Positions 1-43,580 of a stretch of DNA of 43,580 nucleotides are shown here, piece by piece. Numbering within the stretch: the first letter of the stretch is position 1; each line of letters starts with the position of its first letter. Origin of the DNA: a virus; the IMG/VR virus record IMGVR_UViG_3300047384_000356, positions 1-43,580 of that record; one strand, written 5' to 3'. Both the position numbers and the translations under genes were made by a program. The notes below the pieces were generated by a model. That model searched no databases. It saw only the letters and a program-made list of their open reading frames with translations, and was not told the DNA's origin.

Positions 1-409
1 TTTTTTTATCTTCTACCGTAACATCTGTATTTTTAAGTGTTTCAATCTCTGTTTCGATAACTACTATTTCTTTGTTAAGTGTTTCTATGTTATTTTCATG
101 CATTTCCACTCTTGATCGTGTGTCATCGTAAGCATCACTTAAAAATCCATAAATACCCAACGAGGTAATTCCGATCAAAACTACAACTGCAATTGTACAA
201 TACCATTTTAACATTCTTGGAATTCTTTCCCAATAACGATACAAAAAAGAAGTCATTGCAAGTTTTCCTGCTTCAAGAACTCCCGCCATAACCATGGCTG
301 CAATGGCCGCACCTGCAAATAATAAACCAATACCTCGTACAGAAAAGAAAGCAGCCGTTCCTGCTACTGCAAGTGCGAGTCCGCCTATAATAGCAGTAAA
401 TAACTTCAT
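1..409 (-). CDS. Membrane protein with coiled-coil tail, 3' end outside window
   Basis: The minus strand is open from an ATG at 409 through the window edge, giving 136 codons with no stop. The product starts MKLFTAIIGG. It has a Gly/Ala-rich hydrophobic segment (about residues 3-20), a second at about 27-46, a basic stretch with a WERIPRMLKW motif, and a third clear membrane helix at about 70-90. After that comes a polar, Glu/Lys/Thr-rich heptad-like region (about 95-136) that looks like a coiled coil. I do not recognise the family. A multi-span membrane protein with a coiled-coil tail could be a virion or host-envelope protein. It lies downstream of hsp20 but is separated from it by a terminator-like hairpin. 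Confidence 0.7.
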   Translation of the reverse strand, partial: MKLFTAIIGGLALAVAGTAAFFSVRGIGLLFAGAAIAAMVMAGVLEAGKLAMTSFLYRYWERIPRMLKWYCTIAVVVLIGITSLGIYGFLSDAYDDTRSRVEMHENNIETLNKEIVVIETEIETLKNTDVTVEDKK

Positions 410-486
410 ATTAATACATATCTCCCTTTTCTATTTTCGTAATCCTACCAACATACATTATTATGTGTATAAATATAATATAGTTA

Positions 487-525
487 TAAAAAAAGAGGGT
501 AAAATTTACCCCCTTTTATTTTTAA
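487..525 (-). terminator. Intrinsic terminator downstream of hsp20
   Basis: GGGTAA and TTACCC (497-511) form a short stem, flanked on both sides by A/T runs. Read on the minus strand the hairpin is followed by TCTTTTTTT. It sits 20 nt past the hsp20 stop codon and before the next minus-strand gene. T-runs on both sides would let it also work on the plus strand. Confidence 0.6.
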
Positions 526-543
526 GTTGTTTAAGTTAATTAA

Positions 544-1041
544 TTAAAGAATTTTAACCTTCTTTGCTTTTGTTTCAATTACTTCCTTCTTTGGAATAGT
601 AACATTAAGAATCCCATTGTCAAACTTTGCGGAAATCTTATTAACATTCAATGTTGCATCATCAACCTTGAACGACCTTTTAAATGATGACCTTTTAAGT
701 TCCTTGTAAACATATTTTACATCTGGATCTTCAATCTCAGTTTTTTTGTCACCTGATATTGTGAGCAGTCCGTCTTCATATTCAACAGATACATCTTCCT
801 TTCCAAGACCTGCAATTTCTGCTTCAATTCTTACTTCTTTGCTGGTGTCCGCAACATTTACTCTTGGGTATGAACTATTTCCAAAAAAGTTTACTCCGAA
901 TTCTTGTCCGAAGTTTGGAAATGCTTGATTGACCATTTTGTCAAAAATAGAGTCGAATGGAGTTAAAAATTCGTCTCTTAAATTTGGAACGTGTTTACCA
1001 AGTCCTGTTCCATTGGACTTATTATATCCGTAGTTTTTCAT
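544..1041 (-). CDS. hsp20: Small heat-shock protein, Hsp20/alpha-crystallin family
   Basis: The 165-residue product is an ATP-independent holdase chaperone by family. An N-terminal arm of about 57 residues precedes an alpha-crystallin domain (about 58-150). That domain includes EIAGLGKEDVSV (75-86), GLLTISG (91-97) and the signature GILNVTIP (143-150), followed by a basic tail. Length is normal for the family. Hsp20 genes are common in T4-like cyanophages and other aquatic myoviruses, where they are thought to protect or help assemble phage proteins. A Shine-Dalgarno AGGA lies about 10 nt before the ATG. The gene has its own strong promoter and an unusually long, structured leader, and ends at a terminator, so it appears monocistronic. 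Confidence 0.95.
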   Translation of the reverse strand: MKNYGYNKSNGTGLGKHVPNLRDEFLTPFDSIFDKMVNQAFPNFGQEFGVNFFGNSSYPRVNVADTSKEVRIEAEIAGLGKEDVSVEYEDGLLTISGDKKTEIEDPDVKYVYKELKRSSFKRSFKVDDATLNVNKISAKFDNGILNVTIPKKEVIETKAKKVKIL

Positions 1042-1113
1042 TTTATTTATCCTATTTTAGTTACGAATCCCGTTTTGGGCATCCGTCGAATAACCTCATT
1101 TGAGCATTACTCT
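1042..1113 (-). promoter_or_regulatory. Structured 5' leader of hsp20, possible RNA thermometer
   Basis: The predicted leader is about 70-75 nt. It contains a stem-loop at 1064-1085 (CGGAU-bulged G-CCC, loop AAAAC, GGGAUUCG). The ribosome-binding segment GGAUAA (1047-1052) can pair with UUAUUC (1088-1093) across that stem-loop, closing a weak A/U-rich helix over the Shine-Dalgarno sequence. A competing pairing, GGUUA with UAACU, extends the inner hairpin and frees it. Small heat-shock genes in bacteria are often controlled by such RNA thermometers. The pairing is seen in the sequence; the function is inferred. Confidence 0.4.
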
Positions 1114-1120
1114 AAAAATA

Positions 1121-1149
1121 AATATACTTATAATATATAAAAAAGTCAA
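1121..1149 (-). promoter_or_regulatory. Sigma70-like promoter of hsp20
   Basis: On the minus strand, -35 TTGACT (1144-1149), a 17-bp spacer and -10 TATATT (1121-1126), the latter continuing as TATATTTAT. The start is expected near 1114, about 73 nt before the ATG. Confidence 0.65.
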
Positions 1150-1152
1150 GAA

Positions 1153-1821
1153 CTATGGATTAAACTTCATTATGTTGTCCATATTTGACTTTTCTGCCAA
1201 ACAGGTCATGTGATCTGCCCAGTGAATAACTCTTGGAAGTTCTGTTTTTAGTCCAACTTCCTTTGAAAATGCTTTTAGGTACTGAGGGTTTGCTTCATCA
1301 TACATTCCATCGGATAGTTTTATTCCAAGGAACTCTTTCTCGGTAATTTTGATTTCAAAATGCTGAAGTAACCATATTGATCTATCTGTGACAGACATCC
1401 AGTGAATGTCAGGATTAATCTTATACAACTTTCCTTGGTTCTTACGATGCCACTCACTATCATTGTGTTGGTATTGCTCTCCGTCAAGTGAACCAAGTTT
1501 ACCTAGATCATGGTTGAAGGCTGCGAACATCATTTCGTCATCTGTAAAGTCTATATTTGCACCTATGCTTTGTAGTAAAACTTTGACTCCCTTTACAGTT
1601 TTGCACACACCTAATACATGGTCTATATAACCTCCGTCATATGCGTTGTGAAATCTGTCAATGCTACTTGCAGGTGATACTAATGCACGTAAACCAAGAC
1701 ACCCGTCATCAGTTCCGAACATATGAAGTAACTTTTGTTGCCGTTCTCCTTCAAAGGTATTTTCAATAAATTGCAAAAATTTTGTGTAATTTTCTTCAAG
1801 TTGCTTTTCGGTATAATTCAT
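1153..1821 (-). CDS. HD-domain metal-dependent phosphohydrolase
   Basis: The 222-residue product carries the HD-superfamily metal ligands in order: His68 in GGYIDH, the His104-Asp105 pair in NHDLGK, and Asp203 in HWADHM. Family members hydrolyse phosphate esters of nucleotides or cyclic nucleotides. HD hydrolases are frequent in marine phages, where the substrate is usually unknown. Possible roles are dNTP pool control or degrading a host signal nucleotide. The start ATG lies 9 nt past a TATAAT box, with no obvious Shine-Dalgarno sequence. It is downstream of, and on the same strand as, the glycosyltransferase at 1847-3217. The substrate cannot be read from the sequence. Confidence 0.8.
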   Translation of the reverse strand: MNYTEKQLEENYTKFLQFIENTFEGERQQKLLHMFGTDDGCLGLRALVSPASSIDRFHNAYDGGYIDHVLGVCKTVKGVKVLLQSIGANIDFTDDEMMFAAFNHDLGKLGSLDGEQYQHNDSEWHRKNQGKLYKINPDIHWMSVTDRSIWLLQHFEIKITEKEFLGIKLSDGMYDEANPQYLKAFSKEVGLKTELPRVIHWADHMTCLAEKSNMDNIMKFNP

Positions 1822-1830
1822 ACAGAAAAG

Positions 1831-1857
1831 ATTATATTATAGTTTACTACTTGTCAA
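1831..1857 (-). promoter_or_regulatory. Candidate promoter of the HD hydrolase gene
   Basis: On the minus strand, TTGACA (1852-1857) is followed after 15 bp by TATAAT (1831-1836), 9 nt before the ATG. The spacer is shorter than ideal. The -35 box overlaps the 3' end of the upstream glycosyltransferase gene. Confidence 0.4.
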
Positions 1858-3217
1858 ACAAAACTTTTTTGAACTCACCTATGTGTGCTTGAAAATTATC
1901 TCGTTTCCACTTTTTCATTTTATTTAAAAGTGAATAATAGTAATCAAACTTTTTGTTTAATATTTTGTTAGAATTCACTAAGAAACATCCTGTTTTAGAG
2001 AATGGTCTTTCATTAAGTGAATGTTTAAATTCTTTATACAAAGATGTGTAACCTTGCTCTTCTAAATTCAGAATTTCACCACTCTTTACTTTTTTTATCT
2101 TACTATTTAATTCGTTTATATCACTATAATTACTGCAAAATGTGTCATTTGCAAATAGCATTGTTCTATCATTTGGTAACACTTCGTAAATGTGACAGAT
2201 GTATTCATAATAGTAATAAAGAAAATGATTTTGATTTTTTATCCGTGTAAATGTACCATTTATATTTTTTAATTTATGAGAATTTGAATCTCTAACAGTT
2301 ATCACGTCTAATCCAGGATAATATACTCTTGAATCTGATGAATATACAACACCAAATTTCGGTTCACTCCATTTTTTAATTATTCTTGTTTTCTTTGAAG
2401 TTTCTTGATAATACTTTTCAAATTCAATAGCATCTTTCTGGTGCTTTTCACGATATAAATTTTTTTTATTTAATACTACTTCTGTTTTACCATTATATTC
2501 TTTTATTTTTTTTGATATAAGTTGTTTTATCGCAGCCCGATTGTAATTTGTATAAAGTTGGCGATTAATGTTTACGTTTTCACGTGAAGCAGGTGCGTGG
2601 TACATATGGTATGCTACTTGTGAAACACTACCAAAATTCACTCCCGGTTTAAGTCTATTCTCTACGAAATCTAAATCCTGAAATCCCCATCCCTCAAAAT
2701 CCTCATTCATTCCACCTGCATCTACAAAAGAAGAGTTTCTAATAATAAATGAAAATTTACCATTTTGTGAGTTTGATTTATACTCAGTTTCGTTGTTTAG
2801 TTGTGCAATGTTACTTGAGTGAAGACGATATGTTTCTTCTTTGTCAAGAAAGATTACCTCTGAAAACGGACGTATAAAGTCTGTGGTTGTGTCAATACTT
2901 TGTAGAACAAAATTGAAATCAGTATAAAAATCCCCATCTACAATCCATAGATATTCTGTAAATATATCTTTGGCTGCATAGTTGATAATTTTTGATTTAT
3001 TAAATTTGTCGGAATTGCTTTTGCATATTAAATGTGTAATGTTCGTGTAGTTTAACAAGTATTGCTCTATTACCAGGGTTTTGTTACTTTCCTGTTCAAC
3101 AACCACTACATCGCAGTTCAGTTTATTTAATCTTTTAATTAAATAACAAAAGTTATTAAATCTGTTAGATATTAATTTAAAGATAGGAACAATAATTGTG
3201 ACATTATCATTATTCAT
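1847..3217 (-). CDS. Two-part glycosyltransferase (GT2 / galactosyltransferase type)
   Basis: The 456-residue protein has a GT-A N-terminal half. It begins VTIIVPIFK, has a nucleotide-sugar/metal motif DGD (94-96), and has the acceptor-side motif GGMNEDFEGWGFQDLDF (168-184) typical of the galactosyltransferase C-terminal (Glyco_transf_7C) family. The C-terminal half (about 285-456) is different. It contains an aromatic helix-like run and then YEVLPNDRTMLFAND, loosely like DUF3431-type domains. A similar arrangement occurs in the protein at 13418-15049. The stop of the upstream fibre-like gene and this start touch at 3217, suggesting coupled translation, so it may glycosylate a virion protein. 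The C-terminal assignment is tentative. Confidence 0.8.
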   Translation of the reverse strand: MNNDNVTIIVPIFKLISNRFNNFCYLIKRLNKLNCDVVVVEQESNKTLVIEQYLLNYTNITHLICKSNSDKFNKSKIINYAAKDIFTEYLWIVDGDFYTDFNFVLQSIDTTTDFIRPFSEVIFLDKEETYRLHSSNIAQLNNETEYKSNSQNGKFSFIIRNSSFVDAGGMNEDFEGWGFQDLDFVENRLKPGVNFGSVSQVAYHMYHAPASRENVNINRQLYTNYNRAAIKQLISKKIKEYNGKTEVVLNKKNLYREKHQKDAIEFEKYYQETSKKTRIIKKWSEPKFGVVYSSDSRVYYPGLDVITVRDSNSHKLKNINGTFTRIKNQNHFLYYYYEYICHIYEVLPNDRTMLFANDTFCSNYSDINELNSKIKKVKSGEILNLEEQGYTSLYKEFKHSLNERPFSKTGCFLVNSNKILNKKFDYYYSLLNKMKKWKRDNFQAHIGEFKKVLFDK

Positions 3218-5325
3218 TACACTCCATCCTCTATTCCAAATAGTATATCTGAGTTACTTGATCGTTTTACAATTAGTCCCGCCTGATATAATTCTCTAAA
3301 TGTGAAGTGTGTTCCATTTACACTTCCGTCAAACTTAAAGTCTATACAACACTCATTTTCTTGTCCGGAATTTAATGTAATAGTAACAACTGCACCATTT
3401 AGTGTATCTTGACCACCAACTTCTATTGCAATATATCTTGGATCATAATCTTTTGCATTTCTTATACCAAGTGTACCTTGTCTTGCTTCGTTGAAGTAAA
3501 TTGCCATAAATGCAGGTTGTGTTCCAGACAGCACATTCTTGGGGTAACAGAAGATAGTGTTTTCACGTGCGTTTTTAAATGTACATCTCAATCCGTTAGA
3601 TGGTGTCCCTGATGGTAAATCTATTGTTTTCTCAGGATCCAATGTGTATAATCTAGGTGTCGTGTTTATTGTTTTCCCATTAACACCAGTTGTCATAAAT
3701 TTACTATCTCCATCTGCCACTAATAAGTCCTCAAGTTTTGCAGAAGCATTTGTGAGACCATCGTTAACATCAACAGTGACTTTGTCTTCGTCACAACATC
3801 TTTCACTATCACATATATACGAAGATTGTTGAATAGTTCTTCCCCAATGTTTAATGTTTAATTCTTCTCCGTCTTGTGTTATTACTGACAGAGTTACATT
3901 TTCTTTTGTTATACCCTCACCCAATTCGTTGACTGGTATAATTTCTACGGCAGTCTGCTCTGCGGTTAGTTTAAATTTGTTAATAATTGGTTCGTCTAAA
4001 CTTGGACTATCTATTTTAAAATACATTTCATCTGCCATCGGAACATAAATTTCTTCATTTTGAGCATCCTTTTCAAGTGTAATTTCAAAGATTACACCTT
4101 CAAAACTATACGCAGTTGATGCACCCGATGGAGATACAACCAAGTCTGGAATATCCGTATCATTGTTGTCAATGTATAAATTGTTTTCGTCCTCAGATTC
4201 TGTGTTGTCTCGTTGACTCGCATATGCACACTCACCACGCACCTTGATGTTTGGAAATCTACGAGCAGTTGGACTTGTTTGAAATGGTATTAAAGATTTT
4301 AGTAACGACGCACTTTGAGTGTTTGATGTGTTTGACTTTAGAGTTACAGTAATTTCACCAACCCCATTCAGTCCATCGATTATGTTGTCGGAAATTCCCC
4401 CACCAATACCAAACTCAGAATTTTTTGTAACATAAAAAGATGTTTCTGACTCAAGTGTATCTGCCTCGGTTACATTTGCAACGGTCGTACTATGAAGAAT
4501 TCCTATATTTTTGAACATAGTGTGAACCTCTTGTCCGTTAAGTGACTCTCTCGGCCCGGTTCTTCTGTTGTAGTCAATCTGTGCAACCAATGGATGCCGT
4601 GATGCAATGCCACCAATGTTTTTTACTGTTATGAACCACCCTCCACCTTCTGCAGCCGTTTTTACTATATCAATTTCATACTTTTCTGTTTGTGCTCTAC
4701 CACCAGTTGGTGAACCTGTCATGGGACGATAATTTAAAACCATTCCTGTGTTGGAACCTGTTGAGACAAAAAGTGGTTTACTGATTATTGGTTCATGTAC
4801 ATCAGATGAAACATTATTACCAAGTGCAACATGGGCTGGGTGATTTCTGTCCCATAAATAGTAAACTTTCCCACTTTCGAGATAAGATTCTGGTTTTAGT
4901 TGGTCAAATGATACTTTTCCCGAAGTTACTATTACTGCGTTGGTTTCAGTTTCATTTACATTTATTTCACTTCCAGAACCATCGCAGGTTACACTCACAC
5001 TTTCTACGATACCAACAACTTCTATTAAATGTTCTTGATCTGACGGATTGTTTGTATCATACATTGCATATGCTAAATTAAATCCATTTATCTTTGAGTC
5101 CCATCTTACTGCGTCACCAACTTTAGGACAATTGTAAGTAAGTTTTGCTCGCAATGTAGTTCTTTCAGACTCCCATCTGTAATCCTTGGCTGCTTGCTTT
5201 ACTTGTTCGTATATATTCTCAAGAACATCAGCATCACAAGAACTTGAAGTAGTTTGCAGTGCTTGACCACCGATTGGTTGACACCCTCTTAAATTAAATG
5301 CTGATCTGTTTTGTAGTGTTGCCAT
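3217..5325 (-). CDS. Fibre-like virion structural protein
   Basis: The 702-residue product is rich in Asn, Thr, Ser and Gly and has the beta-rich, low-hydrophobicity look of tail or head fibres. Residues about 65-205 hold a module shared with the 584-residue neighbour: a VGDAVRWD start, a VVGIVESV strand, a GKVYYLWD turn and a KPLFVSTGSNTGMVLNYRP end. A Cys pair (SERCCDE) and the C-terminal ECCIDFKF are unusual for an intracellular phage protein. The start ATG is preceded by AGAAAGAGG, a good Shine-Dalgarno sequence. It is the last of three consecutive minus-strand genes of the same type. The exact virion role cannot be named. Confidence 0.65.
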   Translation of the reverse strand: MATLQNRSAFNLRGCQPIGGQALQTTSSSCDADVLENIYEQVKQAAKDYRWESERTTLRAKLTYNCPKVGDAVRWDSKINGFNLAYAMYDTNNPSDQEHLIEVVGIVESVSVTCDGSGSEINVNETETNAVIVTSGKVSFDQLKPESYLESGKVYYLWDRNHPAHVALGNNVSSDVHEPIISKPLFVSTGSNTGMVLNYRPMTGSPTGGRAQTEKYEIDIVKTAAEGGGWFITVKNIGGIASRHPLVAQIDYNRRTGPRESLNGQEVHTMFKNIGILHSTTVANVTEADTLESETSFYVTKNSEFGIGGGISDNIIDGLNGVGEITVTLKSNTSNTQSASLLKSLIPFQTSPTARRFPNIKVRGECAYASQRDNTESEDENNLYIDNNDTDIPDLVVSPSGASTAYSFEGVIFEITLEKDAQNEEIYVPMADEMYFKIDSPSLDEPIINKFKLTAEQTAVEIIPVNELGEGITKENVTLSVITQDGEELNIKHWGRTIQQSSYICDSERCCDEDKVTVDVNDGLTNASAKLEDLLVADGDSKFMTTGVNGKTINTTPRLYTLDPEKTIDLPSGTPSNGLRCTFKNARENTIFCYPKNVLSGTQPAFMAIYFNEARQGTLGIRNAKDYDPRYIAIEVGGQDTLNGAVVTITLNSGQENECCIDFKFDGSVNGTHFTFRELYQAGLIVKRSSNSDILFGIEDGV

Positions 5326-5343
5326 TTTTCCTCTTTCTAAATT

Positions 5344-5721
5344 TTACGAATCATCTGAACTAGATATTTGTTGTGATAATGCAGTTGAATCCAGTGTATT
5401 TACAGGATCAACTGCCTTTACCCACTCTGGTTCTTTTCCTCCACCAAGACTCATTCTTGTGTAAATGTGTATTTTTGAAATATTTTTTACTACATCTAGT
5501 TTATCATCAGTTTGCTGATTTACATAAGTTACAAAAGCATAATCTCCTTCAGATGAATCTCCAATTAATAATCCATGTAATGGCCACACTGAATTGAGAA
5601 AACCTTTTATTTCTTTATCAACATCTTCAAAGTCTTGACATCCATTTTCATCCATTCCACACGTTGAATAAAATGTAAAATGTTTGTACCTAAAGTTTCC
5701 TATATCGTATAATGATCCCAT
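5344..5721 (-). CDS. Small protein in the fibre gene cluster
   Basis: I place the start at the ATG at 5721, 2 nt after the stop of the upstream gene, giving 125 residues beginning MGSLYDIGNF. A TTG 24 nt further upstream is open but would overlap the upstream gene. The product is acidic, has no membrane segment and ends in a Ser/Asp-rich tail (ISSSDDS). No family is recognised. Its position between two fibre-like genes, with gaps of 2 and 18 nt, suggests a tail or fibre accessory protein. Confidence 0.6.
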   Translation of the reverse strand: MGSLYDIGNFRYKHFTFYSTCGMDENGCQDFEDVDKEIKGFLNSVWPLHGLLIGDSSEGDYAFVTYVNQQTDDKLDVVKNISKIHIYTRMSLGGGKEPEWVKAVDPVNTLDSTALSQQISSSDDS

Positions 5722-5723
5722 GA

Positions 5724-7478
5724 TTAGTTTTCCGATCTTTCCCAATTTCCGTAATTAATGTTTCCACCAACCGTAACATTGAATTCAGTTTTAATGTACT
5801 TATCCAATTGTATCGTTCCAGTATTAAAGTTTACTGAGTTCACGTTTGCAACATCACCCTTTATTGCGTCCGGCCAATTTTTGTTTAAATATTCGTCTGC
5901 TATATAATCTACGGTTGTAGTAAAGTTTTTCTCGGTCTTCTTTGATACACATGGTTCACTTACATTTGGGTTGATTGCGTTACAAGTATCATATGGAGTT
6001 GGATAAACTGGATCGTTTAATAGTAAAATTTGATCTTCTGATATTGCGTAAAATAATGGTTTTGCATAAGAAACTACTTTTCGTGTATCTGGATCTCTTT
6101 TGAAGGGATTGTTTATAGTAGTATTTCTAAATGGCGTAACTCCGTTAGTTACATTTTTAATATCCGAATCTCCGACATTGTTGTTGAACCAATCGTCCAT
6201 TTCGTCTGAACTATAATCATATACAGTACGTCTTAGTTTTTTAGACTGCTCTGCATAAGAATTTACATCAGTTGTAATATCGAACGAATCAAGGTAATAA
6301 GTGTATCCTCTTTTAAAAATTGCATTTGGTTTTGTGTTTGTGTCTGATTCTGACATCTTTAGACCACTTGGCATCTCGAATTTTACCATCCCACTTGTTT
6401 GAACTTGAAAATAATCAGCAGTTGCAATTGTGACTATTCCTATACTTTCACAACCATATGCATCATCAATTTGTAATTCGTCGGGTGAGTTTTGTGAAGC
6501 AGAATTACACAACACATACGGACTATCACCACTTTCAAAGTCCAAATAACTCGGAAGTACACTTTCAGTAACTCCTTCAAACTCAGATACTTTTTCTGTT
6601 GCGTCACCAAATCCACCTGATATATTTCTTTGAATTTTTCTACGAACTCTTACAAAGTCACCAACTTTGATCTTGCTACAACTTGCGGTATGCTCTACAA
6701 CAAATTTATTTGGTTGGTCTGTTTTCTCGCATATAAGTCCACGATAATTTACAAAAACACCACTTTGAGGTCCTGTTGCAATAATAAGAGGTTTGCTAAC
6801 ATGGGGTTCGTCATCATTTAGTTGTTCGGCGGGATCAAAGTCTGCAATTTTTCCATTTCTACCCAAGAAGTAAGTTTTACCCCCAACCAATACAGATTCA
6901 TTTGCTTGTATTTCTGATGTGTCTATTTGGAACTTTTCTACAAATATTGTTTCCTCGAATTTAATATGACCACCAAATGCCACATTAATTCTTTCTACAT
7001 TTCCATCCAAATCTTTACGCACCCTTCTTATTATACCCACAACTTCAGCAGTATCAGGGTTGTCAGAAGATGCGTGTCTAAAAGTGTTAGTTCCTAAATC
7101 ACGTGCTAATACATCACCAACTCTGTATATTATTTCTTGGGAATTCTCTACATCTTGATAAAACTCAGTATAGTCAGCAGATATTTCAGAGTGACCAGGT
7201 GAGTCTGAGAATTCAATTCCGTCTCCGGAGTCTTTAATCTTAATAAACCCTCCAGCAGCTTCTGTATATTCATTAGGTACATCTGCTAACTCACTGAATC
7301 TAATTCCCACATCATCATGTTTTAATAATGCTAATTGTTCGGCAAGTTTCTGTGCAGTAATTGATTTAGTTTCACCTGATGGAGAAGACGCATATTCGTC
7401 TTTATCAACAACTATGAACAAATCGTCATTTGATAATTTGCTACTCTTGTTTAAATCTGTAATTTTCTGATTGGCCAT
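5724..7478 (-). CDS. Fibre-like virion structural protein with repeated modules
   Basis: The 584-residue protein begins MANQKITDLNKSS, then DDLFIVVD and a TKSITAQKLAEQL stretch. This is the typical N-terminal adaptor of phage fibre and head-decoration proteins. Two copies of a beta-rich module follow. The first runs about 118-250, with VGDVLARD, VVGIIRRV, GKTYFLGR and KPLIIATGPQSGVFVNYRG. The second, about 270-505, is more divergent, with VGDFVRVR, SIGIVTIA, RGYTYYLD and AKPLFYAISEDQILLLND. The same module is found once in the protein at 3217-5325. The gene heads the three-gene structural block and follows an A/T-rich promoter-like spacer. Confidence 0.7.
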   Translation of the reverse strand: MANQKITDLNKSSKLSNDDLFIVVDKDEYASSPSGETKSITAQKLAEQLALLKHDDVGIRFSELADVPNEYTEAAGGFIKIKDSGDGIEFSDSPGHSEISADYTEFYQDVENSQEIIYRVGDVLARDLGTNTFRHASSDNPDTAEVVGIIRRVRKDLDGNVERINVAFGGHIKFEETIFVEKFQIDTSEIQANESVLVGGKTYFLGRNGKIADFDPAEQLNDDEPHVSKPLIIATGPQSGVFVNYRGLICEKTDQPNKFVVEHTASCSKIKVGDFVRVRRKIQRNISGGFGDATEKVSEFEGVTESVLPSYLDFESGDSPYVLCNSASQNSPDELQIDDAYGCESIGIVTIATADYFQVQTSGMVKFEMPSGLKMSESDTNTKPNAIFKRGYTYYLDSFDITTDVNSYAEQSKKLRRTVYDYSSDEMDDWFNNNVGDSDIKNVTNGVTPFRNTTINNPFKRDPDTRKVVSYAKPLFYAISEDQILLLNDPVYPTPYDTCNAINPNVSEPCVSKKTEKNFTTTVDYIADEYLNKNWPDAIKGDVANVNSVNFNTGTIQLDKYIKTEFNVTVGGNINYGNWERSEN

Positions 7479-7504
7479 ATCTAATTATAGAAAATATATA
7501 TAAC

Positions 7505-7539
7505 ATAAATATACGTATATTTTTTTATTCTATAAATAT
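7505..7539 (-). promoter_or_regulatory. A/T-rich promoter-like spacer upstream of the fibre block
   Basis: The 64-bp gap between the phoH stop and the 584-residue gene carries the motif ATATTTAT twice on the minus strand (7505-7512 and 7532-7539). A 14-bp perfect palindrome, AATATACGTATATT, lies at 7508-7521. Elsewhere in the window the same motif is the -10 part of sigma70-like promoters, but here no convincing -35 box is present. Confidence 0.35.
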
Positions 7540-7542
7540 TTT

Positions 7543-8286
7543 CTATTTTAAACTTTTTATTCGTTTAACAATAAATTTAACCAATTCACTTCTAATTATG
7601 TCATCTTCTGTGAAATCAAAACTATAAATGCCTTGGTTTTTTGATTCATCATCGGCAAAAAGTCTTTTAATATTTGTAAATCCTGATTTATTTCCAATGT
7701 CACTTTGCATATTATCACCACAAATAAACAACTTACAATTCTCACCGACACGTGTCATTATCGTGATGAGTTCTTTTTCTGTCATGTTCTGTGCTTCATC
7801 TACAATTACACACTTATTTTCCCAAGATGCCCCACGGAGGTAACCAACGGGTAATCCGTAGATGCGTTCTTCCTCTTGTAAATATTTTATGTCTACTATA
7901 TCTAAAAACTCTTCAAGTTTATCTTTCATTGGTTCTAAGTACGGAGCCATTTTATCATCTTGTGCTCCGGGTAAAAAACCTAATTTATGATCTGAACTTT
8001 CAACTGCGTTTCTTATATAGACAAGTTCTTCTATCACATTATTATTGAAGAATTGCAATCCACAATATATGCTAATATATGTTTTCGCACTTCCTGCAGG
8101 ACCATTAACAAACATTAATTTTGTTGATTCATTCAAACCAACATCTAAAAACTTCTTCTGATTGTTTGTAAATGGTTTATGAGTGATTTTTAATTTTCTA
8201 ATCTCTTCGTTAGTTCTTATTATTTCTTGAAGTTGAGTATCTGTAATAATACTTTTTGTAATATCTTTGTGCTTTTTCCTTGACAT
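7543..8286 (-). CDS. phoH: PhoH-like P-loop ATPase
   Basis: The 247-residue product matches PhoH-family ATPases. It has Walker A GPAGSAKT (62-69) preceded by LMFVN, the family segment VYIRNAVES (89-97), and Walker B VIVDEAQNM (160-168). The later LFICGDNMQSD resembles the sensor-like GD-x-Q motif of the family. PhoH genes are among the commonest auxiliary genes in marine phages. Their role is unsettled: links to phosphate stress, RNA metabolism and helicase-like activity have been proposed. A clear Shine-Dalgarno AAGGAGA precedes the ATG. The gene lies 40 nt after the UVR-motif gene and is probably co-transcribed with it. Confidence 0.93.
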   Translation of the reverse strand: MSRKKHKDITKSIITDTQLQEIIRTNEEIRKLKITHKPFTNNQKKFLDVGLNESTKLMFVNGPAGSAKTYISIYCGLQFFNNNVIEELVYIRNAVESSDHKLGFLPGAQDDKMAPYLEPMKDKLEEFLDIVDIKYLQEEERIYGLPVGYLRGASWENKCVIVDEAQNMTEKELITIMTRVGENCKLFICGDNMQSDIGNKSGFTNIKRLFADDESKNQGIYSFDFTEDDIIRSELVKFIVKRIKSLK

Positions 8287-8310
8287 CAGTTTTTCTCCTT
8301 GTAGTTTATA

Positions 8311-8328
8311 AAGCGACTATAGCGGCTT
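8311..8328. repeat. Imperfect palindrome before phoH
   Basis: AAGCGACTATAGCGGCTT is an 18-bp near-palindrome centred on CTATAG. It lies just upstream of the phoH ribosome-binding site and overlaps the stop of the preceding gene. It could be a protein-binding site or a small RNA hairpin. No function is demonstrated. Confidence 0.3.
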
Positions 8329-8641
8329 AAGTATTCATATTTCTATTTTTATTTAATATGTCTATTAGGTTTAACAGTTTTGCACATTTTTCATACTCTT
8401 CTTCCTCCGTGTATTTTTTGATTGCATTTTCTATATTTGCTATATAACTTGCTTTTTTAACAATGACTTGTAATTCAGTATTATCAAAAGAAAACAACTT
8501 AATGCTCTCGGGTATATGGTTAACAGTTATGTCCTCAGTAAACCTGACGAAGATTTGGTCTATATACTTTTTTATATTTTTTTTGAGGTCATCTTCAAGT
8601 AATTTGTTGTCACTTGGAATTTTTAGTATTTTTTCTTCCAT
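8327..8641 (-). CDS. Small protein with UVR-like C-terminal motif
   Basis: The 104-residue product has a charged N-terminal half. Its C-terminal segment (about 70-95, IENAIKKYTEEEEYEKCAKL) matches the pattern of the UVR motif, a two-helix hairpin found in UvrB/UvrC and in McsA-like proteins where it mediates protein-protein contact. No other domain is recognised. It lies 40 nt upstream of phoH on the same strand and is divergent from the gene at 8684, from which 42 bp of A/T-rich sequence separate it. No catalytic function can be assigned. Confidence 0.65.
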   Translation of the reverse strand: MEEKILKIPSDNKLLEDDLKKNIKKYIDQIFVRFTEDITVNHIPESIKLFSFDNTELQVIVKKASYIANIENAIKKYTEEEEYEKCAKLLNLIDILNKNRNMNT

Positions 8642-8683
8642 CTCTTATATAAGTATTTAATGTACAATTAATTTTAAAACGTT

Positions 8684-9289
8684 ATGGCAAAATATTATCA
8701 AAGATATAAAAAGAGGGGTGTAATAAAATCTACATTTGAAGAGGTTCAGAGTTTAAAGATAAATAATGAATTTGAACCGGGAGGTCAAATTGAAGATGAT
8801 ACCGATAATCAGGATGAACAACCATTTAATACATTTGAATTAAAAGAAAATAATGAAAATGAAGTAAAAAAGGCAGAAGAACTTAAAGAAATGCTTGAAA
8901 GTAGTAGAAAAGATGCTATTCAGAAAAGTGAGCAATCTAAGGTAGATGCAAAACCACAGGTTGAAAAACATGATGTCGAGTCTAATAATAGTAAAAAGGA
9001 ATCTATGAGTCGTGAGGAGTTTCAAGTTACTACCGCAAAAAATTTAGGTTTTAAGGATATGCCTTCAAATTTAGCACAATCATTATTAGCATGGACTAAA
9101 AGTGGAAGACCTGTTGTCAATGCAAAACAATGGGAAACTCGTCTTTCAATATGCAGATCATGTTCGTTTTGGTCGGAAAATAAAAATACCAATGTTGCTA
9201 AATGCATGAAGTGTGGGTGTGGGAGTGGCAAATTACTACTCACTAGCAGTAAATGTCCATTAACTCCACCGAAGTGGGATTCGTTATAA
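8684..9289 (+). CDS. Protein with C-terminal zinc-ribbon-like Cys cluster
   Basis: The 201-residue product has a charged, probably disordered or coiled N-terminal two thirds rich in Glu, Lys and Asn. Its compact C-terminal domain (about 150-201) contains CRSC, then KCMKCGCGSGKLLL, then KCPLTPPKW. The Cys spacing fits a zinc-binding motif recurrent in phage proteins of unknown function (DUF6171-like, from memory). It is the first gene of the plus-strand block and divergent from 8327-8641. It is followed by an intrinsic terminator and so appears to be its own unit. The function is unknown. Confidence 0.65.
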   Translation: MAKYYQRYKKRGVIKSTFEEVQSLKINNEFEPGGQIEDDTDNQDEQPFNTFELKENNENEVKKAEELKEMLESSRKDAIQKSEQSKVDAKPQVEKHDVESNNSKKESMSREEFQVTTAKNLGFKDMPSNLAQSLLAWTKSGRPVVNAKQWETRLSICRSCSFWSENKNTNVAKCMKCGCGSGKLLLTSSKCPLTPPKWDSL

Positions 9290-9312
9290 AATTAGTTTTT
9301 ATAATTTTTTTT
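9284..9312 (+). terminator. Intrinsic terminator after the Cys-cluster gene
   Basis: An 8-bp stem, TTATAAAA / TTTTATAA, with loop TTAGT is followed directly by eight T. The stem overlaps the stop codon of the gene ending at 9289. The stem is A/T only, as expected in this genome. Confidence 0.65.
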
Positions 9313-9338
9313 GATTAAAACTATTTTTCAACAATATT
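9311..9338 (+). promoter_or_regulatory. Candidate promoter of the ribbon-helix-helix gene
   Basis: TTGATT (9311-9316), a 16-bp spacer and AATATT (9333-9338), which continues as AATATTTAT. The -10 box ends 9 nt before the ATG at 9348, with no Shine-Dalgarno sequence. Confidence 0.4.
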
Positions 9339-9347
9339 TATGTATAA

Positions 9348-9545
9348 ATGAATGATGCAAACTATAAATTAACTACTGTCAAGGTACTATCTGACAAGTA
9401 CAAAGAATTCAAAATTGAAACTCTAACCTCTGAAATGACACTTCAGAAGTTGGTTAATCGTGCAATACATTTATATCTCACAGATAAAGAGTTTAAAGAA
9501 CAGGTTGATGAAACAAATCCCATTCTTGACAATAAAAAATATTAG
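9348..9545 (+). CDS. Small ribbon-helix-helix-like protein
   Basis: The 65-residue product has a short strand-like start (KLTTVKVL) followed by two predicted helices, KYKEFKIETLTSEM and LQKLVNRAIHLYLTD. This is the layout of Arc/CopG-type ribbon-helix-helix DNA-binding proteins, which act as dimers. The C-terminus is acidic. It is flanked by promoters on both sides, so it could be a local repressor. The fold is inferred from pattern only. Confidence 0.55.
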   Translation: MNDANYKLTTVKVLSDKYKEFKIETLTSEMTLQKLVNRAIHLYLTDKEFKEQVDETNPILDNKKY

Positions 9546-9574
9546 TTGACTTATTGAGATAATTTTTGTACGAT
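9546..9574 (+). promoter_or_regulatory. Sigma70-like promoter of the sugar block
   Basis: TTGACT (9546-9551), a 17-bp spacer and TACGAT (9569-9574), ending 7 nt before the ATG at 9582. It shares TTGACT-17-TACGAT exactly with the DNA polymerase promoter at 39069. The start site would fall at or next to the start codon. Confidence 0.6.
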
Positions 9575-9581
9575 ACATTTA

Positions 9582-10835
9582 ATGAAACCAAATGTATTGT
9601 TAATTGGAGATGACATAAGATACCCAAGTGGTGTAGCAAATATATGCAAAGATATAATAGTCAACACATTGGCTGACTTCAATTGGATACAATTGGCATC
9701 AAAAACAAATCATCCAGAAAATGGAAAAGTTGTAGATGTTAGTAAGTCGTTAGACCAAATGTACAATACATCTGGTAGTTACGTAAGATTGTACTGCAAT
9801 AATAATTATGGCAATGAATCACTTGTAGAGGGAATCTGTAAAGCAGAAAAGATTGATGTTATTCTACATATGTCAGACCCGAGGTTCTATAAGTGGTTAT
9901 ATGCAATCGAAAATAAAGTTCGCAGAACTACTCCAATTTGCTATTACCATGTGTGGGACAACTACCCTACTCCAATTTTTAATAAAGGCATTTACCACAG
10001 TTGTGACTGGATTGGTTGTATAAGCAAACTAACACATCAGGTGGTTCAAGAGGTCACAGACGGAAAAGTTTCATGTGATTATGTTCCACACGGAGTAGAC
10101 CTAAATATATTTAAGAAACAAGAAGATAAATTTTCAACAGAGTCACGAAGCAATCTTTTAAGTGAAGGATGTGAATTTTGCTTTTTATGTAATAATGTAA
10201 ACATGAGAAGAAAGCAACTACCTGTTGTTATGGAAGCATTTGATAAAATGTGTAACACTCTCCCTAAGTCAGAATCTAAACACATATTAATGATGATACA
10301 CACAAATCAAGTCGGTCAAAATAAACACGACATTATTAAGATGTGTGATAACTTATTTAATGATAGTAATATATTATTTTCTACGACCAAGGTTAGTCCA
10401 GAAATTTTATCTCAAATGTATAATACTGCAAGTGTTACCGTAAATGCTTCGTGTAACGAAGGATTTGGACTTGCAACATTAGAATCACTTGCGTGTGAAA
10501 CACCTATAATATGCAATCGCACAGGTGGGTTACTTGATCAAATTGACAACAATAATACATGGGGCATTGGTGTAGAACCCACACTTAGACATTTGACTGG
10601 TGATGGAACTACCAATTACTTATATGAAGATTATGTATCTTCCGATGCACTTGCATCTGCTATGATAACTCTATATCAGGATAAGGACAAACTTAACGAG
10701 AAGGGTAAACTTGGAAGGGAATATGTTGAAAGCAATTTTTCCGTGGAACAAATGGTTAATGGAATTAAGGGAGGCATTAATAAAAGCATAGATTCATTTA
10801 AACCTTCTCCTCAGTATAGATTTGAAAAGATATGA
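9582..10835 (+). CDS. Glycosyltransferase, GT-B fold (GT4-like)
   Basis: The 417-residue product is a retaining GT-B transferase by family. The N-terminal domain opens MKPNVLLIGDDIRYPSG. The C-terminal sugar-nucleotide domain contains the acidic motif EGFGLATLESLACETPIICN (the E-x7-E signature) and a following GGLLDQI. The C-terminal helix VESNFSVEQMV is also typical. It heads the long plus-strand sugar block, has a near-leaderless promoter, and overlaps the next transferase by 4 nt (ATGA). Donor and acceptor are unknown. Confidence 0.9.
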   Translation: MKPNVLLIGDDIRYPSGVANICKDIIVNTLADFNWIQLASKTNHPENGKVVDVSKSLDQMYNTSGSYVRLYCNNNYGNESLVEGICKAEKIDVILHMSDPRFYKWLYAIENKVRRTTPICYYHVWDNYPTPIFNKGIYHSCDWIGCISKLTHQVVQEVTDGKVSCDYVPHGVDLNIFKKQEDKFSTESRSNLLSEGCEFCFLCNNVNMRRKQLPVVMEAFDKMCNTLPKSESKHILMMIHTNQVGQNKHDIIKMCDNLFNDSNILFSTTKVSPEILSQMYNTASVTVNASCNEGFGLATLESLACETPIICNRTGGLLDQIDNNNTWGIGVEPTLRHLTGDGTTNYLYEDYVSSDALASAMITLYQDKDKLNEKGKLGREYVESNFSVEQMVNGIKGGINKSIDSFKPSPQYRFEKI

Positions 10836-12028
10836 GCAAAGATAAAAAACGAATTTTATATGTATCTCCATTATTATCAAGAAGTGGTTATGGGGATCAT
10901 GCCCGTGAAATTGCATCTGTATTGTACAACAAGTTTTCATCACATGAACTTAAATTTGCAATTACACCTTGGGGTAGCAATCCACAAACAGGACTAAACA
11001 AAGAACTAAGTGAAAAGTATAAACCACATTTTGTAAACGAAAAAGATCATTACACAGGATGCGATGTATATATCCAACTCGGACTCCCCAACGAATTCAA
11101 GAAGGTAGGTTCGGACACAAATATTGGAATTACTGCTGGTGTTGAAGTTGACTATGTACCATCTAGTATGCTAAATGGATTGAATCAAATGGATCATGTA
11201 ATAGTTCCATCCAATTTTACAAAAGAAACTTTTGAAAACTCGTACAAAGAAAATGAAATAGACAAGACTACCGAAATTTCAGTCATCGCAGAAAGTTCGT
11301 CATTTGATTTTTACCAAGATTCAGACTCAAGTAGTAGCATCAATGAGTTAAATGAAATCAAAGAAGATTTTTGTTTTCTTTCGGTTGGTCAATGGATCAC
11401 AAGTGAATCTGATGACGGAGGTAGAAAAAATATTGAGTCACTTATAGAATCTTTTATAAAAGCATTTAATAACACAGACGACAAACCTGCATTGGTCTTA
11501 AAGACATCTGGATCAAATTTTAGTATAAGTGATTATTTTGAAATATCCAACAAAATAAAAAGTATAATTGAAGAACATCCATCTCAGAGTAGACCAAGTA
11601 TTTATCTTTTACATGGGGATATAAGTGAATCAGAAATACACTCCGTTTATACTCATCCAAAAATTAAAGCATTTATTTCTCACACAAAAGGAGAAGGATT
11701 CGGTAGACCTATTTTAGAAGCAACTTTGTGTGGACTACCAGTTCTTGCAACAAAGTGGTCAGGACATCTTGACATTATAGACAAAAAAAATTCTATTTTA
11801 TTACCTGGTAAGTTGACCAATATTACAAAGGAAACATCTTTGTTTAGTACAAAAGCAAAATGGATGGTGGTTGATAAAGAAGTATCTTCTCAAAAAATTA
11901 AAGATGTATATCAGAACTACGATAAGTACAACACAAAAGCACTTAAATTAAAAGAAATTAATAAAAGTAAATTTGATATTAATAAAATATCCTCGTTGTA
12001 CGAGAGTTTATTCAATCAATATATTTAG
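10832..12028 (+). CDS. Glycosyltransferase, GT-B fold (GT4-like)
   Basis: The 398-residue product has an N-terminus reading RILYVSPLLSRSGYGDHARE, as in GT4-type enzymes with a glycine-rich acceptor-domain loop. Its C-terminal signature is EGFGRPILEATLCGLPVLAT, with the E-x7-E pair, followed by WSGHLDII. A central Ser-rich linker occurs near residue 165. It overlaps the preceding transferase by 4 nt, so the pair is probably co-translated and may add successive sugars. Substrates cannot be deduced. Confidence 0.88.
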   Translation: MSKDKKRILYVSPLLSRSGYGDHAREIASVLYNKFSSHELKFAITPWGSNPQTGLNKELSEKYKPHFVNEKDHYTGCDVYIQLGLPNEFKKVGSDTNIGITAGVEVDYVPSSMLNGLNQMDHVIVPSNFTKETFENSYKENEIDKTTEISVIAESSSFDFYQDSDSSSSINELNEIKEDFCFLSVGQWITSESDDGGRKNIESLIESFIKAFNNTDDKPALVLKTSGSNFSISDYFEISNKIKSIIEEHPSQSRPSIYLLHGDISESEIHSVYTHPKIKAFISHTKGEGFGRPILEATLCGLPVLATKWSGHLDIIDKKNSILLPGKLTNITKETSLFSTKAKWMVVDKEVSSQKIKDVYQNYDKYNTKALKLKEINKSKFDINKISSLYESLFNQYI

Positions 12029-12045
12029 CATAATATATACACCAC

Positions 12046-12798
12046 TTGATATATATTCAAGTGAGTTATTACAAAAATTATTTAAGAAAGTGTGTGGGTG
12101 GTTCTCTTAGAATTCAACGTTCTAAAATAAAACCAGGACAGATTGTTTCATTCATGTATACAAGTGATACTCCCGCACCACTTGGAAGACAAAAAAGAAG
12201 AAAATACTTTCGTCTTGTATTTGCATTAAATACATTTCGTGGTGGCATGGGACGAAACAAACTTCACGGATTAACACTTGAATTTATACCTTGGGGTGTA
12301 TTCAAAGAATTTCTTAGAAGAATTTTAGTAAAAGATACAATTACACTTATTAAAAGAAGGTATGATGTTGTTGCTCCTGTAAATCAACTAATTAATCGTC
12401 CACGACCTTTCTATGAAACTCATGTTAAAAAGTTGACAAAATACAATTGCTATCGTACTTACATAATAAATGATATGTCAAATGTAAAGGTTACTTACCT
12501 TGACTTTAGAACACTGTTCAGTGATCATGATAATAAAGATACATTAATTACCGAGCAAGATTTAATTAAGGATATTTCACAAGAACGATTAATTTTGGAA
12601 AATGCGATTGGCATGAAACTCAATAAATTAAACATAAAAGAATTTAATAGAATCATAAAAGACAGATTTGGAACGGTTAGAAACTTCCTAAAAGAATACA
12701 AAGAGATTGAAGACTTTGCGGACAAATACGATAATAAAAATAAACTTAGAAGGTACGGAGATGACGAATTAAATATGTATGGGGATGGTAAGTTATGA
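12046..12798 (+). CDS. Conserved-looking basic phage protein, unknown function
   Basis: The frame is open from a TTG at 12046 (250 codons). A GTG at 12061 giving MSYYKNYLRK is an equally plausible start, and no ATG is available nearby. The N-terminal half is basic and aromatic. Segments such as GRQKRRKYFRLVFALNTF and KLHGLTLEFIPW recall a widespread phage family of unknown role that has a P-x-V-x-x-L, G-LHGLNL-x-Y pattern. The C-terminal half is helical and charged. It sits inside the sugar block and overlaps the next transferase by 4 nt, but shows no glycosyltransferase motif. Confidence 0.6.
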   Translation: MIYIQVSYYKNYLRKCVGGSLRIQRSKIKPGQIVSFMYTSDTPAPLGRQKRRKYFRLVFALNTFRGGMGRNKLHGLTLEFIPWGVFKEFLRRILVKDTITLIKRRYDVVAPVNQLINRPRPFYETHVKKLTKYNCYRTYIINDMSNVKVTYLDFRTLFSDHDNKDTLITEQDLIKDISQERLILENAIGMKLNKLNIKEFNRIIKDRFGTVRNFLKEYKEIEDFADKYDNKNKLRRYGDDELNMYGDGKL

Positions 12799-13421
12799 AC
12801 ATTAGTTTTGCAATATGTACCCACAATGAAACCGACTCACTTCGCAAGTTAATAAACAGAATATTAGAACTTAAACGTGAAAACGATGAAATTGTAATAC
12901 TAGATGACTTCTCTGAGAATAAAGAAACACTTGAAATTATACAGAATCACAATCACCAACAACATAGACTCAACGGAAACTATGGTGTGCATAAGAACAA
13001 ACTTAACGATATGTGTGAAAAAGATTTTATATTTCAGTTTGATGCAGATGAACTGCCAACCGAACCTCTTATCAAAAATGCACATGACATAATAGTCAAA
13101 AAGCAAAATAAAGATTTAATAAAAGTACCTAGAGTAAATTATGTACATGGTATAACAGAATTGCATCTTAAAAAATGGAACTGGAAACGGGATCACCTAA
13201 ATAGAATTAATTATCCAGACTTCCAAACCCGACTTTTTAAAAATGATAAACGAATACGATGGACCCGAGCAGTTCATGAGATTATCACAGGACATCATTA
13301 TATGGATTTTATTGAACCAAATACATTTCATGAAATAATACACATCAAGGACATTAAGATCCAAGAAGAATCAAACACAAAATATCACAGAAACTATGAT
13401 CAAAACTATGAAAAGTTATGA
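12795..13421 (+). CDS. Glycosyltransferase family 2
   Basis: The 208-residue product starts MNISFAICTHNETDSL, the classic GT2 first strand. It has DEIVILDDFS with the nucleotide-binding Asp, and the metal/nucleotide motif FQFDADE (about 76-82). A later RLFKNDKRIRWTRAVHE segment matches the acceptor-side region of small GT2 proteins related to the WaaE/KdtX glucosyltransferase type. The protein is compact compared with full-length GT2 enzymes. It overlaps its neighbours by 4 nt on both sides, indicating one operon. Confidence 0.85.
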   Translation: MNISFAICTHNETDSLRKLINRILELKRENDEIVILDDFSENKETLEIIQNHNHQQHRLNGNYGVHKNKLNDMCEKDFIFQFDADELPTEPLIKNAHDIIVKKQNKDLIKVPRVNYVHGITELHLKKWNWKRDHLNRINYPDFQTRLFKNDKRIRWTRAVHEIITGHHYMDFIEPNTFHEIIHIKDIKIQEESNTKYHRNYDQNYEKL

Positions 13422-15049
13422 ATACATCAGATATAGCATTTGTAGTTTGTTATTTTAATCCTCTTAATTATTTGTCAAAATATTTAAATTTTTTATTATT
13501 TTATGATAAAATACAAACATATTCAGATATCAAAATTATTTTTGTAGAATCATATACACGAAAGTGTAAACTTAGAATTAACAAAAATGTAGGTGATGTT
13601 GTGTCGTTTAAAAACGAATCATTTTTTTGGAAAAAAGAAAATCTTCTAAACATTGGTATCAAAAAACTAATGAAAGAATACAAATATGTGGGTTGGTTGG
13701 ATTCGGATATTATATTTCAAGACGACAACTGGATACAGAAAATAAAAAACGAATTAAGAACGCACGATATTGTACAAGTTGCAAATACAATTGATAAAGA
13801 AAAAAATAACGGAAAAACATTTTGCGTTAGATCAATGACATCTTATTACAAAAATGGAGGTGTAGATATTAAAAATACACTCGGTAGAATTGGTGAACCT
13901 GGATATGGTTATGTGTATAATAAAGACATACTAAACACCAAAACACCTTTGTATGATAAATGCATATGTGGTGGTGGTGACTATCTAAACTTGCTAGGTT
14001 TTATTAAAAGTGAGGATTTTATTAACAAAATAAAAGATAACCAAGAACGAATTTTCGGTTCAAATAAAAATATGCAAATAAATTATATAGAATGGTATAA
14101 CGAAAATAATAAAACAAAAACCATTGGATGTGCAGATAATAGAATTCTTGTAAAGTACCACGGAACTCAGGTGAATAGAAAATATTATACCCGTGATATA
14201 ATACCGAGTAAATTAAGTTTTATTCCCGAAAAAGACACCTCTTATTCAAAGTCAGGTGAATTACTTCTAAATCGTGCGGATATAAGTTGTGCAATTAAAA
14301 AGTATTTTGAATCACGAAATGAAGATGACTTTTTACTAAATTCAAGAAACCATGAACAATTTAAAAATAAATACAAATCACTAATTACTAAATACTCCAA
14401 AACTAAAAACAATGAGTTACCGTTAGAATACCTGACTAAAGTGAATATGCAGGTAATTAAAAAAGAAAAACCAAAAATATTAGGAAATCACTTTGTGTGT
14501 GTAAAATTAAAATCAGATATTAAGTTTTCTGACTTTTACAAAGAAAATGTAACAATCATAAATGAACTTGATAATGCTAATAAACTTACTTACGAACAAT
14601 ATTATATTAGGTTTATTATTAACAATTATGATAGCATAAAAAGTAATATCTTTTTCGTGAATGATAAAATGTCACATGAAAATTTTGAAAATAAAAAAAA
14701 TACAATAAGTCAATTTAATAAAGATATTGTATTGCGACATGATCTACATATTAAAGAAGACAATGCCCACATAACTCGTTCAAACCTAAATTTCAAACAA
14801 TGGATTGCATTGTTTATTAAAACAAAAACAATAAAGTACCAGTTGGTAAATAATGATGTAAAGTTAATAGATAGTCATTTGCACAAATACATACCCTACT
14901 CAGAGTCTTCAAACTATTATATATCGGGAGAATCTATATTAAAAAACAGTAAAGATTATTACACCAAAATTTATAATTTTTTAGAAAAAAGGAACAATCA
15001 AGAAAATTTAATGTACTTAAAGATAAGTTTTAGATTATTATTTAAATGA
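13418..15049 (+). CDS. Two-part glycosyltransferase-like protein
   Basis: The 543-residue product has a GT-A-like N-terminal half. It starts IAFVVCYFNP, has IIFVESYT, a DXD-type motif GWLDSDIIF (about 93-101), and a GEPGYGYVYNKDIL acceptor-like segment. The C-terminal half (from about 360) repeats the layout seen at 1847-3217: a VKLKSDIKF strand, then YEQYYIRFIINNYDSIKSNI and FFVNDKMSH. This loosely resembles DUF3431-type domains. The gene overlaps both neighbours by 4 nt. It may be bifunctional, but the activity of the second half is unknown. Confidence 0.7.
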   Translation: MNTSDIAFVVCYFNPLNYLSKYLNFLLFYDKIQTYSDIKIIFVESYTRKCKLRINKNVGDVVSFKNESFFWKKENLLNIGIKKLMKEYKYVGWLDSDIIFQDDNWIQKIKNELRTHDIVQVANTIDKEKNNGKTFCVRSMTSYYKNGGVDIKNTLGRIGEPGYGYVYNKDILNTKTPLYDKCICGGGDYLNLLGFIKSEDFINKIKDNQERIFGSNKNMQINYIEWYNENNKTKTIGCADNRILVKYHGTQVNRKYYTRDIIPSKLSFIPEKDTSYSKSGELLLNRADISCAIKKYFESRNEDDFLLNSRNHEQFKNKYKSLITKYSKTKNNELPLEYLTKVNMQVIKKEKPKILGNHFVCVKLKSDIKFSDFYKENVTIINELDNANKLTYEQYYIRFIINNYDSIKSNIFFVNDKMSHENFENKKNTISQFNKDIVLRHDLHIKEDNAHITRSNLNFKQWIALFIKTKTIKYQLVNNDVKLIDSHLHKYIPYSESSNYYISGESILKNSKDYYTKIYNFLEKRNNQENLMYLKISFRLLFK

Positions 15050-15930
15050 ATTATATTGCTATACATTTATTTCCGCATGAGGTTTATGATTATCAACGCA
15101 TAATAACACAACTCAATAAAAGCATTAAACAGGTTGATAAACCTGATAATTTCAAAATAATTAGTTATCTAAATAGCAACCCGAGTATTATATGCAAGGA
15201 ATCATACAACCACCCCAATCTGAGTAATTTAATAGACTTGTATTTAGCAGTTTCAATTGAATCAAAAATTGTTGTACAACTTCTTGATAAAGATGCAAAA
15301 ATACTTGGAGTAAATGACTTTAGAAGAAAAATATTATCGATAACAAATGACAATGACTACATAACTTTTCTTGATTGTGATATACATTTTACACTTAATA
15401 TTTTAAAATCAATAGAGTTTACTACAAATAAAGTTAGCAAGTTTTTAAAAGATTTTGTAATTACTCCCACAACACTTAGATTATGGGATAAAACGTGGGA
15501 CTATATAGTGGCTGATCAATATCAAAAAAAAGAACTTAATTATTACAAAAGTGCAAATATTGAAACCGAAATACAGAATTTTATTCAGGAATATAAACTA
15601 AGACCCATTCCAACCTTTAAGTGGGGAGGGGGTTGGTTCACAACCATTTCAGCAAAATTAGCCAAATATATAAACATCCCAAGTAAATTTGTTGGTTATG
15701 GAGTAGACGATACCTTCATAATGGAAGGTTGCAAACATTTAAAAAAATCAGGAACACGAATACAACAATTCGTAATGACAGATACTCTTGTATGTGAGTC
15801 AATAAAAGAAGAAAACATTAATGTTCATTTTTTAAAAGAAACAAATTATTTAAAAAAGCAAAGTGAGCAATGTTTTGTATCTGAGATAGAAAAACTAAAA
15901 GTAAAAATTAAAAAAACTCCATATATATAA
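15046..15930 (+). CDS. GT-A-like glycosyltransferase
   Basis: The 294-residue product has a DXD-like motif in YITFLDCDIHF (about 105-115), an acceptor-loop-like segment FKWGGGWFTTISAKLA, and VGYGVDDTFIMEG. The last resembles the GWG-x-ED-x-D segment of GT2/GT7-type enzymes, where an acidic pair acts in catalysis. It belongs to the chain of transferases overlapping by 4 nt. Overall similarity to any one named family is low, so only the fold and general activity are proposed. Confidence 0.65.
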   Translation: MNYIAIHLFPHEVYDYQRIITQLNKSIKQVDKPDNFKIISYLNSNPSIICKESYNHPNLSNLIDLYLAVSIESKIVVQLLDKDAKILGVNDFRRKILSITNDNDYITFLDCDIHFTLNILKSIEFTTNKVSKFLKDFVITPTTLRLWDKTWDYIVADQYQKKELNYYKSANIETEIQNFIQEYKLRPIPTFKWGGGWFTTISAKLAKYINIPSKFVGYGVDDTFIMEGCKHLKKSGTRIQQFVMTDTLVCESIKEENINVHFLKETNYLKKQSEQCFVSEIEKLKVKIKKTPYI

Positions 15931-15932
15931 TA

Positions 15933-16742
15933 ATGAAGACAAAAAAAGTTACCACTTTCTTGCTACTTACTTTATGTTGTACCTTTTTTTCAGGATGTTT
16001 CACTTTACCAAATTGGGGACTAAAACAAGACAGGCAAGAAATTGCAGGAGAGATTTCAAGAAAAGAATCAGAACTAAATAGACATACAAGTGCATATATA
16101 TCAGGTACTGTTGACGCATTATCTTTATCAGAAAATAAATCAAAAGAAGAATTAGTTGCTCTTGATTTAGCACGAAAAGCACAAGAAATAGTTGGTCTAC
16201 CACAACCAGGAGACAAAATACACATAGACGATGTAATTAATAATAATGAAATTGCAGTAAAAAATTTATTAGATAGAGAAAAGGATGTTATAACACTTGC
16301 AAGAAGAAAGCAAATGCTTGGACACGACTTAAAAGATACCGAAGAAAAACTTATTAGTTTAGGAGAATTGAAAGCAAAAGAACAAAAAGACGGATTCTTT
16401 GACTCTATGTGGAGTTGGTTAACAGGAACATTTGGTATCATTGGTGCAGTTGCGGTTTTAATAATAGGAGGTCCTGCGTTACTACCAATTATTACACAGT
16501 TAATCGCATGGTTAGTCAGTAAAATACCAGGACTTATATCGTGGTTAGGAATTACAAGTAGTCAAATGACATCAAATATAATACGAGGTGTACAAAATGC
16601 AAAGCACACAATTAAATCATCTCAAGATGACCGTAAGTTTACCAAAAACGAAGTTTTAAATATTTTTGGATCATCTCTTGGAAACTCCACAAACATTTCC
16701 GACAAAAATGCGATTGATAGAATAAAAAGAAAATTCAAGTAA
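15933..16742 (+). CDS. Predicted lipoprotein with membrane segment
   Basis: The 269-residue product has a type II signal peptide: a KTKK n-region, a hydrophobic core, and a lipobox FSGC with Cys22 as the lipid-modified residue. The mature part has a Glu/Lys-rich coiled-coil-like region (about 30-145). A long hydrophobic zone (about 152-195, IIGAVAVLIIGGPALLPII then IAWLV and GLISWLG) follows, then a polar tail. Phage lipoproteins are known in superinfection exclusion and as outer spanins. This one is too long and too coiled for a typical outer spanin, and an envelope or exclusion role is inferred. The start lies 2 nt after the upstream stop. Confidence 0.7.
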   Translation: MKTKKVTTFLLLTLCCTFFSGCFTLPNWGLKQDRQEIAGEISRKESELNRHTSAYISGTVDALSLSENKSKEELVALDLARKAQEIVGLPQPGDKIHIDDVINNNEIAVKNLLDREKDVITLARRKQMLGHDLKDTEEKLISLGELKAKEQKDGFFDSMWSWLTGTFGIIGAVAVLIIGGPALLPIITQLIAWLVSKIPGLISWLGITSSQMTSNIIRGVQNAKHTIKSSQDDRKFTKNEVLNIFGSSLGNSTNISDKNAIDRIKRKFK

Positions 16743-16802
16743 TACTGTTAATAGTAAATACTTATTATAACAAAGGTTATATTACACTAAACGGGAAGTA
16801 AT

Positions 16803-17684
16803 ATGAAGATTGGAGTTGTTGGTAACGGATTTGTTGGTCATGCAATGACATTGTTAAGACCTCATGTTGAGGTGTTGGTATGGGATGTTGTACCTGAAAA
16901 AAGAGAACCGAACACATTGGACATAGAAACATTTGTAGAGGAGTCGGAAATTATTTTCGTTGCAGTTCCAACACCAATGAACTCAGATGGAAGTGCCAAC
17001 TTAAATATTGTTCGTTCAGTTTGTGAAGAAATACAGGAAATAGACGACTCTAAATACATCGTTCTACGTTCTACGGTTCCTCCTGGAACAAGTGCAGAAC
17101 TTGATGTTAATTTTATGCCAGAATTTCTTACTGAAAAAAACTGGAAAAATGATTTTAAAAATTGTGACCAATGGATACTTGGTTCTACCGATCCGTTCTT
17201 GTACGAAAAAATGAAAAGAATGTTTGAACTTGCGTACAACAGTGGAAACGGAACTGTTGTAAATAAAGAGGTGATTCAGTGCAAACCATCAGAAGCAGAA
17301 ATGATAAAGTATTTAAAGAATGTTTTTTTAAGTGTAAAGGTTGGTTTTTTCAACGAACTTGAAAATATTTGCACAGAACTTAACATTGACTATGAAAACG
17401 TTCGTTGTATAGCAACACAAGACAAACGAATAGGAACTGGTCATACAAAAGTACCAGGACACGACGGTCATCGTGGTTTCGGTGGTACGTGTTTTCCGAA
17501 AGATACAAATGCTTTAGCAAAATTTGCAGATGAAAACATGATCCCAACTCCAATATTAGATGCAGTAATAAAACGAAACGAAGAACTTGATCGTCCAGAA
17601 AAAGATTGGATGAATGACAGGGGTAGAGCAGTTTCTGCCGAAGTTGAAACTTCAAATTCGACCAAAAAGAAAACAGGCAAATGA
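16803..17684 (+). CDS. Short UDP-glucose/GDP-mannose 6-dehydrogenase-like protein
   Basis: The 293-residue product has the NAD-binding Rossmann start MKIGVVGNGFVG, then VAVPTP (54-59) and RSTVPPGT (89-96). The central-domain signature is EAEMIKYLKNVFLSVKVGF (164-182), and the catalytic motif GFGGTCFPKD holds the thioester Cys230. These enzymes oxidise a nucleotide sugar twice to a uronate. The usual family length is about 390-450 residues. The third, UDP-binding domain is missing here, so either a partner supplies it or the substrate differs. A Shine-Dalgarno GGGAAG precedes the ATG. It overlaps the DHH gene by 4 nt. Confidence 0.85.
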   Translation: MKIGVVGNGFVGHAMTLLRPHVEVLVWDVVPEKREPNTLDIETFVEESEIIFVAVPTPMNSDGSANLNIVRSVCEEIQEIDDSKYIVLRSTVPPGTSAELDVNFMPEFLTEKNWKNDFKNCDQWILGSTDPFLYEKMKRMFELAYNSGNGTVVNKEVIQCKPSEAEMIKYLKNVFLSVKVGFFNELENICTELNIDYENVRCIATQDKRIGTGHTKVPGHDGHRGFGGTCFPKDTNALAKFADENMIPTPILDAVIKRNEELDRPEKDWMNDRGRAVSAEVETSNSTKKKTGK

Positions 17685-18634
17685 GTTATTACGATTTTTT
17701 TAACGGAGATGCAGATGGTATAATTAGTCTACATCAATATAGAATGCATTACCCCCAAAACTCAGAAGTTTACACGGGTGTTAAACGAGATGTAAAACTA
17801 TTAAGGCATTGTACCAATATAAAAAATTCAAAATTTACAGTATTTGATATATCATTGTTATCAAATAAAGATTATGTTAATACAATACTAGATAATGGAA
17901 ATACAATTCGTTGGTTTGATCACCACGAACCAGGTGAAACTAAACTCGGTGAAAACTTTCAAATTTTTGTAGATGCTGATCCAAATTGTTGCACAAACAT
18001 TTTGGTGGACAAATATGTTGATGGGTTGTATCGTCCGTGGACAATATGTGGAGCATACGGAGACAACTTACACGAACAGGCAGATAAACTAAATCCAAAT
18101 TTTAGCAAAGAACATATGTTAGAGTTAAAAGAAATTGGGGAAACATTAAACTACAATGGATATGGAAACGAAGAATCTGATTTAACGGTTCATCCCAAAG
18201 ACGTTTATCTTGATATTAAAGACTACGAATCACCATTTCAATACAGAGAAAAGTCGGAAGTATATAACAAAATATTTACTCAAATGAAAAGTGATGAAAG
18301 TGAATTAAGTTCATCGGATATATTACATGACACAGAAACTGGTAAAGTTATTCTTCTTCCAAACTCAAAAGCATCTATTAGATATTCTGGAATTTATAGC
18401 AATCAACAAACTACTGAAAACCCTGACAAAGCATTTGCGATATTAACATTAGTCAATGATGATAACTATCGTATTAGTATCCGTTCCCCAAAATCAAATC
18501 CATTTGGTGCAAGTAAACTTGCACTACAATTTCCAACAGGTGGTGGTCGTGAAAAAGCAGCCGGAGTAAATGAATTGCCAAAAACAGAGTTACCTACATT
18601 TATTGACAAATTTGAAGAAGTGTATGGAAAATGA
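17681..18634 (+). CDS. DHH/DHHA1-family phosphoesterase
   Basis: The 317-residue product carries the motifs of DHH phosphoesterases: FNGDADGI (7-14), TVFDIS (53-58), WFDHHE (78-83) with the DHH triad, and a later GAYGDN. A C-terminal DHHA1 domain has GGGREKAAGV (about 288-297), where the usual GGGH reads GGGR. Family members are Mn-dependent 5'-3' exonucleases (RecJ) or nanoRNases and cyclic dinucleotide phosphodiesterases (NrnA, GdpP). The length and lack of RecJ extensions favour a small-substrate enzyme. Its place between sugar genes, with overlaps of 4 nt on both sides, is unexpected. Confidence 0.85.
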   Translation: MSYYDFFNGDADGIISLHQYRMHYPQNSEVYTGVKRDVKLLRHCTNIKNSKFTVFDISLLSNKDYVNTILDNGNTIRWFDHHEPGETKLGENFQIFVDADPNCCTNILVDKYVDGLYRPWTICGAYGDNLHEQADKLNPNFSKEHMLELKEIGETLNYNGYGNEESDLTVHPKDVYLDIKDYESPFQYREKSEVYNKIFTQMKSDESELSSSDILHDTETGKVILLPNSKASIRYSGIYSNQQTTENPDKAFAILTLVNDDNYRISIRSPKSNPFGASKLALQFPTGGGREKAAGVNELPKTELPTFIDKFEEVYGK

Positions 18635-19251
18635 TTGTTTCCCACAAACATAAGTTTATATTTTTCAAACCTTGGAAAGTGGGTGGTAATAGTGTTGAGT
18701 ATAACTTAATCGAGCAATGTGGTGAAGAAGATTTAATAGATGCAACTCATAGAAATCCACGTGATGTTTATGATATTGTGGGGAAAAAAATATTCAACAA
18801 TTACTACAAAATAACAATCACACGAAATCCGTGGGATAGAATGGTTTCATATTTTTGGTGGCAAGATGGTGGTTTGGTCGGCAAGAACCACAGAGAAAAT
18901 GTAGACAAACTGCTTAAAATGAAATTCGATGGATATGAGTTTAAGGAGCAATTTGCTCGTTGGATTGGAAATTACACTCAATTTAATCAACCTTACTATT
19001 TTAATAAGGAGGGTGAAGCAAATATGGATCACTACATGAAGTTTGACAATTTAGATGATGAATACAAATCTTTGTGTAAAAAACTAAATTTAGAATATAA
19101 AAGTTTAAAAAACATAGGAAAGTTTCCATTTAAAAAGAAAAATGAAGATTATTGGAAATACTATAATTACCACTCAGGTGCAATAGTCGCACAACGCCAC
19201 AGACGTTCTATTAAAAAATTTAATTATACCTGCGGACCGGTAAATATATAA
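18631..19251 (+). CDS. Sulfotransferase-like protein
   Basis: The 206-residue product has the two PAPS-binding elements of carbohydrate sulfotransferases. The 5'-phosphosulfate loop is FFKPWKVGGNS (11-21), corresponding to the usual PKTAGTS segment. The 3'-phosphate motif is TRNPWDRMVSY (64-74). Family members move sulfate from PAPS to a sugar hydroxyl. It overlaps the DHH gene by 4 nt and lies within the sugar block, so a sulfated glycan is the natural inference. The protein is short, near the minimal domain. No PAPS-synthesis gene is visible, so the host would supply PAPS. Confidence 0.8.
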   Translation: MIVSHKHKFIFFKPWKVGGNSVEYNLIEQCGEEDLIDATHRNPRDVYDIVGKKIFNNYYKITITRNPWDRMVSYFWWQDGGLVGKNHRENVDKLLKMKFDGYEFKEQFARWIGNYTQFNQPYYFNKEGEANMDHYMKFDNLDDEYKSLCKKLNLEYKSLKNIGKFPFKKKNEDYWKYYNYHSGAIVAQRHRRSIKKFNYTCGPVNI

Positions 19252-19270
19252 ACGTAGAATATATATTAGT

Positions 19271-19390
19271 ATGAGCAGTAAAATATTTATTGAAACGCAC
19301 AAATTAAGTTTTTTGGTTTTGACTAAACCAATTTTAAATAAAAACAACAATCAAATATCTGCACAAGATTTAGCAGATAGGTGGGGATAA
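19271..19390 (+). CDS. Possible 39-residue protein
   Basis: An ATG at 19271 opens 39 codons starting MSSKIFIETH and ending QISAQDLADRWG. The tail resembles the helix-turn start of small phage DNA-binding or accessory proteins. It fills most of the 144-nt gap between the sulfotransferase and cupin genes and ends 5 nt before the cupin ATG. There is no strong ribosome-binding site, and the length alone is weak evidence. Confidence 0.35.
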   Translation: MSSKIFIETHKLSFLVLTKPILNKNNNQISAQDLADRWG

Positions 19391-19395
19391 AAATT

Positions 19396-19815
19396 ATGAG
19401 CAAAACAGACGAAAGCATTAGACCTTGGGGAAATTATGAAATACTTTTAGATGCAGATTATTGCAAAGTTAAACGCATCTTTGTGAAACCAGGACAAAGA
19501 CTTAGTTACCAGTATCACCACAAACGACAAGAAGCATGGACAGTTGTTAGTGGTGTTGCGAGAATAACCTTGGATGATGTCACGGAAGATTACAAACCAG
19601 GTGAAACCGTATTGATTCCACTTGGTGCAAAGCATCGTATGGCAAACCCAAGTGATGACGAAATGATGATATTAATTGAAGTTCAAACAGGAACTTATTT
19701 TGGTGAGGACGATATTGTGCGTGTTCAAGATGACTATGATCGTCCAGAAAAACACATTGCCGATGTAAACTACCCACCCTATGAGTGGACTGAAGACGGA
19801 GAACAACCGAAATGA
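19396..19815 (+). CDS. Mannose-6-phosphate isomerase type cupin
   Basis: I choose the ATG at 19396 (MSKTDESIRPWG), 139 residues, over an in-frame GTG 15 nt upstream that overlaps the small upstream frame. A GGGGA lies about 8 nt before it. The product is a single cupin domain with metal-site motif YQYHHKRQEAW (about 38-48), then GETVLIPLGAKHR and EVQTGTYFGEDDIVRV. It matches the isomerase half of type II phosphomannose isomerase/GDP-mannose pyrophosphorylase. It would feed fructose-6-phosphate or mannose-6-phosphate into nucleotide-sugar synthesis. It overlaps the nucleotidyltransferase gene by 4 nt. Confidence 0.85.
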   Translation: MSKTDESIRPWGNYEILLDADYCKVKRIFVKPGQRLSYQYHHKRQEAWTVVSGVARITLDDVTEDYKPGETVLIPLGAKHRMANPSDDEMMILIEVQTGTYFGEDDIVRVQDDYDRPEKHIADVNYPPYEWTEDGEQPK

Positions 19816-20219
19816 AAACCGTAGCAGTTAGTGGATACTTTGATCCAATTCATGTAGGACACTTAGAATATCTTGAATTAGCAAAGAAACTTGGTGATCG
19901 TCTTGTTGTTATCGTAAACAACAACCATCAATGTGTTCTTAAAAAAGGCAAACCATTTATGGATGAAGCAGATAGAGTTAAAATCGTAGAAGCACTCGGA
20001 ATAGTTGATGAAGCATTTCTCAGTATCGATGAAGACAAAAGTGTGTGTGCTTCTCTTGATGCAATTAAACCCGACATCTTTGCAAATGGTGGAGACAGAA
20101 GCACAGGTGAAGTTCCAGAGAGTGTAATTTGTAAAAAACACGGAATAGAAATGATTGATGGTCTTGGTGACAAAATAAGAAGTTCGTCAGACTTGACTGG
20201 ATTAAAAGAAAAGAAATAG
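19812..20219 (+). CDS. HxGH nucleotidyltransferase (RfaE/TagD-like)
   Basis: The 135-residue product has the nucleotidyltransferase signature GYFDPIHVGHLEYL (8-21) with the HxGH motif, a Lys-containing loop (LKKGKPFM), NGGDR, and a C-terminal RSSSDL. This matches the cytidylyltransferase-like family that includes the adenylyltransferase domain of RfaE/HldE (ADP-heptose) and glycerol-3-phosphate cytidylyltransferase TagD. Given the surrounding sugar genes, activation of a heptose or similar sugar 1-phosphate is plausible. The exact substrate cannot be fixed. It overlaps the cupin gene by 4 nt. Confidence 0.85.
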   Translation: MKTVAVSGYFDPIHVGHLEYLELAKKLGDRLVVIVNNNHQCVLKKGKPFMDEADRVKIVEALGIVDEAFLSIDEDKSVCASLDAIKPDIFANGGDRSTGEVPESVICKKHGIEMIDGLGDKIRSSSDLTGLKEKK

Positions 20220-20234
20220 TATAGTCTGATTTCT

Positions 20235-21137
20235 ATGAATAAAGTTCTTATTACAGGTGGTGCAGGGTTTGTAGGAACTGCACTTATACGTAAACTTATA
20301 CGAAAGTATAAGAACATAGAAATTGTATCTATTGACAATTATAGTAGTGGATTTAAAAGTAATCATATTAAAAGTAAAAAAGTAACTTATCTTAATAAAG
20401 ATACGCAGACATTGATTCCAAAAAAAATTAAAGCAAACAATACAAAAATGGATATTGCAGATGCCTTCGAACCAGATGTTGTTTTCCACTTTGGTGAGTT
20501 TTCAAGAATCGTAACAAGTTTTGATTCGTTTGATAACTGTTGGAGCTATAATATGCAAGGAACTAAAATGGTTCTTGATTATTGTGTCGCAAAAAAAGCA
20601 AAGTTAATTTATTCAGCAAGTTCAAGTAAATTTGGTAATGATGGTAAAGACGAAAATCTTTCTCCATATGCTTGGATGAAAGCAAAGATGGTTGAACTTA
20701 TTAAAAACTACTCGGACTGGTTTGATTTAGAATATGAAATAACATACTTTTACAATGCTTATGGTCCGGGACAAGTACGAACTGGTGATTACGCAACCGT
20801 TATAGGAATATTTGAAGAGCAATACTCCAAAGGAGAACCACTCACAATAGTAGAGCCCGGAGAACAATCAAGAGACTTTACTCATATCAACGACATCGTA
20901 AGTGGTGTTGTGTTAGCAGCCATAAAAGGACAACAAGGAGAATATCCTCTTGGTACTGGTATTCCACATAAAATAATTGATGTAGCAAAAATGTTTAAGC
21001 ATAAGCACGTCATGATTCCAGAAAGACGTGGAGAAAGATTTTACGGAAAAGCAATCCCATCGTTGACTTACCAACATCTAGGTTGGAAGGCAAAAATTAA
21101 ACTAGAAGATTATATTGCAAAGATTATATCTAATTAA
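20235..21137 (+). CDS. NAD-dependent sugar epimerase/dehydratase (extended SDR)
   Basis: The 300-residue product has the extended-SDR NAD motif GGAGFVG (8-14), SIDNYSSG (32-39), a catalytic Ser in YSASSSKFG, and the Y-x3-K pair Tyr145/Lys149 in SPYAWMKAK. A C-terminal substrate part holds NAYGPGQ, EQSRDFTHINDI and PLGTG. It most resembles UDP-glucose/UDP-GlcNAc 4-epimerases and related dehydratases. Length is normal. It ends the sugar block, 140 nt before asparagine synthase, with a structured spacer between them. Confidence 0.88.
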   Translation: MNKVLITGGAGFVGTALIRKLIRKYKNIEIVSIDNYSSGFKSNHIKSKKVTYLNKDTQTLIPKKIKANNTKMDIADAFEPDVVFHFGEFSRIVTSFDSFDNCWSYNMQGTKMVLDYCVAKKAKLIYSASSSKFGNDGKDENLSPYAWMKAKMVELIKNYSDWFDLEYEITYFYNAYGPGQVRTGDYATVIGIFEEQYSKGEPLTIVEPGEQSRDFTHINDIVSGVVLAAIKGQQGEYPLGTGIPHKIIDVAKMFKHKHVMIPERRGERFYGKAIPSLTYQHLGWKAKIKLEDYIAKIISN

Positions 21138-21148
21138 TTTTACACAAC

Positions 21149-21173
21149 TCGCTGATTTGTAGCGATTTCGCTA
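21149..21173 (+). promoter_or_regulatory. Mutually exclusive hairpins upstream of asparagine synthase
   Basis: TCGCT (21149-21153), AGCGA (21161-21165) and TCGCT (21168-21172) are arranged so the middle element can pair with either flank. The downstream choice is part of a perfect palindrome, TAGCGATTTCGCTA (21160-21173). There is no T-run, so it is not a simple terminator. A TATAAT box follows at 21195-21200 without a clear -35, and AGGA lies before the ATG at 21277. The rest of the 139-nt gap shows nothing else. Confidence 0.4.
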
Positions 21174-21276
21174 GCAAAAGTTACATATCCAGTTTATAAT
21201 GGACCCTTAAAATAACGTAAATCATTTATAAGTCAATAAATTATTTACAAGTGAACCATGAAACTAGGATTTAAAA

Positions 21277-22923
21277 ATGTGCGGAATATTAGGAGGTAAC
21301 TCATTCAAAGATATACAAGACGTAAAAAACGGACTTGCTTCAATTATGCATCGTGGAACAGATGGAAATGTAATTTTTCATTTCAAGAAAAATGATTTCT
21401 TTCTTTGTCACAATAGACTATCTATTCAGGATTTAAGTGAAACTGCAACTCAACCACTTATTTCAGAAGATGAAAAATTTGTATTAGCATTTAATGGTGA
21501 AATGTGGAAACCTTTTTTCAAAAAGTTTAATAAAAAACTAAGAGAAAAGTACAACTTTAAAACAGACAAAAGTGATTCAGAATTATTGCTTTATTACTTA
21601 ATAGATAATCGTGATAATATTTTGGAATCAATGAAGAAACTTGACGGAATGTTTTGTTTTGCATTTTATGATGTAGAAAGAAATGAACTTACATTAGGAA
21701 GAGACTTCATTGGAAGATTACCTTTATATTATGTTTTTGAAAATGATAAAATAATGTTTTCAAGTGAAGTTAAAGGACTACAATCAGCAAACAAAGCATT
21801 AAAATTTTTTAATGTAGACAGAAATCGTAAAGCACCAGAAGGAGAACAAGAAAAAATAAAAGTTGTAGAACCGGGGACAATTGTAACGGTTTCCGAGAAT
21901 TTTATTGGTGCAACAAATTGCGAAATAAAAAGATGGAACGATTTTAAACCAGAGTTTAATCCAGAGAATCCTACATTATATACACGATCAGAAAATGATC
22001 TTGTTATATTAGAAGGAGAGGACAAAGGAATAGACTACTACGCATCCGAGTTTAGAAAACGGTTGGAAAAAGCAGTTGATGATGAACTTATTAGTGATAC
22101 TCCTATTTGTACAATTTTAAGTGGTGGAATTGATAGTACAATTATCACCTACTTACTTAAAAAGAAAAATCCTAACATTGAGGCATTTGTTGTTAATGTT
22201 ACATCAGGAAGAAATCAAACACTCAAAGATGATTTGTATTATGCTAAAATGGCATCTAAAGAGTTGGGTGTAAGATTACACGAAGTAACAGTTCATAAAG
22301 ATGATATTCAAGAGCATTTAAAAGAAAGTATATATGCAGTTGAAACTCAAAAGTGGACACAAGTCTCACCCGCAGTTGCTCAATTATTTTTGTCTTGGGA
22401 AATTCGTGACAAAGGATACAAGGTTGTGTTCGGTGGTGAAGGAGCAGATGAAATATTTGCAAGTTATGGAGATGTAAAAAGATTTTGCTGGCCGGACAAA
22501 CTTGCTTGGCATCAAAAAAGAGTAAATCTTATCAACAACTTGCATAAAAACAATTTAATCAGAACCAACAAAGCAATGATGTACGGAGGAAAAGTAGAAC
22601 TAAGAACTCCTTTTCTTAATAAAGAGTTGATTGATTTTGGTTTGAGAATTCCAACCAGATACAGAGATGAAGCAGATGGAAAGGGTAATGTAATGAAATA
22701 TGTTTTGCGTAAAGCATTTGAAGGAGAAATTTCAGATGAACTTCTCTGGAGACCCAAAAAGACTTTTCAACAAGGATGTCACACAGATTACTTAAAGAAG
22801 GAACAGGAGACGATAGAACAATATTTCAACGAATTGTTTGTTGAAAATAAAGTTCCACAGAAATATCTTGATAGAAATCTTGGCCACGTGTCTGCTAGAA
22901 TCAAAGTTACCACGTTAGTATAA
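21277..22923 (+). CDS. asnB: Asparagine synthase (glutamine-hydrolysing)
   Basis: The 548-residue product has the class II glutaminase domain starting MCGILGG, with the nucleophile Cys2 exposed after Met removal, and IMHRGTDG and AFNGEMW motifs. The synthetase domain has the PP-loop LSGGIDST (about 281-288) and FGGEGADEIFASYGD. It would make asparagine from aspartate, glutamine and ATP. Related enzymes amidate other carboxylates, including sugar acids and secondary metabolites. Length and motifs look intact. Such genes are known in large phages. It stands between the sugar block and the coupled oxygenase/PLP/methyltransferase genes. Confidence 0.9.
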   Translation: MCGILGGNSFKDIQDVKNGLASIMHRGTDGNVIFHFKKNDFFLCHNRLSIQDLSETATQPLISEDEKFVLAFNGEMWKPFFKKFNKKLREKYNFKTDKSDSELLLYYLIDNRDNILESMKKLDGMFCFAFYDVERNELTLGRDFIGRLPLYYVFENDKIMFSSEVKGLQSANKALKFFNVDRNRKAPEGEQEKIKVVEPGTIVTVSENFIGATNCEIKRWNDFKPEFNPENPTLYTRSENDLVILEGEDKGIDYYASEFRKRLEKAVDDELISDTPICTILSGGIDSTIITYLLKKKNPNIEAFVVNVTSGRNQTLKDDLYYAKMASKELGVRLHEVTVHKDDIQEHLKESIYAVETQKWTQVSPAVAQLFLSWEIRDKGYKVVFGGEGADEIFASYGDVKRFCWPDKLAWHQKRVNLINNLHKNNLIRTNKAMMYGGKVELRTPFLNKELIDFGLRIPTRYRDEADGKGNVMKYVLRKAFEGEISDELLWRPKKTFQQGCHTDYLKKEQETIEQYFNELFVENKVPQKYLDRNLGHVSARIKVTTLV

Positions 22924-22937
22924 ATTATATTATATAC

Positions 22938-22966
22938 TTGATATTTTATCGGTATTTGTTTAGTAT
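22938..22966 (+). promoter_or_regulatory. Candidate promoter of the dehydrogenase-like operon
   Basis: TTGATA (22938-22943), a 17-bp spacer and TAGTAT (22961-22966), ending 12 nt before the ATG at 22979. There is no Shine-Dalgarno sequence. Confidence 0.4.
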
Positions 22967-22978
22967 AGTATACAAAAA

Positions 22979-23788
22979 ATGAATACATTACTAAAAGATA
23001 AATCTGATCTCGTTGATATTGAGAAGTTTATTCCAGACGCACACATTCTTGGTGCTATGCAAAAAGCAGATGGAATTCCTGCGAACGAAATCAAAGTTAT
23101 ATCTACTAAATTTAGTAAGGTAGGAAAAACCACTTTAGACAAATATCCAAACTTGGAATGGGTTGTGCATCGTGGTCACGGAGTTGACTCTGTTAATTTA
23201 AAGTTGTGCAAAAAACATAATGTAGGAGTTGTTGCGACAAACCCAAATACCAACGGTTGTGCTTATTGGATCAAAGACAAACTAATTGATGGTGATTGTA
23301 TTATATTTGGAAACGGGGTCATTTCTAAAAAAGTTCAAGGTATCGTTGAACATTTTATTTCTGTTGTTGATTCAAGAACGGATAATACACTTATTCAACA
23401 ACTTATGTCAGCACCGAATATAAAGAATGTTATTGCAACCGTACCTTTAAATGATTCCACAAAAAATATGTTCAATGAAAAATTATTTGAAAAATGTAAG
23501 AACATAAATTTTGTATCTATATCAAGATCAGATTGTCACGACAATTCAGACTTACTATCTTTAGTTAATTCAGGAAACATTGCAACTGCACATATAGATA
23601 CACTAGGAACAGAATTAAGAGAAGAGTTGTTGCAAACCAACAAAGTATTTTATTACAATCACACCTCTTGGAATTTTCTTGGGAAAAAAAATGATCATCA
23701 ATCATTAAAAAAAATTATAGAAGATTGTTTAGAAAATAAAGTAAATAATGCAATTTTAGAAAGGCAAGAAAACAAATGGTTTCAGTAA
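22979..23788 (+). CDS. Degenerate D-2-hydroxyacid dehydrogenase-like protein
   Basis: The 269-residue product follows the family plan. It has an N-terminal segment [19 protein letters not shown] and VGVVATNP, a nucleotide-binding-like [13 protein letters not shown], then [42 protein letters not shown] and the His of NHTSW. It is shorter than the usual 310-330 residues. The glycine motif (GNGVIS) and the SRG signature (SRSD) are altered, and the stretch before the Rossmann core is compressed. It may bind substrate without normal dehydrogenase activity. It overlaps the oxygenase gene by 13 nt. Confidence 0.7.
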
Positions 23789-24981
23789 AAGAAAAGAAAA
23801 CAAAAAAAGTGAAAGTCAAAGATGACATTTCAGATGAAGTAAAAGATTCATTCAAAGAACACGCAAAATTTTATCAGCAGTATGATGTTCCTCCACATTG
23901 GAAAGATCAACCAATTGCTTGCAAAGAACCAAACTTAGACCCGTTCAAGAAAATCAATTGGAAGAACTTGTGGGAAGCAGATCAAAAAGGCAGATTGTTT
24001 TTCAAGAAAGAAAACGAGGAAATTGTTTGGAGTTATATCTGTGCAGAAGCAAAGTCTGGTCGTGGACTCAAAGATGTCGCCGAAGATGTAGTTGCTCATA
24101 TTAAAACTGGTGATCTACAAATTACAAGATTTGCATATGCAGATGGATATATGGATGATCTAGTCAAGGATATTGAAAGTAGACGAGAATTAGAAAATGA
24201 TTTATTTGACACAAGATGCGATTTATTTTTCACAGATGTTAATATGGAACTTCAAAAAGATAAGGATTTGTGTGAAGCAGTTAACGCAACTTGGTTAAGT
24301 AGTAAAGTAACTGCCGTTGGTTCTGAAGTCCGTGGAATTTGGTATAGTGGTGAATTAAAGCAAACGGGTATGTCACAATATGAAGACATTAAGATTCAGA
24401 AAATGAACATCAATTCTATTACCAAAAAAGAATGTGCAGAACTCGTTCAAGAAATCCAAGATTACAAAGAAGCAGTTAATCCTTGGAGTTACGATGGTAT
24501 CAATGGAAACTACGGAGGACCTGAAAAGACTTGGTATACAATTGAAGTTGTACCAATCAACCCCAATAGTAAGATTGATTATACCATTCTTGAGAAATTG
24601 CCTAAACTCGCAAAAATTGTAAACGAAATTACATCAGTAGAAAAATGTACTTGGTTGGTTATTACTAGAGTAGAACCCAAGAAGGGTGTCATTCAAAGAC
24701 ACTCTGACATAGGTCATGATAGTTGGGACTACCAAACAAAGAACGGACCCAAACTTGGTCGTTCATTGCGTGTACATTTTCCAATTCAAGTTGATGAAGA
24801 ATGTGTGTTCACACAAGTCGGACTAGACGGCGTAGAAGAAGACTTCCGTTTGAAAACGGGAGAATATTATTACATGGATAAACGCAAACCACATTGGGTT
24901 GTAAATAATTCAGACAATTATCGTTTCCACGTAATAATGGATTTGGAATGTGAACAGAAACACTTAGATGCTCTCCTTTAA
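23776..24981 (+). CDS. 2-oxoglutarate/Fe(II) oxygenase (Asp/Asn hydroxylase-like)
   Basis: The 401-residue product has a lysine-rich start and an unassigned N-terminal half. The C-terminal domain (about 290-401) looks like the aspartyl/asparaginyl beta-hydroxylase family. It has VIQRHSDIG with an iron-binding His and Asp (about 308-311), [30 protein letters not shown] with the second His, and RFHVIMDL. Family members hydroxylate protein side chains, peptides or free amino acids. The N-terminal half has no match I recognise. It overlaps both neighbours by 13-14 nt, implying coupled translation. Confidence 0.75.
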
Positions 24982-25825
24982 CTTTGATACTCCATTAGAA
25001 AAACATTCTTGTGGAGAAACTGAAGTTTATATCAAACGAGATGATTTGCTGAACGGGAATATGGACTTACCTCCGTGGGCAAAAATGGAAGGTATTCGTA
25101 GAGTTCTTGAAAACGGTGAGTTGTCTAAAGATAAACCAATCATACATTTATCAGTTCGTGTAAGTTATAGTGGATGGGCATTGGCATATATCGGAAAAGA
25201 ATTAGGATTTAAAATAAAGATTGCTTATCCAGATACAAAAGATTACCCACAAAAAGCACTTGAAAAAATAGAAAGTTTAGGAGCAGAACTTGTTCCAATG
25301 AAACCAAACATTCTCAGCATTGTAATTAGTAGTGTTGCAAATCTTGCTAAAAAAGAAAATTACCAAATGATGCCTTATGCGTTTAATCATATAGATTATA
25401 TAAATTATTTCAAAGAAAGAACGCAGAGCATACTGCAAAAGAAAAACTTCAAGCATTTAGTAATAAACGCAGGAAGTGGAGTCACTCCTTCGGGTATTCT
25501 ACAAGGATTTATGAACTTTGATTCGTTCGGAATTCAATCAGAAGAAAACAAAAAGTATGCTCACTTAATTACAACTGCAAGCAAGTCATCTATTGCAAGT
25601 ATGCTAAAGAAGTGGAATGTGTATGATCGCAACCTAACTCAGATACACGAAACACCTCACGACTTTTTTGATGATATGGATTGGTGCGAAACTCCGTTTC
25701 CTTGTAATGGTAATTGGGATAAAAAGGCATGGATATGGTTAAAAGAAAATGGTTGCAAACTAAACGGAGATATACTATTCTATAATCTTGGTGGTGCTTG
25801 TGCATCACACTTTTGGAGACAATGA
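24968..25825 (+). CDS. PLP-dependent enzyme, tryptophan-synthase-beta fold
   Basis: The 285-residue product resembles the ACC deaminase/D-cysteine desulfhydrase branch of fold type II PLP enzymes. It has TPLEK (8-12), VYIKRDDLL (20-28) and the probable PLP Lys39 in WAKMEGIRR. The phosphate-cup motif is AGSGVTPSG (about 168-176), and it ends in LGGACASHFW. The family acts on amino acids or aminocyclopropane acids. An Arg/Ser substitution (LSVRVSYSGWALA) stands where ACC deaminases have the SNHG-type loop, so the substrate is probably different. It overlaps the oxygenase gene by 14 nt and the methyltransferase gene by 4 nt. Confidence 0.75.
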   Translation: MLSFNFDTPLEKHSCGETEVYIKRDDLLNGNMDLPPWAKMEGIRRVLENGELSKDKPIIHLSVRVSYSGWALAYIGKELGFKIKIAYPDTKDYPQKALEKIESLGAELVPMKPNILSIVISSVANLAKKENYQMMPYAFNHIDYINYFKERTQSILQKKNFKHLVINAGSGVTPSGILQGFMNFDSFGIQSEENKKYAHLITTASKSSIASMLKKWNVYDRNLTQIHETPHDFFDDMDWCETPFPCNGNWDKKAWIWLKENGCKLNGDILFYNLGGACASHFWRQ

Positions 25826-27411
25826 AAAAATACTTTTACGAGAAGAATAACTTAACAGAGTGTAAAGTTAATATTACATTCCACGAACTATTGCTAAAGA
25901 ATGGTGAGGAGTTGGAAAATTGGATTGATGAACTTAGAACTTATATTGTGGACACTTGGGATAATGAAGGCCTTCCACCAAGAACAGGTAAAAACGAAAA
26001 AGATATTATAGCAAACTTTAACAAGTTGCCTGGTTACGATGTTTACAAGTTTCAACATACAGATGAAATGGATGGAACAGATACTATCATAAAAAACTTT
26101 AACAAGTTCGCAACCGTAGTGGATCAGTTTTTTCCAACGATGCTTAAAACCAAAATTGGTTCTAGCAAGCATACATCTTGGAGTGTATATGATTGCTTTG
26201 CTAATCCAGAGAAACGAGAAAGTTTTCACACTTGTATGAGAAGAACGGTTCGGAGAGATTCGTTTTATGCTCACGGAAAAACTATTGGTAAAAATGATTT
26301 TGATGTTCCGTGTCCAACACAAAACGGAGAAGAATGGATTCGTAACTTTGTTAAAGAAAAGCATCTTCATCCGAATAATGACTTTTGGATTATAGAGTTG
26401 TTCACAGAAAAAAACTTTGACTCATATGAACAAAATAGTTTGATGCTTACTGCAAAGCAAATCAGAAAATTATACAAAGAAGGTTTGCTTGAATTAAACA
26501 ACATAAGAAATTTAGAAAGAACTGCAAACTTCGGTGACGATATAGAAAATATAAATGATGTAATTATCGAAGACGAAAAAGAAGTACAATTCAAATTCAG
26601 TATTCGTTACTACAACAAGAACTCAAGAATCTTTCCATCTGCAATGGAAGCATTTAAGTTAGGTCTTAGTCAACCAGCAGTAAACTTTCCTCCGTTGACT
26701 GCAAAATATATATACCAAAAATACACAGACCACATTCAAGATAAAAGTGATCTTCATATATATGATCCAAGTGCAGGATGGGGTGGTCGTATTCTCGGTG
26801 CTATGTCAGTACATGATCGTCAAATTCACTACATCGGAACTGACCCAAACACAGACAATTATATAGACGAACTTGGAAAAAGTCGTTACGAATATCTTGC
26901 GGACTTCTTTAATGACAAAACAAATGGAGGTAATCCATTCTTTGGTCATCGTAACACGTACGATGTTTATCAGAACGGAAGTGAAGAAATTCATAAGAAT
27001 CCAAGTTTTCAAAAATACAAAGGTAAACTTGATTTGGTTTTTACAAGTCCACCATATTTCAATCGTGAGCAGTATTCAGCAGATGATACTCAGAGTTTCA
27101 AAAAGTTTCCAGAGTACGCAGATTGGAGAGACAACTTTCTTCGTCCTACTTTGAAGACGGGTGCCGAGTATTTGAAGAACGATAGATATCTACTTTGGAA
27201 TATCGCAGACATCGCAGACGGAGGCGGATTTATGCCATTAGAAAAAGATAGTCGTGATATTCTTGCGGAATATGGACTTGAGTATGTTGAAACTCTTAAA
27301 ATGCTTATGACAACAATGCGTGGTGTTAAAGCAGAAACGGTTAAGAATTGTTGCAAGATAAACGGAGAGTTGCAAAAGTATGAACCTATCTTTGTATTTT
27401 ACAAGAAGTAA
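25822..27411 (+). CDS. DNA amino-methyltransferase (SPPY type) with N-terminal extension
   Basis: I choose the ATG at 25822 (MKKYFYEKNN), overlapping the upstream stop as ATGA. An in-frame TTG 24 nt earlier is open but less likely. The 529-residue product has an unassigned N-terminal half (about 1-260). Its class I methyltransferase domain has AdoMet motif YDPSAGWGGR (about 313) and catalytic motif TSPPYF (about 407-412). An NPPY/SPPY-type motif means methylation of an exocyclic amino group, N6-adenine or N4-cytosine. It is paralogous to the enzyme at 35600-36817, sharing an almost identical block after SPPYF. It is the last gene of the operon. Confidence 0.85.
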   Translation: MKKYFYEKNNLTECKVNITFHELLLKNGEELENWIDELRTYIVDTWDNEGLPPRTGKNEKDIIANFNKLPGYDVYKFQHTDEMDGTDTIIKNFNKFATVVDQFFPTMLKTKIGSSKHTSWSVYDCFANPEKRESFHTCMRRTVRRDSFYAHGKTIGKNDFDVPCPTQNGEEWIRNFVKEKHLHPNNDFWIIELFTEKNFDSYEQNSLMLTAKQIRKLYKEGLLELNNIRNLERTANFGDDIENINDVIIEDEKEVQFKFSIRYYNKNSRIFPSAMEAFKLGLSQPAVNFPPLTAKYIYQKYTDHIQDKSDLHIYDPSAGWGGRILGAMSVHDRQIHYIGTDPNTDNYIDELGKSRYEYLADFFNDKTNGGNPFFGHRNTYDVYQNGSEEIHKNPSFQKYKGKLDLVFTSPPYFNREQYSADDTQSFKKFPEYADWRDNFLRPTLKTGAEYLKNDRYLLWNIADIADGGGFMPLEKDSRDILAEYGLEYVETLKMLMTTMRGVKAETVKNCCKINGELQKYEPIFVFYKK

Positions 27412-29157
27412 TTAAATAGAACTTGAAAAATCTACTCGGTCTACATCAACTCCGAAAAATTTCATAAGTAGTCTAATTGCTTTTTTACCTTGTGCTACTA
27501 TAAAGTCAAATGCAGCGGATATAGCATCTGACACCCATTTCCATGCTTTTTTCAAAACTTCCATAGTTGAATCTTTAAGTTTCTTGAATCCACCTTTTAC
27601 GTTATCGACACCCCTTTTTAATAAATCAGTTGCATCACTAAAAAAACCTTCACACATCAATAACCTAAGAGAGTTAAACAATTCCATTTCATTTAGATTT
27701 TGGAAATTTTCATTTAATACTTTATTTCCACCATCCACTTTATTAAATGCTTCTTTCATGATTGTAGAAAACGTTGGTATATATTTTACTCCATCCTTTT
27801 CCTCGGCAAGTCGGTTCACGGCAGACTCAGCTGCTTTCTTTGCAGTATCAGCTGCTTTCATAATATTACCACGCAGAGCAATATATGGAGTTGATCCAGA
27901 ACCTGTTTTAAACGAAGCATAAAAGTGACACTTTGATGTCAAATCACTTAATCCTGCTTCGATATCAAAATACTTAGTAACTTTACCAGAGGGAGGATCA
28001 AATTCTACAATCGTATCAGCACGTGAATCAGATGCAGTACCGAACTTAACATCACCCGAAGCAGCCTCAAACACAAATGCTTCTTTTAATTTAGGATTAC
28101 TACTAAACTCTTGATTCAGATTCAACGTAATTACATTTCCTGCCTGTGTTGCATCTTCAACATCTTTTATTTGGTTTTGCATATCTTCAAGTTCTTTTAA
28201 AGCTTGTGGTGATCCATCGTCTTTTAGTTTTTTTACTTTATCTTTGAATGCATCAATCGTTCCTTTATATCCTGATTTGCTTGTATCAAGCACCCCCGTT
28301 TTCAAAGTATTAAAAACTTTTTTTAGTTCTGAACTTTCGTTTTCCCCAAATTTTTGGAAAGCAACCTCAAGTGTAGCAAATGCTTCAATTCTTTTGGCAC
28401 TCATAATTTGAGAACCACCTTTCTTTTTCAATGAAATTCGTTGACCACGATCACCCTTAACATCAGTTTTGGGAGTTTTACTTGGTTTATCTTTTTTACC
28501 TGCATCTGTGAATATTTTTGACCACTCGGAACTAACGGGAGCACCTCCCTTTCCACCTCCAATTTGTTGTAAAGCTCCTATTCCCTCTTTAAGAAATGCG
28601 TCTGCGAGGTTATTTGCCTGATCTCTAAGACCAGCCGAACCCCAAAATCCTTTATCGTTAATGCGTTTCCATTCATCTGCATATTCACCACTTGATAAAT
28701 CTGCATTTTTGTTTTTCTTAAACGCAAGAGCAACTGCAATCATTGCTTCCCAATCTTCACCAGAAGGTTTCTTTGCACCCTTTACGGTTGACAGATCATT
28801 GAATGCTTTTCCTATGTATGCAGGAACTACACCGAACAGTTGATTTATCTTTCCTTTTTTATTACCCCAATCAACCAGATCATCTTTGTTGTTTGCTTTT
28901 AAAAGTTCTGCTTTCATTTGTTTCCACAACTTTTTATCTTTAATCTTTAACTTTTTGTTTTTGTTATCTCTAAGATCATTTGAATCTACTTTTGAAATAA
29001 ACATTTTCTTGTTATCTCTATGAGAATCAATAGTAAACAGAGTTGCCAATCCACCAAGACCACCATTTTTATCAGATGCTTCGTTTAGTAACTCGGCAAA
29101 ATCTGTCGGAATCTCAACCAAAGATGAATTCTTTATATAATGCTCTATAATGTCCAC
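27412..29157 (-). CDS. Large protein of unknown function, possibly virion-associated
   Basis: The 581-residue frame starts with GTG at 29157, and no ATG lies near. The start is preceded at 7 nt by TATATT within TATATTTAT (29165-29170 for the box). The product is Lys/Asp/Gly-rich, with helical segments, a Gly-rich patch (IGGGKGGAPVS) and an amphipathic-to-hydrophobic C-terminus (about 505-575). Short motifs such as LLNEAS and NLNEMELFNSLRLLM are helical. No family is recognised. Size and composition would suit an internal head or ejected protein. It converges on the methyltransferase gene with no gap and no clear terminator. Confidence 0.6.
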   Translation of the reverse strand: MDIIEHYIKNSSLVEIPTDFAELLNEASDKNGGLGGLATLFTIDSHRDNKKMFISKVDSNDLRDNKNKKLKIKDKKLWKQMKAELLKANNKDDLVDWGNKKGKINQLFGVVPAYIGKAFNDLSTVKGAKKPSGEDWEAMIAVALAFKKNKNADLSSGEYADEWKRINDKGFWGSAGLRDQANNLADAFLKEGIGALQQIGGGKGGAPVSSEWSKIFTDAGKKDKPSKTPKTDVKGDRGQRISLKKKGGSQIMSAKRIEAFATLEVAFQKFGENESSELKKVFNTLKTGVLDTSKSGYKGTIDAFKDKVKKLKDDGSPQALKELEDMQNQIKDVEDATQAGNVITLNLNQEFSSNPKLKEAFVFEAASGDVKFGTASDSRADTIVEFDPPSGKVTKYFDIEAGLSDLTSKCHFYASFKTGSGSTPYIALRGNIMKAADTAKKAAESAVNRLAEEKDGVKYIPTFSTIMKEAFNKVDGGNKVLNENFQNLNEMELFNSLRLLMCEGFFSDATDLLKRGVDNVKGGFKKLKDSTMEVLKKAWKWVSDAISAAFDFIVAQGKKAIRLLMKFFGVDVDRVDFSSSI

Positions 29158-29183
29158 GACAATAAATATATATCAAAGTAGAT

Positions 29184-30740
29184 TTATTGTATTCTTTCGG
29201 GATAATCTGTAAATACACCATTTACACCCAACTCACGCAAATATCTAATAGCACGAAGTTCATTCACGGTATATACATATATTTTCATGTTATTTTCATT
29301 ACAATACTCAACGATGGGTGGTGTAATATCTTCTATATACAAATTTACAGAATATATATTTTTTTCAAAGTAGTCTTTCTTAAAATTCTTTATGTCTCTC
29401 AGTATGACATTATCTTCGTGAAATAATTGGGACACATTAATATCGGAATCACTTCGTCTTATCAAATTGACGGTTGCACAACTAAACGAACTTAATACAA
29501 TATCAACATTCCTCCATTGTTTCTTTTTTTGATAATCTCTAACAATAGCAACAATATTAGTTGCAATGCTACTATCCTTAACTTCAATATTAACACTACA
29601 CCTTCCATTTATACAATCAAGTGCTTGTTGTAAAGTAGGAATTCTTTCACAATTAGCATAAATTAATTTATCAAATTCACCTGAATTTAAATCACTCATT
29701 TTTTTATCTACACCAAACATTCTATTTGCAGTGTAATCGTGAAATACGCACAATTTTCTATCAATATACTGAACATCAAATTCAACCATATCGCAATTAT
29801 ATTCAATTGCTTTTTCAAACGCAGAAAGTGTATTTTCCGTACAAGTGCCACTTGCACCACGGTGAGCAATATTAACAAACTTATGCTCTTCTATTTCCGA
29901 AAGAAATTGTTTTATTTTACAAAATACACTACATTCTAATCCTTTGTCGTAAATCGTAAGATGTGTATTTAATTTTGTTGTATATAATTTCTTATATGTT
30001 GACGCAATCTTTCTGAAAGCACGAACACCACTACTATAAAAAACAGTTGGATCGTTATATTCTTGTATTTGAAACACGGGACATAAAATTCTATCTAATA
30101 TAGTTTTAGAAACATTAGACATTTTACGAAGTTCATTTGTTGCCGACAAATTGATTAATGGTTGGTTTAACTCAGGCATTTCACTATGATTTGTAATACA
30201 CTCAAGCATTATTTTTTGTAGATTCAATTTTTTACAAATTTTATTGTAAATCATGACACCTGGTAAAAGTTTATTGAATACATTTTTAACCCCAAACGGG
30301 CAATTAATTAAAACCATACCCGCAAATCTTACATCTTTTAAAGTAGACACATAAGCACCCACACAACCACCAAGTGAAAATCCTATAAAGTAAACTTTAT
30401 CACACTCATTAGAAACTTTTTCATATTTACTTTTTACGTCATCTACCCAATCATTCCAAGTCACTTTTGTAATATTATCAGAATCGTATCCGTGACCACG
30501 CAATTCAACAAGATGAGTATCCCATCCGAAATTTTCAAAAACAAAATCACTAAGAGGGACCATTTGTTCGTGCTTTGATAAAAAACCATGACACAAAATA
30601 ACCCCAACTTTTTGAGTTGAGGTTTTTTTGACCTTCTTTGATGAAATGCTTTTTTGCATTTCATTTTCCATGCACATATCGTTGTGCTTACAACTTATTG
30701 GATATTTACATTTTTTTTGTGTGCATTTTTGTGATACCAT
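29184..30740 (-). CDS. Fusion of alpha/beta-hydrolase and glycerophosphodiester phosphodiesterase
   Basis: The 518-residue product joins two lipid-type enzymes. Residues about 44-285 are an alpha/beta-hydrolase: oxyanion-side HGF (51-53), RGHG (81-84), nucleophile Ser122 in GFSLGG, probable Asp230 and His260. Residues about 288-518 are a GDPD TIM barrel: HRGASG (293-298) with ENTL, metal ligands Glu320 and Asp322 in EFDVQ, and VFHD (332-335). A Cys-rich N-terminus (CTQKKCKYPISC, then C) may bind a metal. Together they could remove an acyl chain and then the headgroup from a glycerophospholipid. There is no signal peptide, so it acts in the cytoplasm. Confidence 0.88.
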   Translation of the reverse strand: MVSQKCTQKKCKYPISCKHNDMCMENEMQKSISSKKVKKTSTQKVGVILCHGFLSKHEQMVPLSDFVFENFGWDTHLVELRGHGYDSDNITKVTWNDWVDDVKSKYEKVSNECDKVYFIGFSLGGCVGAYVSTLKDVRFAGMVLINCPFGVKNVFNKLLPGVMIYNKICKKLNLQKIMLECITNHSEMPELNQPLINLSATNELRKMSNVSKTILDRILCPVFQIQEYNDPTVFYSSGVRAFRKIASTYKKLYTTKLNTHLTIYDKGLECSVFCKIKQFLSEIEEHKFVNIAHRGASGTCTENTLSAFEKAIEYNCDMVEFDVQYIDRKLCVFHDYTANRMFGVDKKMSDLNSGEFDKLIYANCERIPTLQQALDCINGRCSVNIEVKDSSIATNIVAIVRDYQKKKQWRNVDIVLSSFSCATVNLIRRSDSDINVSQLFHEDNVILRDIKNFKKDYFEKNIYSVNLYIEDITPPIVEYCNENNMKIYVYTVNELRAIRYLRELGVNGVFTDYPERIQ

Positions 30741-30748
30741 CCTAATAC

Positions 30749-30777
30749 AATATATATTGGACAGAATTCAAAATCAA
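30749..30777 (-). promoter_or_regulatory. Promoter of the hydrolase-GDPD gene
   Basis: On the minus strand, TTGATT (30772-30777), a 17-bp spacer and TATATT (30749-30754), ending 8 nt before the ATG. The -35 box overlaps the stop of the upstream gene. Confidence 0.5.
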
Positions 30778-31094
30778 TCCCAATTTCCCTGTGCTAGATC
30801 GTAGTTATAGTTTAAATTACTATCCTTTTGATCAATATATTCTTCGTACATCTCATGCTGGCGATATTCAGTCAACTTGTCGTTCATCCTTTTACCCATC
30901 CACATTGCTTCTAATGCCAATTCACGAATAGCACCGAGATTATATGCCTCGTCTTGTGCATTTTGAAATATCAACCTCACTACATTACATACAGTTCTTT
31001 TTTCATCCATATTAGACATAGAAATATCTTTAAGTGATTGTTCTCTATTTGCCTTCGTAAAAGGTTTTCCGTTATATTCTTTTTTATTACCCAT
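30774..31094 (-). CDS. Small charged protein, unknown
   Basis: I place the start at the ATG at 31094 (MGNKKEYNGK), giving 106 residues. The frame stays open further upstream but overlaps the SET-domain gene. The product is charged and helical, with AIRELALEAMWMGKRMNDKL in the middle and an acidic Tyr/Asn-rich end. No family is recognised. The -10-like AATATT lies 10 nt before the start. The next gene downstream has its own promoter, so this may be a single-gene unit. Confidence 0.6.
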   Translation of the reverse strand: MGNKKEYNGKPFTKANREQSLKDISMSNMDEKRTVCNVVRLIFQNAQDEAYNLGAIRELALEAMWMGKRMNDKLTEYRQHEMYEEYIDQKDSNLNYNYDLAQGNWD

Positions 31095-31104
31095 GACAAC
31101 TATA

Positions 31105-31133
31105 AATATTATAAAAACTGACTTTTCTTCCAA
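31105..31133 (-). promoter_or_regulatory. Candidate promoter inside the SET-domain gene
   Basis: On the minus strand, TTGGAA (31128-31133), a 17-bp spacer and AATATT (31105-31110), continuing as AATATTTAT, 10 nt before the ATG at 31094. It lies in the last codons of the SET-domain gene. Confidence 0.35.
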
Positions 31134-31438
31134 CTTTCTGAGTTTTCTATGTTGATACAAATATCTGTGTTTTCATAGAAATTAATTGTTAGTTCATCAC
31201 CACATCTTACTTCCTTAAGTGTGAACATATGCAAATCTTTTCCGACAATTTTATTAACACAATTATTTGTATTACTATGATTTTGGAAATTACCGATTTC
31301 GGTTGCTTCTCCAACAACCACTCGTTCGTTTATTAAACCGATTCCAATGTGACTTAATCCAACATCGGTATTTGCTTTTATATTCTTGGTAGCAATTAAA
31401 CCGTGTCCGTGAATATTAGATTCACTTAATTTATACAT
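31109..31438 (-). CDS. Minimal SET-domain protein
   Basis: The 109-residue product has the SET-domain signatures in order: IHGHGLIATKNI (9-20), the AdoMet/pseudoknot motif GNFQNHSNTNNC (49-60), and GDELTINFYE (80-89). The last corresponds to the GEELTxDY end of the domain. SET proteins transfer methyl groups from AdoMet to lysines of proteins. It is smaller than a full SET domain (about 130 residues), as in other compact viral forms, and lacks post-SET cysteines. The start codon overlaps the stop of the upstream gene (TAATG), so the two are coupled. The target protein is unknown. Confidence 0.75.
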   Translation of the reverse strand: MYKLSESNIHGHGLIATKNIKANTDVGLSHIGIGLINERVVVGEATEIGNFQNHSNTNNCVNKIVGKDLHMFTLKEVRCGDELTINFYENTDICINIENSESWKKSQFL

Positions 31439-32361
31439 TATCTTCCTGCGAAGTCATCCATCTTAAACTTCGTCTTGAACTTTTTATTAATGTCATCAAG
31501 AAACTTTTGAGATTCGGGAGCAGTAACTTCACCCCAATCCAAATCACCATCAAACGTTTCAAGACTTCCGTCACGATTCATAGCAACCGACATAAGATGT
31601 CCGTTGTCAACCATGAACGCAGCCCCATATTTTTCCATAGGAATCATTTTGCTTTTCTTTGCTTCGTTCATATTCAATTTATTTTTTAAATAACCACGAA
31701 CAAGTTCCCGTAATTTAGTTTCTTGTTCTGCAAATACCTTACCACTATATTTATCAGATTTCAATTTATATTTCCTTACTATACTAGATAATGCAGGTGC
31801 GTTGCCTGCAAAGTGTTTATTTGTTTCTTTGAAAAATGCTACAAGTGCATCTTTGCCTTTTAAATCCATTTGACTTTTAAGGGCAGACTTAATAGCATCT
31901 CCACCTTTGATTACTTGCAAACTTACTGGATTAGCATTAGAACCTGTGTTCTTTTTGATTTTGTCTAGCAAACCAGTAACGGTACTACCGATTGCAACAA
32001 TCAAAGTTTTCATTTCAAGGTCTTCTAAATTAGCAGGCAGAATACGAGCATTAAATTTTGCTTCTTTCATTGTATCTTGGAATATCTGCTCTTCCATAGA
32101 ATACATTTTATATGCTCTCCATGTTTCAAATCGTCCGGCATCTTTTCCTTTAACTTCTCCTTTGGTTACCCAAGTAAATCTCATTGAGTTTTCTTCTGGA
32201 TCAAGATCATCATATCTACTTTGTGCATCTTTAAGGTTTTTAAATACTTCTACTCCACTACCGTTACCAGTAATTTTTCCGTTTTTAACACCAACAACTT
32301 GAACAGGCATATTAGGTTTATACCCTTTCCACTCCTCACAAACGATATTTTCGGACTTCAT
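31438..32361 (-). CDS. Protein of unknown function upstream of SET gene
   Basis: I choose the ATG at 32361 (MKSENIVCEE), 307 residues. Upstream of it is TATATT in TATATTTAT (32370-32375 for the box), 8 nt from the start. Extending the frame to 32412 would run through that motif. The product has a mixed alpha/beta N-terminal part (VQVVGVKNGKITGNG), a helical middle, a short basic KKSKMIPMEKYG stretch, and ends KMDDFAGR. No family is recognised. It is coupled to the SET-domain gene, so it could be the partner or substrate of that enzyme. Confidence 0.6.
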   Translation of the reverse strand: MKSENIVCEEWKGYKPNMPVQVVGVKNGKITGNGSGVEVFKNLKDAQSRYDDLDPEENSMRFTWVTKGEVKGKDAGRFETWRAYKMYSMEEQIFQDTMKEAKFNARILPANLEDLEMKTLIVAIGSTVTGLLDKIKKNTGSNANPVSLQVIKGGDAIKSALKSQMDLKGKDALVAFFKETNKHFAGNAPALSSIVRKYKLKSDKYSGKVFAEQETKLRELVRGYLKNKLNMNEAKKSKMIPMEKYGAAFMVDNGHLMSVAMNRDGSLETFDGDLDWGEVTAPESQKFLDDINKKFKTKFKMDDFAGR

Positions 32362-32392
32362 GTATGATAAATATATATCTATAACAAAAAAG

Positions 32393-32578
32393 TTATGGTT
32401 TATAATAAACACTTGCAGTTACCATTAACTGCTTTCCGTCGTATGTTTCGGTTGTAATGTTTCTCCCACTTGAACTAGCAATGATTTTTGTTTTCCCACT
32501 TGCAGAATCTTTTGGTTGCTTTTCTATCGGTAAACGAATGACTACTTCATTTGTTTCTTTATCTATTTCTACTTTCAT
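32393..32578 (-). CDS. Small conserved-type phage protein
   Basis: I choose the ATG at 32578 (MKVEIDKETN), 61 residues. The frame continues upstream only through the tRNA-Ala gene. AGGAAAAT, a good Shine-Dalgarno sequence, lies just before the start and directly follows the tRNA CCA end. The product is beta-rich: VVIRLPIEKQ, SASGKTKIIASSSG, then DGKQLMVTASVYYK. This is a small single-domain pattern seen in many unrelated phages, with no established function. It is probably read from the tRNA operon transcript. Confidence 0.6.
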   Translation of the reverse strand: MKVEIDKETNEVVIRLPIEKQPKDSASGKTKIIASSSGRNITTETYDGKQLMVTASVYYKP

Positions 32579-32595
32579 TTTAATTTTCCTAAAAT

Positions 32596-32671
<76 letters not shown>

Positions 32672-32717
32672 AATGTATTACAATGTATTTATATACATAT
32701 ATACTTATATAAAAAAA

Positions 32718-32808
32718 TGGCGGAGAGAACAGGATTCGAACCTGCGGAAGGATATACTCCTTCAACGGTTTAGCAAACCGTCGCCTTAAGCCACTCAGCC
32801 ATCTCTCC
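32718..32808 (-). tRNA. tRNA-Ser(GCU)
   Basis: The 91-nt class II tRNA has acceptor GGAGAGA / TCTCTCC, anticodon loop TTGCTAA in stem ACGGT/ACCGT, and a long variable arm (GAAGGA..TCCTTC). Its T-loop is TTCGAAT, followed by discriminator G and encoded CCA. It reads AGC/AGU. Confidence 0.95.
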
Positions 32809-32815
32809 TTTAAAA

Positions 32816-32892
32816 TGGCATCCACACGGAGATTCGAACTCCGGTTGCCGGGATGAAAACCCGGTGTCCTGACCTGACTAGACGATGTGGAC
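32816..32892 (-). tRNA. tRNA-Glu(UUC)
   Basis: The 77-nt cloverleaf has acceptor GTCCACA / TGTGGAT (a G-U closes the first pair), anticodon loop TTTTCAT in stem CCGGG/CCCGG, and T-stem CGGAG/CTCCG. Discriminator G and an encoded CCA follow. Confidence 0.95.
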
Positions 32893-32897
32893 ATAAA

Positions 32898-32973
32898 TGG
32901 AGCCACCTGTCGGGATCGAACCGACGACAACCTGATTACAAATCAGGTGCTCTACCAGCTGAGCTAAGGTGGC
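32898..32973 (-). tRNA. tRNA-Thr(UGU)
   Basis: The 76-nt cloverleaf has acceptor GCCACCT / AGGTGGC, D-arm GCTCAGCTGGTAGAGC, and anticodon loop TTTGTAA in stem CCTGA/TCAGG. Discriminator T and an encoded CCA follow. The gap to tRNA-Glu is only 5 nt. Confidence 0.95.
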
Positions 32974-32986
32974 AATAAATTGATTA

Positions 32987-33061
32987 TGGAGCATCGGACA
33001 GGATTCGAACCTGCATGGTAGGGATTTGCAGTCCCTTGCGTCACCATTCCGCCACCGATGC
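32987..33061 (-). tRNA. tRNA-Cys(GCA)
   Basis: The 75-nt cloverleaf has acceptor GCATCGG / CCGATGC, anticodon loop CTGCAAA in stem AGGGA/TCCCT, and T-loop TTCGAAT. Discriminator T and an encoded CCA follow. It is the first tRNA of the cluster. Confidence 0.95.
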
Positions 33062-33154
33062 GTAAAAGAAACACTTGCCCCTCTCGTTATACGGTTTGGA
33101 CACCCCTTATTGGACGTTATGCCTATGTTTCCTACATAGGGAGAATAAACTATG
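33062..33154 (-). ncRNA. Structured leader RNA of the tRNA operon
   Basis: About 93 nt lie between the predicted start and tRNA-Cys. They contain a 7-bp perfect hairpin, CCTATGT-AGGAA-ACATAGG (33122-33140), a small AAAC/GTTT hairpin near the start, and a possible ACGUCC/GGGUGU stem. The hairpin is not followed by a T-run, so it is not a terminator. T4 encodes stable RNAs of unknown role (RNA C and RNA D) in its tRNA cluster, and this may be a comparable RNA or a processing leader. It does not fold as a tRNA by inspection. Confidence 0.35.
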
Positions 33155-33160
33155 GTTTGT

Positions 33161-33189
33161 AATATATTAAAAATTATAATAAATGTCAA
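33161..33189 (-). promoter_or_regulatory. Promoter of the tRNA operon
   Basis: On the minus strand, a perfect -35 TTGACA (33184-33189), a 17-bp spacer and -10 TATATT (33161-33166). It sits directly after the HNH endonuclease gene and upstream of all five tRNAs. It is one of the two strongest consensus matches in the window. Confidence 0.7.
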
Positions 33190-33192
33190 ACA

Positions 33193-33801
33193 CTAAAAAG
33201 AAGAATTCTTGAAAAGAAAAGGTTTCCATTCTTCACGAACTACATTCCCAACTTCATAAAATGGTTTTGGTGGACTTGCTTTCAATATATCTCCTTTGTA
33301 ATCGTAATATGGAAATATACTGCCCTTGCGTGAATTACACTTTACGCAGGTTAAAGTAAGATTGAAGTAATCATTGTCACCACCTTTACTCTTGGGTTTA
33401 ATGTGCTCAATGGTTAACTTTCCTTGAGGAAAATGTTCACCACATATTTGACATCGTCCTTCGTATTTTTTGTAAAGGTATTTAAGTGATGGTTTTCTTT
33501 TTGCATTATAGGTAAAATTTGCCGTTGTAAGAAGAATAGTTGGGACGGGAATAACATGATTGACTGATCTAATAAAAGGTTGGTTTTTGTAGAATCCATG
33601 TTTATACTCCATCCAAGTATTCCAGTCGCAGGTATTTCCATCACTTGCTACCGCAACAACTTTTGGACGAGTTTTGTGATAACGTTCTTTAGCACCCATT
33701 AATTTTTTTAAACCTTCTTTTACAGATGTTACATTCAAAGGTGTCCAGTAATGGGTCAGTAAAAGAACCAAATTATCAGAACTGCTTACATATTCATACA
33801 T
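33193..33801 (-). CDS. HNH endonuclease
   Basis: The 202-residue product has a C-terminal HNH nuclease with a zinc-binding frame: CQICGEHF, LTIEHIKPKSKGGDNDYFNL with the catalytic His and Asn, and CVKCNSRKG. An N-terminal part of about 115 residues contains a WNTWMEYKHGFY segment of unknown role. HNH enzymes in phages act as homing endonucleases, in packaging or in nicking. A free-standing gene beside a tRNA cluster fits a mobile homing type. Its promoter places the start 7 nt after the -10 box. Confidence 0.88.
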   Translation of the reverse strand: MYEYVSSSDNLVLLLTHYWTPLNVTSVKEGLKKLMGAKERYHKTRPKVVAVASDGNTCDWNTWMEYKHGFYKNQPFIRSVNHVIPVPTILLTTANFTYNAKRKPSLKYLYKKYEGRCQICGEHFPQGKLTIEHIKPKSKGGDNDYFNLTLTCVKCNSRKGSIFPYYDYKGDILKASPPKPFYEVGNVVREEWKPFLFKNSSF

Positions 33802-33808
33802 TATGAAA

Positions 33809-33837
33809 ATAATATCATTATCAATTTAAAAATACAA
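33809..33837 (-). promoter_or_regulatory. Promoter of the HNH gene
   Basis: On the minus strand, TTGTAT (33832-33837), a 17-bp spacer and TATTAT (33809-33814), ending 7 nt before the ATG. It is divergent from the promoter at 33852, with 14 bp between the two -35 boxes. Confidence 0.5.
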
Positions 33838-33851
33838 TACATAAATTTAAG

Positions 33852-33880
33852 TTGACGGATTGTTCCATTTAATATAATAT
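33852..33880 (+). promoter_or_regulatory. Promoter of the small-gene block
   Basis: TTGACG (33852-33857), a 17-bp spacer and TAATAT (33875-33880), ending 7 nt before the ATG at 33888, which itself lies in AATATTTATG. No Shine-Dalgarno sequence precedes the ATG. Confidence 0.6.
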
Positions 33881-33887
33881 AATATTT

Positions 33888-34304
33888 ATGAATTCAAATG
33901 ATAATCACATTAACTTGGGCATAATGCTGGAGTTACTAAGAACTTCTTTTAGTTATCAAGAGGAATATATCAAGACATTTCCAGAGAACGAAGAACACGC
34001 ACTAAGTTATTCAGTTGATCCGGAGTGTAGTTGTAAATCAAAATTGATTGATCACTACAAAGCAAATCCAGAAAAAGTAGAGCAACTTAATAATTCTTTT
34101 TTGGAAAAGCATCCTAATGAAATAAACCTAAAAGAAATAATTCAGAGACTGCAAGTCAAAAATGTTGCGGGTCAGTATTTCACAATTGAAAAAACTCCCG
34201 AAGCATTTGCTCAATTTGTTAATAACATGAAAGAAAACAGATGGGCATTTAGACATATGTCAGTAACAACTGACTCAGAACAGTTTATAATATTTTTTGC
34301 ATAA
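33888..34304 (+). CDS. Unknown acidic protein with Cys motif
   Basis: The 138-residue product begins MNSNDNHINL. It has helical segments, a CSCKSKLIDHY motif near residue 49, and a beta-like C-terminus (RHMSVTTDSEQFIIFF). Extra Cys residues are few, so a zinc site is uncertain. No family is recognised. The ATG at 33888 implies a leaderless mRNA. An internal ATG (residue 13, IMLELL) is an alternative but has no ribosome-binding site either. It is the first gene of the right-hand plus-strand block. Confidence 0.6.
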   Translation: MNSNDNHINLGIMLELLRTSFSYQEEYIKTFPENEEHALSYSVDPECSCKSKLIDHYKANPEKVEQLNNSFLEKHPNEINLKEIIQRLQVKNVAGQYFTIEKTPEAFAQFVNNMKENRWAFRHMSVTTDSEQFIIFFA

Positions 34305-34361
34305 AATACTTGCTAAACTAAAAATAATCTACAATAATAATATTAAACCCTATAAAAACTT

Positions 34362-34547
34362 ATGAAAACATCAAAAGAACTATATGAAGAAATCAAGTCA
34401 CTTTTTAATGACTTTGAGGAAAACCATGAAAAAAACGCAGAGTCTGGAACCAAAGTATCGGGTACCCGTGCAAGAAAAGCAATTGGTGAAATTAAAAAAC
34501 TTGCAACGGAATACAGAAAAGCATCGGTCGCCGAATCTAAATCATAA
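34362..34547 (+). CDS. Histone H1/Hc1-like DNA-binding protein
   Basis: The 61-residue product has the plan of bacterial Hc1-type histone-like proteins: a short N-terminal helix (SKELYEEIKSLFNDFEEN), then GTKVSGTRARKAIGEIKK and LATEYRKASVAESK. That last block matches the conserved Hc1 family core seen in Bacteroidota and Chlamydiae (from memory of the family). It lacks the long Lys/Ala-rich C-terminal tail of chlamydial Hc1. It likely binds DNA without sequence specificity and could compact phage DNA or remodel the host nucleoid. Confidence 0.75.
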   Translation: MKTSKELYEEIKSLFNDFEENHEKNAESGTKVSGTRARKAIGEIKKLATEYRKASVAESKS

Positions 34548-34565
34548 TAGAATAGGAGTAAAAAA

Positions 34566-34820
34566 ATGACAACAGAAAATGATATTAAAAAAGAAATAAG
34601 TGTTGAAACTTCTGTATCAACTAAAAAGAAAAAACTTGTGGTAAATTGGCCAACTGGTAAATTTAGTATATCTGATTTAGAGCAAGCACATCCATCTGCC
34701 GTACCCATTACCTTAAGATTTCGTGTTAAGAAAGCACTTGAATCAGGTACAATTCAACCTGCTGGTAAAATTGAGGGTGAAATCGGTAGACCCACTTTGT
34801 TGTTTGAAAAAGTTAATTAA
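34566..34820 (+). CDS. Small basic protein, possibly nucleic-acid binding
   Basis: The 84-residue product has a charged N-terminus followed by a KKKKLVVNWPTGKFSISDLE segment, and VPITLRFRVKKALESGTIQ with a GEIGRPTLLF end. The TLRFRVKKALESG stretch looks like a short helix-turn-helix or winged-helix piece, as in small phage proteins of the same layout. A good Shine-Dalgarno AGGAG lies 8 nt before the ATG. It follows the histone-like gene by 18 nt and is probably co-transcribed with it. Confidence 0.6.
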   Translation: MTTENDIKKEISVETSVSTKKKKLVVNWPTGKFSISDLEQAHPSAVPITLRFRVKKALESGTIQPAGKIEGEIGRPTLLFEKVN

Positions 34821-34828
34821 TATATATT
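34800..34828 (+). promoter_or_regulatory. Candidate promoter upstream of 34836
   Basis: TTGTTT (34800-34805), a 17-bp spacer and TATATT (34823-34828) within TATATTTAT, ending 7 nt before the ATG. The -35 box lies in the end of the upstream gene. Confidence 0.4.
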
Positions 34829-34835
34829 TATATAA

Positions 34836-35600
34836 ATGACTTTCCAAAACTTAGATTCAAATTTTGAGAAAAAAGCAGCCGCCGGTTCTCAACAAAATCA
34901 AAATATTTCTCCCGAAGAAGCACACATGAAGCAAACTCAACCTGTTGAGGAGAAAGAGAAGTATGAATCTAAGATGTCTGAATCGTTAAAAGGTGGATTA
35001 CTTTCAGTATTCCAAAAACAATTATCTAAGGTAAGAACCGAGAAAAAAAATGATGATTCATTTGATACAATTAATATTACTTCGGATGACATTGTAAAGT
35101 CAAGTTCTACTACTGCACCTAACAAAGAAGTTTCAGAAGAAGAAATTAATGATTTGCTCAAACCCTCTCAGACCAACAAATCTTCTATTGAAGAAGAGTT
35201 GTCTAAAGCAGAGAATATTGAAATAGTTACTGAAAAAACTCAAGTCAAAAAGAAGGAAGAAAAAACTGAAACAAGTTTTTCAACCGATAGAGTAAGATAC
35301 GAAGATAATAATCCAGTAACTGAAAAACGTGCTAAGTTAGAAGACGCAGTTTCTCAAATTGCCGTCCTACGGGCTGCCAACGGAGAAGCAACTACATTAG
35401 GTACAGACGGAAAGCAAATGTATGACGATGAAATTTCTTATCATCTTCAGCAACATAAACTCAAAAAGCAACAGGCAAAACAAGAAGGAAACTCAAGTGC
35501 AGAAACTGTGTTAAATTACGATGAACAACCAGTTAAAGACGAGAACTCTGATCCTTCTGCACCACGTGAATCTGAGTTGGATGGTTCTGATATCTTCTGA
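34836..35600 (+). CDS. Low-complexity acidic protein, scaffold-like
   Basis: The 254-residue product is rich in Glu, Lys, Ser, Gln and Asn, with predicted disorder and coiled-coil segments (EEEINDLLK, IEEELSKAENIE, HLQQHKLKKQQAKQE). It has no hydrophobic core domain. A conserved-looking island is KRAKLEDAVSQIAVLRAANG (about 166-185). No family is recognised. Composition would suit a scaffold, a head accessory protein or an RNA-binding protein. Its stop overlaps the start of the methyltransferase gene (TGATG). Confidence 0.55.
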   Translation: MTFQNLDSNFEKKAAAGSQQNQNISPEEAHMKQTQPVEEKEKYESKMSESLKGGLLSVFQKQLSKVRTEKKNDDSFDTINITSDDIVKSSSTTAPNKEVSEEEINDLLKPSQTNKSSIEEELSKAENIEIVTEKTQVKKKEEKTETSFSTDRVRYEDNNPVTEKRAKLEDAVSQIAVLRAANGEATTLGTDGKQMYDDEISYHLQQHKLKKQQAKQEGNSSAETVLNYDEQPVKDENSDPSAPRESELDGSDIF

Positions 35601-36817
35601 TGTTAGAAAACTACTTTAAGAAATTCTACAACATGAAACCATATCTCCTCATTGAAGAGGACGAGTGGAAAAAAATCATGCAAAAGTATGAAAAAGAAGA
35701 TGTTGTAGAAGAACTTGCCAAAGTGTTACACACTTATCCTGCTCCTTTACCAGAGATTACCGATAAGCAAACTCTTGATAGTTTGAACAAGTTAAAGGGA
35801 ATAAAGCACAACGATGTTCTTGTAGAAAAAAAGTGGTTTCCTCGTAACGAAAGAAAAAGCAATTATCACCTTAACTATAATGGTTCTCAGTATCTATTAA
35901 AAAGAAACAATTCAGGTAACAATGCTTCTAACCCGTTTCATGTAGAAACTCGTTGGAAAGTAGATTGGACAAGAACACCGAGCGGCTGGAAGACTTGGCA
36001 AACGGTGAAAGGAATCAAAACAATCGTTCGTGCTTATTGGACATTAGATAAAGTTCTTAATCGTGTTGATGTTAATACTCTTCGTGTTGCTACGACTCTT
36101 CGTAAGTATGTCGCATCACAATTTAAACCGGCAGTAGCAAAAGCATTTTATGATCACTTTCAAAGCAAGAATGTTTTAGACTTTAGTGCCGGTTGGGGAG
36201 ATAGATTAGCAGGATTTTATACAGGTGAAACCACAGAGCATTATGTTGGAATTGATCCCAATGCACTTAATCACCCCAATTACCAAAAACAAATTCAGTT
36301 CTATGAAAAGTATTCTACCTTTTTTGAACAGAATAGAAAAGCAGACTTAATAGAAAGTCCTGCCGAAGACGTAGATTACTCCCAATATGAAAATTACTTT
36401 GATACGGTGTTTACAAGTCCACCTTATTTTAATACAGAAAAGTATTCAGAAGATGATACTCAATCGTGGGTGAGATACAAAAAGATAGATGACTGGAACG
36501 AGAGATTTCTTCACACCACACTTGGTAAAATAATTCCGACAATAAAAAAGAATGGTATTCTTGCGGTAAACATAGCAGATGTATTTAATGCTCCTATCAA
36601 CGACTATGTTGAAATTACGAACCCGATGAACGACTTTATTAAATCAAAGGGTCTTGAATATCTTGGTTGCATTGGAATGGAAATGACGAAACGATTTAAT
36701 TCAGGTGGTGCGGGTAATGCCAAGAGTGAATATTTTTCGGAGGACCTAAAAGAAATAACCGAGGAGACTAAAGATATTGCGTTTGCAGAACCGATTTGGA
36801 TTTGGAAAAAGAATTGA
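35600..36817 (+). CDS. DNA amino-methyltransferase (SPPY type)
   Basis: The 405-residue product is a class I amino-methyltransferase with AdoMet motif DFSAGWGDR (about 193-201) and catalytic TSPPYF (about 271-276). After the catalytic motif it shares an N-x-E-x-YS-x-DDTQS block and a W-x-x-x-FL-x-x-TL pattern with the enzyme at 25822-27411, so the two are paralogues. The N-terminal part differs and carries basic segments likely to contact DNA. The predicted product is N6-methyladenine or N4-methylcytosine. There is no linked restriction nuclease. The start overlaps the upstream stop. Confidence 0.85.
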   Translation: MLENYFKKFYNMKPYLLIEEDEWKKIMQKYEKEDVVEELAKVLHTYPAPLPEITDKQTLDSLNKLKGIKHNDVLVEKKWFPRNERKSNYHLNYNGSQYLLKRNNSGNNASNPFHVETRWKVDWTRTPSGWKTWQTVKGIKTIVRAYWTLDKVLNRVDVNTLRVATTLRKYVASQFKPAVAKAFYDHFQSKNVLDFSAGWGDRLAGFYTGETTEHYVGIDPNALNHPNYQKQIQFYEKYSTFFEQNRKADLIESPAEDVDYSQYENYFDTVFTSPPYFNTEKYSEDDTQSWVRYKKIDDWNERFLHTTLGKIIPTIKKNGILAVNIADVFNAPINDYVEITNPMNDFIKSKGLEYLGCIGMEMTKRFNSGGAGNAKSEYFSEDLKEITEETKDIAFAEPIWIWKKN

Positions 36818-36841
36818 CAATCCTAAAATATAATATATATT
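36814..36841 (+). promoter_or_regulatory. Promoter of the 36876 gene
   Basis: A perfect -35 TTGACA (36814-36819), overlapping the methyltransferase stop codon, a 16-bp spacer, and TATATT (36836-36841) within TATATTTAT. A T4-late-like TATAAATA also occurs at 36844-36851. The predicted leader is about 28 nt. Confidence 0.6.
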
Positions 36842-36875
36842 TATATAAATACATAACCTTAACTTAGAAAAAAAA

Positions 36876-37178
36876 ATGGATTCCGAAGAAAATATAATTG
36901 AACAAGAGTCTCTTGACTTTTTAACGACTTGCTCCGTTGATAACTTTGTTGCATTGTATGAGCATATGACATTGTGTAAACTTGAGGAAGTTCAAGATGA
37001 TACACTAGACTTAAAATATACAATAGTTGAGTCAGAAGGTGATCCCGATGAAGTAGGAACTCAGTTGACATTTAATAAGATGGTTGAGGGAGTAGAAGCA
37101 ATATTTGGAATGACACTTGATGACTTAAAATTACTGCATGAAAAAATTTGTGAAATAAGAAAAAACAATGGAAGTTGA
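36876..37178 (+). CDS. Small acidic protein, unknown
   Basis: The 100-residue product is strongly acidic, with helical segments (DFLTTCSVDNFVALYEHM, LDDLKLLHEKICEIRK) and no membrane segment. No family is recognised. It overlaps the membrane protein gene downstream by 11 nt, so the two may form a cytoplasmic-plus-membrane pair. The leader is A-rich just before the ATG. Confidence 0.6.
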   Translation: MDSEENIIEQESLDFLTTCSVDNFVALYEHMTLCKLEEVQDDTLDLKYTIVESEGDPDEVGTQLTFNKMVEGVEAIFGMTLDDLKLLHEKICEIRKNNGS

Positions 37179-37377
37179 TACTACTAAATTAGCAACCTTT
37201 TTAGTTGGCATATTTGGTTTAATTATTTTACCACTTGGATTTATTTGGTCAGTTAATAATGTATTTCAATTAAACATAGAGTTTACTTTTTGGAATTGGT
37301 TGGGTGTAGCATTTTTACAGTTGTATTTACAATTGATAATAAAAGCATCAACAATCCACACAATCACAAAAAAATAA
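37168..37377 (+). CDS. Small two-span membrane protein
   Basis: The 69-residue product has two hydrophobic segments, about 8-28 (LATFLVGIFGLIILPLGFIW) and about 40-61 (FWNWLGVAFLQLYLQLIIKA), with a short polar link and a basic C-terminus. It is small for a holin but within the range of class II holins, and it could equally be an exclusion protein. No lysis gene is adjacent, so function is open. It overlaps the upstream gene by 11 nt. Confidence 0.6.
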   Translation: MEVDTTKLATFLVGIFGLIILPLGFIWSVNNVFQLNIEFTFWNWLGVAFLQLYLQLIIKASTIHTITKK

Positions 37378-37381
37378 AGAC

Positions 37382-37410
37382 TTTACACTTGATATTATTG
37401 TGTATATATT
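37382..37410 (+). promoter_or_regulatory. Promoter of the dUTPase-containing operon
   Basis: TTTACA (37382-37387), a 17-bp spacer and TATATT (37405-37410) within TATATTTAT, ending 9 nt before the ATG at 37420. There is no Shine-Dalgarno sequence. The four genes that follow overlap one another. Confidence 0.55.
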
Positions 37411-37419
37411 TATGTATAT

Positions 37420-37761
37420 ATGAAATACGATAATACAGCAAAATTTACATTTGATTATACTTGGAGAGATTCTGACGATAATCTTGTTTCAAGAACAAGA
37501 CATACAACCGCAGATGAAACTCTCGGAGAAGTATTAAATGCATTTGAATTGTTTTTAAGAGGTGCTGGATTTCATTTTGACGGACATCTTGAATTTGTTG
37601 ACGAAAATAATAATCCAACAAATACAAGTTACGCAGATGTTAATCAACCAGAATTTCAAAATCGGCAATTAGAGTTTGATTTTGTAAAAGAATTATTCAC
37701 CGACTTAGAAAGCTTTGATAAAGATACTGATATAGATTTGGATGACAAAAAAAGCAGTTAA
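37420..37761 (+). CDS. Small acidic protein, unknown
   Basis: The 113-residue product begins with a beta-like half (AKFTFDYTWRDSDDNL), has a helix (LGEVLNAFELFLRGAG) and ends in a very acidic tail. No family is recognised. It opens the operon that continues through the DUF4326 protein, the P-loop protein and dUTPase, and overlaps the next gene by 20 nt. Confidence 0.6.
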   Translation: MKYDNTAKFTFDYTWRDSDDNLVSRTRHTTADETLGEVLNAFELFLRGAGFHFDGHLEFVDENNNPTNTSYADVNQPEFQNRQLEFDFVKELFTDLESFDKDTDIDLDDKKSS

Positions 37762-38101
37762 TTTATCATTTTATTCTAATTTAGAAACAACAACAAATAC
37801 AACGCAAGTAGTACATTGCAAAAAGTCCAAATATGATGTTTATATTGGAAGGCCTTCTTTGTGGGGTAATCCTTATTCTTCAAAAAAAGGAACTCTTGCT
37901 AAGTATTTTGTCGGAAGCAAATCGGAAGCAATACAAAGTTACGAAGAATATTTGGAATCGTCTCCTAAATTATTAGAAGCACTTAAAGAATTAAAAGGAA
38001 AACGATTGGGGTGTTGGTGCAAACCCAAACCTTGTCACGGAGATATTATCGTAAAATTAATAAACAAATATTATTCAGATGAAAATATTATCAGCAGTTA
38101 G
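37742..38101 (+). CDS. DUF4326-family protein
   Basis: The 119-residue product has the DUF4326 signatures: VYIGRPSLWGNPYSS near residue 36 and the C-terminal GCWCKPKPCHGDII with two Cys and one His, a possible metal site. The family is common in phages and plasmids and has no proven function. It overlaps the upstream and downstream genes by 20 and 23 nt and lies beside nucleotide-metabolism genes. Confidence 0.8.
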   Translation: MTKKAVNLSFYSNLETTTNTTQVVHCKKSKYDVYIGRPSLWGNPYSSKKGTLAKYFVGSKSEAIQSYEEYLESSPKLLEALKELKGKRLGCWCKPKPCHGDIIVKLINKYYSDENIISS

Positions 38102-38555
38102 ACATTCAGGAAAAACCTATCATAGTAAATCACTTAACTTTATAGATTGTGATAAAATAATAGGAGACGCAATTGGATGGCCATCTCATTTTGACAAAAA
38201 AGAGTTTTCCGACACAATATATTCTTCACCTTTAACTGATGAACACGATGTCGCAGTTCAGTTTTCACGTGATTCTTGGAAAGTTCTTGAGAATTATGCA
38301 AATGAAAATGATGTAATTTTAAGTATACCAGAAGTGTGGAGTGCAAGAAGTTTTTGGGAATGGCCAATCAAACCCAATGTACTTGTAACTATTGATGAAG
38401 AACGACATAAGCAAAATTTGTTGGAAATAAATCAAAATCATATGTGGGGAACAATTAAATTTTGGAGACATATGCTTGAACACGAAGCAAAAGAAAATAA
38501 TATTAAGGTTGTCAATACCTTTGAAGATGCAGTATTATATCTAAATGAAAATTAA
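38079..38555 (+). CDS. Putative P-loop protein, nucleotide kinase-like
   Basis: The 158-residue product has a Walker-A-like AVRHSGKT (6-13) at the very N-terminus, then a FIDCDKIIGDAIG segment reminiscent of the DGD-type loop of nucleotide kinases. NVLVTIDEERHKQ is a later Walker-B-like strand. It is shorter than a typical nucleotide kinase and lacks a clear lid motif. The neighbouring dUTPase and polymerase support a role in nucleotide metabolism. Only the P-loop is firmly visible. Confidence 0.5.
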   Translation: MKILSAVRHSGKTYHSKSLNFIDCDKIIGDAIGWPSHFDKKEFSDTIYSSPLTDEHDVAVQFSRDSWKVLENYANENDVILSIPEVWSARSFWEWPIKPNVLVTIDEERHKQNLLEINQNHMWGTIKFWRHMLEHEAKENNIKVVNTFEDAVLYLNEN

Positions 38556-39072
38556 GATAAAAAATACTGGAACCATTGTACCAAAAAATTTAACGCAATA
38601 CGATGTGGGTTATGATTTAGTTGCATCGTCTCATCCTGCTATCTCAGGAGAATATGATGAAGAAGCAAAAGCATGGTCACGAATAGACTACATTCAGTAT
38701 CACACAGATTTGTATATTGAACCGTGTGTTGATGATAAAGTTTATCACACGAACATTTTTCCAAGAAGCAGTATCAGCAATAAAAATCTTATGCTTGCAA
38801 ATTCAATCGGACTAATTGACGCAGGTTATCGTGGAGAGTTGCTTATTCGTTTTAAGTATATTACTCAACCAGAAGATATTTATGCAAAAATTAAAGGTCA
38901 TTGTACCCAAGTTCCTATGTTAACAAATGTTAATATGGAGAAGATATATAAAAAGGGTGAACGCATTGCACAACTTGTAATTGCAGAAACTCATAAAGTT
39001 GAATTTGAAATCGTAGAAGAATTGTCAGAAACTGACCGAGGAAAAGGTGGTTTCGGAAGCACAGGTGCTTGA
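38545..39072 (+). CDS. dut: dUTPase
   Basis: The 175-residue product has all five trimeric dUTPase motifs: DVGYDLVA (20-27), PRSSISNK, GLIDAGYRGEL with the catalytic Asp and Tyr, GERIAQLVI, and the C-terminal P-loop-like RGKGGFGSTG. It hydrolyses dUTP to dUMP, keeping uracil out of DNA and feeding dTMP synthesis. It is longer than the usual 140-150 residues because of inserts after motif 1 and between motifs 3 and 4. The polymerase promoter -35 box overlaps its stop codon. Confidence 0.93.
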   Translation: MKIKIKNTGTIVPKNLTQYDVGYDLVASSHPAISGEYDEEAKAWSRIDYIQYHTDLYIEPCVDDKVYHTNIFPRSSISNKNLMLANSIGLIDAGYRGELLIRFKYITQPEDIYAKIKGHCTQVPMLTNVNMEKIYKKGERIAQLVIAETHKVEFEIVEELSETDRGKGGFGSTGA

Positions 39073-39097
39073 CTTTTTATATAAATTAAGATACGAT
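39069..39097 (+). promoter_or_regulatory. Promoter of the DNA polymerase gene
   Basis: TTGACT (39069-39074), a 17-bp spacer and TACGAT (39092-39097), ending 8 nt before the ATG at 39106. Both boxes are identical to those at 9546-9574. There is no Shine-Dalgarno sequence. Confidence 0.6.
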
Positions 39098-39105
39098 AGT
39101 ATTCA

Positions 39106-41613
39106 ATGTACCAAAATATATTCGTAAGCAAAAAGGACAACACAATTTATTTGTGGGATGATAAACAAGGTTTAGTAACCTACAAAAACAAACCATACGC
39201 ATACAGAAAGTCTCCGAACGGAATGTATCGTAGTATGTATGGTGACAAGTTAGAAAAGGTAACTAAGTATCGTTATGAAGACGAAGGTTTGTTTGAATCA
39301 GATGTTCCTATTGAAACACGTAACTTAATTGACCTTTACGAAGATGACGATGAACCAAGTACAGGTCATTGCGTATTAAACTTCGATATTGAGGTTAGTA
39401 TGGAAGGAGAGTTGCCCGACACAGAAAGAGCAAATAATCCTATTACTTCCATTGCGTATCACGATAGTTGTTCTAATAATTATGTGGTTCTTGTTTTAGA
39501 TAAAGAAGATAAAATCACCGACTATTCTAATGATGAAGTTTCGGTTTATTCTTATGATACAGAACGAGCAATGCTTGAACACTTTCTTGATTTTTATCAA
39601 GAGATTAGTCCGACAATATTGACCGGTTGGAACATTGATTACTTTGACGTTCCTTATTTGTATCGTAGACTCGCAAGAGTTTTAGGGCAAGGTGATGCAA
39701 ATCGTTTGAGTCCTATTGGACACGCATATTATCATCAGTTCAAGAAACGTATTGTTATTGCAGGTGTTAGTTGCTTGGATTATCTTGCGTTATACAAGAA
39801 CTTTACATTTAGTGTTGAACCAAGTTATCGTTTGGATGCAATTGGTCGTAAAGAAGTTGGTATTGGTAAAGTTGAATACGAAGGTAATCTTGATGATTTG
39901 TTTTCACAAGATATTGAGAAGTTCATTGAATACAATTTGAACGACGTAAAGATTGTTGTTGAGATTGATAGAAAGATGGAACTCATTGAATTGACTCGTA
40001 GCATTTGTCACGTTGGACACGTTCCGTATGAAGACATTTTATTTTCGTCTCGTTATCTTGAAGGTGCATTGCTTACTTATCTTCGCAGACACAATCTTGT
40101 CGCACCAAATAAAGACCCAAATGGTCGTGAACGATTCAATGAAATTAAAGGTGACGAATCCAAGAAGTTTAGTGGAGCATATGTGGCTGCACCGACACCT
40201 GGCAAATACAAGTGGGTGTTTGACTTGGATTTAACTTCTCTGTATCCATCTATTATTATGTCCACGAATATTTCACCAGAAACCAAAGTGGGTGTTGTTG
40301 ATAATTGGAGTCCCGAGAAGTTTTGTGACGGAGAACAAACCGAAGTTGGATTTCGTGGAGAAACATATTCAGCAGATGAGTTCAAGGCATTTCTAAAAGA
40401 TAACAATCTTTCTATCAGTAGCAACGGAGTTATGTATACCAAGAATAAGGTCGGACTTATTCCTGCGATTCTTGATCAATGGTTCAACCAACGTGTTGAG
40501 TTCAAGAACAAAATGAAAGAGTATGGTAACTCAGGTGACGATGCAAAGTATGTGTTCTATAAAAGACGTCAGCACGTGCAAAAGATTCTTCTTAATTCGT
40601 TGTATGGTGTTCTTGGTTTGCCTATCTTTCGGTTTTATGATGTGGACAATGCAGAAGCAGTTACGACCACAGGTGTGTCCGTGATTAAGTTTAGTCGCAA
40701 GATTGCGAATCACTATTACAATAAAACACTTGGTGATACAGAAGATCATTGTATATACATTGATACCGACTCGGTTTTCTTTTCAGCATTGCCTATCGTA
40801 GAAAAAACGATGCCTCACGTTGATGTAAAGAACGATGACGAAATGGCAACTGCAATTCTTGAAGTTGCGGGTGATGTACAAAACTTCATCAATAAAAGTT
40901 ATGATGTTATGGCAAAACGTTTCTTCAACATTGAAGAGCATCGTTATGACATTAAACAAGAAGTGATTGCCAAAGCAAGTATGTGGTTGGCAAAGAAACG
41001 ATATGCACAATGGATTATCAACAACAACGGTGTTACTTGTGACGAATTGGAAGTTAAAGGTCTTGATGTTGTGCGTAGTAGTTTTCCAACTCGGTTTCGT
41101 AAGTTTATGACGGAAATCCTCAAAGATATTTTGAAGGATGTACCGAAAGAAGAAATTGATGAAAAGATTGTTACACTCAAAAAGCAAGTTAAGAACGAGT
41201 CGGTTGATGATATTGCAAAGACGAGTGCAGTTAAAAATATATCCAAGTATGTAAAGATGATGGATAAAGGTGCAGTTATGGGTGAGTGTGCAAAAAGTAC
41301 ACCCGCACACGTTAAATCAAGTATCATTCACAATCAGTTTCTCAAAAAGTTTAAAATACAAAGTGAACCTATTCGTAATGGTGAAAAAATTAAGTGGATT
41401 TATTTGAAGAACAATGAACTTGGTTTAGATGCACTTGCGTTTCGTGGTTATGAAGACCCACCACAACTTATGGAGTTTATTGAGAAGTATGCAGATAAAG
41501 ATAAATTGTTTGAACGAGAACTTGAAGGAAAGTTGCGTGACTTTTACGATGCACTTAGTTGGGACTTTGCAAGTGAGAATCTTGCAACTGCTCAAAAGTT
41601 TTTTGCTTTCTAA
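39106..41613 (+). CDS. 43: Family B DNA polymerase, T4 gp43 type
   Basis: The 835-residue replicative polymerase has a proofreading 3'-5' exonuclease with FDIE (Exo I, about 93-96), TGWNIDYFDVPYL (Exo II) and YNLNDVKIV (Exo III). The polymerase part has motif A DLTSLYPSII (about 375-384), motif B KILLNSLYGVLG, and motif C YIDTDSVF (about 551-558). It is somewhat shorter than T4 gp43 (898). The sequence is intact with no intein. Its near-leaderless promoter is shared in sequence with the sugar block. The stop overlaps the start of the next methyltransferase (TAATGG). Confidence 0.95.
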   Translation: MYQNIFVSKKDNTIYLWDDKQGLVTYKNKPYAYRKSPNGMYRSMYGDKLEKVTKYRYEDEGLFESDVPIETRNLIDLYEDDDEPSTGHCVLNFDIEVSMEGELPDTERANNPITSIAYHDSCSNNYVVLVLDKEDKITDYSNDEVSVYSYDTERAMLEHFLDFYQEISPTILTGWNIDYFDVPYLYRRLARVLGQGDANRLSPIGHAYYHQFKKRIVIAGVSCLDYLALYKNFTFSVEPSYRLDAIGRKEVGIGKVEYEGNLDDLFSQDIEKFIEYNLNDVKIVVEIDRKMELIELTRSICHVGHVPYEDILFSSRYLEGALLTYLRRHNLVAPNKDPNGRERFNEIKGDESKKFSGAYVAAPTPGKYKWVFDLDLTSLYPSIIMSTNISPETKVGVVDNWSPEKFCDGEQTEVGFRGETYSADEFKAFLKDNNLSISSNGVMYTKNKVGLIPAILDQWFNQRVEFKNKMKEYGNSGDDAKYVFYKRRQHVQKILLNSLYGVLGLPIFRFYDVDNAEAVTTTGVSVIKFSRKIANHYYNKTLGDTEDHCIYIDTDSVFFSALPIVEKTMPHVDVKNDDEMATAILEVAGDVQNFINKSYDVMAKRFFNIEEHRYDIKQEVIAKASMWLAKKRYAQWIINNNGVTCDELEVKGLDVVRSSFPTRFRKFMTEILKDILKDVPKEEIDEKIVTLKKQVKNESVDDIAKTSAVKNISKYVKMMDKGAVMGECAKSTPAHVKSSIIHNQFLKKFKIQSEPIRNGEKIKWIYLKNNELGLDALAFRGYEDPPQLMEFIEKYADKDKLFERELEGKLRDFYDALSWDFASENLATAQKFFAF

Positions 41614-42509
41614 TGGCAAACTATAATCAAATACTTCCAATCAGAAAAGATTGTAGAATTGACGAACAATTCGGTTGGTTGCCTTTGAGTGTATTAGAAC
41701 CAAGTCGTGATCACCGTGAACAATGGCCGGAAGCATATCTTGATGATGGAATTCGTGAAACAAAAAGAAGTAAAGATGCAGAGAATCTTCCTGGTCTTAG
41801 ATTCAGTGAGTTTCACGCAGGATTAGCAGAGCAAATTCTTCGTTATTGGAGTATGCGTGGAAGTGTAATCGTAGACCCATTTTCAGGTCGTGCTACACGT
41901 GCTATGGTTGCAAGTAAACTTGGTCGTAACTATCAAGGTTACGAAGTATCAAAGCAAACATATGATCGTTGTATGAAACATTTTAAAAAGTTCAAGGTAT
42001 CACCCAAACTTTTTAATTGTGATGGAACAGAGATGTTATATACACGAAATGAAACTGCTGATTTGGTATTTACTTGTCCTCCGTATCACAATCTTGAAAA
42101 ATACGAAACTGCAAAAAATCAATTAAGTGAATGTGAAACATACGAAGACTTTATGACTCAAATTCAAAAGTGTGGTAAAAATATAAATCGTGTTTTGAAA
42201 CCAGGAGCATTTTGCGTATGGGTTGTTTCAGATTGGAGAGATATGACAGGTAGTGGTCTTCGTAGTTTTCATTCGGACTTGATTACTGCATTTGTAAACG
42301 AAGGAATGATTCACCACGATACAATTATTATGAAGAATCTTAGTCCGTTTGCTTATGTTCAATGTGCGAAAGTAGCAAGCAAAAGATACACAAGTAAAAT
42401 ACACGAATATATTATGGTTTTTCGCAAAAAAGGTGAATATGAAATACCCGATTATTGTGAGCAAGACGAGCTTCGTGTTAACTCAAATAAGTTTTTTAGT
42501 TATGAATAA
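41613..42509 (+). CDS. DNA amino-methyltransferase (CPPY type)
   Basis: The 298-residue product has AdoMet motif VIVDPFSGRATRAM (about 85-98), the following YQGYEVS acidic strand, and catalytic TCPPYHN (about 153-159). The CPPY variant belongs to the N6-adenine/N4-cytosine amino-methyltransferases. The order, motif I before motif IV, differs from the next gene, which has the catalytic motif first. The start overlaps the polymerase stop and the end overlaps the next methyltransferase by 8 nt. There is no restriction partner, so it probably modifies phage DNA to resist host nucleases. Confidence 0.82.
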   Translation: MANYNQILPIRKDCRIDEQFGWLPLSVLEPSRDHREQWPEAYLDDGIRETKRSKDAENLPGLRFSEFHAGLAEQILRYWSMRGSVIVDPFSGRATRAMVASKLGRNYQGYEVSKQTYDRCMKHFKKFKVSPKLFNCDGTEMLYTRNETADLVFTCPPYHNLEKYETAKNQLSECETYEDFMTQIQKCGKNINRVLKPGAFCVWVVSDWRDMTGSGLRSFHSDLITAFVNEGMIHHDTIIMKNLSPFAYVQCAKVASKRYTSKIHEYIMVFRKKGEYEIPDYCEQDELRVNSNKFFSYE

Positions 42510-43580
42510 AATAATCAATGGAGATAGTTTGAAAGTTCTCAAGAAACTTGAGGATGAATCGGTAGACTTGATCTGCACAGACCCACCTTATGGTTATTCG
42601 TTTATGAATCGTGATTGGGACAAAGCAGTTCCTGCATTAGAAATTTGGCAAGAGTGTCTACGAGTTTTGAAACCAGGAGGATTCTGCTTCGTTATGTCAG
42701 CACCTCGTTCAGATGTACAAAGTCGTATGATGGTTCGTTTAGAAGATGCAGGATTCAATATCGGATTCACTCCGATTTATTGGACATACGCAACAGGATT
42801 TCCAAAAGCAACAAATATAGGAAAACTTGCCGACAAAAAAAATTATGATGAAGCAAAAGAACTTGAAGGTTCTTATGTAGGTTATCAACCGAAACCTGCG
42901 GTAGAAGTTGTGCTTGTCGCAATGAAACCAATTACAGAAAAAACCACGATTGAACAAGCAATGAAAAATGGCAAGGGGATTACTTGGTTAGATGATTGTA
43001 GAATTCCAACAGATGAAAGTTTAGATGGTGGAGCATATGCAAAAAATCCAACACCACGTGAAGGAAACGATATGTGGACTTCCGACAGAAAAAAAGAAAC
43101 CAAGTGCTTTGAACGAGGTGGTGCAGGAGAATATAAACAACCAGACGGAAGATTCGCAGCCAATTTAATTGTACAAGATGATGTACTTAATGATGGAGTA
43201 AAACGAAGCAAAGGAAAACACACAGATAGTGGAAGTGCATCAGGTGGTATTTGGCAAGAAAGCACAGGCAAACCTGCCGGAAGAACTTACGGAGACGAAG
43301 GATCATTTTCTCGTTTTTACGATTTGGATTCTTGGTGGAAATCACAAATACATAAATTACCCAAAAGTGTTCAAAAGACATTTCCTTTTATGATTGTCGC
43401 AAAAGCAAGCAAAGCAGAAAAAAACAAAGGTCTTGAACATCTTCCCAAAAAGAAAAGTTCATCAATGCCAGGAAGAAGAAATGCAGAAGATATGAGCAAT
43501 AGCAAAATCGACCACGATGTTACTGGTAGATTTGTCACGGAAAAACAAAACGTTCATCCAACTGTCAAACCTATTGAACT
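42502..43580 (+). CDS. DNA amino-methyltransferase (DPPY first), 3' end outside window
   Basis: The frame runs from the ATG at 42502 to the window edge without a stop (359 codons). It starts MNKIINGDSLKVLK, has the catalytic DPPYGYSF (about 27-34), LKPGGFCFVM, and ends at HPTVKPIE (about 352-359). The HPTVKP segment normally comes just before the AdoMet motif, which must lie beyond the edge. This is the beta-type order of N6-adenine and N4-cytosine methyltransferases. A long insert separates the two halves (about 120-340), probably carrying target recognition. The start overlaps the previous gene by 8 nt. Confidence 0.85.
   Translation, partial: MNKIINGDSLKVLKKLEDESVDLICTDPPYGYSFMNRDWDKAVPALEIWQECLRVLKPGGFCFVMSAPRSDVQSRMMVRLEDAGFNIGFTPIYWTYATGFPKATNIGKLADKKNYDEAKELEGSYVGYQPKPAVEVVLVAMKPITEKTTIEQAMKNGKGITWLDDCRIPTDESLDGGAYAKNPTPREGNDMWTSDRKKETKCFERGGAGEYKQPDGRFAANLIVQDDVLNDGVKRSKGKHTDSGSASGGIWQESTGKPAGRTYGDEGSFSRFYDLDSWWKSQIHKLPKSVQKTFPFMIVAKASKAEKNKGLEHLPKKKSSSMPGRRNAEDMSNSKIDHDVTGRFVTEKQNVHPTVKPIE

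Follow-up and report, generated by a model that had tools for sequence, protein, structure and literature searches.

The window, which is the whole stretch of 43,580 nucleotides of viral DNA that we have analysed, contains four open reading frames on the + strand in positions 22979–27411. Neighbouring frames overlap by 13, 14 and 4 nt. All four are real genes, and the AsnB gene found upstream of them belongs to the same unit. The five genes are the following:

21277–22923, + strand: AsnB, a glutamine-dependent amide ligase of the asparagine-synthase type with GATase and PP-loop parts, 548 aa (Pfam GATase_7 and Asn_synthase).
22979–23788, + strand: HADH, a shortened homologue of D-2-hydroxyacid dehydrogenases, 269 aa (Pfam 2-Hacid_dh_C, E 8e-11; 2-Hacid_dh, E 8e-9).
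23776–24981, + strand: 2OG, an Fe(II)/2-oxoglutarate oxygenase with two domains, Asp/Asn/Pro-hydroxylase type, 401 aa (Pfam Asp_Arg_Hydrox, E 8e-9).
24968–25825, + strand: PLP, a fold-type II PLP enzyme of the phrog_7093 / M6 gp52 family, 285 aa (phrog_7093, E 6.5e-24; Pfam PALP).
25822–27411, + strand: MTase, a DNA amino-methyltransferase-like protein, 529 aa counted from the ATG, with a TTG in the same frame at 25798 (sub-threshold N6_N4_Mtase match; motifs I and IV).

The original prediction described four genes coupled by their overlaps, lying downstream of an asparagine synthase. The ORF coordinates agree with this description and Pfam matches are found. The four genes stand, but the unit is larger: AsnB overlaps HADH by 4 nt in record L002 and its presence follows that of HADH, 2OG and PLP, not that of the sugar genes further upstream, so we count it as a member. 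When compared with L001 and L002, all five genes have dN/dS values of 0.04–0.14. This indicates purifying selection, and therefore they are not chance ORFs.

AsnB has the glutaminase Cys2 and the PP-loop SGGIDS (SGGxDS), both invariant in an alignment of six sequences. By these two features it is of the asparagine-synthase-B type, with asparagine as a candidate product. HADH had been called a degenerate dehydrogenase. It is indeed shortened, its glycine motif (GxGxxG) is incomplete and position 212, the Glu of the catalytic Arg-Glu-His set, is variable, yet Arg183 and His228, together with Gly111 and Gly113, are invariant in its close family.

The oxygenase keeps its iron triad HxD...H and the Arg which binds 2-oxoglutarate: H309, D311, H373 and R383 are invariant in 14 divergent relatives. 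The Asp_Arg_Hydrox match covers its C-terminal half only. The protein also resembles gp4 of Mycobacterium phage LilMcDreamy along most of its length (TM 0.67/0.73), and a profile comparison gives the same match. In that phage gp4 comes after an amino acid:DNA transferase (ADDT) and a Tet/JBP-like oxygenase (gp2–gp4). Structure prediction had been proposed for the two N-terminal halves which lacked an assignment; the one in 2OG appears to be common to LilMcDreamy gp4, while the one in MTase is still without assignment. A GNAT-like fold for the N-terminal half of 2OG, noticed by eye in the secondary structure of the model, was not confirmed by a fold search, and we do not propose it.

The PLP enzyme has relatives in phages M6 and YuA, with 26–28% identity over 94% of the length. 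Lys39 (25082–25084) is invariant in 18 relatives, M6 included, and is likely to be the Schiff-base lysine. The family is the one used in the thymidine hypermodification of phage M6 (PMC9476957). Its association with methyltransferases is frequent: 66 of the 89 PLP loci have an MTase, which is fused to PLP, lies next to it or is no more than 3 kb away. The PLP domain is even inserted in a DNA amino-methyltransferase, between motifs I and IV, in Erythrobacter phage ZS04 and some metagenomic phages. In contigs of 149–375 kb the majority of MTase paralogues cluster around the PLP gene.

The methyltransferase itself has motif I, DPSAGWGGR (about 26764–26790), and motif IV, TSPPYF (27043–27060), which vary little or not at all among 22 relatives, and a PDB search with its model finds class I MTase folds. 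With this SAM motif, motif IV and predicted fold it has the features of N4-cytosine/N6-adenine DNA methyltransferases, as the original prediction had proposed with the name amino-methyltransferase; methyl transfer to DNA would be a candidate activity. A Pfam search of the N-terminal region of about 260 aa gave no match. The fold search did not provide an assignment for it either: the matches of the whole model are general class I MTases.

Other marine phages also have these five gene families side by side, and their order differs from one phage to another. A search of gene neighbourhoods had been suggested as a check of the original prediction, and the co-occurrence is conserved, so the outcome which would speak against the prediction did not appear. 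In near relatives the group AsnB-HADH-2OG-PLP is replaced, at the same site, by a different pair of 2OG and PLP genes, and the MTase beside the exchanged genes stays at 92–94% identity. In giant phages the cassette has two further members, one resembling thymidylate synthase and the other a CmoY-like ligase.

The five genes travel together and are kin to enzymes which attach amino-acid groups to phage DNA; modification of the phage's own DNA is therefore their most likely role. Three independent lines point to DNA: the M6 family of the PLP enzyme, the PLP domains inside or near MTases, and the resemblance of 2OG to LilMcDreamy gp4. We consider that they probably form a single cassette which hypermodifies the phage's own DNA, with a probability of about 0.7. 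This reading is based on gene linkage, homologies, intact catalytic residues and the fusion of PLP and MTase elsewhere; from these we infer the DNA substrate, the modified base, the order of the steps and the protection. We favour a variant of amino-acid DNA hypermodification, perhaps with an exocyclic amine as target, as the TSPPYF motif suggests. The MTase-type protein would recognise a site in DNA and act on cytosine N4 or adenine N6. The amino acid might arrive in two ways: the MTase-fold protein could transfer the 3-amino-3-carboxypropyl group of SAM, or a PLP-aminoacrylate could be added to the base amine. The PLP enzyme would be the partner of the MTase in handling an amino-acid group which the base carries or to which it becomes joined. 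The oxygenase would then hydroxylate this group, HADH would interconvert 2-oxo and 2-hydroxy acid forms of it, and AsnB, taking nitrogen from glutamine, would turn its carboxylate into an amide cap. A modification of this bulk might shield the DNA from host nucleases.

A more general proposal is tentative, and clearly less probable than the cassette reading itself. The amino-methyltransferase and the PLP enzyme might jointly build an amino-acid side chain on the exocyclic amine, with no need of a 5-hydroxymethyl or 5-carboxymethyl handle; interchangeable oxygenases, the dehydrogenase and the amide ligase would tailor it afterwards, and such a module would be widespread in marine and other phages. 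If this is true, a PLP enzyme paired with a DNA amino-methyltransferase, or built into it, would be a general phage tool for adding amino-acid groups to DNA. Hypermodification would extend past the C5 handles of pyrimidines, many unassigned PLP and oxygenase genes of phages would be explained and new enzymes would become available to write functional groups into DNA. The core module is present in cultured phages; those that carry it or its relatives include Erythrobacter phages ZS04 and vB_EliS_R6L, Microcystis phage Mae-JY30 and Mycobacterium phage LilMcDreamy.

The original prediction left a choice between a DNA hypermodification and an amino-acid-derived small molecule made during infection. 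We favour the former, given the linkage, the insertion of PLP domains in MTases and the presence of relatives in two DNA-hypermodification loci. A free small molecule, made or altered during infection next to a plain methylase encoded in the same operon, is unlikely. As an example, AsnB could form asparagine, to be hydroxylated by 2OG, dehydrated to a 2-oxo acid by the PLP enzyme and reduced by HADH. The chemistry of the four enzymes would also suit free Asp or Asn, and hydroxylases of free amino acids, L-proline cis-4-hydroxylase for example, are among the top PDB fold matches for the oxygenase domain; however M6 hypermodification uses the same PLP family, in many phage contigs this family is fused into DNA MTases or adjacent to them, and the relative of 2OG adjoins an amino acid:DNA transferase.

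It is slightly less probable still that the MTase only methylates DNA and its neighbours are unrelated cargo in the same exchangeable slot. Neither PLP nor 2OG neighbours are found at 38 of the 80 loci of the MTase family, which makes plain methylation a viable activity. The adjacency of PLP and MTase within windows is not significant (combined p 0.55), but these windows are small and were chosen for the gene, so the test is uninformative. Against the cargo explanation, the same families recur with the MTase in many gene orders, PLP-MTase fusions exist and neighbouring genes overlap by 4–14 nt. The least probable explanation, to which we give very little weight, is that AsnB and the genes next to it extend the sugar and glycosyltransferase set in positions 9582–21137 and modify a glycan of the surface or the virion. 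The genes immediately upstream encode a nucleotide-sugar epimerase, a UDP-sugar dehydrogenase-like protein and glycosyltransferase-like proteins, and some asparagine-synthase homologues amidate sugar acids. Against this, L067 and L069 have sugar genes without AsnB and HADH, whereas in L003, L037 and L044 the cassette occurs with no sugar genes alongside.

Returning to DNA hypermodification, the cassette differs from the known systems. Pseudomonas phage M6, which makes 5-(2-aminoethyl)deoxyuridine, has a PLP enzyme of the same phrog_7093 family and the same idea of post-replicative amino-acid tailoring of DNA, but in the cassette PLP is paired with an amino-methyltransferase. The M6 pathway proper does not apply, since the PLP enzyme is the sole shared part: gp51, gp53, gp54 and gp55 (the set of 5-hmdU DNA kinase, aGPT-Pplase and radical SAM isomerase) have no relatives in G001–G004 or the window. 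The dUMP hydroxymethylase / thymidylate-synthase family (PF00303) is absent from G000–G004, including the 130-kb G001, genomes which may be incomplete. A handle of this type was discarded; its occurrence is limited to the versions in giant phages and in L056/L057, plus two contigs with 2OG only. In fact known DNA handle enzymes are found neither in the window nor in large relatives of up to 130 kb, none of them known to be a complete genome.

The LilMcDreamy locus shares the gp4-like oxygenase by fold and profile. Its Tet/JBP and ADDT route (PF12851, PF18724) is rejected for the cassette, with no match over the family cut-offs in 28 records, including the window and its relatives. The CmoA/CmoX/CmoY system of Synechococcus phage S-B43 likewise has a DNA methyltransferase-type enzyme beside a ligase of the asparagine-synthase family, in its case the AMP-forming CmoY, which works on 5-carboxymethyl-C in DNA (PMC12783734). 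CmoX is a C5-MTase with SPPC, whereas the cassette MTase is of the N4/N6 type by its TSPPYF and N6_N4_Mtase match. AsnB has the PP-loop but also retains its glutaminase domain, and when five sequences were compared it was only remotely similar to SpCmoY (20.9% over 115 aa, E about 1e-4); PLP, 2OG and HADH are additional. The carboxy-SAM synthase CmoA (TIGR00740) is absent from 11 records, and on this ground 5-carboxymethylcytosine of the CmoA/CmoX type was rejected. Finally, the Erythrobacter phages ZS04 and vB_EliS_R6L have a ParB-MTase into which a PLP domain from the same superfamily is inserted, so that PLP enzyme and amino-MTase are physically one. These proteins are single polypeptides with ParB and an S/TCPPY motif IV, while the MTase in the window, with TSPPYF, belongs to another branch.

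The window is an IMG/VR virus record of 43,580 nt. In it we take as the unit of study a set of five genes, which with a probability of about 0.7 is a cassette for DNA hypermodification. The genes are:

21277–22923, + strand, asparagine synthase (AsnB)
22979–23788, + strand, 2-hydroxyacid dehydrogenase (HADH)
23776–24981, + strand, Fe(II)/2-oxoglutarate oxygenase (2OG)
24968–25825, + strand, PLP enzyme (PLP)
25822–27411, + strand, amino-methyltransferase (MTase)

The original prediction joined the last four as coupled genes leading to a new DNA hypermodification or an amino-acid-derived small molecule. These four reading frames are confirmed, with the same overlaps of 13, 14 and 4 nt; in the last one the ATGA at 25822, whose ATG is most likely the start of MTase, overlaps the PLP stop. 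AsnB ends 55 nt before HADH in the window and overlaps it by 4 nt in the relative L002, so we include it in the unit. All five genes are under purifying selection (dN/dS 0.04–0.14).

In AsnB the glutaminase Cys2 is intact and a PP-loop is present. Arg183 and His228 never vary among the relatives of HADH, a 2-hydroxyacid dehydrogenase of reduced length; its active-site Glu does vary, and part of its glycine motif is missing. The C-terminal domain of 2OG is of the Asp/Asn-hydroxylase type, with H309, D311, H373 and R383 invariant in 14 divergent relatives. PLP belongs to phrog_7093 and its Lys39 is invariant in 18 relatives. MTase has a class I methyltransferase fold; its motifs I (DPSAGWGGR) and IV (TSPPYF) are conserved in 22 relatives and its first ~260 residues have no Pfam match.

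An initial scan with PLP as query gave ten loci, and wider scans added others. The five genes recur together in relatives with sufficient flank. The order of the window is kept in L001 and L002, and in L009, whose contig stops inside MTase. Other orders are MTase-AsnB-x-HADH-2OG-PLP (L003, L006, L010), MTase-x-PLP-HADH-AsnB-2OG (L037), MTase-PLP-HADH-AsnB-2OG (L038), AsnB-HADH-PLP-MTase-2OG (L044) and HADH-2OG-PLP-HD-MTase (L050, L054). Five loci (L067–L070, L075) have an MTase 92–94% identical to that of the window; different 2OG and PLP genes fill the slot upstream of it, and there is neither AsnB nor HADH. In L067 and L069 this 2OG gene directly follows a sugar epimerase with no AsnB, therefore AsnB tracks the cassette and not the sugar genes. 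These sugar genes form a long run immediately upstream of the cassette and probably serve to make a glycan of the surface or virion:

9582–21137, + strand, glycosyltransferase-like, nucleotide-sugar, sulfotransferase and cupin genes

PLP domains are found fused to methyltransferases in other phages. Gene 7 of Erythrobacter phage ZS04 (812 aa) has one at residues 402–623, between motif I (341) and motif IV SCPPY (661); its N-terminus is ParB-like, judged by eye and by co-occurrence. A gene of vB_EliS_R6L annotated as DNA modification methylase contains a nearly identical PLP sequence. Mae-JY30 has a separate PLP gene after two genes annotated ParB/sulfiredoxin, and an adjoining ORF matches the methyltransferase parts of ZS04. 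With these three phages, the IMG/VR and GTDB loci make 89 PLP loci, a biased census as they were ranked by similarity to the ZS04 domain: the methyltransferase is fused in 7, adjacent (<300 nt) in 40, within 3 kb in 19 and not seen in 23, some of them on short contigs. On contigs of 149–375 kb, methyltransferase paralogues lie near the PLP gene in 2/3 (G027), 5/5 (G026), 5/5 (G025) and 6/7 (G020) cases. A distance test within small windows was not significant, and our conclusions do not rest on it. The window has two more methyltransferases:

35600–36817, + strand, third methyltransferase, motif SPPYF
41613–42509, + strand, second methyltransferase, TCPPY in place of (D/N/S)PPY, adjoining DNA polymerase B

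The SPPYF type has several copies around PLP genes in phage contigs of 109–375 kb. The TCPPY protein is related to the methyltransferase halves of the fused ZS04 protein (E 2.6e-18, single-sequence search); to have cysteine as the catalytic-position residue is uncommon.

The predicted structure of 2OG (mean pLDDT 84) has as its nearest PDB folds L-proline cis-4-hydroxylase, human AspH and a beta-hydroxylase of nucleoside-antibiotic biosynthesis. Other comparisons link the set to known DNA hypermodification. The 2OG model aligns with gp4 of the cultured phage LilMcDreamy (E 2e-23, 407 columns, TM 0.67/0.73), which is also matched by profile (E 4e-21). The neighbouring gp3, annotated as hypothetical, matches the amino acid:DNA transferase ADDT (E 2.7e-12); gp2, whose annotation is queuine tRNA-ribosyltransferase, matches Tet/JBP weakly (E 0.002, below the Pfam cut-off). 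The annotation of this region may be wrong:

855–3759 of L159, LilMcDreamy gp2–gp4

With the window protein as query, the nearest PLP relatives in cultured phages are in M6 and YuA. In M6 one neighbour of this gene is an unnamed ORF and the other is annotated as DNA repair photolyase; the thymidylate-synthase gene is close by. The thymidine-modification cassette of the M6-like SN1 lists a PLP homologue, also matched in our search, beside rSAM and aGPT-Pplase2 (PMC9476957). In phage S-B43, CmoY, a ligase of the AsnB family, joins glycine to 5-carboxymethylcytosine in DNA (PMC12783734). At the PLP loci of giant phages, a thymidylate-synthase-like gene is accompanied by a ligase that lacks the glutaminase domain and resembles SpCmoY (five-sequence comparison: BLAST 3e-9, phmmer about 1e-10). 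They are a candidate for a separate hypermodification system:

around 8400–10800 of L052, L053, L060 and L063, MTase(s), thymidylate-synthase-like gene (~235 aa), PP-loop ligase, PLP, MTase

Neither the window nor its large relatives yielded a CmoA, thymidylate-synthase-family, Tet/JBP or ADDT gene above cut-off. The genes for a chemical handle on the base may lie elsewhere in genomes that are incomplete, or else MTase and PLP would produce the handle themselves; the latter seems more attractive because there are loci, such as L077, where only these two genes adjoin. The known chemistry of each enzyme fits an alpha-amino-acid side chain. In the pathway which we infer, with its DNA substrate, base, order of steps and biological role, MTase would mark an exocyclic amine at its site and PLP would act on an amino-acid group at the marked base; 2OG would hydroxylate this group, HADH would fix its 2-hydroxy or 2-oxo state and AsnB would amidate its carboxylate. 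Any single step is much less certain than hypermodification as a whole; gene linkage, homology, residues and the fusions in other phages are direct observations. The best rival explanation is that the cassette enzymes work on free small molecules. A literature search, with key subscription papers outside its scope, found no description of a PLP-methyltransferase fusion or of the five-gene set, though an earlier one may exist.

Some minor features remain:

1153–1821, − strand, gene of a 222–258 aa family, away from the PLP of the window
31109–31438, − strand, 109-aa ORF, small and SET-domain-like by eye (GHGLIATKNIKA...NHSNTNNC...GDELTINF)
32596–33061, − strand, five consecutive tRNA genes (Ala, Ser, Glu, Thr, Cys)

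The 222–258 aa family directly follows PLP in many relatives, including L003, L006 and L010; its L077 member is HD-like (PF01966, below cut-off). Two divergent cassettes have large, unrelated ORFs between AsnB and HADH, at 5932–8037 in L010 (701 aa) and 6423–7628 in L003 (401 aa), neither with a confident family match. In the tRNA stretch, some of the listed ORFs are translated tRNA genes.

Follow-up and report, generated by a model that had tools for sequence, protein, structure and literature searches.

The window, by which we mean the whole stretch of DNA analyzed, is a virus record of 43,580 bases, and it carries a single gene of the Hc1 family (Pfam PF07432). The features discussed here are collected in Table 1. 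The original prediction had placed an Hc1-like gene lacking a Lys/Ala tail at exactly these positions, and the open reading frame (ORF) proved to be real: its product contains the quoted core, with GEIKK and LATEYRK contiguous, and stops at residue 61 with the ending ESKS, so that a basic Lys/Ala-rich tail is indeed absent. When the gene was compared with seven close relatives, the pooled difference was 0.54 per synonymous site and 0.13 per non-synonymous site, synonymous sites being near saturation in most of the seven pairs. Judged by these values, the gene is under purifying selection. An antisense ORF at 34343-34708 was considered as a gene and rejected because its frame is broken in most relatives; seven relatives had 1 to 7 in-register stops, a count that includes the terminal stop and takes its register from the Hc1 start, so that indels could add stops.

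Table 1. Features of the window; positions are counted from its first base.
Feature	Position	Strand	Remarks
DNA-methyltransferase-like ORF	25798-27411	+	33% identical to the ORF at 35600-36817 over part
Five-tRNA cluster	32596-33061	-	Ala, Ser, Glu, Thr, Cys
HNH endonuclease ORF	33193-33801		adjoins the tRNA cluster
Hc1-family gene	34362-34547	+	61 aa, ATG to TAA; Pfam match and IMG/VR relatives
Predicted helix 1, acidic half	34371-34445	+	codons 4-28; N-half net charge -4 (window protein)
Predicted helix 2, basic half	34452-34541	+	codons 31-60; net charge +6
Core of basic stripe	34467-34517	+	codons 36-52: R36, R38, K39, K45, K46, R52
Predicted winged-helix protein	34566-34820	+	84 aa; starts 18 bases past the Hc1 stop
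DNA-methyltransferase-like ORF	35600-36817	+	see 25798-27411
T4-type (family B) DNA polymerase	39106-41613	+	4.6 kb downstream of Hc1, same strand

A Pfam profile search of the protein returned PF07432 with an E value of 1.9e-17 and 63.3 bits against a cut-off of 23.5, the alignment spanning model positions 1-57 of 57, and the match was recovered again when the whole virus record was searched. Membership in the Hc1 family is thus borne out over the full model. The phage setting was confirmed as well, by the virus record itself and by the T4-type capsid protein Gp23, which is present in 8 of the 12 related long records that were searched. The PHROGs library held no family for the protein below an E value of 0.15. 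The best PDB sequence match, to LptB (E = 0.0046), had no stretch that was significant alone and was taken as chance, as were weak, below-cut-off Pfam matches of Hc1 proteins to other families.

AlphaFold2, run with 52 sequences, predicted a helical hairpin with helices at residues 4-28 and 31-60 (pLDDT 96.9, pTM 0.80). Charge is divided along the chain: the median in the main phage group is -4 for the N-terminal half and +6 for the C-terminal half, and the whole window protein has a net charge of only +2. Fourteen residues are invariant across the 52 phage sequences, including K31, R38, K39, K45, K46, R52 and K53, and a basic pair recurs every seven residues along helix 2. In an alignment of 102 proteins from phages, Marinimicrobia and Bacteroidota, positions R38, K39 and R52 always hold a basic residue, and position K45 does so except in 3 of the 5 distant phage proteins. 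The main phage and Marinimicrobia type can be recognized by T49 (rarely S) and Y51. We infer that the basic stripe faces solvent, and the stripe hints that the protein may belong to the nucleoid-associated class.

Eukaryotic linker histone H1 has a winged-helix globular domain. In contrast, the phage protein is predicted to form a two-helix hairpin without strands, and none of the linker-histone Pfam families matched it at E values up to 1. The name “histone H1-like” is misleading for these proteins, as neither the winged helix of H1 nor a Lys/Ala tail is present.

The two-helix hairpin is a generic fold. A Foldseek search of the Hc1 model against PDB and BFVD gave nothing at an E value of 0.001 or better, and VIA-align returned a mixed list of helical hairpins with a best Z of 8.8. 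Among the better matches was 4wf9_V (Z 7.7, rmsd 1.8 over 59 residues), one of the ribosomal large-subunit chains that we take to be uL29, and a phage protein named L29 turned up in the viral fold search. These matches raise the idea that the uL29-like shape serves RNA, as an RNA-binding or ribosome-associated hairpin, and not DNA. We consider this highly improbable: helical hairpins often reach such Z values, no ribosomal Pfam family matched the protein at E values up to 1, and its sequence signature is that of Hc1.

In IMG/VR, a relative is encoded by 171 of the 196 stretches that matched the search pattern, giving at least 171 relatives, more than chance would explain. The best 80 of the 171 were kept; adding the window and six loci of annotated records gives 87 loci. 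These encode 58 distinct proteins of 54-62 residues; in each of the 87 loci the ATG closest to the match was used as the start codon, which makes the N-terminal lengths approximate. A tblastn search of 50,697 phage records matched 26 of them at E values up to 10. The matches included the 634-kb phage LR745206.1 (E = 4e-10), Flavobacterium immuto phages (4e-8) and a 462-kb phage (1e-4), as well as Lak phages and Synechococcus phage S-SRM01, for which the E values are too weak on their own. When whole records were searched with the profile, LR745206, LR756500, LR756502, Lak-A2 and S-SRM01 scored over the PF07432 cut-off; the immuto gene reached 21 bits in the whole record, just below the cut-off, and 23.5 bits as a protein, at the cut-off. 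In the isolated phage S-SRM01 the gene is annotated as “histone H1”, and its product is likewise a PF07432 member, but in the tree it sits, unlike the window protein, on a long branch close to the Bacteroidota type. LR745206.1 carries two Hc1 genes of different types, at 246465-246620 and 567427-567558 (L082 and L172), one resembling that of the window and the other resembling Bacteroidota chromosomal Hc1.

Phage-encoded PF07432 has been described in large aquatic phages, the moraphages, with four complete genomes (PMC12619734, 2025). That report calls the gene histone H1-like and proposes genome compaction. Moraphages are jumbo phages, for the most part assigned to Bacteroidota hosts; their gene is likened to that of the window by description. 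It was the only report of PF07432 in phages that we found in the open-license literature. Because phage PF07432 is already in print, the window gene adds a member to a known kind.

To place the phage proteins among cellular ones, a set of 84,980 species, each represented by a single genome, was scanned with alignment A2. The scan yielded 27 loci, 19 of them titled Marinimicrobia or Neomarinimicrobiota. The ending YRK(A/S)SVA(G/S)E is present in 21 of the 27 cellular proteins, in one of which the frame continues beyond it, adjoining unread bases. PF07432 itself occurs in 14 of 149 genomes of the phylum Marinimicrobia and in 177 of 296 genomes of the Bacteroidota, the phylum of a genome titled Flavobacteriales (G003). 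Tail-less chromosomal Hc1 genes, found in part of the Marinimicrobia (loci within L109-L132), are the closest relatives of the phage type in cells. Two of these loci were read, and in both the neighbors look chromosomal: from the translations, we take those of L115 to be an ammonium transporter, PII and a dihydrodipicolinate-synthase-like gene, and those of L123 are presumably HtpG-like, universal-stress-like and membrane genes. Like the phage type, Hc1 of Marinimicrobia (Fidelibacterota) lacks a tail; it has 58 residues and the common signature GE(I/V/L)KKLVTxYRK(A/S)SVA, and it ends in AGE or ASE where the phage type ends in AESK. We found nothing on Marinimicrobia Hc1 in the open-license literature. 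Bacteroidota chromosomal Hc1 has the length and the R36, R38, K39, K45, R52 core of the phage type, but it has Q and I (25 of 25 examined) where the phage type has T49 and Y51.

These groups separated in a tree of 108 proteins, although with 62 columns the tree has few columns, long branches and unsettled bootstrap values. The window lies within a set of 48 rows, 45 from phages and 3 cell-binned (96/83), and the Marinimicrobia chromosomal type makes up a single clade, with 18 rows (99/97). The Bacteroidota rows group apart from these, together with one phage, LR756500 (94/96). The three cell-binned rows (L106-L108) could stem from phage contigs that ended up in genome bins. Support for the deepest split is weak (79/80), and the tree leaves the direction of transfer unsettled. 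As far as the sequences allow us to judge, the nearest cellular kin of the window's phage group are Marinimicrobia and not the kin that had been expected. The suggestion that the gene reflects a Bacteroidota host did not hold: since the window protein falls together with phage and Marinimicrobia proteins and outside the chromosomal type of the Bacteroidota, it is not a marker of such a host. In a search for the host, a megablast comparison of 23.6 kb from the window with phages gave no match, and of 149 Marinimicrobia genomes only 2 had matches to the DNA polymerase, which were fragmented (best E 9.1e-16, 29% identity). Shine-Dalgarno sequences were present at 8 of 41 starts versus 6.7% at random positions, and these figures, like promoter motif counts, were not decisive for the host.

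Chlamydial HctA has a basic, Lys/Ala-rich C-terminal tail, and the DNA-binding activity of chlamydial Hc1 is assigned mainly to this tail. The N-terminal domain of the chlamydial protein belongs to the same Pfam family as the phage protein, but only the chlamydial protein has the tail, and the phage protein matched the HctA model weakly (NCBIfam NF051889, 121 positions; 16.9 bits against a cut-off of 100, model positions 4-58). No long Lys/Ala tail was found in the phage proteins (54-62 residues), those of Marinimicrobia (58 residues) or those extracted from Bacteroidota (57-67 residues). Two further copies from huge phages are longer, at 71 and 78 residues, because they are extended at the N-terminal side. 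Thus, describing the window protein as a minimal form is misleading, since all relatives examined, in all three groups, are tail-less. As sampled here (phage, Marinimicrobia and Bacteroidota sequences), the tail-less form is the ordinary state of the family, and the tail would therefore be a special feature of chlamydial HctA.

Immediately downstream of Hc1, the predicted 84-residue protein directly adjoins it in all 9 loci of the window's neighborhood type. Its model is a winged helix (pLDDT 75.6 overall) whose best fold match is an ArsR-type regulator (Z 8.7, rmsd 2.3 over 61 residues), and it had no Pfam match at E values up to 1 and no convincing PHROG. The protein carries an ITLRFRVKKA motif and is present in 18 IMG/VR loci; eight distant relatives lie in records without a PF07432 match, which are possibly fragments. 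Among the matches listed, the DNA polymerase farther downstream is nearest to the one from Microcystis phage Mel-JY01 (47% identity), a phage with no PF07432 match, and only ~32% identical to those of the other T4-like phages.

The 87 loci were sorted into 16 neighborhood types. The upstream neighbor is on the same strand as Hc1 in 86 of 86 loci and the downstream neighbor in 78 of 86. In 35 of the 87 loci, a gene for replication or nucleotide metabolism (polymerase, clamp loader, DnaB, UvsX, exonuclease or RNR) lies at most six genes away, and in the other 52 no recognized replication gene was found within that distance. Chaperone genes (GroEL, GroES, Hsp20) are within six genes in 14 loci, and genes of either kind in 43. 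GroEL is the direct neighbor in 6 of the 87 loci. These counts are descriptive only, since they include many closely related loci and have no background control beside them.

A head maturation protease is the direct neighbor of Hc1 in 7 of the 87 loci, as might be expected if Hc1 were a virion protein, packaged with the genome to neutralize or condense DNA in the head like the internal proteins of some large viruses. Packaging has been proposed for moraphage Hc1 in PMC12619734, and Hc1 is present in phages with very large genomes (462 to 642 kb). We regard this role as unlikely, given the 35 loci near replication or nucleotide-metabolism genes and given that the close kin of the protein are encoded on the chromosomes of Marinimicrobia, where nothing is packaged. 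Moreover, in the record of the nearest relative, Hc1 (38.0-38.2 kb) and Gp23 (125.6-126.8 kb) are ~87 kb apart on opposite strands.

The position of the gene leads us to favor an intracellular role near replication over packaging. Our main reading, with a probability of about 0.55, is that the gene product is a nucleoid-associated protein of the Hc1 family, without a tail, that acts around replication on DNA inside the cell. From its sequence, the protein probably binds DNA inside infected cells. Helix 2 would lay the conserved basic stripe (R36, R38/K39, K45/K46, R52/K53) along the DNA backbone, and hairpins would pair with one another, perhaps via the acidic helix 1. Many copies could then coat or bridge DNA in the cell, either that of the replicating phage or that of the host. 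Gene position suggests that Hc1 would be expressed with replication genes, not capsid genes. Its action would resemble that of a small HU-like architectural protein, not that of a eukaryotic linker histone. Several points weigh against this reading: the tail to which chlamydial Hc1 mainly owes its DNA binding is missing here, the hairpin is a generic fold, the net charge is only +2, 52 of the 87 loci show no recognized replication gene close by, and the protease next to Hc1 in 7 loci would also suit packaging.

Alternatively, the protein may coat or compact the host nucleoid and shut down host transcription. Chlamydial Hc1 represses synthesis in E. coli, according to work cited in PMC12619734. 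PF07432 is found in only 38 of 196 genomes of the order of G003, and therefore many such hosts would meet Hc1 as a foreign protein. Such a takeover seems doubtful to us, if somewhat less so than packaging: the cited repression belongs to a tailed protein, no host-specific signal is present in the Hc1 sequence, and conservation across phages with different hosts would argue for a host-independent target.

Going beyond the reading of an intracellular, replication-associated DNA-binding protein, we tentatively speculate that unrelated large phages share a long-lived lineage of tail-less Hc1 that organizes replicating viral DNA as viral chromatin and has been exchanged with Marinimicrobia chromosomes, with some huge phages keeping two specialized types. 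If our reading is right, a protein of 55-62 residues, conserved across many phage lineages, would make the question of phage “chromatin” directly testable; the lineages with Hc1 include isolates with a cultured Flavobacterium host.

DNA-methyltransferase-like ORFs, of which the window has two, lie within six genes of Hc1 in 16 of the 87 loci, in two neighborhood types, and in a type other than that of the window a relative is directly upstream of Hc1. The methyltransferase-like ORFs near Hc1 share ~31% identity in the aligned part, which is half the protein, and a link between them and Hc1 is possible. The window also holds a cluster of five tRNA genes with an HNH endonuclease ORF beside it.
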